This document shows positions 1-43,175 of a stretch of DNA of 43,175 bases, one piece after another. Source of the DNA: Synergistaceae bacterium (GTDB lineage Bacteria; Synergistota; Synergistia; Synergistales; Synergistaceae); NCBI GenBank assembly GCA_031269245.1, contig JAISZL010000090.1:1-43175 (forward strand). Direction: 5' to 3'. The number at the start of each line of letters is the position of its first letter. The first letter of the stretch is position 1. A program made the translations under genes and the position numbers. The notes under the pieces were generated by a model, which saw only the letters and a program-made list of their open reading frames with translations, did not search any database and had not been told where the DNA came from.

Positions 1-1
1 A

Positions 2-103
2 ACTTATGACAAGATGGTTAAAAGCATGAAAACGGCTCTCGGCTGCTTTACGAAATCAGATATCGCAAACTGGTTTTCGCATGATGGATATAATGCTAAC
101 TAA
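2..103 (+). CDS. C-terminal end of an IS630-like transposase (cut by window edge)
   Basis: Reading frame 2 is open from the window edge to a TAA at 101-103 and encodes the last 33 residues of a protein. The pattern ALGCFTKSDIANWFSHDGY resembles the typical C-terminus of IS630/DDE-superfamily transposases, which often end with an acidic or polar helix and a 'WF..(C/D)GY' motif. The rest of the gene lies outside the window, so catalytic residues cannot be checked. The stop is only about 35 bases from the 3' end of fhs, which is intact. The family call rests on memory of this short tail and could be wrong. Confidence 0.5.
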   Translation, partial: TYDKMVKSMKTALGCFTKSDIANWFSHDGYNAN

Positions 104-137
104 TAATGGATTCGCTATATATTGTTCATACCGAACA

Positions 138-1814
138 TCAGAACAGGCCGGATATCCTGCCAGTATTATCTACGTCGATTTTTTCCGCCGCCGGGACCTT
201 GGGAAGTCCAGGCATGGTCATTATGTCCCCTGTCAACGCCACGATAAACCCCGCTCCGGCGGACACCTTGAGGTTGCGTACCGTGACGCGGAAGTCTTTC
301 GGCGCTCCGAGCAGAGAAGCGTTGTCCGAGAAACTGTACTGTGTTTTAGCCATACATACCGGCATCTTGTCGAAGCCGAGTTCGGTGAGCTGTTTGCACT
401 GCTTTTTGGCTTCTGGAGTCAAATCGACACCATCCGCGCGATATATCTTCCTCGCTATGGCGTCGAGCTTTTCTTCTATCGGGATGTCCAGATGATACGA
501 CTGAGCGAAGCGGTTCGGCGCTTCGCAGATGCGCACTACCTCTTTCGCCAGTTCTATACCGCCGTCTCCACCCTTGTCCCATACTTCCGATAGAGCAACG
601 TTGACGCCGAGTTCTCCGCATCTGTCACGGACGAGTTTCAGTTCCGCCTCGGAATCAGTTGGGAAACGGTTAAGCGCGACCACCGCAGGCAACCCGAATA
701 CCTTCGTAACGTTTTCTGCATGTTGCAAAAGGTTCGGGAGGCCTTTTTCGAGAGCCGCTGGGTTTTCAATGCTGAGTTCAGCCTTGGGGACGCCGCCGTG
801 GTGTTTCAGCGCGCGCACGGTCGCCACGATTACCGTTGCGGAAGGGGTCAGCCCGGCGACGCGGCATTTGATGTCAAGGAACTTCTCAGCGCCGAGATCC
901 GCCCCGAAACCGGCCTCCGTTATGGCATATTCTCCCAGCTTTATTGCCATCTTTGTCGCGATTATGGAATTGCACCCGTGGGCTATATTAGCGAATGGGC
1001 CGCCGTGAATAAAGGCGGGAGTTCCCTCCAGTGTCTGAACGAGGTTGGGTTTCAGCGCGTCTTTGAGCAAAGCCGTCATAGCTCCGGCGGCGTTCAGCAT
1101 CTCCGCCGTTATCGGTTTCTCGTCGCGCGTATAAGCGACAATGATGCGCGAGAGCCGCGACTTGAGATCGTCGATGTCTTTCGACAGGCATAAAACGGCC
1201 ATGACCTCGCTCGCGACCGTAATGTCAAAACCGTCTTCGCGCGGCACGCCGTTTACCCTGCCCCCGAGACCGTCCGTGATGAACCGGAGCTGCCTGTCAT
1301 TCATGTCGACGGCGCGTTTCCATGTTATCCGGCGAGTGTCTACGCCGAGAGAGTTGCTTTGAAAGATGTGGTTGTCGAGCATCGCCGCGAGGAGGTTGTT
1401 CGCGGCACCGATCGCGTGGAAGTCGCCGGTGAAGTGGAGATTGATGTCCTCCATAGGAACGACCTGTGCGTAACCGCCTCCGGCAGCTCCGCCCTTGACG
1501 CCGAACACGGGGCCAAGTGACGGCTCGCGGAGCGCGACAGCGCTTTTTTTGCCTATTTTGCGCAACGCATCCGCCAAGCCGACGGTTGTCGTCGTTTTTC
1601 CCTCCCCCGCTGGAGTCGGTGTTATAGCTGTGACCAGGACGAGTTTCCCGTCAGGGCGTCCCGCTAGTTCAGCGAGTAAGGCGCAATCTATCTTGGCCTT
1701 GTAGTTTCCGTACTGCTCGATATATTTCTCGTCTATCCCGGCGACATCCGCTATTTCACCTATGTGCCTCATTTTCGCCGCTTGCGCAATCTCTATATCC
1801 GATTTGCGGTTCAA
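138..1814 (-). CDS. fhs: Formate--tetrahydrofolate ligase
   Basis: Cytoplasmic enzyme that joins formate and THF to 10-formyl-THF at the cost of ATP, or makes ATP in reverse. The 558-residue product matches the usual family length (about 556-560). The ATP-binding loop [15 protein letters not shown] is near residue 66, and the FTGDFHAI and [10 protein letters not shown] blocks typical of the family are present. The start is a TTG (1812-1814) preceded by GAAGGG five bases upstream; no better ATG exists. It follows hutU on the same strand after 113 bases and may be co-transcribed. In this setting it links formate and C1-THF from histidine degradation to the methyl branch of the Wood-Ljungdahl pathway encoded downstream. 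Identity is certain; the direction of flux is inference. Confidence 0.97.
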
Positions 1815-1927
1815 TTTAACCCTTCACTCCATTCGTGAAATATATTTCAGATCAATTCCTCTTCCTGAATGGTCGACTGAATTGCGCATATTAGCGCGCC
1901 GAATAAAAACAACCATGCGCTCAATCT

Positions 1928-3943
1928 TTACTGTAAATTAACCAATTCTTCAAGATAACCCTCATCCGCGATAAACGGCAAAGTGATATGTCCGTCTTCT
2001 CTTTTACGGTTAAATTCCTCTGCGGTCTCTATCGCGTGTTCGTTGCGTGCCCACGCGCGGCGCGCAACGCCGCTGATGACGTCCCAGCTCATCGACGAAC
2101 GGATTATGCTGTCGACGCGGAGGCTGCCGTCAAGTACGAGGCCGAAACCGCCGTTTATGGCTTTGCCGGTGCCGACCCCTCCGCCGTTGTGCAGGGCGGC
2201 GAGGCTCATTCCCCTCGCGCAGTTCCCGGCAAAGCACTGTATCGCCATTTCGCCCATCACGTTGCTGCCATCTTTGATGTTCGACGTTTCGCGATACGGA
2301 GAATCCGTACCGGACACGTCGTGGTGGTCGCGGCCTATCATCACTGGGCCTATTTCGCCGCGGCGGACCATCTCGTTGAACTTGAGGGCAATCCTCACAC
2401 GGCCTTCCTCGTCCTGATACAGGATCCTCGCCTGTGTGCCAACCACCAGTTTGTGGCGCTCCGCGTCGCGTATCCACGCCCAGTTGTCGTGGTCCTGGAA
2501 ACGCCTCGACGGGTCGATGCAATCCATCGCGGTCCTGTCCGTCGCGCGCAAATCCTCAGCCTTCCCGGACAGGCAGACCCAGCGGAATGGCCCGTACCCA
2601 TAGTCGAAAAGCAACGGTCCCATTATGTCCTCCACATACGAGGGGAATATGAAACCGTCGTATGTGTCCGTGCCGTTCTTGGCTATCTCCGTGACCCCAG
2701 CGTCGAAAACGGCCTTCATGAACGAGTTGCCGTAATCGAAGAAATAAGTTCCTTTTTCGACGAGCGCCTTGATCAACTCAAAATGTTTTCTCAGGCTCCT
2801 GTCTACCAAGCGATGAAATTCTTCCGTGTCGTCGCGCAGAAGGCGCGTGCGTTCCTCGAACGTCACCTCGTATGGGCAGTACCCTCCGGCATATGCCGCA
2901 TGGCACGATGTTTGGTCAGACAGCAGGTCAACTTTTTTCCCGTTGTCCAAGGCGTACTGAAGCAGGTCGACCACGTTGCCTTCGTACGCTATGGAGAGCG
3001 GCAGCCCAGTGGACATGGCTTCCTCTGCCAACGCGAAAGCCTCGGGCAAATTTTTAGTCCGCTTGCTCACCCAACCCTGACTATGCCGTGTTTCTATTCG
3101 CGATTGATCGACCTCGGCAATTATTGACGCCGCGCCAGCGATTTCCGCGGCCTTCGATTGCGCGCCGCTCATACCTCCGAGTCCCGACGATATGAAAAGA
3201 TGTCCCGCGAGACCCTGGGTTCCCGTAAGACTGAAATTTTTCCGCCCCGCGTTGAGGAGCGTGTTGTACGTACCATGCACGATACCCTGCGGGCCTATGT
3301 ACATCCACCCGCCAGCGGTCATTTGCCCATAGTTCGCTACGCCCAAAGCCGATGCGCGGGCGAAACCATCCGGGCTGTCAAACATACCCACCATCAGCCC
3401 GTTGGTGAGGATGACCCTTGGCGAGTCAGGTTTCGAACGGAAAAGCCCGAGCGGATGTCCTGACTCCACGACCAGAGTGTGATCCTCGGTCAGTATCTCA
3501 AGATATTTTTTTATCAGAAGGTACTGCATCCAGTTCTGGCAAACCTGCCCCGTTTCGCCGTACGTAACAAGTTCGTAGGGGTAAAGGGCAACCTCGAAAT
3601 CAAGGTTGTTGTCGATCATCACCTGAAAGGCTTTGCCTTCCGCGCACTTACCCTTGTACTCTTCTATCGGCTTCCCGAATAATTTCCCCTTCGGACGAAA
3701 ACGATAACCGTAAATTCGCCCGCGCTCGCGATATTCCGCAAGAAATTCAAGCGCAATCTCCCTGTGGAATTTTTCCGGTATGTATCGGAGCGCGTTTTTA
3801 AGGGCGAGGATCGTCTCCGATTCATTCAAGACCTGCCCTCTGTTGGGCGCTCTCCGTATACCAGGCTCAAATTCGGGCTTTTCGGGCAGGCCGTCAGAGA
3901 AATCCAGCCTTATTTCAAGAAGTTTTCCTGTTGAATCAAACAT
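1928..3943 (-). CDS. hutU: Urocanate hydratase (long form)
   Basis: Converts urocanate to imidazolone propionate with NAD+, the second step of histidine degradation, in the cytoplasm. The protein carries the urocanase blocks, for example GGWMYIGPQGIVHGT, SGLGGMSGAQ, YGPFRWVCLSG, VGTQARILYQD and GRDHHDVSG. At 671 residues it belongs to the longer urocanase class seen in several anaerobes rather than the roughly 557-residue class of Pseudomonas. An ATG five codons upstream (3956-3958) is open, but the sequence it begins contains GGGAG eight bases before the ATG at 3941-3943, so that inner ATG is the better start. hutH, hutI and the formiminotransferase are not in the window. Its place before fhs suggests shared use in histidine fermentation. 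Confidence 0.96.
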   Translation of the reverse strand: MFDSTGKLLEIRLDFSDGLPEKPEFEPGIRRAPNRGQVLNESETILALKNALRYIPEKFHREIALEFLAEYRERGRIYGYRFRPKGKLFGKPIEEYKGKCAEGKAFQVMIDNNLDFEVALYPYELVTYGETGQVCQNWMQYLLIKKYLEILTEDHTLVVESGHPLGLFRSKPDSPRVILTNGLMVGMFDSPDGFARASALGVANYGQMTAGGWMYIGPQGIVHGTYNTLLNAGRKNFSLTGTQGLAGHLFISSGLGGMSGAQSKAAEIAGAASIIAEVDQSRIETRHSQGWVSKRTKNLPEAFALAEEAMSTGLPLSIAYEGNVVDLLQYALDNGKKVDLLSDQTSCHAAYAGGYCPYEVTFEERTRLLRDDTEEFHRLVDRSLRKHFELIKALVEKGTYFFDYGNSFMKAVFDAGVTEIAKNGTDTYDGFIFPSYVEDIMGPLLFDYGYGPFRWVCLSGKAEDLRATDRTAMDCIDPSRRFQDHDNWAWIRDAERHKLVVGTQARILYQDEEGRVRIALKFNEMVRRGEIGPVMIGRDHHDVSGTDSPYRETSNIKDGSNVMGEMAIQCFAGNCARGMSLAALHNGGGVGTGKAINGGFGLVLDGSLRVDSIIRSSMSWDVISGVARRAWARNEHAIETAEEFNRKREDGHITLPFIADEGYLEELVNLQ

Positions 3944-4181
3944 TATTAATTCTCCCATTCCAAAATATTAAAAGTGGAGTATTACTTTGTCTATCATGGT
4001 TTATAAGCGATGCACACCTTAAGGTAGACTATAGTATACTGAATTGTCAAATACAAGCGTGAAATCGCAAAACCCAAAATATTCGCCCTGCTTCGGCTCG
4101 GGGACGCGTGATCGCGCTTGCGCCCCGGTTAGGCCGTGCTAAAATAATAATCTAACGAGTTGCCTGAAGGGATTGACGCGC

Positions 4182-5166
4182 ATGGGGACAGGGGCGAAAA
4201 GCATGGGGAATGCCCGGTCAGGAACATCCGGGGGAGGCTCGCTGAGGAACGCTGGTGGAAATGGTGGTTATGGGGAGCGCAGGGGTCGTCTGCTTCCGCT
4301 GAAGAACGACCTGGTTTTCAAGCTCATTTTCGGCGATTACAGATACGTTGCGATAATACGCGCGTTTCTCATAGCAGCGCTCTACATCCCGGCGGAGGAG
4401 TACGAGGAATTGGAGATAATAGATCCTCACCTGGAGCGCGACTCGCCCTATGACAAGCTTGGCATACTTGACGTGCGTGTGCGGTTGAGGAACAAGAAGC
4501 TGATCTCCGTGGAGATCCAGGTCCGCAAGATGCCGTTCATGGCGGAGCGCGCGGCGTTCTCCGCCGGGAGCGGCCTGTCCCGCAAGATAGCCCCCGGCCA
4601 GACCTACGCGAGGATAGAGAGGGTAGTGACGATAGTTATAGCCGACTACGGCATGATCGACGCGGATGAGCATTACCACCACGTATTCAAGCTCTACGAC
4701 CCGGACAAGAGGGTGCTTTTTACGGACGTTATGGAAATTCACACTTTCTTTAGAACTGAGGGAGTTGCCCGAGACCCCCGGCGCGGATGCGAAGGAGAGC
4801 GAACTTCTGGACTGGCTCCGGCTGATAAGGTCTGAGAAGGAGGAGGAGATCGAGATGCTTGCGACGAAGACGGAAGAGATGAAGATGGCGGTGGGGCGTT
4901 TGAAGCGGCTCAGTGCCGACGAGCGCACGAGGATGCTCTACGAGGCGCGGGAGATGTATCTGATGGACGAAGTCACCTGACGCGAAGCCGCGGAGGCAAA
5001 GGGCAGAGAAGAGGGTATAGCGGAAGGCATTACAAAGGGCAGGGCGGAGGGCAGGGCTGATATGGTGAAGAGGATGCTCCTCGATGGGTTCGATGCCGGG
5101 ACGATCTCACGAGTCTCCGGCATGGCCGTTGAAGAGATAAATAGCCTGAAACAGCAGGCTCACTGA
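4182..5166 (+). pseudogene. Rpn-family PD-(D/E)XK nuclease/putative transposase, broken by frameshift and stop
   Basis: Rpn (recombination-promoting nuclease) proteins are multicopy PD-(D/E)XK enzymes related to transposase_31. The N-terminal part (LPLKNDLVFKLIFGD, then ILDVR and VEIQ as the likely D...ExQ catalytic centre) is open from 4182 to about 4740. After EIHT the reading frame shifts at a T-rich spot (about 4739-4755), and the expected LELRELP sequence continues in another frame. That frame meets a TGA at 4978-4980; beyond it the usual Gly/Glu/Arg-rich tail (REEGIAEGITKGRAEG...) stays open to a TGA at 5164-5166. The partial copy just downstream has CGA (Arg) at the position of this TGA, so the stop looks like a C-to-T nonsense change. 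Two disruptions make this a pseudogene. Sequencing error could explain the frameshift but hardly both. Confidence 0.85.
4878..5006 (+). repeat. Direct repeat, copy 1 (within Rpn pseudogene)
   Basis: Starts with GATGAAGATGGCGGTGGGGC and ends with GGAGGCAAAGGGCAG. It is nearly identical to 5165-5285, with a few substitutions and one eight-base difference. The spacing of 287 bases and shared reading frame suggest a partial tandem duplication, or arrival of a second Rpn gene that later lost its 5' part. Confidence 0.9.
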
Positions 5167-5285
5167 TGAAGATGGCGGTGGGGCGTTTAAAGCGGCTCAG
5201 CGCCGACGAGCGCGCGAGGATGCTCTGCGAGGCGCGGGAGATGTATCTGATGGACGAAGCCACCCGACGCGGAGGCAAAGGGCAG
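5165..5285 (+). repeat. Direct repeat, copy 2
   Basis: Second copy of 4878-5006, lacking eight bases (the GAAGCCGC stretch of copy 1). It keeps CGA where copy 1 has TGA, showing which codon is ancestral. Confidence 0.9.
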
Positions 5286-5324
5286 ACAGGAGGAATAAAG
5301 GGGTGGTGGACTCGTGGGCGATAG
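5166..5324 (+). pseudogene. Partial second copy of the Rpn C-terminal region
   Basis: From the ATG at 5166 the frame encodes MKMAVGRLKRLSADERARML and continues to a TAG at 5322-5324, 52 residues in all. It repeats the C-terminal segment of the adjacent Rpn pseudogene, but an eight-base deletion after the DEATRR codons shifts the frame and replaces the normal tail. It has no catalytic part and is a remnant. The following GT8 gene starts inside it. Confidence 0.75.
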
Positions 5325-6333
5325 CGGTAATGTGATACAGATCGTTTTGGCGGTTTTCGACGCCAGCGGGAAGTACAGCAAGTACGCAGGGGTTGTGATG
5401 ACGTCGATTTTCCAGCGCACGCAAAACCTGGTTTGCGTCACGATATTGCATGACGAGACTCTGACGGAGGATAACAGGTCGCGTTTCATTAGGACGGCGG
5501 AGGTCTTCGGGCAGACGGTCCGTTTTATAGACGTATCCGAGGCGGTCTTGGCGTTGGGGCAGGACATCGATGACATTGCGCGTGAATTCACCAGAGGCAC
5601 GCTCTTTCGCCTTCTGATACCGGATGTGATCGACGCGCCCAAGGTTATTTATTTGGATTGCGACATAGCGGTCAACATGGACATAGCCGAACTTTGGGGC
5701 GTCGGCGTCGATAACTTATCATTGGCTGTGGCAGATAGAAATAAGTATCCCGGCACGCGGGAAACAACACTGCATATCAAGATCAGGGCGTGGGCGATGC
5801 GGTTTGATGAACTGAAATATTTTAACTCCGGGGTGCTTTTGATGAACCTGGACCGAATGCGCAAGAGAAAACTCAACCTTGTTGAAAGCGCCAGGGCGTT
5901 TTCCATGCGCTATCGGCTTTGTGCGGACTTTTTGGACCAGGACTTCCTGAACGCATTTTTTCAGGGGGATGTCCTCTTCATAGACAGACGTTTTAACCGC
6001 ACCGACCCTTCAGCCAATATTGAAAACGCCATACTCCATTTCACAGGGTATGAAAGGGCGTGGGAGCCTCATCCAGTCGTGCGGACGCGAGATCATCTTT
6101 TCTGGGAGACACTTATCCAGTCTGAGTGGCGTGATCAGCTCATTGAGTCCATATTCGATATGTTTAAAAACGGCAGGCGGTGTCACTACCATACATCCGA
6201 CTGCTACAGGCGAATTTTGTATCGTTTGAAACAAGACTTATTGACAAATAGTTTGCCAGCCCGATTTATAAAAGATTTGCGGGTAGTCCTTAAAGAGCTT
6301 GGCGCACGCCATCGGGAAAGCTCTTGCGGATGA
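5314..6333 (+). CDS. Glycosyltransferase family 8 protein
   Basis: Likely cytoplasmic or membrane-peripheral transferase that adds a hexose from a nucleotide sugar to LPS core or another surface glycan. The 339-residue product has the GT8 layout: an N-terminal Rossmann-like part with VVMTSIFQRT and LHDETLTEDN, the metal-binding DxD in YLDCDIAVN (about residues 110-120), FNSGVLLMNL near 170, DQDFLNA near 210, and HFTG near 240. The GTG at 5314 is weakly supported by a GGTGG stretch; a GTG at 5332 is an alternative. The gene begins inside the Rpn remnant and its last 44 bases overlap the convergent GT4 gene. It is a paralogue of the GT8 gene at 8439-9467; the acceptor sugar cannot be told. Confidence 0.9.
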   Translation: MGDSGNVIQIVLAVFDASGKYSKYAGVVMTSIFQRTQNLVCVTILHDETLTEDNRSRFIRTAEVFGQTVRFIDVSEAVLALGQDIDDIAREFTRGTLFRLLIPDVIDAPKVIYLDCDIAVNMDIAELWGVGVDNLSLAVADRNKYPGTRETTLHIKIRAWAMRFDELKYFNSGVLLMNLDRMRKRKLNLVESARAFSMRYRLCADFLDQDFLNAFFQGDVLFIDRRFNRTDPSANIENAILHFTGYERAWEPHPVVRTRDHLFWETLIQSEWRDQLIESIFDMFKNGRRCHYHTSDCYRRILYRLKQDLLTNSLPARFIKDLRVVLKELGARHRESSCG

Positions 6334-7441
6334 CGTCGTAATAAGCGTTTACGGCGCGCTCCGTTGAGAAATACGACGCGCGTTTCTTCAATTCCTCTGA
6401 GGAGAGGGGGCGTCTCAGAGTTTCTGAAATAGCCTCCGCCATAGCGTCAGCGTCTCCGATCGGGACCAGCCGGCCCCATTTCCCGTCCGCCAGGATTTCC
6501 CGAGGGCCGCTGGGGCAGTCAGTCGAGACTACGTTTACGCCGCAAGCGATCGCCTCTATCAGCACATTGGGCAGACCTTCGTATTTTGACGACAAGACGA
6601 ATACGGAGGCGCGCTCCATATATGCGTAGATGTTGGGGACGTAACCCGCGAAGAAAGTGTTTTCCCTCAATCCAAGCTCTTTTGCCAGCACCTCCAGACG
6701 TCCCCTGTCGGGCCCGTCGCCTAGAATCACCAGGCGGGCGTCGACATTCGAATTGTGCCTCAGCCGCGAAAAAGCGGTGACGAGCGTATCCAACCCCTTG
6801 AGTTTGTGCAGACGTCCGGCGCTCATGATTATAGGGCGCTCTGGAGAAGCTGACCCGCAAAACCAGGGATGATCGACAGGAGCGCACATCTCCGCCGAAC
6901 TCGAGGGATCTTGGACAGGGTTGTATATAACCACCGTCTTTTCCCTGGGGACCACGCCGAGATCGACGAGTTCGTCCGCTACCACGTTTGAAACGCATAC
7001 GCACCGGTCAGCCTGTCTGTACAGGTATCGCGCTCTCATGATTCGGCGCAATCTGTGAAATTTCGAATCACTTGCCATGCGAGTGCCAAAAACGTTGCGT
7101 TCCGACACGACGAGGCGAAAGTCAAAGCCGCGCAGCAACTTGGCCCAGGAGGCCAAACAGTTCGTCGAGTGTCCGAATGAGATCACGACGTCGGGCTTTG
7201 CCGCTCGGAAGTAGCTTGCGAGGCGCGAGAAGGGGGTAAGGAGGGCGAGCGGCTGCGACGTGCAGTCGAGGTCAACGACGTTTACGGCTGGCGAGTTCAA
7301 GGACATAAACTCCCCTCCCTCGTGAAGCACCGCCAGATCCACGGAGAGGTCGTCTTTCGCGGCCAGCTCGCGGGCTAAGATACGCACGACCCGTTGTATT
7401 CCTCCGAATCTGAGATCGCTGCAAAGAAGAGACAGCTTCAT
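6290..7441 (-). CDS. Glycosyltransferase family 4 (group 1) protein
   Basis: A GT-B fold glycosyltransferase of about 383 residues, probably transferring a sugar to a lipid-linked or LPS-core acceptor at the inner face of the membrane. The N-terminal domain has the FGGIQRVVRILA motif of this family. The C-terminal nucleotide-sugar domain holds SAGRLHKLKGLDTL, RLVILGDGPDRGRLE and the EX7E-like region SKYEGLPNVLIEAIACG. The ATG at 7439-7441 has GGAG rather far upstream. It is the last gene of a three-gene minus-strand set (GT8, GT9, GT4) with an 18-base gap to the GT9 gene. The conserved C-terminal end VNVVSTDCPSGPREIL is shared with the GT4 at 10262-11389, so the two are paralogues. Confidence 0.92.
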   Translation of the reverse strand: MKLSLLCSDLRFGGIQRVVRILARELAAKDDLSVDLAVLHEGGEFMSLNSPAVNVVDLDCTSQPLALLTPFSRLASYFRAAKPDVVISFGHSTNCLASWAKLLRGFDFRLVVSERNVFGTRMASDSKFHRLRRIMRARYLYRQADRCVCVSNVVADELVDLGVVPREKTVVIYNPVQDPSSSAEMCAPVDHPWFCGSASPERPIIMSAGRLHKLKGLDTLVTAFSRLRHNSNVDARLVILGDGPDRGRLEVLAKELGLRENTFFAGYVPNIYAYMERASVFVLSSKYEGLPNVLIEAIACGVNVVSTDCPSGPREILADGKWGRLVPIGDADAMAEAISETLRRPLSSEELKKRASYFSTERAVNAYYDVIRKSFPDGVRQAL

Positions 7442-7459
7442 GGTTGGATAAGGGCTCCG

Positions 7460-8446
7460 TCAGATTGTTGAGACGAACTCCCGGAACGCGCTGAGCGCTC
7501 TGTCGGGGGAGATGTCCGCGAGGCAGTCCTTCGGGCAGTCGTAGTTGCGGCACCCGGCGTCGGGGCATGTCACCTTCACGTCGCGGAACCACGGCATCCG
7601 GAAGTTCATGCCGTACGCGTCCGTGACGCCGAAGAAGCCAAGTGTCGGGGTCCCGGCGAGTGCCGCCAGGTGCAGCGGGCCGGTGTCGTTGCCCACCGCG
7701 ACCGTGGCCGCCTGCGCAACGGCGGCGTTTAAGGAGAACGACATGCGCCCGACCAGGTTCAGCACCGCCTCGCTTTGGAGCGCGTCCTCTATCTCGCGCG
7801 CTGTCGCTGCCTCCTCGTCGCCGTGGCCGTTCAGAATCACCCCCCACCCCTCGGGCACGAGGCGGGACAGAAACTCTATCCAGTGGCGAACGGGCCAGAA
7901 CTTTTGCGGCTTGCTCGCCCCTATGACGGCAAATAGCCTTTTGTCTGGCAGTCTGGCCAGCATGGAGCGAGCTTCGTCCCTGTCCTCCCGCGACGTGAAT
8001 ATCGAGGGGACGCCGCGGTTCTTGAAGTCGACCCCCAGTGAGTCGAGGTATTCCAGGTGAGTGGTTCTGTAGCAGAACTGCATACCGCTGTTGTAGCCGT
8101 ACCGCAGCGGTATGCCGCTCGAAAGCGAGACTAAAGCCGCCGCCGTTCCCCGGTGCATACTGAAGAGCCATTTGAAACCCATGCCGCGTATCTCCCGGAC
8201 GAGCCTGAAGAAGTCGAGAGGCTTTTTCTTTATGTCCCAGAAGAGCAGCCCGTCTATGTAGGGCTGAACCTCCAGGATGCTGGCGTAACCCTGTTTCGTT
8301 AGAAACGTCAGGCTCACGTCTGGGTATTTCATCTTGAAGCGGTGCGCGGACGCCGCCGCCTGCAGGACGTCGCCAAAGGCGCTGAACCGTATCCACAGAA
8401 CCCTGTCGCCGGCATGCGGCCTGGGCCGCAGATTTTTTTCACGCAT
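7460..8446 (-). CDS. Glycosyltransferase family 9 (heptosyltransferase-like)
   Basis: GT9 enzymes add heptose or related sugars to lipid A-core in the cytoplasm, which implies an outer membrane. The 328-residue product opens with LWIRFSAFGDVLQAAAS, the classic heptosyltransferase N-terminus, and has the second domain GASKPQKFWPVRHW and the nucleotide-sugar motif GNDTGPLHLAALAGTPTLGFFG near residue 250. A Cys-rich end (CPDAGCRNYDCPKDC) is seen in many of these proteins. Its ATG (8444-8446) overlaps the stop of the upstream GT8 gene by eight bases and has AGGAGA eight bases before it, so translation is probably coupled. The exact sugar is unknown. Confidence 0.92.
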   Translation of the reverse strand: MREKNLRPRPHAGDRVLWIRFSAFGDVLQAAASAHRFKMKYPDVSLTFLTKQGYASILEVQPYIDGLLFWDIKKKPLDFFRLVREIRGMGFKWLFSMHRGTAAALVSLSSGIPLRYGYNSGMQFCYRTTHLEYLDSLGVDFKNRGVPSIFTSREDRDEARSMLARLPDKRLFAVIGASKPQKFWPVRHWIEFLSRLVPEGWGVILNGHGDEEAATAREIEDALQSEAVLNLVGRMSFSLNAAVAQAATVAVGNDTGPLHLAALAGTPTLGFFGVTDAYGMNFRMPWFRDVKVTCPDAGCRNYDCPKDCLADISPDRALSAFREFVSTI

Positions 8447-9467
8447 CGGAACGTCTCCTTGGACTCGTGAGTCTGTGTTTCAATTCTTTGCACAAAATCG
8501 ATATTATTTTTGTCATTTCGTTGCGGACAACATCCTTGTAAAGACGGGAGAACACTTTTTTGTAACATTGCCCCGTGTGCAGGTGCACCCGAGGGGAGTT
8601 TTTGAGGGCATCGAACAGGAGGTCCACGACTTCATCCGACGCGAGCTGCCCCCAGGGGGTCTTGAGGAATGTCTTCCAGTACAGGCGATCCAGATCCTTG
8701 AACTTAGGCCCGTTCCATGGTTTGACGGGTCCAACTGCGTGCAGGATTGTGTTGGATATGTCTCCGTCGTGGACGTGGCAGTTGTTGAACCTGCTCTCTA
8801 TGATCTTTATGTCCCCCCTGAAGCACGAATTGATCAAATCCTGATTCACGTGTTCGGTGCAATGAGCGTGGTGTTTGTACCACTTCGCGCTCTGCGGGAT
8901 CAATTTGTATTTCTCCCTTATTTTGGGGAGATCCATCAATAAAACGCCGCCGTTTATATACGCTCTTCGGTCGCACCCGACTAATGAGAATATCAACGCA
9001 TCTGAGGTAAAAAGCCTGTAAGGCCCTAAATCTCCCCTGTCAAGCACTCCCGCGATGGACTTGCCGTCCAGCGGCATGTCCCACAGCTCCTTGATATCCA
9101 TGTTCACTATGATGTCGCAGTCCAGGTAAATCGCCCTGTCCGCGCTGAGTGCGTCCGGTATCAGGAAGAGGTACAGCATTCCGATGGAGCCGTTCTTTTT
9201 TGCCACGCTGATAGCGTCGTTTCCAAACAACTCTATGGATTGCGATATGTCGTGGAACTCCGCCCGCTGGCCGAATGACTCCGCCGTCTCGGTCAGCAGG
9301 GATCGGTTCTGTTCCGTCAAAGTCTCGTCGTGCAGAATGTGAACGCGGACAGTGCTTTGCGTCCGCTCGAATATGGATGCCATGACAACTCCGCAGTACT
9401 TTGCGTAGGTTCCCTTGGGGTCGTAAATACTGAAGACAACGTGGACGGCATCCGCCTCTTTCGTCAA
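8439..9467 (-). CDS. Glycosyltransferase family 8 protein (second copy)
   Basis: About 342 residues, paralogous to the GT8 protein at 5314-6333: VVMASIFERT, LHDETLTEQN, the DxD site YLDCDIIVNMDIKELW, INGGVLLMDL and a VNQDLINSCF block occur in the same order. The open frame continues far upstream, but that part is antisense to the DUF4254 gene and resembles no GT8 sequence. The TTG at 9465-9467 follows AGGAG with a seven-base spacer and gives the normal family N-terminus, so I place the start there. It is the first gene of the minus-strand GT8-GT9-GT4 set. It probably acts on LPS core or another surface glycan. Confidence 0.9.
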   Translation of the reverse strand: MTKEADAVHVVFSIYDPKGTYAKYCGVVMASIFERTQSTVRVHILHDETLTEQNRSLLTETAESFGQRAEFHDISQSIELFGNDAISVAKKNGSIGMLYLFLIPDALSADRAIYLDCDIIVNMDIKELWDMPLDGKSIAGVLDRGDLGPYRLFTSDALIFSLVGCDRRAYINGGVLLMDLPKIREKYKLIPQSAKWYKHHAHCTEHVNQDLINSCFRGDIKIIESRFNNCHVHDGDISNTILHAVGPVKPWNGPKFKDLDRLYWKTFLKTPWGQLASDEVVDLLFDALKNSPRVHLHTGQCYKKVFSRLYKDVVRNEMTKIISILCKELKHRLTSPRRRSDA

Positions 9468-9632
9468 AACAGAGCTCCTCCTTCGAGTTGGGCAGGCTAA
9501 CTTAGTAATTTTAACGTAATTCCGCCGATATTGCCATATGTCAGGCTCGACTGGAGACAAAAACAGTTGTATCCTTAAGCGGCATCGAACCTTGGCGGCT
9601 CTTTGGCTGCCGCGCGGGAAGGGGTTTTGATT

Positions 9633-10265
9633 GTGGAGAAATTGATGGAGGATCTTGAAAGGGGCTTCGGCGCGCAGGTGGAGCTCACGTCGAGCTGGCA
9701 CGTCGAGGAGGGCGGCATGGAGGCCGAGTACGAGTCGATCATGGCGTCCGCGTGTACGCTGGATCTCGCGGACATAATCGCGGCGCAGCACTTCATGAAC
9801 TACTCCCTCTGGCACGTGGAGGACACGGCGAGGAGGCTCGACGTGCCTGCCGAGACGATAGCTGACTGCAAGCGTAAAATAGACGTGTTCAACCAGAAGA
9901 GGAACGATCTCATGGAGAAGGCCGACGAGACGATAATGAACGCCATTTCCCCGTTCTTGCCGCCTAACGCCGCGGAGAAGTACAACACCGAGACGCTGGG
10001 CATGGCCATCGACAGGATGTCGATCATGGCGCTTAAGATCTTCCACATGCGCGAGCAGGCCGAGAGGGCTGACGCCGGTCAGGAGCACATAGCCAAGTGC
10101 CGGAGGAAGCTCTCCCAGCTTATGGAGCAGCGAGTGTGGCTCAAGCGCGCCATCTTTGACCTCGTCGACGATTTTTTTGCGGGCAGGAAGTCCATCAGGC
10201 CGTACTTCCAGCATAAGATGTACAACGACGAAACCCTCAACCCGGAGCTGTATGGGAAATCATGA
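9633..10265 (+). CDS. DUF4254 family protein
   Basis: A soluble, helix-rich protein of about 210 residues with the DUF4254 hallmarks: NYSLWHVEDTARR, a predicted helix KRKIDVFNQKRNDLMEKAD, and IDRMSIMALKIFHM. This family has no assigned activity but occurs next to LPS glycosyltransferases in many diderm bacteria. Upstream TTG codons are open, but the GTG at 9633 has GGAAGGGG eight bases before it and is the best start. The stop overlaps the ATG of the following GT4 gene by four bases (ATGA), so the two are translated together. The function is not known; a helper role in surface glycan assembly is inferred from context. Confidence 0.85.
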   Translation: MEKLMEDLERGFGAQVELTSSWHVEEGGMEAEYESIMASACTLDLADIIAAQHFMNYSLWHVEDTARRLDVPAETIADCKRKIDVFNQKRNDLMEKADETIMNAISPFLPPNAAEKYNTETLGMAIDRMSIMALKIFHMREQAERADAGQEHIAKCRRKLSQLMEQRVWLKRAIFDLVDDFFAGRKSIRPYFQHKMYNDETLNPELYGKS

Positions 10266-11389
10266 CGAGCGCCGCGGACGCCCGAGCGTTTAAGATCGCT
10301 TTCCTGCTCAGGGACGCTGGAGAGGGCGGCGCCGAACGGTCGTCCCTGAGGCTCGCCAACGGGCTGTCGCGCGGAGGATGTTCCGTGAGCGCCTTTTTTT
10401 TAAGAGCGGAGGGCCCCCTGCTCGGCTCTATAGACGATAAAATCGAGGTCGTTGACCTTAAGGGAGGGTTCTTCGATTTTTGCGGGAGGATGAGAGCGAT
10501 GAAATTCGACTTTCTCCTCCCGGTCTACACTTCGATGAGGGCGCTGCTGGCAAAGCGTTTCATGCTCTCGGGGGATGCCGCCGATGTGAAGGTGGTTCTG
10601 TCACAGCGCAACATGTTCACAATGGACCGCGGCTTCATACAGACCAAGCTCCGCTTCGCGAGGTGCAGGGCGCTCTATCCCTGGGCCGCGGCGTGCGTCT
10701 GCTTGTCGAACGGGGTGGCGGACGAGATGAGGTCGACCGGGTTGCTTCCCGCGGACAAAATCCACGTCGTATACAACCCGGTCGTGACGGACGAGCTGAG
10801 GGCTCAGATGGATATGCCAGTGCCGCCGGGCCAGCTCGAGCGCTTCGGGAAGGAGGGGCGCATCGATATGCTCGCTGTGGGGCGGCTTGGCCCGCAAAAG
10901 GATTTCTCCACGCTCTTGAGGGCCTTCGCTATGTTCTCGAAATGGTTTGGCGATGCCCGGCTTGTCATCCTCGGAGAGGGCAAGCGACGCCCCCAGCTCG
11001 AGGGCCTGGCCCGCGAGCTGGGGATATCGGACAGGCTGTTTATGCCGGGATACGAACCGAATCCCTACCCCTATATGAAACGCGCGTCCCTTTTTGTCAT
11101 GACATCCCTCTACGAGGGGTTCGCCAACGTGGTGGCGGAGGCGCTGGCCTGCGGCTGCAACGTCGTCTCTACCGACTGCCCCAGCGGTCCGTCCGAGATA
11201 CTGGATGGGGGGAAATACGGCTGGCTGGCTCGCGCCGGCGACCATGAGGACATCGCCCGAAAGATGGCTCGCGCCGTGTTGTCCCCGATGCCTGGGGAGG
11301 TTCTCGTGGAACGCGCGTCATACTTCTCCGAGACAAGGGCCGTGGACGGATATCGCAAGCTCTTCGAGTCGCTTTTAGTCCATAACTGA
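10262..11389 (+). CDS. Glycosyltransferase family 4 (group 1) protein, second copy
   Basis: A 375-residue GT-B glycosyltransferase. It shows the N-terminal GEGGAERSSLRLANGLS motif, then AVGRLGPQKDFSTLLRAF, RLVILGEGKRRPQLE and the donor-site segment SLYEGFANVVAEALACG. It shares order and many residues with the GT4 at 6290-7441 on the other strand, so the locus has paralogous pairs of both GT8 and GT4 genes. It starts with an ATG overlapping the DUF4254 stop. It probably adds a sugar in LPS core or surface polysaccharide synthesis; donor and acceptor are unknown. Confidence 0.92.
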   Translation: MTSAADARAFKIAFLLRDAGEGGAERSSLRLANGLSRGGCSVSAFFLRAEGPLLGSIDDKIEVVDLKGGFFDFCGRMRAMKFDFLLPVYTSMRALLAKRFMLSGDAADVKVVLSQRNMFTMDRGFIQTKLRFARCRALYPWAAACVCLSNGVADEMRSTGLLPADKIHVVYNPVVTDELRAQMDMPVPPGQLERFGKEGRIDMLAVGRLGPQKDFSTLLRAFAMFSKWFGDARLVILGEGKRRPQLEGLARELGISDRLFMPGYEPNPYPYMKRASLFVMTSLYEGFANVVAEALACGCNVVSTDCPSGPSEILDGGKYGWLARAGDHEDIARKMARAVLSPMPGEVLVERASYFSETRAVDGYRKLFESLLVHN

Positions 11390-11475
11390 TCCCTATGGTG
11401 ACGATATAGTGATATCCGACTTGCGACATGTGGCAAATTGTCCCTGATTCCGCCATGCCGCCGGCGATGCCCCGC

Positions 11476-13401
11476 TCATTTGATCCTTTCCATGGATTCG
11501 GATAGCGCCTCCCACGCCGCGTAAGCCTTAGCCAGCGACTCCTCCACGGATTTTCGCTCGATCATCAGGGGCCGCACCAGAGCGGAATCCGCCAGCAGAT
11601 CTGGGCGGCAGAGGGACTCGTCTATCTCGCCCCGGCGCGCTTCGAGGGCCGCTATCTCAGCCTCCAGCGGTTCTATCCTGTCTATGAATACCCTCCGCTC
11701 CCTGTAGAGCCTGTTGCGCTCCCGGGCCTCCTGACGCCGCTTATCCCTCACGGCGGAGACGGGCGGGTCTGGTGTCATCGTATGCTCGGACGCGCGCTGC
11801 GGTTCGCCGCGGCGCTCTATGAACCGCGAGTAGTTGCCGAGGTAGTTGCGGAGAGCTCCGCCTCGAATTTCGAGCACTCGTTCGGCAAGGTTGTCCAGGA
11901 AGAACCTGTCGTGCGACACTATCAGCAGCGTGCCGCCGTACTGAAGGAGGGCGCGCTGGAAGATATCGCGCGTGCACATGTCGAGGTGGTTGGTCGGCTC
12001 GTCTAAGATCAGGAAGTTCGAGTCGGAGAGGAGCAGTTTGAAGAGCGCCACCCTTGACTTCTCGCCTCCCGACAGGATGCGTATCGGTTTTTTTATGTCG
12101 TCCCCGCTGAAGAGAAACGCGCCCAGTAGACCGCGTTTGTCGGCCTCGCTCATAGGCGAGCCGGTCCTGCAAGCCTCCTCCCACACCGTGTGAGAGTAAT
12201 CCAGGTTCTGCGCGCTCTCCTGCGAGAAGTAGGCCATCCTAACGTTGTGGCCGGTCTTGACGAGGCCGCGGTCAGGGGCCTCCGTGCCCGACAGGAGCCG
12301 CAGAAGTGTCGACTTGCCCGCCCCGTTCACGCCGACCAGCGCTACGCGCTCGCCCCTGTGTATCTCCAGGTCCAGCCCCGAAAATACCTCGACGCCGCCG
12401 TAGCTCTTGGCGAGCGAACGGGCCTCTATGACGTCGTATCCGCTCCGGGGGGCCTCGGGGAATTTTATGCTGACCGTTCTGTTCGGGGCGTCCATCTCGC
12501 GTATCTCCATCTTTTCGAGCTGTCTGACACGGCTCTGCACCTGAGCGGCCTTGCTCGATTTGTAGCGGAAGCGGTCGATGAAGCGCCGCATGTGCTCGAC
12601 GCGCTCGCGTTGATCCTCTATCGCCCGCGCGAGGCGCCTCCTCTCCGCCTCGCGCTCGGTCAGGTACCGCTCGTAGCCCATGGGGTAGCGCGTTATCTCG
12701 CCGCGGGACATTTCCGCGATCTCGGTTGCCATGTGGCCGATAAAGAGCCTGTCGTGAGAGACGAAGATCATCACGCCTCTGTGCCCCCTGAGCCAACCCT
12801 CCAGCCACTCCATGCTCTCCGTGTCGAGGTGGTTCGTGGGCTCGTCGAGCAGCAGGATGCCGGGCTTCCTGAGGAGTATCGCCGCGAGCGCGAGCCTCAT
12901 GCGCCACCCCCCGGAGAATTCGCGGCACGGCCGCGTCTCGTCGCCGTCGGCGAAGCCAAGGCCCTTCATCACGCGGCGCGCCGCGGAGTCGAACTCGTAC
13001 CCGCCCATGTGGGCGAAGTCACGCTCGATCTCCTCGTGCTCCGCCATGCGCCGCGAGAGCTCACGCGAGCCGCCGGGCAGGGCCGATATACGCGCCTCCG
13101 CCTCGAACAGCCTCTCCTGAAGCGATGACAGCCCGACGCTGTCCCTCAGGTAATTGATCGCGACGCCGTCCCCCAGTTCGACCAGGTCCTGCGGGAGATA
13201 ACCGACCGCAACGCGGGGGGCTGTCTCCACGCTCCCGTCGTCCGGCGCGATCCTCCCGGCCAATATGCGAAGCAGCGTCGTCTTGCCGGTTCCATTGTCG
13301 CCGACCAAGCCGACGCGCGAGTTTTCGGCTATGAGCCAGTTGAGGTTTTTTACGATGACCTTCTCGCCGAAGGCCATGGAGAGATTTTTTATCAGAATCA
13401 G
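11476..13401 (-). CDS. ABC-F family ATPase (Uup/EttA-like), probable CTG start
   Basis: Soluble twin-ATPase of about 641 residues, a type that binds ribosomes (translation factors, antibiotic protection) rather than transporters. Two ABC domains are visible: Walker A GDNGTGKTT and GVNGAGKST, signatures FSGGWRMRLALA and LSGGEKSRVAL, and two LDEPTNHLD Walker B blocks. The inter-domain linker is rich in Arg/Glu (RVEHMRRFIDRFRYKSSKA), and the C-terminus forms a coiled coil. No transmembrane part exists. No ATG, GTG or TTG fits the N-terminus. A CTG at 13399-13401 follows GGAGGG with a short spacer, overlaps the stop of the upstream gene as CTGA, and gives MILIKNLSMAFG, the normal family start. 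The exact role among ABC-F types is unknown. Confidence 0.9.
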   Translation of the reverse strand: MILIKNLSMAFGEKVIVKNLNWLIAENSRVGLVGDNGTGKTTLLRILAGRIAPDDGSVETAPRVAVGYLPQDLVELGDGVAINYLRDSVGLSSLQERLFEAEARISALPGGSRELSRRMAEHEEIERDFAHMGGYEFDSAARRVMKGLGFADGDETRPCREFSGGWRMRLALAAILLRKPGILLLDEPTNHLDTESMEWLEGWLRGHRGVMIFVSHDRLFIGHMATEIAEMSRGEITRYPMGYERYLTEREAERRRLARAIEDQRERVEHMRRFIDRFRYKSSKAAQVQSRVRQLEKMEIREMDAPNRTVSIKFPEAPRSGYDVIEARSLAKSYGGVEVFSGLDLEIHRGERVALVGVNGAGKSTLLRLLSGTEAPDRGLVKTGHNVRMAYFSQESAQNLDYSHTVWEEACRTGSPMSEADKRGLLGAFLFSGDDIKKPIRILSGGEKSRVALFKLLLSDSNFLILDEPTNHLDMCTRDIFQRALLQYGGTLLIVSHDRFFLDNLAERVLEIRGGALRNYLGNYSRFIERRGEPQRASEHTMTPDPPVSAVRDKRRQEARERNRLYRERRVFIDRIEPLEAEIAALEARRGEIDESLCRPDLLADSALVRPLMIERKSVEESLAKAYAAWEALSESMERIK

Positions 13402-14009
13402 GGTCTTCCCTCCGAGTCGATAATCGCGCGGATCATTGCGCCGGTCATGAAAGCAAGGCACTCGAAGTCGAGGAAGCGCGGCGCGCTTCTGTCGAACATT
13501 ATCTGTATGTCGGCTGGAAATTCCTCGTCGGCCTCGTAAAAAACTATCTGGGACAAAATTTTGGGCAGCGGCCGCAACTGCCAAACGTGTTTGCCGGAGC
13601 TCGACGTCGGAATCTCGACTCCGCCCAGGCTTTCCATAGCGCGGGCGAATCTTCCGTAGTCGTCCGCGAATTCGCGAATCAGCGGGTCGTTCATTATGCT
13701 GTTCGCAAGGTTTTTCTGCCCGTCGATCATGCCGGTGAGTCTGTTCAATAGGGCGAAGTCGTGCGAAAAATCGCCGCTGCCGGACGACGTGACATAATAG
13801 ATAAGGATGCTGCGGATATTTACATTGACGGGTTCTCCGTCCTCCGGCTCGACTCCGTCGTTCGTGATTATGTAATCGCGCCCCAGGAACGAGAGCCTGA
13901 CCCCGTCCTCTGAGCGCGTCCCGCCAAGGCGGGACGCGCTCTCGGCCCAGTCGAGCTCCGCCAGCTTCGGCAGCAGCGTGGAGTAAATTTTGTCATATCC
14001 CTTGCCCAT
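13398..14009 (-). CDS. DUF3786 domain protein
   Basis: About 203 residues with the DUF3786 pattern: GYDKIYSTLLPKLAELDW at the start, VRLSFLGRDYIIT, a YYVTSS segment, FADDYGRFARAMESLGG, and the C-terminal DEEFPADIQIMFDRSAPRFL. The family is found in strict anaerobes, sometimes fused to Fe4S4 domains or near corrinoid and C1 genes, but has no known activity. The frame is open further upstream, but the ATG at 14007-14009 has GGAGG eight bases before it and starts the conserved domain; an ATG at 14028-14030 is an alternative. The stop overlaps the CTG start of the ABC-F gene. It diverges from the CODH/ACS operon across a 561-base region. Confidence 0.85.
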   Translation of the reverse strand: MGKGYDKIYSTLLPKLAELDWAESASRLGGTRSEDGVRLSFLGRDYIITNDGVEPEDGEPVNVNIRSILIYYVTSSGSGDFSHDFALLNRLTGMIDGQKNLANSIMNDPLIREFADDYGRFARAMESLGGVEIPTSSSGKHVWQLRPLPKILSQIVFYEADEEFPADIQIMFDRSAPRFLDFECLAFMTGAMIRAIIDSEGRP

Positions 14010-14300
14010 ACAATCCGCCTCCGTCGTCATGCCGTACGAGAATATTTTATCAGGAGACGCTGATTTGTTGTAGATACCTGAAGGATAAATATTCAAGAAA
14101 ACACTGAGTTTATTGCCGAGTGCCTGAAGGGCGGAGATTCGAACCACTCTGGAACCCACTCCCGCCTCCCGCGCGGGGCGGCGATTGGCGGCGCAAAATT
14201 TTCTTAAAAATGACGCGCTTGTGTCTCTCGGCGGAAGCGGGCACATGAGTTGAAGAAGCTCGGAAAATAACGACACTTCCTTAAAATTTCACGGATAGAT

Positions 14301-14329
14301 TTGACATGCGGTGACCGGCGATTTAAAAT
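14301..14329 (+). promoter_or_regulatory. Sigma-70-type promoter for the CODH/ACS operon
   Basis: TTGACA (14301-14306) and TAAAAT (14324-14329) are separated by exactly 17 bases. It points toward the methyltransferase-CODH/ACS genes and would give a leader of roughly 235 bases before the ATG at 14571. It is the best promoter match in the region. Confidence 0.7.
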
Positions 14330-14333
14330 CGCC
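14317..14333. promoter_or_regulatory. Palindrome over the -10 box, possible operator
   Basis: GGCGATTTAAAATCGCC reads the same on both strands apart from its central base. It covers the -10 hexamer TAAAAT, so a protein bound here would block RNA polymerase. The cognate regulator is unknown; the PocR-AraC gene at 27929 is one candidate, but AraC proteins usually bind direct repeats. Confidence 0.55.
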
Positions 14334-14570
14334 TAAACGCCGATTTTTATTATTTTGAAGGCGTTGCTCCTTTCGCAAAATTTTGCAAAAAAGCACAAAT
14401 TTTTACAATACGTTGCATGGGTGTTTGAATATACTATGAATACCGATCATAGCGTTTAAGCAATTTCACCTTGCCTTTTTGTTTGTACCTTACACGACAT
14501 TTAAAAAATGCTGGTTCACCACTACCATAAAAGTGGAGGCTGTTTAATTCGACAGTGCAGGAGGTCTGAC

Positions 14571-15467
14571 ATGGGTAAAATAGTTGACGTGCTCAAAACT
14601 GGTAAGATCTTGGTATCGGACGGCGCTTGGGGGACGTTCCTCTACGAGAAGGGGATGAAGGCGGGGGAGTGTCCCGACGCGTGGTCGGTCAACCGCTTCG
14701 ACGACGTAGTCGACATCGCCAAGAGCTACGCTGACGCCGGCGCCGACATGGTGGAGGCCAACAGCTTCGGCGCGAGCTACTACAAGCTGGAACACTTCGG
14801 TCTTCAGGACAGGGCGGCGGAGATCAACGAGTACGCCGCGCGCGCGTCCCGCAAGGGCGCCGGCGACAAGTACGTCATCGCGTCGATCGGCCCCACCGGC
14901 AAACTCCTGGTCACCGAGGAGGTTACGGAGGAGGATCTGTACGAGGCGTTCAAGGTCCAGGCCGTGGCCCTCGAAAAGGGCGGGGCCGACGCGGTCTGCA
15001 TCGAGACGATGAGCGACGCCGGCGAGGCCTGCTGCGCCATCAGGGCGACGAAGGAGAACACCAAACTCGAGATCATCACGACGTTCAGCTTCGACAAAAC
15101 CGTGCAGGGCACCTACAGGACGATGATGGGGCTGTCCCCGGAGGACGCGGTCAAGGCGTCCCTCGATGCGGGATCTGACATCGTCGGCACGAACTGCGGC
15201 AACGGCTTCGAGAGGATGATCGAGATCGTGAGTGAGATGAAATCCGCGTATCCCGACGCTCTGATACTCGTGCACGCGAACGCTGGGCTTCCGCAGAACG
15301 TAGACGGCAAGGACTTCTTCCCCGAGACGCCTGAGATGATGGCGGCGCAGGTGGATGATCTCATCAAGGCCGGCGCCAACATCATCGGCGGTTGCTGCGG
15401 GTCGACTCCGGCGCACATCGCGGCCATCAAGAAGGTCGTGGACGCGCACAACAAGAAGGCGGCGTAA
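14571..15467 (+). CDS. Homocysteine S-methyltransferase family protein (MetH N-domain type)
   Basis: A 298-residue, single-domain TIM-barrel zinc methyltransferase of the Hcy-binding family. Blocks include LVSDGAWGTFLYEKGM near the N-terminus, EANSFGASYYKLE, the zinc ligand segment GTNCGNG (about residue 205), and the second pair in IGGCCGSTPAHI near the C-terminus. The ATG at 14571 has GCAGGAGGT before it; an in-frame ATG at 14508 is not preceded by a ribosome site. It has no pterin, B12 or reactivation domain, so it is not a full methionine synthase. As first gene of the CODH/ACS operon it may move methyl groups between homocysteine or another thiol and a corrinoid protein such as CFeSP. 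That role is inference. Confidence 0.88.
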   Translation: MGKIVDVLKTGKILVSDGAWGTFLYEKGMKAGECPDAWSVNRFDDVVDIAKSYADAGADMVEANSFGASYYKLEHFGLQDRAAEINEYAARASRKGAGDKYVIASIGPTGKLLVTEEVTEEDLYEAFKVQAVALEKGGADAVCIETMSDAGEACCAIRATKENTKLEIITTFSFDKTVQGTYRTMMGLSPEDAVKASLDAGSDIVGTNCGNGFERMIEIVSEMKSAYPDALILVHANAGLPQNVDGKDFFPETPEMMAAQVDDLIKAGANIIGGCCGSTPAHIAAIKKVVDAHNKKAA

Positions 15468-15550
15468 GGCTGGCGTCATCGGAGGGAGGTCCTCCAGGGA
15501 GGCTGGTTTGTCCTCAAATCGGCCAAGACAGACAAAGCGGAGGTGTAGCA

Positions 15551-16618
15551 ATGAAGACCAAGTTTTTGAGCACGGCGATAGGAAGTATGCCATATGAAGA
15601 CCCGGCGCACGCGGTGGACGTGGCGCTAGCCTCGCAGGACGCGCCCATCTGGCCGCAGCTCCCGTTCTTTGGGTTGAAGGAGCAGATGGAGATTCAGTAC
15701 AGCGAGGGCGTCCCCTGCGCGGTGATAGACGAGGAGAAGGGGCGCATGTTCTTCGACACCGCCCGCGACTACTCCGACGACTTCGCCGCGTTTTACGACG
15801 CGTACACCACGGCGATGGACCCCGACGAGGGTAACGGCGACTGTTCCTCCATGGCTATAACCGAGGAGTTCTCGAAGGGGCTCTTCGCGTTGGATCGAAA
15901 GCTCAAGGCGGACGGGAAGAGACTGCCGTGGGTCAAGGTCCAGACGACCGGGCCATGCAGCTTCGCGCTCACCATTACCGACGAGAACAAGCGAGCCATC
16001 TACTACAACGAGGAGTTCCGCGACGTAATAATAAAGGCTATGGCCATGAAGTGCCGCTGGCAGATACAAAAATTCAAGGAGTATGCCGACAACGTCATCT
16101 GCTTCATCGACGAACCGATCCTATCCGCCTTCGGAAGTTCGACCTACGTGTCGGTGCAGCGCGCTGACGTGGTGGCGCACCTCGCCGAGGTTATCGACGC
16201 GGTGCACGCCGACGGGGCCTACGCCGGGATCCACTGCTGCGGCAACACGGAGTGGAGCATCCTGACCGACGCCGGGGTCGACCTCGTCAATTTCGACGCG
16301 TATGGGTTCGGCGAGACCATCTCGCTCTACGGCAAGGAGGTCAGGGGGCACCTGGAGAAGGGCAGGGGGCTCGCGTGGGGAATAGTGCCGACGTCCAGCA
16401 AGATCATGGAGGAGAGCATCGAGTCGTTGGAGGAGATCCTCGAGAAGAACATGGACAAACTCTCCGGCGTGACCGGACTCGACAAGAGCCTCATCGCTGA
16501 GCAGGCGGTGCTCACCCCCTCCTGCGGCACCGGCTCGCTCTCCGTGGCGGAGGCCGACAAGGTGTTCGACATGCTGGGCAAGCTCACCAAGAGGATGAAG
16601 GAGAAGTACGGGTTCTGA
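15551..16618 (+). CDS. UROD/MetE-like zinc methyltransferase (core-MetE type)
   Basis: A 355-residue TIM-barrel protein of the UROD/MetE superfamily. The N-terminus STAIGSMPYEDP resembles core-MetE proteins. Probable zinc ligands are the His and second Cys of HCCGN (about residue 220) and the Cys of LTPSCGTG (about residue 318), matching HxC...C of MetE and MtbA/MtaA; the MetE glutamate ligand appears to be Asp here. There is no MetE N-terminal half. GGAGG lies eight bases before the ATG. Known core-MetE enzymes of some anaerobes take methyl from the corrinoid iron-sulfur protein to make methionine, which fits this operon. MtaA-like methyl:CoM-type activity is less likely. The substrate is not proven. 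Confidence 0.82.
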   Translation: MKTKFLSTAIGSMPYEDPAHAVDVALASQDAPIWPQLPFFGLKEQMEIQYSEGVPCAVIDEEKGRMFFDTARDYSDDFAAFYDAYTTAMDPDEGNGDCSSMAITEEFSKGLFALDRKLKADGKRLPWVKVQTTGPCSFALTITDENKRAIYYNEEFRDVIIKAMAMKCRWQIQKFKEYADNVICFIDEPILSAFGSSTYVSVQRADVVAHLAEVIDAVHADGAYAGIHCCGNTEWSILTDAGVDLVNFDAYGFGETISLYGKEVRGHLEKGRGLAWGIVPTSSKIMEESIESLEEILEKNMDKLSGVTGLDKSLIAEQAVLTPSCGTGSLSVAEADKVFDMLGKLTKRMKEKYGF

Positions 16619-16652
16619 TATGAAGGCGATGCGCGGCCGGAGGCATGAATGG

Positions 16653-16676
16653 CGGAGACATGATGCCATGTCTTCG
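16653..16676 (+). other. Stable hairpin between the methyltransferase and CooC genes
   Basis: CGGAGACATG pairs with CATGTCTTCG over ten base pairs (one G-U) around the loop ATGC. No T-run follows, so it is not a standard terminator. It may mark an RNA-processing or attenuation point separating methyltransferase from CODH/ACS gene expression. Confidence 0.5.
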
Positions 16677-16730
16677 TGGTTGCGCCCGATCAATGAGGCA
16701 TCGCTTAAGATGCGGCGAGGGTGAACGCGA

Positions 16731-17501
16731 TTGAAGATAGCCGTTTCAGGAAAAGGCGGGGTGGGGAAGTCCACCGTGGCGTCAATCATAGCCCTGATGA
16801 AGGCCGAGGCCGGAGACAGGGTCCTGGCGCTTGACGCCGATCCGGACGCCAACCTGGCGTCCTCCTTGGGGATACCTCATCGCGAGCAGCGGCGCATAGT
16901 CACGATATCTCAGCAGATAGAGCTGATCGAGGAGAGGACCGGTGCCAAAGTGGGGCAGTACGGGCAGGTGTTCAGGCTGAACCCGGACGTGGCCGACGTG
17001 GCCGATCACTATGCCTACAAGCACAGGGGCGTGTCGCTCCTCGTGCTCGGGGCGGTGAAGTCCGGCGGAGGCGGTTGCGCCTGCCCGGAGAACACCTTCA
17101 TTCGCGCTCTCGTCAACGACCTCGTCCTCTTCAAAGGGGACACGCTGATAATGGACATGGAGGCCGGCATCGAGCACCTGGGGCGCGCCACGTCCCAGGG
17201 CGTCGACGCGATGCTGGTCGTCGTCGAGCCGGGGCAGAGGTCAGTGGACTGCGCCCTCCTGGTGGAGCGGATGTCGCACGAGATCAGGGTCAAGAGGGTC
17301 CTGTTCATGGTGAACAAGGTCGCCTGCGACGCTGACAGAAGCTTCATCAGGGAGGCGCTCCCCAAGAGGGAGATACTGGCCTTCCTGCCGTACTCCGGCG
17401 AGATGAGAAACGCCGACCGCGACGGAGCGTCCCCGTATGACTTCCTGGACGACGAAACTCGCGGTCAATATTACGAAATAATAAAGAGGTTGGAGACATG
17501 A
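16731..17501 (+). CDS. cooC: CooC-type nickel-insertion ATPase, copy 1
   Basis: A 256-residue SIMIBI-class ATPase that helps load nickel into CO dehydrogenase or acetyl-CoA synthase. The deviant Walker A is SGKGGVGKST at residues 6-15, the switch I region is DADPDANLASSLG, and the metal-binding CxC is C116/C118 in GGGGCACPENTF, where CooC dimers bind one nickel. The start is a TTG at 16731 with GGCGAGGG upstream. Its ATGA overlap with the second CooC gene implies coupled translation. Two copies beside one CODH and one ACS suggest that one serves each enzyme (CooC and AcsF roles), but sequence alone does not say which. Confidence 0.92.
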   Translation: MKIAVSGKGGVGKSTVASIIALMKAEAGDRVLALDADPDANLASSLGIPHREQRRIVTISQQIELIEERTGAKVGQYGQVFRLNPDVADVADHYAYKHRGVSLLVLGAVKSGGGGCACPENTFIRALVNDLVLFKGDTLIMDMEAGIEHLGRATSQGVDAMLVVVEPGQRSVDCALLVERMSHEIRVKRVLFMVNKVACDADRSFIREALPKREILAFLPYSGEMRNADRDGASPYDFLDDETRGQYYEIIKRLET

Positions 17502-18250
17502 GCTGTCTGTTCGCTTTATCGGGGAAGGGCGGCGTGGGCAAGACGACGCTGGCCGGCCTGTTTGTCCGCGGTTTGAGGGAGATCGGGAGGAAGCCGATCC
17601 TCGCGATCGACGCCGACCCGAACAGCTGCCTCGCCGACATGCTGGGTGTGCGAGTGCGATTTACCATTGGATCGGCGCGCGAGACGGTCCGCGACGAAGC
17701 GGAGGCTCAGAAGATATCCAAGCAGGAGCTGCTCAGGATGAAAATCGCTCAGGGCCTGGTCGAGAGCAACGGCTTCGACCTCATCTCCATGGGTCGCCCG
17801 GAGGGGCCTGGCTGCTACTGCTACGCAAACAACGTTCTCAAGTCGGCAATAAAGGAGCTTTCCGATCAATACCCCTACGTGGTCTTGGACAACGAGGCGG
17901 GCCTGGAGAACCTCTCCCGCAGAATAGTTCAGTCGGTCGACGTGCTGACGCTGGTCTCCGACGCGTCCAACGCCGGCATGAACACGCTGGAGAGGCTCTA
18001 TGGCCTGGCGCGCGAGATGGGCGTGGGGTTCAGGAAGCTCGTTTTGCTGGTAAACCGAACACGAGGGGGTGAATTGCCTGAATCTGCCGCCCGTGTTCAG
18101 AAGAACACCGGGGCGCGGAATATGCTGGCCCTGCCGTACGACGAGGAGATAGCGACCCTGGCCGAGGAGTCGAGGCCAGTCTGGGATGTGAGTGACGAAA
18201 ACCCGATCTATCGTAAAATATTGGAGCTTGTCAGGGAGACCAGCGGATAA
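17498..18250 (+). CDS. cooC: CooC-type nickel-insertion ATPase, copy 2
   Basis: A 250-residue paralogue of the previous gene. Walker A is SGKGGVGKTT near residue 9, followed by DADPNSCLADMLG, and the CxC metal site is C106/C108 in GPGCYCYANN. The sequence NEAGLENLSRR matches the switch II DxEAG(I/L)E.L region of CooC proteins. It differs from copy 1 in most positions, so the duplication is old. It ends 72 bases before the CODH gene. It probably loads nickel into CODH or ACS, as AcsF (CooC2) does for ACS in acetogens; the division of labour is inferred. Confidence 0.92.
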   Translation: MSCLFALSGKGGVGKTTLAGLFVRGLREIGRKPILAIDADPNSCLADMLGVRVRFTIGSARETVRDEAEAQKISKQELLRMKIAQGLVESNGFDLISMGRPEGPGCYCYANNVLKSAIKELSDQYPYVVLDNEAGLENLSRRIVQSVDVLTLVSDASNAGMNTLERLYGLAREMGVGFRKLVLLVNRTRGGELPESAARVQKNTGARNMLALPYDEEIATLAEESRPVWDVSDENPIYRKILELVRETSG

Positions 18251-18322
18251 TCTGAATTGTTTTGCAATGGCATAATAGCAACATAATGGGCTAAATGAAG
18301 AGCATTGGGGGAATAAAATTTC

Positions 18323-20266
18323 ATGGCTGACGCAAGCGCGTATTCAAACAAGGCGGACGACGTCGCATCCGTGGAGATGCTGGAGAAAGCTGGGCTCGAC
18401 TGTATCGAGACATGCTTTGATCGCTATGAGACTCAAAAAAACCACTGCAAGTTCGGAAAAGAGGGCACGTGCTGCAAGATATGCTACATGGGTCCCTGCC
18501 GCATCACGCCCAAGTCACCGAAGGGCGTGTGCGGGGCGGACGCCGACACCATCGCGGCCCGCAACTTCCTGCGCGAGGTGACGGGCGGCACCGCGTCCCA
18601 CTCAGATCATGGGCGCCACGTCGCCCTCCTGCTCAAGGAGATAGCGCACGGCAAGGAAGTCGGATATGAGGTCAAGGACCCGCAGGCCGTCGTGGAGATA
18701 GCCAAACTTTATGGCATCGAGACGGAGGACCGGGAGATGATTGATGTGCTCCGCGATCTCTCCGACATATTCATCGGAGACTTCACCTCGCAGGAGGAGA
18801 CGATACAGACCGTGTCGCTGGCTCCGCAGAAGACCAGGACGACGTGGGCGGGCCTTGGCGTGATGCCCCAGGGGATAGACCGGATGTGCGTCGAGGCCAT
18901 GCACCGCACCCACATGGGAGTCGATCACGACTACAAGAACCTGCTCATGCACGCTTTCCGCCAGTCCATAGCCAACGGCTGGGGTGGGTCGCGCATAGCG
19001 TCGATGGCGTCCGACATACTGTTCGGAACGCCGCGGGCGCTGCGCACCGAGGTCAACCTCGGCATATTGAACGAGAAGAACGTGAATATATTGGTCCACG
19101 GACATGAGCCGACGCTATCCGACATGATAGCGATTGCGGTCAAGGACCCGGAGATAACAGAGTACGCGAAAGCCGCGGGCGCGGAGGGCGTGACGGTCGG
19201 CGGCATATGCTGCACGGCGAACGAGATACTCATGCGCCACGGCATACCGATCGCCGGCAACTTCCTGCAGCAGGAACTGGCGCTCGTGACCGGAGCGGTG
19301 GAGATGATGATCGTCGACGTGCAGTGCATCATGCCGTCGCTGCCGGTCGTGGCCGAGCACTACCACACGAAGATAGTGGGCACCACGGAGATGGCCAAGA
19401 CGATAGGCGCCGAGGCGTTCGATTTCAGCGAGGCGCGCGCGTTCGAGTGCGCGAAAGAGCTGGTCAAGATGGCCATCGACAACTTCAAGAACCGTAAGCC
19501 GGATCTCGTCAAGATACCCGATAAGAAGGAGACGGTCATCGCTGGCTTCAGCGTCCGCGAGATCAAGTACATGCTCGGCGGGTCGTTCCGCGCGTCGTTC
19601 CGCCCGCTCAACGACGCCATAATACAGAACAGGATCAAGGGCGTCGTAGGTATAGTCGGCTGCAACAACCCCAAATTCAAGACGGATTGGTACTGCAACG
19701 AGCTGGTGAAGGAGCTCGTGAAGAACAACGTCCTGGTCGTAGAGACGGGATGCTGCGCCATAGCCTCCGGCAAGGACGGCAAGCTGACGCCGGAGACGGC
19801 GCTAGAGTACGCGGGCCACGGCCTAAAGGAGGTCTGCGAGGCTGTGGGCATCCCGCCGGTACTGCACATGGGCAGCTGCGTGGACAACACGAGAATACTC
19901 GAGGCATGCACCGAGATAGTCAAGGAGGGCGGTTTGGGCGACTCCATAGCCGGACTTCCGGCCGCCGGCGTCTGCCCGGAACTCATGAGCGAGAAGGCGG
20001 TTTCCATAAGCTGCTACTGCGTGGCGACTGGCCTTGACGTCTTCATCGGCCACCCGTTCCACATCACCGGAGCCCAGAACGTCTACAAGTTCCTGACCGA
20101 GGACGTGCGCGAGATGTTTGGCGCCTCCATGCACTTCGTCGAGGACCCCATCGAGGCGGCGAAGCAGATCGTCGAGGTCCTGGATGCGAAGCGGGAGAAG
20201 CTGGGCATCAACAAGAAGTACGAGCGCAAGCTCCTGGAGCAGAAGGACAGGAGGGAGGTGGCGTAA
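18323..20266 (+). CDS. acsA: Carbon monoxide dehydrogenase, nickel catalytic subunit (ACS partner)
   Basis: Ni-Fe CODH of 647 residues that interconverts CO2 and CO and passes CO to acetyl-CoA synthase. N-terminal cysteines 42, 50, 51, 54, 59 and 70 supply the D and B [4Fe-4S] clusters. C-cluster ligands are present: the HGHEP motif (259-261), C296 in GGICC, C335 in DVQCIM, C447 in VGCNNP, C477/478 in TGCCAI, and C519 in GSCVDN. Lys558 in SEKAVSI matches the proton-transfer lysine. The length matches other bacterial CooS/AcsA proteins. The ATG at 18323 follows a GGGGGAA stretch. It abuts the acsB fusion gene with no gap, so both act as the CODH/ACS complex. No residue known to be essential is missing. 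Confidence 0.97.
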   Translation: MADASAYSNKADDVASVEMLEKAGLDCIETCFDRYETQKNHCKFGKEGTCCKICYMGPCRITPKSPKGVCGADADTIAARNFLREVTGGTASHSDHGRHVALLLKEIAHGKEVGYEVKDPQAVVEIAKLYGIETEDREMIDVLRDLSDIFIGDFTSQEETIQTVSLAPQKTRTTWAGLGVMPQGIDRMCVEAMHRTHMGVDHDYKNLLMHAFRQSIANGWGGSRIASMASDILFGTPRALRTEVNLGILNEKNVNILVHGHEPTLSDMIAIAVKDPEITEYAKAAGAEGVTVGGICCTANEILMRHGIPIAGNFLQQELALVTGAVEMMIVDVQCIMPSLPVVAEHYHTKIVGTTEMAKTIGAEAFDFSEARAFECAKELVKMAIDNFKNRKPDLVKIPDKKETVIAGFSVREIKYMLGGSFRASFRPLNDAIIQNRIKGVVGIVGCNNPKFKTDWYCNELVKELVKNNVLVVETGCCAIASGKDGKLTPETALEYAGHGLKEVCEAVGIPPVLHMGSCVDNTRILEACTEIVKEGGLGDSIAGLPAAGVCPELMSEKAVSISCYCVATGLDVFIGHPFHITGAQNVYKFLTEDVREMFGASMHFVEDPIEAAKQIVEVLDAKREKLGINKKYERKLLEQKDRREVA

Positions 20267-23200
20267 ATGTCGAAGATAATCTGTTCAAGCGCCATCAACG
20301 GAGCGATCGAGTGGGTGAGGAAGGCAGACGCCGCCGTCACCGAGGCCATAAGGGAGAAGGGGCCGGAGCAGGCCATCGGATTCCCCAGCACGAACTATTA
20401 CCTTCCTATTATATATTCCTTCACCGGCAGGAAGATGGAGACCCTGCAGGACCTGCAGGGCATCGTGGAGTACTCCAGGAACCTGCTTCCCGCGCGCGTC
20501 CTGGACAGCAACTGGCTCCCGTACCTCGGGCAGACGCTTGACGCGGGCGCTGCCGCTCTCTTCGCCTGCGAGGCTATAGAGGCCGTGAAGTACATCATGG
20601 GGCCAAACCCGGTCGACGGGATCTGGCTGGGAGCGGCTAACGACGTCATCATGAGGGAGCGCGGCGTCGAGTTCGTCGACGGAAGCGCCCCCGGGTTCGC
20701 CGCCGTAACCGGGCGCGCCCCGGACAACGAGACGGCTGTCAAGATAGCGAAGGAGCTTCAGCAGAAGAACCTCTACGTCTTCATGGGCGGCAGCACCGGC
20801 GGGCTCCAGTTCGCCGAGCAGCTCGCGGCCGAGGGTGTTCAGCTCGGCTGGGAGACGCGCCTCGTCCCCTTTGGCAGGGACGTGTCGGCGCTGGTCTACG
20901 CTCTCGGCTTCGCGAGCAGGACGGCGCTCTCCTTCGGAGGCGTCAAGCCGGGGGACTACGCGGCGAACCTGAAGTACAACAAGAACAGGGTCTTCGCGTT
21001 CGTCCTGGCCTTCGACGAGGTCGACGAGGAGAAGTACTCCGCCGCGGCCGGCGCAATAAACTACGGCTTCCCCGTTTTGGCGGACACCGCCATCCCGCAG
21101 ATACTCCCGACGGGCGTCTGCACATACGAGCACGTGGTGTCGAGCGTGCCGTACGACACGATGGTCGAGAAGGCGCTGGAGGTGCGCGGCTGCAAGATCA
21201 AGGTCACGCACGTCCCGGTACCTGTCGCGTACGGCGCGGCGTTCGAGGGCGAGCGCATTCGCAAGGAGGACACCTACGTCGAGTTCGGCGGAAACAAGTC
21301 CTCCGCCTTCGAGTTCGTGACAAGCGTCGACTTCGACGACATAAACGACAACGAGTTCGAGCTGATAGGTAAGGACGTGGACGAGGTCGAGCCCGGCTCC
21401 GTCCTGCCGCTGGCCATATGGGTCGAGGTCGCGGGGCGCAAGATGCAGCCCGACTTCGAGCCGATCCTCGAGCGCCAGATACACCACCTGGTGAACGGCG
21501 CGGAGGGGATATGGCACATGGGGCAGCGCGACATCGTGTGGACTCGAATCTCCAACGACGGCTTTAAGAAGGGCCTGCGCATCAAGGACTACGGCAGGAT
21601 AATTCACGCCAAGTTCCACGACGACTATCCCGCCATAGTGGACAAGGTGAAGGTCACCCTCGTCACCGATCCTGACGAGGTCGAGAAGCGCCAGAAGATA
21701 GCGCGCGAGACCTACGCCTTCCGAAACAAGCGAGTCGAGGCCATGACCGACGAGTCGGTGGATATATTCTACTCCTGCCTGCTCTGCCAGGCGTTCGCCC
21801 CGAACCACGTCTGCGTCATCACGCCGGAGCGCTTGGGCCTCTGCGGCGCCTATAACTGGCTCGACGGCAAGGCGGCTTACGAGATCGACGAGACTGGGGG
21901 CAACCAGCCGGTCAAGAAGGGCGAGTGCCTCGACCCGGTCAAGGGCATCTGGACCGGCGTCAACGAATACGCCTACACGAACAGCCACAAGACCGTCACC
22001 GGTTTCTGCGCGTACTCCATCATGGACCGGCCTATGACGAGCTGCGGCTGCTTCGAGGCGATATGCGCGTACCTCCCCGAGTGCAACGGCGTGATGGTGG
22101 TCAATCGCGAGTTCCTGGGCGACACGCCGGTCGGCATGTCCTTCTCGGCCCTCGCCGGCAACGTCGGCGGCGGCGCTCAGACCCCGGGGTTCATGGGTGT
22201 CGGTAAGGTGTTCTTAACGAGCCGTAAGTTCCTCTACGCCGAGGGCGGCTATGCGCGTCTCGTCTGGATGCCGAAGGAGTTGAAGGACGCCGTGCGCGAG
22301 GACATGGAGAAACGGCTGAAGGAGCAGAACCTCGAGGGCTTCCTCGACAAGATAGCGGACGAGACGATCGCCACCACCGCCGAAGAGGTTAGGGCGTTCA
22401 TGGAGAAGGTCGGGCATCCGGCGCTTACGATGGCCGACATGGCGGAGTTCGCTCAGAGCGAAGAGGAGGAAGAAGGCCTGCCGCCGCTTCCCACGAGCGT
22501 GGAGGACGAGCAGGAGGAAACGGAGGAGGAAGAGGAAGTGAGAGCAGTCATCGACGAGTCCAGCCTGGAGGAACTGAAGACAAAGCTCATTGCCGACGTG
22601 AGCGCTGCGGTGGTGAAGGAGTTAGTCGGTGGCATCGTCAACGCCCTTTCGGTGCAGTTCCTCGGAGGCTCCGGCACTATAGCCGTCGGAGGCCCGGCGC
22701 AGCCCGAGGCCGCTCCCGCCAAGCCCGCCGCGCCCGCCAAGACGCCGGGCAAAAAGATAGTCGGCGGCATCAAATCATTCGCTGTGCGCCACGACAAGTG
22801 CGAGTCCCCGGTCTGGGAGGTCAAGCTGGGCAACTCCAAGGAGGAGGGAGGCACGCGCAGAACCTGCGTGGTAGGAGGCGAGACGGCGAAGCCATTCCAT
22901 CTCTGGGAGGGCAGCATGCCCCACAAGCCGCTCGTCGCGCTCGAGGTGCTGGACATCGTGACCGATAAATACCCGCCCGTCCTGGCGGACATCTACGGCA
23001 GGGACCTGCTCAACGATCCGGTCGAGATGGCCAAGGTGTGCGTCGGCAAGTACGGGGCGGACCTCCTCAGCGTGTCGCTCCTCGGCACCCACCCCGAGAA
23101 GGGGGACAAATCGGCGGACGAGGCGGTCAAGCTGGTCGGCTCGATACTGCAGGCGGTCGACGTGCCGCTCATCATCACGGGCCACTCCAACTACGACAAG

Positions 23201-23746
23201 CACAACGAGGTCTTGAAGGCCGTCGCCCAGACGTTCGCGGGGGAGAACCTGCTCCTCAACTGGGTCGAGCAGGACAACTACAAGACTTTGGCCGGAGCCG
23301 CCATGGCGTACGGGCACTCGCTCGTGGCGCAGTCGCCGATCGATGTCAACATAGCGAAGCAGATGGTCATACTGCTCACGAACATGGACTTCCCGAAGGA
23401 CCGCATTGTGGTGGATCCGACCACGAGCGCGCTGGGCTACGGAGTCGAGTACACGTACTCCGTCATGGAGCGCATCCGCGTGACCGCTCTGGACGGCGAG
23501 CCCATGCTCTGCGCCCCGATGGTGGTATCGACGGGAGTTGAGACGAGCAAGATAAAGGAAGCGAAGGCGCCCGAGGCCGACTTCCCGGCCTGGGGCAAGG
23601 TGGAGGATCGCATCGCGGCCCTCGAGTTCGTCGCGGCGCAGTCCTACCTGTACGCCGGCGCCGACCTCCTGATCATGTACCATCCGGAAGCGGCGGTTCA
23701 GATTAAAAACACCATCGACGAACTGATGGACGGGGCAAGGGGGTAA
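20267..23746 (+). CDS. acsB: Acetyl-CoA synthase fused to CFeSP small subunit (AcsB-AcsD)
   Basis: A single frame of 1159 residues. Residues 1 to about 730 are bacterial acetyl-CoA synthase: A-cluster cysteines C504, C507, C516 and C526 with the exact CX2CX8CX9C spacing, and the distal nickel site C593-G-C595 in SCGCFE. An acidic linker (about 731-760), a helical segment (about 762-800) and an Ala/Pro linker follow. Residues about 830-1159 match AcsD/CdhD, the small corrinoid/iron-sulfur protein subunit, with KPLVALEVLDI, LLLNWVEQDNYK, the VDPTTSALGYGVEYTYS barrel strand and MYHPEAAVQI. ACS makes acetyl-CoA from CO, CoA and a methyl group delivered by CFeSP. The two are normally separate genes. 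The fusion would tether donor and acceptor. A GTG at 22538 with G-rich sequence before it could allow separate AcsD to be made as well. Confidence 0.93.
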   Translation: MSKIICSSAINGAIEWVRKADAAVTEAIREKGPEQAIGFPSTNYYLPIIYSFTGRKMETLQDLQGIVEYSRNLLPARVLDSNWLPYLGQTLDAGAAALFACEAIEAVKYIMGPNPVDGIWLGAANDVIMRERGVEFVDGSAPGFAAVTGRAPDNETAVKIAKELQQKNLYVFMGGSTGGLQFAEQLAAEGVQLGWETRLVPFGRDVSALVYALGFASRTALSFGGVKPGDYAANLKYNKNRVFAFVLAFDEVDEEKYSAAAGAINYGFPVLADTAIPQILPTGVCTYEHVVSSVPYDTMVEKALEVRGCKIKVTHVPVPVAYGAAFEGERIRKEDTYVEFGGNKSSAFEFVTSVDFDDINDNEFELIGKDVDEVEPGSVLPLAIWVEVAGRKMQPDFEPILERQIHHLVNGAEGIWHMGQRDIVWTRISNDGFKKGLRIKDYGRIIHAKFHDDYPAIVDKVKVTLVTDPDEVEKRQKIARETYAFRNKRVEAMTDESVDIFYSCLLCQAFAPNHVCVITPERLGLCGAYNWLDGKAAYEIDETGGNQPVKKGECLDPVKGIWTGVNEYAYTNSHKTVTGFCAYSIMDRPMTSCGCFEAICAYLPECNGVMVVNREFLGDTPVGMSFSALAGNVGGGAQTPGFMGVGKVFLTSRKFLYAEGGYARLVWMPKELKDAVREDMEKRLKEQNLEGFLDKIADETIATTAEEVRAFMEKVGHPALTMADMAEFAQSEEEEEGLPPLPTSVEDEQEETEEEEEVRAVIDESSLEELKTKLIADVSAAVVKELVGGIVNALSVQFLGGSGTIAVGGPAQPEAAPAKPAAPAKTPGKKIVGGIKSFAVRHDKCESPVWEVKLGNSKEEGGTRRTCVVGGETAKPFHLWEGSMPHKPLVALEVLDIVTDKYPPVLADIYGRDLLNDPVEMAKVCVGKYGADLLSVSLLGTHPEKGDKSADEAVKLVGSILQAVDVPLIITGHSNYDKHNEVLKAVAQTFAGENLLLNWVEQDNYKTLAGAAMAYGHSLVAQSPIDVNIAKQMVILLTNMDFPKDRIVVDPTTSALGYGVEYTYSVMERIRVTALDGEPMLCAPMVVSTGVETSKIKEAKAPEADFPAWGKVEDRIAALEFVAAQSYLYAGADLLIMYHPEAAVQIKNTIDELMDGARG

Positions 23747-23752
23747 CGTATC

Positions 23753-25072
23753 ATGGCATTGACCGGACTGCAAATTCAAAAACTGCTGCCGAAGACGAAC
23801 TGCAAGGAGTGCGGCTCGAACACGTGCCTTGCCTTCGCGATGAAGCTCGCGGGCAAGAAGGCCGAGCTCTCCGAGTGCCCGTACGCCTCCGATGAGGCGA
23901 AGGCCATTCTGGGCGCGGCGAGCGAGCCGCCGGTGAAGACCGTCACGCTGGGCGAGGCCAAGGTGGGCGGGGAGCTGTATCTCTGCCGCCACGAGAAGAC
24001 CTTCTTCAACCAGCCGATCTTCGCGGTCAACGTCGACGACACCGACGACGGGCTGAAGGACAAGATTGAGCAGATCAAGAACTACGTCCTGGAGCGAGTC
24101 GGCGAGATACTCACCATCGGAGCGATCGCCGTCACCCAGATGCAGGACGACTCACAGAAGTACCTCGACGCGGTCAAGACGGCCGCGGCGTCGGGGCGGC
24201 CGATAATACTGCGCGCCAAGAACGCCGCGACCGCTAAGGAGGCCGCCGTGCTGATCAAGGACAACGGCGGCGTCATCGTGAACAGCGTCAAGGAGAGCGC
24301 GCTCGAGCTCGCTACAGTGGCGCGGGAGAACGGGCTCATCCTGGGCGTCACCGGCGCGACTTTGGACGAGATAGCGGAGGTCACCGGCCAGGTGAAGGAG
24401 AGCGGTTTCAACGACATCCTGCTGGGGATACCGGCGGAGTCGCTGGCGCAGCGCTTCCAGCTCAACACGGTGGCCCGCCGTGCCGCGCTCGGGAATATAA
24501 AGACCATGGGCTACTCGTTCCTGCACTTCATCGAGGACGACAACATATACAACGTGCTCCGCGAGTCCACCAACGAGGTCTGCAAGTACGGCGGCGTGAT
24601 CGTCTTCCCGAAGCTGGATATAGCGTTGATTTCCACGGTCATGACGCTCCGCCAGAACATATACACCGACCCGCAGAAGCCCATCCAGATGGAGCCGGGC
24701 ATCTACAGGATCGGCGAGCCGACGGAGGACTCCTACGTGTGGCTCACGACCAACTTCTCGCTTACCTACTTCCTCGTGTCAGGCGAGATCGAGGGTTGCG
24801 GGCAGAACGCGTGGCTGATACTGCCGGAGTGCGAGGGGCTGAGCGTGCTCACCGCGTGGGCGGCGGGCAAGTTCGGCGGCGACATGATCGCCAAATTCGT
24901 GTTGAGCCAGGGGCTGAACGAATCGCAGAAAAATAAGAGCCTCATCATCCCGGGTTACGTCGCGCAGATCAAGGGCGACATAGAGGAAGGGCTTCCCGGG
25001 TGGAACATCATTGTGGGGTCGCAGGAGGCGGGGGACATAGAGTCGTTCGTCAACTCGACTCTCAATAAGTAA
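23753..25072 (+). CDS. acsC: Corrinoid/iron-sulfur protein large subunit (AcsC/CdhE)
   Basis: The 439-residue large subunit of CFeSP, which carries the methyl group on cobalamin between methyl-THF and acetyl-CoA synthase. The N-terminal [4Fe-4S] domain has C17, C20, C25 and C42 (NCKECGSNTCLAF...ECP), which supplies electrons for reductive activation. A TIM barrel and a C-terminal cobalamin-binding region (LTAWAAGKFGGDMIA, then PGYVAQIKGDIEE) follow. The ATG lies seven bases after the fusion gene. Its natural partner AcsD is the C-terminal domain of that fusion protein, so the CFeSP heterodimer would be physically attached to ACS. Confidence 0.96.
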   Translation: MALTGLQIQKLLPKTNCKECGSNTCLAFAMKLAGKKAELSECPYASDEAKAILGAASEPPVKTVTLGEAKVGGELYLCRHEKTFFNQPIFAVNVDDTDDGLKDKIEQIKNYVLERVGEILTIGAIAVTQMQDDSQKYLDAVKTAAASGRPIILRAKNAATAKEAAVLIKDNGGVIVNSVKESALELATVARENGLILGVTGATLDEIAEVTGQVKESGFNDILLGIPAESLAQRFQLNTVARRAALGNIKTMGYSFLHFIEDDNIYNVLRESTNEVCKYGGVIVFPKLDIALISTVMTLRQNIYTDPQKPIQMEPGIYRIGEPTEDSYVWLTTNFSLTYFLVSGEIEGCGQNAWLILPECEGLSVLTAWAAGKFGGDMIAKFVLSQGLNESQKNKSLIIPGYVAQIKGDIEEGLPGWNIIVGSQEAGDIESFVNSTLNK

Positions 25073-25089
25073 GCAAGCAGCCTGAACAA

Positions 25090-25158
25090 AGCCGGCCCCC
25101 GGGGCTCCGCTCCGAACCTCCGCGCGTCATGGATATGCGGGGTCTCGGGGGCTAGGCT
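25090..25158 (+). other. Imperfect long hairpin between acsC and acsV
   Basis: AGCC and GCCCCCG at 25090-25101 pair with CGGGGGC and GGCT at 25146-25158, and an inner stem CTCCGC/GCGGGG (25118-25142) can form. No T-run follows. It may set expression levels of the downstream activator gene or protect the mRNA end. Confidence 0.45.
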
Positions 25159-25189
25159 GTGATTATCGCAGCAATTGGGGAATGTTGAT

Positions 25190-27088
25190 ATGCCGCAGAT
25201 TACTTTTTTGCCTGGGAAACTTGTATGCGAGGTGGAGGTTGGAACGAGCGTGCCGGAGGCGGCCGAGAGGTGCGGGGCGGTGATATCGTACCCTTGCGCC
25301 TGCAAGGGGGCGTGCGCGAAGTGCATCGTCAGGGTCGAGCGCGGCTCCCTGGATTTCGCCGACAACGGCAAGCTGTCGTTTGACCTCAAGCGCCAGGGCT
25401 TCGTCCTGGCTTGCAGGTCGTCGGTCTCGGAGGACGTGGAGGTCCTCATACCGTCCTCGGTTGGCGACGAGGCGGGGCAGTTCTCGGACGCGATTAGCCG
25501 CATGGGGGTGGATGAGGACCTCTTCCCCACCGAGCGTGACATAAAGCCGCTCGCGTCGTGCGCTAAGATATCGGTTGCGCCGGCGGAGATGTTAGATGGG
25601 CTCGGCGACTACGACCGCTTCGTCCAGGCCGTTAGGGACTCGTCCCCGGCCGCCGCGGTGGATCTTCCGCTGGACCTGCTCCAGCATCTGCCGGACGTCC
25701 TTCGCGAGAGCGATGGGGATGTTTTCGTCTGGCGCGCCGACGAGGGGGGCGTATCGCGCATCGTGGATATAAGGTCGTCAGCCCCGGAGACGGATTACGG
25801 GGTGGCCGTCGACATCGGGACCACGACGGTCGCTGTCCAGCTCGCGGACGTGACGCGAGGGAGGATAGTGGACACGGTCACGCAGTACAACGCGCAGATC
25901 GACAGGGGCGCGGACATCATCAGCAGGATCACCTACGCCAAAAATTTCGACAGAATACGAGAGATGCGAGGGCTCGTGCTCTCCACCATAAACAGGGGCA
26001 TCTCGGAGCTTCGCGAGAGAAACGGCAATATTCCGAAGGACGAGATACGCAACGTCGCTATTGCGGGCAACACCACGATGGCGCACCTTTTCATGGGTAT
26101 AAGGCCCGAGTACATTCGGCTCGAGCCGTACACTCCGGCCGTCATGAGGGTGCCGCTTCACAGGGCATCGGAGCTCGGGCTGGAGGTCAACCCCAACGCG
26201 CTGGCCTGGGTGTCGCCGAACGTCGGCAGCTACGTCGGAGGGGACATAACGGCCGGTATACTCTGCACGGACTTCGCGCGCGGCGTCCAGGAGGTCTGCC
26301 TCTTCATAGACATAGGCACGAACGGCGAGATCGTGCTGGGGAACGGCGACTTTTTGCTGGGGTGCGCGTGCTCGGCGGGGCCCGCGTTCGAGGGGGGCGG
26401 CATCGAGCGGGGGATGCGCGCGTCGAGGGGGGCGATAGAGCGCGTGGAGGTCGATCCAGAGTCGGGGGAGTGCCGCTGCTTCGTGATAGGCGGCGGCGAG
26501 CCCAAGGGCATCTGCGGATCGGGCCTCATATCGCTTCTGGCTCAGTTGCTCGACGCGGGGATCATAGACCAGCGGGGGAAATTGGACCGCTCCGGGAAAT
26601 ATCCGTCAGTCAGGGTCGCGGGCAAGACGGCCAGATATGTCATGGTCCCATCCTCCGAGGGCGATCCCGGCGTGTATCTGACCGAGCATGACATAGACAA
26701 CTTCATAAGGGCAAAGGCGGCGATCTTCTCGGCCTGCGTCACCCTCTTAAACAGCGTAGACATGGACTTCGGCGCGATAGACAAGTTCTACATCGCCGGC
26801 GGCTTCGGGAGGTACATCGCCATAGACAGGGCGCGGACGCTTGGCCTGCTGCCGTTCCTCGACGAGGATAAGTTCCTCTACATAGGCAACTCGTCTCTCT
26901 CCGGGGCGTTCATGTCCCTCTTGTCGGAGAGGCACAGGAACATGGTCTCGGAGTTGGCCAACAGGATAACGTATATCGACTTGAGCACCGAGGCCGGGTA
27001 TATGGACGAGTACGTGGCGGCGATGTTCCTGCCGCACACCAACATGGAGCTGTTTCATGGAAAGGGGAGTGGGGTATGGGCGCGCTGA
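25190..27088 (+). CDS. acsV: RACo/AcsV-type ATP-dependent reductive activator of the corrinoid protein
   Basis: 632 residues. The N-terminal [2Fe-2S] ferredoxin domain has C36 or C38, C42, C45 and C75 in plant-type spacing. A linker and middle domain follow, and from about residue 200 an ASKHA ATPase domain with VDIGTTTVAVQL, IAGNTTMAH, FIDIGTNGEIVLG, and IAGGFGRYI. RACo reduces inactive Co(II)-CFeSP to Co(I) using ATP. Upstream in-frame codons are open, but the ATG at 25190 has GGGGA eight bases before it and starts the ferredoxin fold. It follows acsC and overlaps the next gene by 13 bases. Its family also activates other corrinoid methyltransferase proteins, but context favours CFeSP. Confidence 0.93.
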   Translation: MPQITFLPGKLVCEVEVGTSVPEAAERCGAVISYPCACKGACAKCIVRVERGSLDFADNGKLSFDLKRQGFVLACRSSVSEDVEVLIPSSVGDEAGQFSDAISRMGVDEDLFPTERDIKPLASCAKISVAPAEMLDGLGDYDRFVQAVRDSSPAAAVDLPLDLLQHLPDVLRESDGDVFVWRADEGGVSRIVDIRSSAPETDYGVAVDIGTTTVAVQLADVTRGRIVDTVTQYNAQIDRGADIISRITYAKNFDRIREMRGLVLSTINRGISELRERNGNIPKDEIRNVAIAGNTTMAHLFMGIRPEYIRLEPYTPAVMRVPLHRASELGLEVNPNALAWVSPNVGSYVGGDITAGILCTDFARGVQEVCLFIDIGTNGEIVLGNGDFLLGCACSAGPAFEGGGIERGMRASRGAIERVEVDPESGECRCFVIGGGEPKGICGSGLISLLAQLLDAGIIDQRGKLDRSGKYPSVRVAGKTARYVMVPSSEGDPGVYLTEHDIDNFIRAKAAIFSACVTLLNSVDMDFGAIDKFYIAGGFGRYIAIDRARTLGLLPFLDEDKFLYIGNSSLSGAFMSLLSERHRNMVSELANRITYIDLSTEAGYMDEYVAAMFLPHTNMELFHGKGSGVWAR

Positions 27089-27324
27089 CGGGGATTAGGA
27101 TGCCCAAATTGTCGGACTTCGACGAGTATAAGATACTGCGCCTGCACCACAAGGTGGGCGACGCGGTGAAGCGAGGGGATATATTCCTGGACGTCATGAC
27201 CGAGGAGGGGAACGAGCGTAGCGTCGGCTTCTACCTCGGCGGGACGATAAAAGAAATAACGGTTTCCGATGGCAGCTACGTCAGAGAGGACTCGCTGCTC
27301 GGAGTGATGGATGAGGACAAATAA
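27076..27324 (+). CDS. Small lipoyl/biotinyl-fold protein without the modifiable lysine
   Basis: 82 residues forming a single lipoyl-like domain: GIRMPKLSDFDEYKILRLHH at the start, then KVGDAVKRGDIFLDV, GGTIKEITVSDGSYV and LLGVM at the end, which align with E2/GcvH-type domains. At the beta-turn where a lipoyl domain has DKA or DKV, this protein has EEGNE, so it seems unable to carry lipoate or biotin. Its ATG overlaps the acsV 3' end, so it is translated with the activator. Clostridial Wood-Ljungdahl clusters include gcvH, but this protein is shorter and lacks the lysine. It may be a docking or scaffold domain. The function is unknown. Confidence 0.75.
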   Translation: MGALTGIRMPKLSDFDEYKILRLHHKVGDAVKRGDIFLDVMTEEGNERSVGFYLGGTIKEITVSDGSYVREDSLLGVMDEDK

Positions 27325-27343
27325 TTAAGGAGGCGGCGTAGAT

Positions 27344-27664
27344 ATGTGCGGAATTTACCAGAATCCCTATGAAATCGCGAGATCTCTGACGGTTGCCGCG
27401 ACCGAGAAGGTCGTCATAAACCCGGCGGGGAAGAGCGTGGAGGAGAGCAACGCGGAGCTTGGCCGTCAGGTCGCGCTTGTCTACAGGACGATCCTGCGCG
27501 AGCTGCTGCGCGACGAGCTGGCCCAGGACGGCGGCGGTCTGGACCTGGAGTCGCGCGACCACGTGCACAGCCACTCGCACGAGCACGGCGACGACGACCA
27601 CTCTCATGACCACGTGCACAGCCATTCGCATGAGCACGATCACAGCCATATCCACTCGCACTAG
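27344..27664 (+). CDS. Small protein with His-rich tail, CooJ-like nickel protein
   Basis: 106 residues. The first about 70 form a helical domain (for example EESNAELGRQVALVYRTILR) with a Cys at position 2. The last about 35 residues are mostly His with Ser, Glu and Asp (HVHSHSHEHGDDDHSHDH and so on). CooJ of Rhodospirillum rubrum, encoded with CODH, has the same build: about 115 residues and a His-rich C-terminal tail that binds several nickel ions. The gene is the last of the CODH/ACS operon and has AAGGAGGCGG before its ATG. A role in storing or handing nickel to the two CooC ATPases fits the context but is inferred; the N-terminal part shows no motif I recognise. Confidence 0.7.
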   Translation: MCGIYQNPYEIARSLTVAATEKVVINPAGKSVEESNAELGRQVALVYRTILRELLRDELAQDGGGLDLESRDHVHSHSHEHGDDDHSHDHVHSHSHEHDHSHIHSH

Positions 27665-27685
27665 CGCCAGTGAGGCCGGATACGC

Positions 27686-27706
27686 GCGCGGATTTTTGAG
27701 CCGCGC
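27686..27706 (+). terminator. Weak hairpin after the CODH/ACS operon
   Basis: GCGCGG pairs with CCGCGC around a nine-base loop, 22 bases after the stop of the His-rich gene. The following bases are not T-rich, so it is at best a weak or Rho-assisted terminator. Confidence 0.35.
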
Positions 27707-27712
27707 TTGGGC

Positions 27713-27741
27713 TTGAGTTTGCGCTTCGCGTCTCTTATAAT
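27713..27741 (+). promoter_or_regulatory. Sigma-70-type promoter for the PocR-AraC gene
   Basis: TTGAGT (27713-27718) and TATAAT (27736-27741) are 17 bases apart, upstream of the regulator gene, with a leader of about 180 bases. The leader (27745-27928) shows no clear gene. Confidence 0.6.
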
Positions 27742-27928
27742 GCGCTAACGCGAATTTGAGGCCGGGGACGGAGGTCGGTTGGGTCAGTTAAAATATCCTA
27801 TGGCGGAGCTTAAGCGCGCCTTTTCTCGCATATGTGAGCGTTACTCGTGAGTTTCTCGCGGTACGGCGACTTTGGCGGTGCTTATGGATGTGTTTTGCTG
27901 TTTTTAATGACAGGGCAGGGATGACCGG

Positions 27929-29251
27929 ATGGAGCTTGAAAACCGCAGGTGGTACGAATTCGATTTGAAGCTCGCAGTCGAATGCTCGAACTCATACTCC
28001 GCCTCCACGGGGCTCGGGTGCACTGTGCTGGGCGCGGACGGGGAAATCCTGCACGAGGTCGGCTACAACTGTTCGCGCTGCGCCGTCTGCTCCGAGCTCG
28101 GCATCGACAAGGCCAGCTGCGCGAAGGTCCACGCGTATGGTACGAGCGAGGCCGAGCGATTCGGGGGGAAGTACGTCTACTTCTGCCCGATAGGCCTGAA
28201 CTGCTTCGTCTCACCGATAGTGGGGCAGAGGGCGGGCGCCGCTAAGGTCACGGCCGGACCGTTCCGCATGATCGACATGGACGACTACATAGCGTACGAC
28301 TTGAAAAACCTGCACGGCATGGACAGAGGCAAGATCGACGACCTCCTTCCCGTGTTGCACGAGATACCGTACGTGGCGCCCGGCAGGGTCAACTCCCTCT
28401 CGACGCTGCTCTTCATGGCGGTGGGCTTTATGAACAACGTCTCGTCCGCTAACAGGATGCTTGACAACCAGACCTCAGACTACATCCAGGGGCAGATAAA
28501 CGACTACATAATGAGGCTCAAGAGCGGCGCTAATCAGGAGGATCTGCAGCAGTATCCTTTCGAGACCGAGCGCGAGCTCTTAGCGAGTGTGACCGACTCG
28601 AACAAGCCGAAGGCACAGAGGCTTTTGAACGAGCTGCTCGGGCACATCTTCTTCGCATCGGGGGGGGATTTTTCGAGGATAAAGACCCGCGTTTACGAAC
28701 TGCTGACGATGCTCTCGCGCGCCGCGGTCGACGCCGGAGCGTCTCCCGAGTACACGTTCCAGCTCACCCACGACTTCTTCACGAAGTCCCAGAACATCGC
28801 TAATATCGACAACCTCTGCTTCAACCTGACCAAGATCACCAACCAGTTCATCGACTGCGTCTTCGCGTTCTCGGACGTGAAGAACGTAAACGTGATCCAC
28901 AGGGCGCTGCAGTACATGCGGCAGAATTACCACAACAAGGTGTCCTTGAACGCTGTCGCGCAGGTAGTCGACCTGTCCCCGTCGTATTTCAGCAAGGTGT
29001 TTAAAAAGGAGATGGGCTGCAACTTCAACACGTACATGAACACCGTCAGGATCGAGAAGAGCATAGCGCTGCTGCGGTACGACAATTTGACGCTCTCCAA
29101 TATCGCGACGGCGGTCGGCTTCGAGGACCAGAGTTACTTCACCAAGGTATTCAAACGCATCACCGGCGTCTCCCCTCACCGCTTCATGAAGACGCGGGGC
29201 AGGGCGCAGGCGGACGACCAGTCCCAGGGCGCTGACAAACTTCCCGCTTGA
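27929..29251 (+). CDS. PocR-domain AraC-family transcriptional regulator
   Basis: A 440-residue cytoplasmic DNA-binding regulator. Residues about 10-170 form a PocR sensor domain, with YNCSRCAVCSELG and FCPIGLNCFVSPI as typical blocks; PocR domains bind small ligands, such as propanediol in cobalamin/propanediol gene control. The C-terminal about 110 residues hold two AraC helix-turn-helix units (VSLNAVAQVVDLSPSYFSKV and LTLSNIATAVGFEDQSYFTK). The gene sits alone between the CODH/ACS operon and rnf and has its own promoter. It likely controls one or both in response to a C1 or related metabolite; neither target nor ligand is shown by sequence. Confidence 0.88.
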   Translation: MELENRRWYEFDLKLAVECSNSYSASTGLGCTVLGADGEILHEVGYNCSRCAVCSELGIDKASCAKVHAYGTSEAERFGGKYVYFCPIGLNCFVSPIVGQRAGAAKVTAGPFRMIDMDDYIAYDLKNLHGMDRGKIDDLLPVLHEIPYVAPGRVNSLSTLLFMAVGFMNNVSSANRMLDNQTSDYIQGQINDYIMRLKSGANQEDLQQYPFETERELLASVTDSNKPKAQRLLNELLGHIFFASGGDFSRIKTRVYELLTMLSRAAVDAGASPEYTFQLTHDFFTKSQNIANIDNLCFNLTKITNQFIDCVFAFSDVKNVNVIHRALQYMRQNYHNKVSLNAVAQVVDLSPSYFSKVFKKEMGCNFNTYMNTVRIEKSIALLRYDNLTLSNIATAVGFEDQSYFTKVFKRITGVSPHRFMKTRGRAQADDQSQGADKLPA

Positions 29252-29371
29252 GCCGGGAATCTGGAAGAGCGAGAATTTTTAATATTTTTTAATGAGAAAC
29301 TGGGGGAAATTTTTTGACGTTATACGCTGCTTCCTGCAGGCAAATCCATACGAAGGAGCTGTAAATAGGTC

Positions 29372-30715
29372 ATGACATTGCCAACGTTTAAGGGCGGAGT
29401 GCATCCGCCGGACGGGAAATCTCTGACGGAGTCCAAGGAAATAGAGGTGCTTCAGCCCGTCAAGGACTTGGTCTATCCGATGTCGCAGCATCTCGGGCCG
29501 CCGTGCTCCCCAATCGTCAAGAAGGGCGACCGCGTCCTGGCGGGCATGAAGATAGCCGACTCGGACACGTTTGTGTCGGCCCCGATCATGGCGAGCGTGT
29601 CGGGCATGGTAAAGGACGTGGGCATGAGGATGACCATATCCGGGGGCATGGAGACGTGCGTCGTGGTGGAGAACGACGGGCGGTACGAGCACTCCTCCGA
29701 GCTGCTGCCCCATCCCGACTACGAGTCCCTCGACCCGAAGGAGCTTATCAGGATAATAAGGGAGGCTGGCATCGTCGGCATGGGCGGCGCCACGTTCCCG
29801 ACGCACGTCAAGCTCTCGCCCCCTCCGGACAGGAAGATCAAGTGGATCATCGTGAACGGCGCTGAGTGCGAGCCTTTCCTCAACTGCGACAACAGGCTCA
29901 TGCTGGAGCACCCGGAGCCGATAATCGGCGGGCTCGAGATATGCATGAGGATTTTCCCGGATGCGGAGGGCATAATCGCGATCGAGAACAACAAGCCGGA
30001 GAGCATCAAGCGGATGGAGGGCGAGCTGTCGGAGCGCGGCGGCAGGATCCGTGTCGTGCCTCACGCGGTCAAGTACCCGCAGGGCGCGGAGAAGATGCTC
30101 ATTTATTCGATCACCGGACAGGAGATACCGCCCGGCGCGCTGCCGGCCGACGTGGGTTGCATCGTCTTCAACGTCAGCACCATGGAGCACATCTGGCTCG
30201 CCGTCGTCGAGGGCATCCCAGTAATAGAGCGCGTCGTCTCCGTGACGGGGGACGTTATAGCGAACCCAAAGAACATATCCGCTCCCATAGGGACGTGCAT
30301 CCGCGAGCTGATCGACTGCGCGGGAGGCTTCACCGAGGAGCCGGCCAAGGTTCTGTCCGGCGGCCCGATGATGGGCATCTCCATGAGGTCGATAGACGTG
30401 CCGACTGTGAAGGGCACGTCCGGGATACTGGCACTCTCCGCGCGCTCTTCGATCTGCCCGCCGGAGTCGAACTGCATCCGCTGCGGCAGGTGCATAGAGG
30501 GATGTCCGATGGGCCTCGTGCCGACGAACCTGGACAAGCTCGTCAGGTTAAGGGAGTACTCGGAGTTCGAGTCGGGCGGCGGCATGAACTGCATCGAGTG
30601 CGGAAGCTGCACCTACGCCTGCCCCGCCTTTCGCCATCTCACGCAGAGCTGCCGGGACGGCAAGGCCGGGGTAATGGCCGCCCGCAGAAGAGAACAGGCT
30701 TTGAAGAAGGGGTGA
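29372..30715 (+). CDS. rnfC: Rnf complex subunit C
   Basis: 447-residue peripheral subunit of the Rnf ferredoxin:NAD+ oxidoreductase. It has the N-terminal FKGGVHPPDGK motif, a flavin/NADH site near GGATFPTHVK, and two [4Fe-4S] motifs, CIRCGRCIEGCP from residue 368 and CIECGSCTYACP from residue 407. It starts the order rnfCDGEAB, as in Acetobacterium and many clostridia. Rnf moves electrons from reduced ferredoxin to NAD+ and pumps Na+ or H+; in this organism it can couple to the CODH/ACS system next door. No consensus promoter is clear in the 120 bases upstream. Confidence 0.96.
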   Translation: MTLPTFKGGVHPPDGKSLTESKEIEVLQPVKDLVYPMSQHLGPPCSPIVKKGDRVLAGMKIADSDTFVSAPIMASVSGMVKDVGMRMTISGGMETCVVVENDGRYEHSSELLPHPDYESLDPKELIRIIREAGIVGMGGATFPTHVKLSPPPDRKIKWIIVNGAECEPFLNCDNRLMLEHPEPIIGGLEICMRIFPDAEGIIAIENNKPESIKRMEGELSERGGRIRVVPHAVKYPQGAEKMLIYSITGQEIPPGALPADVGCIVFNVSTMEHIWLAVVEGIPVIERVVSVTGDVIANPKNISAPIGTCIRELIDCAGGFTEEPAKVLSGGPMMGISMRSIDVPTVKGTSGILALSARSSICPPESNCIRCGRCIEGCPMGLVPTNLDKLVRLREYSEFESGGGMNCIECGSCTYACPAFRHLTQSCRDGKAGVMAARRREQALKKG

Positions 30716-30722
30716 TGAGAAG

Positions 30723-31667
30723 ATGGACCGTCTCCTCGTAGTGGCGAGCTCGCCTCACATAAGATCGGATATGAGCTCGCGAAAGATAATGGCGCTCGTC
30801 ATAATGTCGCTGATCCCCGCCGGGATCGCGGGAGCGTACTTCCTCGGCGTCCGGTCGATATTGGTGACGGCTGTCGCGGTGGTGTCGTGTGTCGCCGCGG
30901 AAGCCCTGTGGCAGAGGGCGGCGCGCCAGCCCGTCACGGTCTCGGACCTGTCGTCCGCGTTGACCGGCTTGCTCCTGGCCTACAATCTCCCGCCGGCGAT
31001 ACCGCTTTGGATGCCGGCAATCGGCGGTTTTTTCGCCATCATCGTGGCGAAGCAGTTATTCGGCGGGCTGGGGCAGAACATAATAAACCCCGCGCTCGCC
31101 GGCAGAGCGATGATGCTCATATGCTGGCCGGTCGCGATGACGACGTGGACGATTGACGGCGTCAGCGGCCCGACGGCGCTGGCCATCATCAAGGGTGCGG
31201 AGTCCGTGTCGGCGGAGCAAGGGTTGCCGACGCTTTTAGACGCGCTGATCGGCAGAATGGGCGGTTGCATAGGCGAGACTTCGGCGATAGCCCTGCTTGC
31301 CGGCGGCGTTTTTCTCATAGCTCGCGGGATCATCTCCTGGAGGATACCCGTCATCTACATAGCCACGGTCGCCGCGGCGTCCGTCGTCTTCGGGCGCGCG
31401 GCCGGTCCGCTGTATGAGGTGATGTCGGGAGGGCTGATGCTGGGTGCCTTCTTCATGGCGACTGATTACGCCACGTCGCCGCTCACGCCGAAGGGGCAGA
31501 TCATATTCGCCGTCGGCTGCGGCGTTATAGCGGCCCTCATACGGGCCTACGGCGGATACCCGGAGGGAGTGTCCTACTCCATCCTCATCATGAACCTCAC
31601 GGTGCCGATAATCGACAGGGCCACGGCCCCCAAAATCTTCGGGGAGGTGAAGAAGCATGGCGCATGA
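30723..31667 (+). CDS. rnfD: Rnf complex subunit D
   Basis: 314-residue integral membrane subunit with about nine predicted helices. It contains the covalent FMN-binding threonine motif as SGPT (in DGVSGPTALA), where most RnfD proteins have SGAT, and the FMATDYATSPLTPKGQ block typical of RnfD/NqrB. It sits seven bases after rnfC and overlaps rnfG by eleven bases. It carries electrons and takes part in ion transport. Confidence 0.95.
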   Translation: MDRLLVVASSPHIRSDMSSRKIMALVIMSLIPAGIAGAYFLGVRSILVTAVAVVSCVAAEALWQRAARQPVTVSDLSSALTGLLLAYNLPPAIPLWMPAIGGFFAIIVAKQLFGGLGQNIINPALAGRAMMLICWPVAMTTWTIDGVSGPTALAIIKGAESVSAEQGLPTLLDALIGRMGGCIGETSAIALLAGGVFLIARGIISWRIPVIYIATVAAASVVFGRAAGPLYEVMSGGLMLGAFFMATDYATSPLTPKGQIIFAVGCGVIAALIRAYGGYPEGVSYSILIMNLTVPIIDRATAPKIFGEVKKHGA

Positions 31668-32289
31668 ATCCGCAAGCGCGCAGAATTCTCCCAACGCGCC
31701 GGAGGGCTCTGGGAGCATGAAAAAAATAATCCACCTCGGAGTGGTGCTCTTTACGGTCACCGCCATAACCGGCCTGATACTCGGTGCGGTGAATGACATA
31801 ACGGCGGAGCCCATACGGCGAACCCAGGCGCGCCTCAAGGCGGAGGCATTGGCCGCGGCGTTGCCGGAGGCGGAGGCGTTCTCGGCGGTCGATCTGTCGT
31901 CCAAGGGGGGGAGCGCCATCATAAGGGACGTCCAAGCTGGGTCCGCCGGCGGGAAAACCGTGGGCCACTGCATCACTGTGGCCCCGTCGGGCTACGCTGG
32001 GGCGATAGAGATAGTGGTGGGCATAAACGAGTCCGGGGGATTGAGGGCCATCCGCATACTCAGCCAGAGCGAGACGCCCGGCCTCGGGGCGAAGGCTCCT
32101 CTCCCCGAATTCTCCGGACAGTTCGCCGGCAAGGACGCTGAGCGCCTCGTCGTGGTGAAGAGCAAGCCATCGGCGCCCGATCAGATTCAGGCGATTTCGG
32201 GGGCCACGATCACGTCGGACGCCGTCACGAGTGGCGTGAACAGCGCTCTCGAATACTGGAGAGACAACCTGAAGTCTCAAGGGAGGTAA
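31657..32289 (+). CDS. rnfG: Rnf complex subunit G
   Basis: 210 residues with one N-terminal transmembrane helix (KKIIHLGVVLFTVTAITGLI) after a polar extension of about 20 residues, and a periplasmic FMN-binding domain. ETPGLGAK and the flavinylation motif SGATITSDAV mark the covalent FMN threonine. It overlaps rnfD, so synthesis is coupled. The polar N-terminal extension is longer than usual; an ATG at its end (MKKIIHLG) is a possible alternative start. Confidence 0.95.
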   Translation: MAHESASAQNSPNAPEGSGSMKKIIHLGVVLFTVTAITGLILGAVNDITAEPIRRTQARLKAEALAAALPEAEAFSAVDLSSKGGSAIIRDVQAGSAGGKTVGHCITVAPSGYAGAIEIVVGINESGGLRAIRILSQSETPGLGAKAPLPEFSGQFAGKDAERLVVVKSKPSAPDQIQAISGATITSDAVTSGVNSALEYWRDNLKSQGR

Positions 32290-32294
32290 CAGCG

Positions 32295-33050
32295 GTGAAC
32301 AACCCATTCAAGATCATCAAAAACGGCATAGTCACTGAAAATCCTACGCTGGTGCAGTGCATCGGCCTGTGCCCGACGCTCGCGGTCTCGACGAGCGCTG
32401 TGAACGGCATCGGCATGGGCATCGCCGCGACGGCCGTCCTGATCGGCTCGAACATGGCGGTGTCGGCCATCCGTAAGTTCGTCCCGGACGAGATACGGAT
32501 ACCGATATTCATAGTCGTCATCGCCGGGTTCGTAACGGTGGTGCAGCTTCTGATCGCCGGCTTCGCCCCCGCGCTGGACAGGGCGCTCGGCATATTCATA
32601 CCCCTCATCGTGGTGAATTGCATAATACTGGCGAGGTCGGAGGCTTACGCGTTCAAAAACGGCGTAGTGGACTCGTTCTTCGACGGCATCGGCATGGGCC
32701 TCGGCTTCACGATAGCGCTCACTGCGATGGGCGCGTTCAGGGAGATACTGGGCAACGGCACGGTGTTCGACATAAAGATGACTCCAGAGGGCTTTCAGCC
32801 GGCGCTCCTGATCATACTGGCTCCCGGCGGCTTTATGACGCTGGGGATATTCATGGCCCTCTTCAGGCAGTATCAGTACTGGTCGGCGGAGCGCGCCGGG
32901 GCGGCGTCTCCGGTGATCCAGAACGGAGAGTGCGCCGCGTGCGGCGCGGCTCCGCTGTGCGGAGCGTTAGGGTCCGCGCCGGACGGTCCTGGGGACCGCG
33001 GGCCGCGTAAAAATGGCTCAACGGCCCCGGCCGCGGGGGGCGAAGCGTGA
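32295..33050 (+). CDS. rnfE: Rnf complex subunit E
   Basis: 251-residue membrane subunit of the NqrD/RnfE family with about six helices. The core is recognisable by VQCIGLCPTLAVSTSA, IPLIVVNCIILAR and DGIGMGLGFTIAL. The start is a GTG with GGGAGG upstream. The C-terminus carries a tail of about 45 residues with a Cys-rich start (NGECAACGAAPLCGALG), longer than in E. coli RsxE. It overlaps rnfA by four bases (ATGA). Confidence 0.95.
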   Translation: MNNPFKIIKNGIVTENPTLVQCIGLCPTLAVSTSAVNGIGMGIAATAVLIGSNMAVSAIRKFVPDEIRIPIFIVVIAGFVTVVQLLIAGFAPALDRALGIFIPLIVVNCIILARSEAYAFKNGVVDSFFDGIGMGLGFTIALTAMGAFREILGNGTVFDIKMTPEGFQPALLIILAPGGFMTLGIFMALFRQYQYWSAERAGAASPVIQNGECAACGAAPLCGALGSAPDGPGDRGPRKNGSTAPAAGGEA

Positions 33051-33631
33051 TGAGCGTGCTGCTGCTGTTCATAGACGCGATATTCGTCCACAACATACTG
33101 CTCTCCCGATTCCTGGGGTGCTGCCCGTTTCTCGGGGTTTCGACGAAGAGCGACACGGCCAAGGGCATGGGGGTGGCGGTCATATTCGTCACCGTTTTGG
33201 CGGCGGTGGTCACGTGGCTCGTCTACAACATGGTGCTCGTGCCGCTTCATCTCGAGTACCTCTACACGCTGTCGTTCATCCTCGTGATCGCGGCCCTGGT
33301 CCAGTTCGTGGAGCTGGCCTTGAAGAAGATAAACCCGGTGCTCTACAAGTCGCTCGGCATATTCCTGCCGCTCATCACGACGAACTGCGCCGTGCTGGGG
33401 GTGGCGGTCATCAACATGAAGGAGCACCCCGACTCGTTGCTGGAGGCCTCGGTGAACGCCCTCGGCGCGTCGATTGGTTTTCTTTTGGCCATAATCCTCA
33501 TGGCCGGCATCCGCGAGCGGATAGAGCGCAACACCAACATCCCGCGCTGCCTGCACGGGCTGCCAATCGCGCTCGTAACCGCCGGCCTGATGTCGATAGC
33601 CTTTATGGGCTTCAGCGGCATCATCAAGTAG
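33047..33631 (+). CDS. rnfA: Rnf complex subunit A
   Basis: 194-residue membrane subunit with six predicted helices. Family markers are HNILLSRFLGCCPFLGVS, LQ/LVQFVELALKK and ITTNCAVLGVA, which include the cysteines that, with RnfE, form an intramembrane [2Fe-2S] centre in Rnf and Nqr. Start ATG overlaps the rnfE stop. Confidence 0.96.
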   Translation: MMSVLLLFIDAIFVHNILLSRFLGCCPFLGVSTKSDTAKGMGVAVIFVTVLAAVVTWLVYNMVLVPLHLEYLYTLSFILVIAALVQFVELALKKINPVLYKSLGIFLPLITTNCAVLGVAVINMKEHPDSLLEASVNALGASIGFLLAIILMAGIRERIERNTNIPRCLHGLPIALVTAGLMSIAFMGFSGIIK

Positions 33632-33659
33632 AATGGCACTCTGAGGAGGGGGGAGGAAC

Positions 33660-34487
33660 ATGATCACTTTCGCTGGAATGGCATATCCCGTGGCGGTGCT
33701 TGGCGCGCTCGGGCTCGCGTTCGGCGCGCTCCTGGCGTTCGCGTCGATAAAGTTCTTCGTGGCGGTGGACGACAGGGTGGCGAAGATAAGGGAGCTGCTG
33801 CCCGGCGCCAACTGCGGCGGCTGCGGTTACCCCGGCTGCGACGGCTACGCTGACGGCGTCGTGAACTCCGGCGCCAAGACGAACCTCTGCGCCGCCGGAG
33901 GCCCGTCGCTGGCCTCGGGCATAGCGTCGATAATGGGTGTGGAGGGCGAGGCCGCGGTGCCGATGCGAGTCTTCCTCAAGTGCAAGGGCTCGCCGGACTT
34001 CTCCGTCCGCAACGCCGAGTACATAGGCGTGCGCGACTGCCGCTCCGCCGCCATAGTCCCCGGCGGCTCGCCGAACTCATGCCCATTCGGGTGCATCGGG
34101 TTCGGCACGTGCGCCAAGGTCTGCGTCTTCGGCGCGCTCTCCATAGTGAACGGGCTCGTCCGCGTGAACCCGAACAAGTGCGTGGGTTGCGGGACGTGCG
34201 CGGCCACCTGCCCGAAATCCGTGCTGAAGCTCATACCCAGGTCGTCCGAGATACAGGTGAGCTGCAACTCCAACTGGAGGGGCCCGGACGTCAAGAGGGT
34301 CTGCTCCGCGGGTTGCATAGGGTGCGGAATCTGCGTCAAGGCGTGTCAGGCGGGGGCGATAACGCTGAGCGCGAACCTGGCGTCGATCGACGGGACGAAG
34401 TGCACGAACTGCGGCGCGTGCGCGGCGAAGTGCCCGGCCAAGTGCATCGGGAGCGCGGCGCCGGAGGAGATGAGGAAGTCGGCGTAA
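33660..34487 (+). CDS. rnfB: Rnf complex subunit B
   Basis: 275-residue iron-sulfur subunit with one N-terminal membrane helix. The Fe4S4 domain NCGGCGYPGCDGYA...C begins near residue 51. Ferredoxin-type motifs follow: CPFGCIGFGTCAKVC, CVGCGTCAATCP, CIGCGICVKACQ and CTNCGACAAKCP. It probably accepts electrons from ferredoxin. AGGAGGGGGG lies just before the ATG. It is the last gene of the rnf operon, followed by a terminator. Confidence 0.96.
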   Translation: MITFAGMAYPVAVLGALGLAFGALLAFASIKFFVAVDDRVAKIRELLPGANCGGCGYPGCDGYADGVVNSGAKTNLCAAGGPSLASGIASIMGVEGEAAVPMRVFLKCKGSPDFSVRNAEYIGVRDCRSAAIVPGGSPNSCPFGCIGFGTCAKVCVFGALSIVNGLVRVNPNKCVGCGTCAATCPKSVLKLIPRSSEIQVSCNSNWRGPDVKRVCSAGCIGCGICVKACQAGAITLSANLASIDGTKCTNCGACAAKCPAKCIGSAAPEEMRKSA

Positions 34488-34538
34488 TACACGCCGCCGG
34501 CCAACCTCCGCCGATATTTTTCGCGCCAATTCGCGACG

Positions 34539-34576
34539 GCCGGCCTCCCGTATGATCGGGAGGCCGGCTTCGTTTT
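34539..34576 (+). terminator. Rho-independent terminator after rnfB
   Basis: GCCGGCCTCCC (34539-34549) pairs perfectly with GGGAGGCCGGC (34558-34568) around an eight-base loop, followed by TTCGTTTT. It lies 50 bases after the rnfB stop and separates rnf from glyQS. Confidence 0.85.
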
Positions 34577-34621
34577 CAAATTGGTGTTAAACGCTTCACC
34601 CTTCTGGCCTTTGACTTCAAA

Positions 34622-34650
34622 TTGATATGAGGCGTCCGTTGGGCTATAAT
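34622..34650 (+). promoter_or_regulatory. Sigma-70 promoter of glyQS
   Basis: TTGATA (34622-34627) and a perfect TATAAT (34645-34650) are 17 bases apart, about 60 bases before the glyQ start. I see no T-box in the short leader. Confidence 0.8.
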
Positions 34651-34716
34651 TACCTGCACTGTCAAAAACAAAAAATTAGTCCGCTCGGGATTTCGCCGGC
34701 AGGGAGGTATTTGAGT

Positions 34717-35634
34717 TTGAACTTTCAGGAATTGATCATGCGCCTTGAAAATTTCTGGACAGGCAGGGGGTGTGTCCTGCAGCAGCCGTATGACGTGGAG
34801 GTCGGGGCCGGCACGATGAACCCGGCCACGACGCTTCGCGTGATCGGCCCGGAGCCGTGGCGGGCGGCTTACGTGGAGCCGTCGCGGCGGCCGACCGACG
34901 GGAGGTACGGCGAGAATCCGAACAGGCTGCAGCACTACTATCAGTATCAGGTGATACTGAAGCCATCCCCGGAGGACGTGCAGGATCTCTACCTCGACAG
35001 CCTCAGGGCGCTGGGGATAGACCCGCTGGACCACGACATACGCTTCGTGGAGGACGACTGGGAGAACCCGACCACTGGGGCATGGGGGTTGGGCTGGGAG
35101 GTCTGGCTCGACGGGATGGAGATAACGCAGTTCACGTACTTCCAGCAGTTCGGCGGCGTTGACATGTGCCTCGTCCCAGCGGAGCTGACCTACGGCGTCG
35201 AGCGCATCGCCATGTATGCGCAGGGGGTGAACAACGTTTACGACCTCGAGTGGACCGGGCGGGTGAAGTACGGCGACGTCCACCATCGCTCCGAGGTCGA
35301 GGGCTCGACGTACAATTTCGAGCTGGCGGACACCGACATGCTCTTCAAGCTCTTCAGCATGTACGAGGCCGAGTCGTCCCGAGTCCTGGAGAGCGGCATG
35401 GTATTGCCCGCTTACGACTACGTCCTCAAGTGCTCGCACACGTTCAACATCCTGGACGCCCGCGGCGCGATAAGCGTCACCGAGAGGACCGGCTACATAG
35501 GCAGGGTGCGCGCGCTGGCGAGCGCCTGCTGCGAGGCTTACCTCGCCCAGCGCGAGGCGATGGGGTATCCTCTCATGGGAAAATTTGACGGGGAGCGCGC
35601 GCGTCCCGCCGAGAAGGGGGACGAATCCCGGTGA
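34717..35634 (+). CDS. glyQ: Glycine--tRNA ligase alpha subunit
   Basis: About 305 residues, the catalytic alpha subunit of the alpha2-beta2 bacterial glycyl-tRNA synthetase. It is highly conserved: [59 protein letters not shown] and [15 protein letters not shown]. The open frame reaches back to 34627, but that ATG lies in the promoter. GGGAGG at 34702-34707 points to TTG codons at 34711 or, with better spacing, 34717, giving [14 protein letters not shown], the usual N-terminus. The stop overlaps the glyS GTG (GTGA). Confidence 0.95.
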
Positions 35635-37697
35635 CGAGCCGCGACCTGCTGTTCGAGATAGGAGTGGAGGAGATACCGGCCCGCTTCATGACGTGGGTCA
35701 TCGAGGAGCTGGACGGGCTGGCTCGACGGGGGTTCGGCGATCTTCGCGTTCCGTTCGCCGGCCTGAAGGTAACGGGGACCCCGCGCCGCATCGCGCTCAC
35801 GGTGAGCGGGCTCGCCGCCCGGCAGGATGATTTCGAGGAGACGGTGAAGGGCCCGCCCAGGACACAGTCCGTCGGACCGGACGGCGAGTACACTCAAGCG
35901 GCGCTCGGATTCGCCAGGAGCAGGGGCGTCGGGCCGGAGGACCTCTCGTTCGCTCCCGTCAAGGGCGTCGAGTATCTCCATGCCTCGGTCAGGAGGCCAG
36001 GCGGGAAGACCGCGGAGCTGCTGCCCGATTTCCTGTCGGGCCTCATTAAGAAGATAGTGTTTCCCAAGAGCATGTACTGGGAGGACCAGAGCCTGCGCTT
36101 CGCGCGCCCCGTCAGATGGATCGTGGCGCTCTGGGGAGACGAAATCGTGCGCGTCAGGTTCGGCGGCGTCGAGAGCGGCGCGGTGAGCCGGGGACACAGG
36201 TTCATGGGAGGCTCCGCCGTTGAGATAAGGTCCGCCTCCGAGTACGAGGCGGTGTTGGAGCGCGAGTTCGTCATAGTAGACCACGAGCGCCGCAAGAGGA
36301 TGATACTGGACGGGATAGCCGAGATAGAGCGCGCCGTCGGCGGGGACGCGGGCGACGACCCGGAGCTGCTGGAGGAGAACGCGCAGCTCACGGAATACCC
36401 GATACCCTTCTGCGGATCGTTCGACGAGGAGTTCCTGGACATACCGGAGGAGGTGCTGATCGCGACGATGAGGAAGAATCAGCGATACTTTCCGCTGAGG
36501 GACCGCCGCGGCGGGCTGATGGCCAAGTTCATCGGGATCAGCAACAACAGGGCTCGCGACATGAGCGTCGTCCGTGGGGGGAACGAGCGCGTGCTGCGCG
36601 CCCGGCTGTGCGACGCGGCGTTCTTCTGGAGGGAGGATCGGGCGCGGACGCTTTCGTCCCGCCTGCCCCAGCTCAAAAAAGTCCTCTATCAGGAGCGGCT
36701 GGGCTCGATGTACGACAAGTCCGAGCGCGTCAGGGCGCTGGCCGGGTGGCTTGTCGGGAGGCTGGGCATGTCGGATATCGCGAAGTCCGTCGACAGGGCG
36801 GCCGCGCTCGCGAAGGCCGACCTCGTCACCGGCATGGTCTTCGAGTTCCCGGAGGTCCAGGGGGTGATGGGGCGCGAGTACGCGAGGCGCGAGGGGGAGA
36901 GCCCGGAGGTAAGCGACGCCATCTTCGAGCAGTACCTGCCGCGATTCGCCGGCGACGCGCTCCCGAAGAGCGCTGTCGGCGCCGTGATCGGCCTCTGCGA
37001 CAGGGTCGACTCCATCATCGGCATTCACAAGATAGGGCTGCCGCCGTCCGGCTCGCAGGACCCCTACGGGTTGCGCAGGGCCGCGCGCGGCATAAACGAG
37101 ATACTGTGGGGAGTGGGGCTAGACGCCGATATGGGCGAGCTCCTGGGCAGGGCGGGCGAGAACCTCGCGGCGGACCGCGCCGTCATGGAGCGGGTCGAGG
37201 AGTTCTACAGGCAGAGGCTGCGCAATCAGCTCCGCGAGAGAGGCCACGCGCACGGCACCACGAGCCTCGCCGTCTCCTCCATGTGGCGCCGCCCTCTTCA
37301 GGCGCTTAAGATGCTGGACGCGTTCGGCGAAGCGAGCGGCGAGGAGTGGTTCGCGTCGCTCGTACTGTCCGCGGTGCGCGTGAGCAACATACTGAACAAG
37401 GCGGCGGAGGCCGATATGTCCGCACTCGAACGGGCCCGGTCATTGGAGACGGCGGCGGAGCGCGTTCTTGCGGCCGCGCTCCGCCGCCAGGCCCCGCTCG
37501 TCGCTGACGCGCTCCGCGGAGGGGACTGGAAGTCCGTCTGCGTGGCGCTGTCGGACCTGAGCGGCGCGATCTCGGGCTTCTTCGACGGGGTCATGGTAAT
37601 GGACCCGGACCCGGGCATACGGGCCGGCAGGCTCGGGTTGCTGTCGAGGTGCAGGGAGCTCTTCGACTCCATCGGAGACTTTTCGCTGCTGAAATAA
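35631..37697 (+). CDS. glyS: Glycine--tRNA ligase beta subunit
   Basis: 688 residues, almost the same as E. coli GlyS (689). The beta subunit binds tRNA-Gly and completes the synthetase with GlyQ. Recognisable blocks are [17 protein letters not shown] at the start, [39 protein letters not shown], the [11 protein letters not shown] segment and [15 protein letters not shown]. Starts with GTG overlapping the glyQ stop, so the subunits are co-translated. No truncation is seen. Confidence 0.96.
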
Positions 37698-37711
37698 AGG
37701 GAAACGCTATC

Positions 37712-37746
37712 ATTTTTATTTTCACCCGCAGGGTGAAAATAAAAAT
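37712..37746. repeat. Perfect 16-bp inverted repeat after glyS
   Basis: ATTTTTATTTTCACCC and GGGTGAAAATAAAAAT are exact complements separated by GCA. The T-rich arm comes first on both strands, so neither strand has the usual T-run after the stem. It may act as an RNA-stability hairpin or protein site for glyQS mRNA. Confidence 0.75.
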
Positions 37747-37796
37747 ATAGAGAAAGGGTGCGGGCAGAGCCAGCGGTTTTGATCCTGTGGTTTGAG

Positions 37797-37872
37797 GTTT
37801 GAAATCGCGGCTGGCGGCGGTTATCGTATATAATTTATAACCGGCATACGCAATGCCGATTCGATTTCAAAC
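37797..37872. promoter_or_regulatory. Nested inverted repeats around a TATAAT box upstream of mreB
   Basis: An outer pair GTTTGAAATCG (37797-37807) and CGATTTCAAAC (37862-37872) encloses CGGTTAT/ATAACCG (37818-37824, 37837-37843) and CGGCAT/ATGCCG (37842-37847, 37853-37858). TATAAT (37829-37834) lies in the loop of the first inner pair; I see no good -35 box. It may be a folded leader or a control site for the mreB-flagellar genes. Confidence 0.5.
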
Positions 37873-37980
37873 GATCGCCCGATGACGCGAAGCTCCTGTC
37901 TCTCGGCTTTGGTCCGTTTGGTTTCGGATTGGCATGAATGTTTTGGAGGTATTTTGTCTCGGATAGAGAGGTGTTGCCCT

Positions 37981-39018
37981 GTGTGGGGAAAGGATATCGG
38001 TATAGATCTCGGGACCGCGACGGTTCTGATCTTCATAAAGGACAAGGGGGTCGTCCTGCGGGAGCCGTCCGTCGTTGCGATGGATCAGAACAGCGGAAAG
38101 ATACTGGCCGTCGGCGACGACGCCAAGCTGATGATAGGCAGGGTGCCGGGTAACATAGCGGCCGTCCGCCCGCTGAAGGACGGGGTCATAGCGGACTACA
38201 CCATGACCGAGGTCATGCTGAGGCTCTTCATCAAGAAGGTGACCAGCGGGCTGGAGCGGATAATGCGCCACCGCGTTATGATCTGCGTCCCCTCCGGGGC
38301 GACCGACGTGGAGCGCCGGGCCGTCCTAGAGGCGGCGCTGGAGGTGGGGGCCAAGGAGGCTTATCTCATCGAGGAGCCGATGTCGGCCGCTATAGGGGCG
38401 GGGCTCGAGATCGCCGAGCCCCGCGGCAACTTGGTCGTCGACATAGGGGGAGGGACGACCGACGTGGCGGTCATATCGCTGGGCGGCATCGTGGTGTCCG
38501 AGTCCCTGCGCGTCGGCGGCGACAAGTTCGACGAGGCCATCATGCGCTACGTCAGGAAGCAGTTCAACCTGGCGATAGGGGAGCAGACGGCCGAGGATCT
38601 TAAGGTCCGCATCGGCACGTGCTTCCCGATGGATGAGGATCTGTCGATGGACATTCGGGGCCGCGACCTCATCCACGGGCTGCCGAGGCAGGTCACGATC
38701 ACCAGCTCCGACGTCTCGAAGGCCATAGAGGAGTCCATCGGGATGATAATTCATGGAATCAGGAGGGTGTTGGAGCTAACGCCGCCGGAGTTGGCAGCCG
38801 ATATTATTGACAGGGGAGTCATACTGACGGGCGGGGGTGCCCTGCTCCGCGGATTGCCCGAGCTGGTGACGCAGCAGACGGAGATAGACACGATAGTGGC
38901 CGATTCGCCGATGGAGTGCGTCGTCCTGGGCACGGGCAAGACCCTCCAGACGCTGGACAAGTTCAGGGAGTCCGGCACGGTTCTCTCAGCTATAAGAAGG
39001 GGCGGCAGGCGGCGCTGA
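37981..39018 (+). CDS. mreB: MreB/Mbl-type actin-like protein
   Basis: About 345 residues. MreB-family proteins form membrane-bound filaments that guide cell-wall synthesis. The phosphate-1 loop GIDLGTATVL, EEPMSAAIGAG, VVDIGGGTTDVAVISLGG and VILTGGGALLRGLPEL are typical. The open frame begins earlier, but GTG at 37981 gives MWGKDIGIDLGTA, the usual N-terminus, with GAGAGG upstream. A TTG at 37954 just after GGAGGT is an alternative. It precedes flgF-flgG, as mbl precedes flhO-flhP in Bacillus, which suggests an Mbl-like paralogue. Confidence 0.93.
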   Translation: MWGKDIGIDLGTATVLIFIKDKGVVLREPSVVAMDQNSGKILAVGDDAKLMIGRVPGNIAAVRPLKDGVIADYTMTEVMLRLFIKKVTSGLERIMRHRVMICVPSGATDVERRAVLEAALEVGAKEAYLIEEPMSAAIGAGLEIAEPRGNLVVDIGGGTTDVAVISLGGIVVSESLRVGGDKFDEAIMRYVRKQFNLAIGEQTAEDLKVRIGTCFPMDEDLSMDIRGRDLIHGLPRQVTITSSDVSKAIEESIGMIIHGIRRVLELTPPELAADIIDRGVILTGGGALLRGLPELVTQQTEIDTIVADSPMECVVLGTGKTLQTLDKFRESGTVLSAIRRGGRRR

Positions 39019-39063
39019 CGCGATCGCCTCCCCCGCGCTTCAAGACGTCCGGGAGGCGGTGCA

Positions 39064-39882
39064 ATGTTCAGAGGTATTTACACAGGAATGTCCGCGATGC
39101 TCGTTCAGGAGAGGATGCTGGACGTCGTCGGCAACAATCTCGCTAACGTCGACACGGCCGGCTTTCGGGGGCGCGTCGCGGTGAACAAATCGTTTCCCGA
39201 GGTCCTCATGGACAGGGTCGAGCGCTACACGATAGTGGACGAGGCCGTCAACGAGGAGCTCGGCGACCGCAAGTTTTTCCCCTACGTCAGGGGGCGGACG
39301 ACGATCGGGTCGATGGCTCTGGCCAACGTCCTGAACGAGACCGCCATGTCGACTGGGCCGGGAAACGTGCAGATCACGGAAAATCCGCTCGACGCCATGA
39401 TAAATGGCGAGGGCTTCTTTGTGGTGGAGGATGGAAGCGGGAACACGTTCTACACCCGCGCCGGGAACTTCCAAAAGGGGCCGGGCGGCGAGCTGATGAC
39501 CCACGAGGGGGAGTTCGTCATGGGCGACGGCGGCAGGGTCGAGCTGGGCGAGGCCACGAGATTCTTCATCAGCGGGAACGGCCAGATCTTCGCCGACAAC
39601 GCGCTGGTCGGCCAGCTTCAGGTGGCGGTGTTCGAGAATCCCACATATCTTCGTCAAACGGGTAAATCGCTTTTGAGCGAGACGCCGGAGTCGGGAACGC
39701 CTCAGCCGGAGGAGGCCCCCTCCATCGTGGGCGGCGCCATAGAGCGCTCCAACGTGCAGGTCGTGCTGGAGATGGTGAGGATGATCGAGGCCAACAGGGC
39801 CTACGAGGCGGCCGGCCGCGCGGTGACGATTCAGGACGAGCTCTCCGGCAGGCTTTACACGTCAGTCGCCAGGCCGGCGTAA
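39064..39882 (+). CDS. flgF: Flagellar basal-body rod protein FlgF (FlhO-like)
   Basis: 272 residues of the rod/hook family, part of the proximal rod of the flagellum, exported by the flagellar type III system without a cleaved signal. The N-terminal MLDVVGNNLANVDTAGF motif and the C-terminal IERSNVQVVLEMVRMIEANRAYEA motif (split here as family blocks) are clear. GGGAGG precedes the ATG. It lies 46 bases after mreB and 33 before flgG, in one operon. Confidence 0.93.
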   Translation: MFRGIYTGMSAMLVQERMLDVVGNNLANVDTAGFRGRVAVNKSFPEVLMDRVERYTIVDEAVNEELGDRKFFPYVRGRTTIGSMALANVLNETAMSTGPGNVQITENPLDAMINGEGFFVVEDGSGNTFYTRAGNFQKGPGGELMTHEGEFVMGDGGRVELGEATRFFISGNGQIFADNALVGQLQVAVFENPTYLRQTGKSLLSETPESGTPQPEEAPSIVGGAIERSNVQVVLEMVRMIEANRAYEAAGRAVTIQDELSGRLYTSVARPA

Positions 39883-39915
39883 AGATTTAAGTATTATAAT
39901 TGGGGGTATGTCGTA

Positions 39916-40704
39916 ATGTTGCGCTCTCTCTGGTCCGGGGCAAGCGGGATGATTGCCCAGCAGACTCATCTGGACGTCGTGTCCAACAACCTGGCGAACG
40001 TCAACACGTCGGGTTTCAAAAAGGTCAGGGCTGACTTTCAGGACCTGCTCTATCAGATCGCGCGCGAGCCGGGAGCCCCGGTCGAGCCGGATTCGATGAT
40101 CCCGACCGGCATCCAGGTCGGCCTCGGCGCGAAGGTCGTGGGCACCACCAGGATGTTCGGCGTCGGTTCCCTCCAGAACACCGACAACCCTACCGACCTC
40201 GCCATCACGGGAGACGGTTTTTTCCAGGTCACGATGCCAGACGGCACGATCGCGTACACGCGCGACAGCAACTGGAAGATAGACGCTAACGGGCAGATAG
40301 TCTCCCATGACGGTTTTCTCATGGATCCGGCGGTGGTGGTACCGGACGGTGCTATGGACTTCAGCGTCAGCAAGACCGGCGCCATATCAGTCAAGCCGGA
40401 GGGCGGGACGGCGTTCGAGGAGATAGGCCAGATAGAGCTGGCCAGGTTCATCAACCCGGCCGGACTCCGCGCCGTCGGCGGCAACCTCTTCGTCGAGAGC
40501 GACGCCAGCGGGCCGCCGGTCGTGGGTAACCCCGGTGAAGCCGGGTATGGGGGGATAGAGCAGATGCACCTCGAGATGTCGAACGTGCAGGTCGTCGAGG
40601 AGATGGTCGAGATGATAGTGGCACAGAGAGCCTACGAGGCCAACTCCAAGACCATAACGACCGCCGACGAGCTTCTTCGCATAGCCAACAACCTGAGGCG
40701 GTAA
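39916..40704 (+). CDS. flgG: Flagellar distal rod protein FlgG
   Basis: 262 residues, the normal FlgG length. It has the N-terminal LDVVSNNLANVNTSGFKK motif, the FlgG-specific GLGAKVVGTTRMFGVGSLQ region near residue 75, the ITGDGFFQV block and the C-terminal NVQVVEEMVEMIVAQRAYEA helix. FlgG builds the rod that crosses the periplasm, in line with the P- and L-ring genes downstream. Confidence 0.95.
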   Translation: MLRSLWSGASGMIAQQTHLDVVSNNLANVNTSGFKKVRADFQDLLYQIAREPGAPVEPDSMIPTGIQVGLGAKVVGTTRMFGVGSLQNTDNPTDLAITGDGFFQVTMPDGTIAYTRDSNWKIDANGQIVSHDGFLMDPAVVVPDGAMDFSVSKTGAISVKPEGGTAFEEIGQIELARFINPAGLRAVGGNLFVESDASGPPVVGNPGEAGYGGIEQMHLEMSNVQVVEEMVEMIVAQRAYEANSKTITTADELLRIANNLRR

Positions 40705-40716
40705 CGCCGGGGAAGC

Positions 40717-41664
40717 GTGAATGCCATGAAGCCGGTTCACAGGCTCCTTCCCACGTTAGTCCTGACCGCGGTTCTGGTTGCGGTGTCCTCCGGCGCGCTC
40801 GGCGCGTCGGAGCTCGCCGTCGGTCTGCCGCCCGCGATAGAGGCGAGGGACGGCTGGTTCCATCTCGGCGAGTACGCGGAGCTGGAGGGCCGGGAGGATA
40901 TCGTATCCGCCGCGTCGATGGCGGTCATTGAGCACGACGGGTCGTTCAGCGTGGAGGATGTGGTGGACGCGCTGGAAGAGGCCGGACTCTCCGGCAGGAC
41001 GGTGAAGATTAGGATGCCTTCGGTGGTCAGCGTAGCCCCGGAGCCGGAGATCTCCGCCAGACTGCGGGAGATGACGGCGTGGAAGTGGCGGATAGATGCG
41101 GACGGCGGTAAATCCTCCCGGAGCGGTATGACGGAGGGCTTCAAGTCGTTCTCGCTGCCGCCGAGGGTCATGCCGGGAGCGCGCGTTCTCGCCGTCAAGC
41201 TGGAGGACGAGTCCGGGCGCAGGTTTAACAAGCAGGTGAAGCTGAGATGGTATCAGCCGGTGGTGTACTCGGTCAAGCCCGTCGAAAAGGACTCCCCGCT
41301 CGACCCGTCAACGCTTCGGGAGCGCATAGGCACGGCGTCGCTGAACAGGGAGAGCGTCTGGGGAGTGAGTCGGCTGCGCGGCGCCGCGGCGCGCAGGTCA
41401 TTGAACGCCGGGTCGCCGATAACCGCCTCGGACATAACGAGGGCGAATTTCGTCAGGGCGGGCAGCGCGGTGACCTTAACGGCGCGGGTGAACGGCCTCG
41501 GGGTCGAGGTGAACGGGATCGCGATGCAGCGGGGGGACATAGGTGACGTCATAAGGGTAAAAAACCTGTCGAGCAAGAGGATAGTGACGGGCCGAGTCAT
41601 AGACATAGGAAGGGTCGAGATAATTCCAGCCCGATTTCAACCGGGCTCGGACGATGAGCTTTAG
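40717..41664 (+). CDS. flgA: Flagellar P-ring assembly chaperone FlgA
   Basis: 315 residues with an N-terminal signal peptide (VLTAVLVAVSSGALGA, cleavage near residue 31). The C-terminal SAF-type domain (GSPITASDITRANFVRAGSAV, then RVKNLSSKRIVTGRVI) identifies FlgA, the periplasmic chaperone for FlgI. GTG at 40717 is taken as the start; an ATG at 40726 is possible. The protein is longer than E. coli FlgA (219), mostly from an enlarged middle part. Confidence 0.9.
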   Translation: MNAMKPVHRLLPTLVLTAVLVAVSSGALGASELAVGLPPAIEARDGWFHLGEYAELEGREDIVSAASMAVIEHDGSFSVEDVVDALEEAGLSGRTVKIRMPSVVSVAPEPEISARLREMTAWKWRIDADGGKSSRSGMTEGFKSFSLPPRVMPGARVLAVKLEDESGRRFNKQVKLRWYQPVVYSVKPVEKDSPLDPSTLRERIGTASLNRESVWGVSRLRGAAARRSLNAGSPITASDITRANFVRAGSAVTLTARVNGLGVEVNGIAMQRGDIGDVIRVKNLSSKRIVTGRVIDIGRVEIIPARFQPGSDDEL

Positions 41665-41716
41665 TGCGCGTGATACCGGTTGCGGATGCGTTCATTGACA
41701 GGGGGAGGGAACCCGA

Positions 41717-42292
41717 ATGAGAGTTGCGAAGAGAATTATAGCGCTGTCGCTGGCCGCGGTTTTATATGCGGCCCCGGCCGGAGCCGCCTCGTTGTGGAGC
41801 GAGGGGGCGAGTCTGTTTTCCGACAGGAAGGCGTCCACCATAGGTGACATCCTGATGGTCAAGGTCTCCGAGAGCGTGAGCGACAAGGACGAGGGGAAGA
41901 CCAGCTCCACCAAGACCACTGACGAGAATATAAAGTCCGGCATCGGGATACTGAGTTTCATAAGGGCATTTGGCTTCGGCTCCGCCTCGAACATGAGCGG
42001 CAACACGAAGGTCGAGCGGACCAAGACCGTGAACACCCAGATAAGCTGCTTGGTCATCGACGTGATGCCGAACGGCAATATGGTCATCCAGGGCGACAAG
42101 ACGATGCTCTCCGGCGCGGAGAAGATGAGCGTGACATTCACCGGGGTGGTCAGGCCGCAGGACGTGGCACATAACAACACCGTCGACAGCGCGAGGGTGG
42201 CGAACGCCGAGGTGACCGTCTCCGGCAAGGGAATCATCTCCCGCACGCAGCGCCCGGGGATCATCAACCAGATTTTGCAGGCTATATTCTAG
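41717..42292 (+). CDS. flgH: Flagellar L-ring protein FlgH without lipobox
   Basis: 191 residues. An N-terminal signal peptide (IIALSLAAVLYAAPAGAA) is followed by SLWSEG and the FlgH core: IGDILMVKVSESVS, LVIDVMPNGNMVIQGDK, GVVRPQDVAHNNTVDSARVA and a final IINQILQAIF. E. coli FlgH is an outer-membrane lipoprotein with a Cys after its signal; here no Cys lies at the cleavage site, so it is probably not lipidated. It forms the outer-membrane ring of the flagellum and shows that the cell has an outer membrane. Confidence 0.93.
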   Translation: MRVAKRIIALSLAAVLYAAPAGAASLWSEGASLFSDRKASTIGDILMVKVSESVSDKDEGKTSSTKTTDENIKSGIGILSFIRAFGFGSASNMSGNTKVERTKTVNTQISCLVIDVMPNGNMVIQGDKTMLSGAEKMSVTFTGVVRPQDVAHNNTVDSARVANAEVTVSGKGIISRTQRPGIINQILQAIF

Positions 42293-42325
42293 CACGCCGG
42301 ATTTATCGAGTGAGGTGACGGTATC

Positions 42326-43175
42326 ATGAGGAGCTTTGCGAATTGCGTTAAAAACGCGAAAAAAATGACGGCGATGGCGTCGGTTCTGCTGGCGGCCGTC
42401 CTCGTCATAGGCGCGCGTTGCGGCGCCGACGCCGCGGTGGCGCATCCGATGGTTCGCCTGAAGGACCTGGCCGCGGTTGAGGGCGTGAGGGAGAACCAGC
42501 TCGTCGGTATGGGGCTCGTCGTCGGTCTTCAAGGCACCGGCGACAAGGGGCCGATGGCGATGCAGATGATGTCTAATATGACCCAGCAGTTCGGCGTGAC
42601 GATGGACCCGAAGCAGATAAAGAGCAAGAACGCGGCGGTCGTCACGGTGACCTGCCAGCTCTCTCCGTTTCTGACGCCGGGGCAGAACACCGACGTCTTG
42701 GTCAGCGCCATGGGGGACGCCAAGAGCCTCGAGGGCGGCGTGCTGCTTCAGACGCCGCTCCGCGCCGCAAACGGCAGGGTGTACGCGGTGGCCCAGGGGC
42801 CGCTCACCATCGGCGGGTGGGCCGAGAGCGGCGCCGCCGCTACCGTCAAGAAGAACGTGGTGACGGTCGGCCGCATACCGAGCGGAGCGATCGTCGAGCA
42901 GGGTGTCGAGATGAACTACGCCGGAGACGGCAGCGTTAACCTGCTGCTCCGCCAGTCCGACTTCACGACCGCGCAGAGGGTGGCCGGCGCGATCAACGAG
43001 AAGTTCGGCAGCATAGCCCACGCGGTCGACGCGGGGCGAATCTCCGTCACCCTGCCCCCGAGCTACCGGGCCTCTCCGACCGCGTTCATCGCCTCGGTGG
43101 AGAGCATGACGGTCAGGCCCGACGCCGTTGCCAGGGTGATCGTAAATGAGCGCACCGGCACGATAGTGATGGGCG
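42326..43175 (+). CDS. flgI: Flagellar P-ring protein FlgI (3' end outside window)
   Basis: The ATG at 42326 opens a frame that runs off the window end after 283 codons; full FlgI is about 365 residues. A signal peptide with a hydrophobic core (ASVLLAAVLVIGA) precedes the mature start VRLKDLAAVEGVRENQLVG. GMGLVVGLQGTGDKG, SKNAAVVTVTCQLSPF and the GGVLLQTPLRAANGRVYAVA block are typical of FlgI. It forms the periplasmic ring around the rod, next to flgH and its chaperone flgA. Confidence 0.95.
   Translation, partial: MRSFANCVKNAKKMTAMASVLLAAVLVIGARCGADAAVAHPMVRLKDLAAVEGVRENQLVGMGLVVGLQGTGDKGPMAMQMMSNMTQQFGVTMDPKQIKSKNAAVVTVTCQLSPFLTPGQNTDVLVSAMGDAKSLEGGVLLQTPLRAANGRVYAVAQGPLTIGGWAESGAAATVKKNVVTVGRIPSGAIVEQGVEMNYAGDGSVNLLLRQSDFTTAQRVAGAINEKFGSIAHAVDAGRISVTLPPSYRASPTAFIASVESMTVRPDAVARVIVNERTGTIVMG

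Follow-up and report, generated by a model that had tools for sequence, protein, structure and literature searches.

The window, by which we mean the whole 43,175-nucleotide stretch of DNA analyzed here, comes from a gut bacterium whose genome of 2.34 Mb is represented by 98 contigs at 96.7% completeness. In a scan of named genomes, its close relatives were named Synergistaceae MAGs. The window contains a CODH/ACS operon headed by 2 genes for predicted zinc-type methyltransferases, and is organized as follows:

138-1814: Fhs (formate-THF ligase), a profile match in the window
13398-14129, minus strand: divergent DUF3786 protein (PF12654, 132.5 bits)
14571-15467, plus strand: HcyMT, a stand-alone homocysteine S-methyltransferase of 298 aa (PF02574; predicted zinc ligands C209, C275 and C276)
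15551-16618, plus strand: predicted core methionine synthase of the MesB type, 355 aa (MetE catalytic-domain fold; predicted zinc ligands H228, C230, D249 and C325)
16731-17501, plus strand: CooC-like nickel-insertion ATPase 1 (PF01656; conserved position)
17498-18250, plus strand: CooC-like nickel-insertion ATPase 2 (PF01656; conserved position)
18323-20266, plus strand: AcsA / CooS-type CO dehydrogenase catalytic subunit (TIGR01702, 638 bits, above cut-off)
20267-23746, plus strand: fusion of AcsB (acetyl-CoA synthase) and AcsD (CFeSP small subunit), AcsB::AcsD, 1159 aa (NF040764, NF003376)
23753-25072, plus strand: AcsC, the CFeSP large (corrinoid, FeS) subunit (NF003195, 439.6 bits; PF04060 FeS)
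25175-27088, plus strand: AcsV / RACo-type corrinoid activator (RACo Pfam domains above cut-off; NF040756 at 616 bits, below its cut-off of 800)
27929-29251, plus strand: PocR-AraC regulator (PF10114 and PF12833)
29372-34487, plus strand: Rnf complex genes in the order C, D, G, E, A, B (RnfC domains and Fe-S domains of RnfB; the rest read from the frames)

Each head gene starts with ATG and has a motif resembling a ribosome-binding site before it: AGGAGG directly upstream of the HcyMT start at 14571 (stop at 15467), and GGAGGTG upstream of the core-MetE-like start at 15551 (stop at 16618). Rfam searches detected neither a SAM riboswitch nor any other element in the window, and gave no match at 9 operon loci or at 9 loci of corrinoid-protein clusters, so RNA control of the operon was rejected. 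A single cobalamin riboswitch was found among 8 further operon loci (L097, 6588-6771), where it does not directly precede the operon.

The first-pass annotation had read the leading gene as a stand-alone homocysteine S-methyltransferase, and the domain searches agree. Its product contains one domain (PF02574, 214.7 bits, cut-off 22) in 298 aa, and so does not have the MetH (Hcy + pterin + B12) architecture. Its best NCBIfam match was the N-terminal part of PRK08645, placing it closest to bifunctional HcyMT/MTHFR proteins and MetH N-terminal domains, and it aligned to the Hcy domain of T. maritima MetH at 3.8e-43. The 3 predicted zinc cysteines were kept in 51/51 aligned HcyMTs. An S-methylmethionine enzyme of the PRK09485 type was rejected as an identity for HcyMT, since this was the weakest of 5 matches (84 bits compared to a cut-off of 215). 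No HcyMT relatives were found on viral contigs.

A second HcyMT, 60% identical to the first, is encoded on contig C14 of the same genome, in a cluster with a corrinoid protein, an MtmB homolog, a Na+/H+ antiporter and a PLP enzyme. In a tree of 65 sequences, this paralog was placed in the clade of the operon HcyMTs (100/96, with the long branches there flagged as unsure), apart from MetH and the bifunctional proteins. Operon HcyMTs share a homologous homocysteine domain and zinc cysteines with the N-terminal domain of MetH and with bifunctional HcyMT-MTHFR proteins (PRK08645, YitJ type), but differ from both types in standing alone and in forming their own clade. The location of the paralog beside an MtmB homolog points to HcyMT acting on other corrinoid proteins rather than on CFeSP.

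The second gene was previously described as core-MetE-like. Its product gave no Pfam match, and its best NCBIfam match was to the archaeal methionine synthase model PRK00957 (1.4e-10, 40.8 bits compared to a cut-off of 258). PRK00957 was matched by 38/50 family members and MtbA, weakly, by 13/50, and the MesB-like protein exceeds no Pfam or NCBIfam cut-off. A search against sequences of solved structures was likewise negative, with 2 meaningless hits (E about 0.5) for the single sequence and none for the profile. The AlphaFold model (pLDDT 91.9) was closest in fold to MesD (3rpd; Z 24.7, rmsd 3.0, 281 aligned), compared to a Z of about 24 for the MetE catalytic halves, 19.7 for UROD and 18.9 for MtbA. 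Residues 3-355 superimposed onto MesD and residues 1-354 onto the C-terminal half of MetE, and there is no N-terminal folate domain. The predicted zinc ligands H228, C230, D249 and C325 were invariant in 81/81 sequences, and their spacing (2, 19, 76) is that of D. mccartyi MesB (ligands at 214/216/235/311; Price 2021, PMC7857596), unlike that of MesA and MesC. Core synthases of the MesB kind bind zinc through His, Cys, Glu or Asp, and Cys, and the characterised MesB uses Asp. Residues S12 and D187 were also invariant in 81/81, and by position may correspond to the homocysteine-binding Ser433 and Asp599 of MetE, residues that MesB enzymes mostly keep. The HxxG motif with His122 that was proposed for D. 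mccartyi core-MetE has no counterpart, as the window protein has no His in residues 100-150.

AcsC and AcsD are encoded in the same operon as the MesB-like gene. MesB is described as using methylcobalamin, with CFeSP proposed as the methyl source where MetF and AcsE are missing, and methyl transfer from CFeSP to homocysteine has already been proposed for the MesB family (Deobald 2020, PMC7005905; Price 2021, PMC7857596). Compared with D. mccartyi MesB by published ligand spacing rather than over the whole sequence, and with the predicted fold taken into account, our MesB-like protein appears to fit the published MesB family. The MesB half of the earlier idea is therefore of an already known kind.

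The first-pass annotation had also noted the absence of AcsE, and this holds for the whole genome. The only PF00809 (pterin-binding) match corresponds to FolP, beside FolK (both named from reading frames), and the AcsE/MetH model NF005719 gave no match. Since FolP is the sole pterin-binding protein, both AcsE and MetH are absent from the genome, and a hidden AcsE was rejected. The genome thus contains no acsE that could be expressed along with the operon, which would have counted against the earlier reading. Neither MetF (PF02219) nor MetE (PF01717) was matched in the genome, and a MetE or MetH encoded elsewhere in it was rejected on the null results for PF01717 and NF005719. Pfam found no PF00809 domain in HcyMT or in the MesB-like protein. 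The kind of second methyltransferase screened for in the genome was the pterin type (PF00809), and none was found. Thus the methyl branch of the Wood-Ljungdahl pathway is incomplete, with MetF and AcsE missing and Fhs present; an incomplete pathway with formate-THF ligase is likewise described for D. mccartyi (Deobald 2020, PMC7005905).

We considered whether the fused AcsD domain makes AcsE unneeded. Residues 10-725 of the fusion match the AcsB model NF040764 at 1038 bits, and residues 840-1154, the AcsD part, pass the archaeal-type CdhD model NF003376 (349.6 bits, cut-off 280) but fail the bacterial WLP_AcsD model (246 bits, cut-off 430). Archaeal CdhD/E accepts methyl from its pterin carrier. 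If the AcsD domain took methyl-THF in the same manner, the head genes would be ordinary methionine enzymes, and some carriers of the operon, such as G163, do possess MetF while matching neither AcsE nor MetH. However, the genome under study is without MetF and hence has no known source of methyl-THF, leaving this explanation highly improbable.

We examined 120 genomes of relatives, own genome included, counting CdhD matches at ≥100 bits. A nearly full-length MesB-like protein was present in 7/120, with a weak 89-residue match in one more. CdhD reached at least 100 bits in 9/120; some match was seen in 58/120, mostly weak, and many of these were in MetH-size frames. MetF was found in 84/120 genomes but in 0/7 of the MesB-like carriers, which also had MetH-size matches in 0/7 and lacked AcsE in 6/7. 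The exception, G004, is 7% contaminated and also possesses a second, unfused acs set. The other 2 CdhD genomes, G043 and G046, possess an acs set of the classical, unfused form next to acsE, plus MetF and MetH-size matches. Within the genus, the MesB-type acs operon and the folate route look like substitutes for one another. Genome G001, of the same genus, has neither a MetH-size match nor MesB, indicating that MetH loss does not need MesB. This genome, which is without CODH/ACS, encodes an AcsE-like protein with nearby MetF and Hdr-like genes (L093).

A scan of named genomes identified 137 relatives, of which the 80 best, at 60-88% identity, were retained. The gene order (HcyMT) - MesB-like - CooC - CooC - AcsA - AcsB::AcsD - AcsC - (AcsV) was the same in 80/80 of these best 80 of 137, as far as the flanking DNA extends, with one CooC preceding MesB in some; chance or artefact was rejected on the strength of this recurrence. 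Together with the conserved predicted ligands of both proteins, this order upholds the claim that 2 zinc-type methyltransferases head the CODH/ACS operon. AcsB::AcsD was fused in each of the 49 loci with a complete frame (49/49), and 6 more frames run off their contigs. Carriers are labelled as about 19 phyla in their records, MAG labels of which some are surely imprecise. Neither AcsE nor MetF was found within the 80 loci. HcyMT (≥60% identity) lay 6-890 bases upstream of MesB on the same strand in 50/72 loci, while 20/72 were without HcyMT and 2/72 had a distant one; 8 of the 80 were not judged. Since 20/72 operons are without HcyMT, MesB does not need it.

We examined 50 carrier genomes, picked by us from the 74 named loci that lay outside six previously analyzed genomes, favoring loci with larger flanks. 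Some MTHFR match was present in 40/50 and some match to the AcsE/MetH model in 42/50, part of the latter at the level of FolP, indicating that the operon is not always the sole methionine route. A general loss of MetF with the operon, which holds in the genus set (0/7), was accordingly rejected as a rule for carriers at large. Many of the MTHFR matches were in frames of 600-680 aa resembling bifunctional HcyMT-MTHFR, 2 of which were confirmed by Pfam. As in the window's genome, no MetF and no AcsE/MetH beyond the FolP level were found in G124, G132, G133, G135, G136, G141 and G144. Using our own threshold of ≥170 bits for canonical MetF, it was present in 4/34 carriers with HcyMT compared to 12/14 without (Fisher p 1.9e-6, without adjustment for relatedness); 2 of the 50 (L141, L154), whose upstream DNA is missing, were left out of this comparison. 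Two operon carriers encode a protein in which MTHFR and its C-terminal domain are joined to a pterin-binding domain (L215:1630-4077, 816 aa; L216:1265-3703, 813 aa), possibly a MetF::AcsE fusion.

This distribution bears on how the 2 head enzymes divide their work. HcyMT alone might be the methyl-CFeSP:homocysteine methyltransferase, with the MesB-like protein, a member of the MetE/UROD/MtbA superfamily, moving methyl between corrinoid proteins and another thiol, or directly from corrinoid to corrinoid. The weak MtbA matches and the similar MtbA fold are consistent with such a division, as are the operons that keep the MesB-like protein without HcyMT, often with canonical MetF, whose presence would make methionine synthesis by the MesB-like protein less necessary. 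On the other hand, the fold of the MesB-like protein is closest to methionine synthases, its zinc spacing is Dehalococcoides-like, and the candidate homocysteine-binding residues S12 and D187 are invariant. We therefore regard this division as doubtful, and quite unlikely.

The genome encodes 4 stand-alone corrinoid proteins, 3 of which adjoin methylamine- or MttB-type methyltransferases, namely MtmB homologs on C14 and C77 and an MttB-family protein on C80. The corrinoid protein on C35 is clustered with RACo, PocR, CobW and MetA, and in relatives this type of cluster also holds the methanol methyltransferase MtaB (530 bits). MetA was present in 8/8 such clusters (own C35 included) and MtaB in 6/8, G000 and G044 being without MtaB in the stretch examined. 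Clusters of MtaB, corrinoid protein, RACo, CobW-like protein, PocR and MetA were observed at L259, L258, L257, L260, L261, L262, L263 and L254. In G002, G004 and G006, the MtaB-MetA cluster adjoins the HcyMT-MesB-acs operon. MetA makes a homocysteine precursor, and its association with corrinoid-protein clusters therefore ties methyl-corrinoid proteins to methionine formation, with HcyMT as the likely acceptor enzyme. Against this reading of HcyMT, neither MtaB, MtmB nor MttB was found beside a corrinoid protein in the more distant carriers (10 loci read).

We consider it reasonably probable that the organism operates a folate-free methyl economy, in which homocysteine takes methyl from CFeSP via MesB and from methylotrophic corrinoid proteins via HcyMT. 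We infer the substrates, partners and direction of transfer as follows. Both head genes would provide the CODH/ACS operon with an outlet, and perhaps an inlet, for methyl groups that bypasses folate. The MesB-type zinc would bind homocysteine as thiolate, which would take methyl from methyl-CFeSP (AcsC plus the AcsD domain) to yield methionine. CFeSP itself would receive its methyl either from acetyl-CoA, cleaved at the C-C bond by the ACS domain while AcsA oxidises the CO, or from another donor. HcyMT, which is of the MetH N-terminal type but contains neither a corrinoid nor a folate domain, would convert CH3-corrinoid protein and homocysteine to methionine, its donors most likely being methyl-corrinoid proteins, chiefly the host's methanol and methylamine ones. 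In this manner the pair could make methionine without MetF, MetH, MetE or AcsE, and homocysteine/methionine would be the point where methylotrophic methyl groups and CODH/ACS meet. The earlier suggestion that the pair makes methionine from CFeSP-methyl is partly supported: the MesB-like protein fits the MesB family, whereas the paralog beside an MtmB homolog directs HcyMT toward other corrinoid proteins.

The same enzymes could run as a methyl shuttle in which HcyMT makes methionine from the methyl-corrinoid proteins of methanol or methylamine use, MesB working in reverse methylates CFeSP, and ACS forms acetyl-CoA from methyl, CO and CoA, folate taking no part. The genome has methyltransferase systems and 4 corrinoid proteins, yet no pterin-type second methyltransferase, and the earlier suggestion that CFeSP is loaded from another methyl donor gains some ground from this. 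The MtaB neighborhoods of G002, G004 and G006, and RACo inside the operon with Rnf and PocR beside it, are also in keeping with a shuttle, and methyl-dependent acetogenesis without the methyl branch is described as a proposal for termite-gut Bathyarchaeia (PMC7886697). Methionine synthesis alone would explain the neighboring PocR and Rnf genes less well than a role in energy metabolism. However, operons without HcyMT exist. In addition, passing a methyl group from methionine to cob(I)alamin runs strongly uphill and would need a very high methionine/homocysteine ratio, and for this reason we rate flow from methionine to CFeSP lower. The shuttle is thus rather unlikely, and unlikely too is the notion that homocysteine/methionine replaces folate as the CODH/ACS methyl carrier, with HcyMT loading methionine and the MesB-type enzyme passing methyl to CFeSP for acetyl-CoA. 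If true, this would represent a module for acetogenesis that carbonylates methyl groups without folate, is common among bacteria of gut and sediment, and has spread between phyla as an operon.

Comparison with known systems delimits what is new. Like MesB, the bacterial core-MetE of D. mccartyi, the protein is a MetE catalytic half without a folate domain, has H, C, D, C ligands at identical spacing, and occurs with AcsC/AcsD in a genome without metF, acsE, metE and metH. In contrast to D. mccartyi, the gene occupies the second position of a complete CODH/ACS operon that includes CODH, a fused AcsB::AcsD and, in most cases, HcyMT as a further zinc enzyme; Price 2021 (PMC7857596) describes a mesB-acsC-acsD operon for some methanogens only. 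The classical acetogen acs cluster, seen in relatives G043 and G046, shares CooC, AcsA, AcsB, AcsC, AcsD and AcsV, whereas here AcsB::AcsD is fused and 2 thiol methyltransferases are present instead of AcsE, which neither operon nor genome contains. As in the methylotrophic MtaABC and MtmBC systems, a corrinoid protein is combined with a zinc thiol methyltransferase as putative methyl acceptor enzyme, but with a PF02574 homocysteine domain in place of MtaA/MtbA or a pterin-type MT2.

No description of a mesB-HcyMT-acs operon or of an AcsB::AcsD fusion was recognized in the open literature searched. As far as searches of open papers show, the mesB-acs operon type, its spread over about 19 labelled phyla, the HcyMT pairing, the AcsB::AcsD fusion (49/49 readable loci) and the paralogous HcyMT in a methylamine-methyltransferase cluster are new. 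To date, the MesB idea rests on one tested enzyme and is otherwise drawn from phylogenetic profiles. The present findings extend it to an operon that unites a putative methyl donor, CFeSP, with homocysteine methyltransferases and a carbon-carbon-bond enzyme, providing a candidate route linking CODH/ACS to methyl metabolism in bacteria without MetF, AcsE, MetH and MetE. They further suggest that CODH/ACS genes by themselves should not be taken as evidence of CO2-based acetogenesis.

Several additional features were observed at or near these loci. In relatives, homologs of the divergent DUF3786 protein likewise lie next to the operon or next to corrinoid loci. The window also encodes, at 27344-27664 between the activator and regulator genes, a 106-aa protein with a histidine-rich C-terminal tail and no Pfam or NCBIfam match, possibly a metal-binding helper. 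The second MtmB homolog, on C14 (L095:4969-6345; PF05369, 290 bits), has no internal stop and carries valine at the pyrrolysine position. The MtmB gene on C77 (L256:5744-7140), beside a corrinoid protein, carries TAG in frame as codon 203, and the surrounding sequence is that of the pyrrolysine site of M. barkeri MtmB. The organism probably uses pyrrolysine and methylamine.
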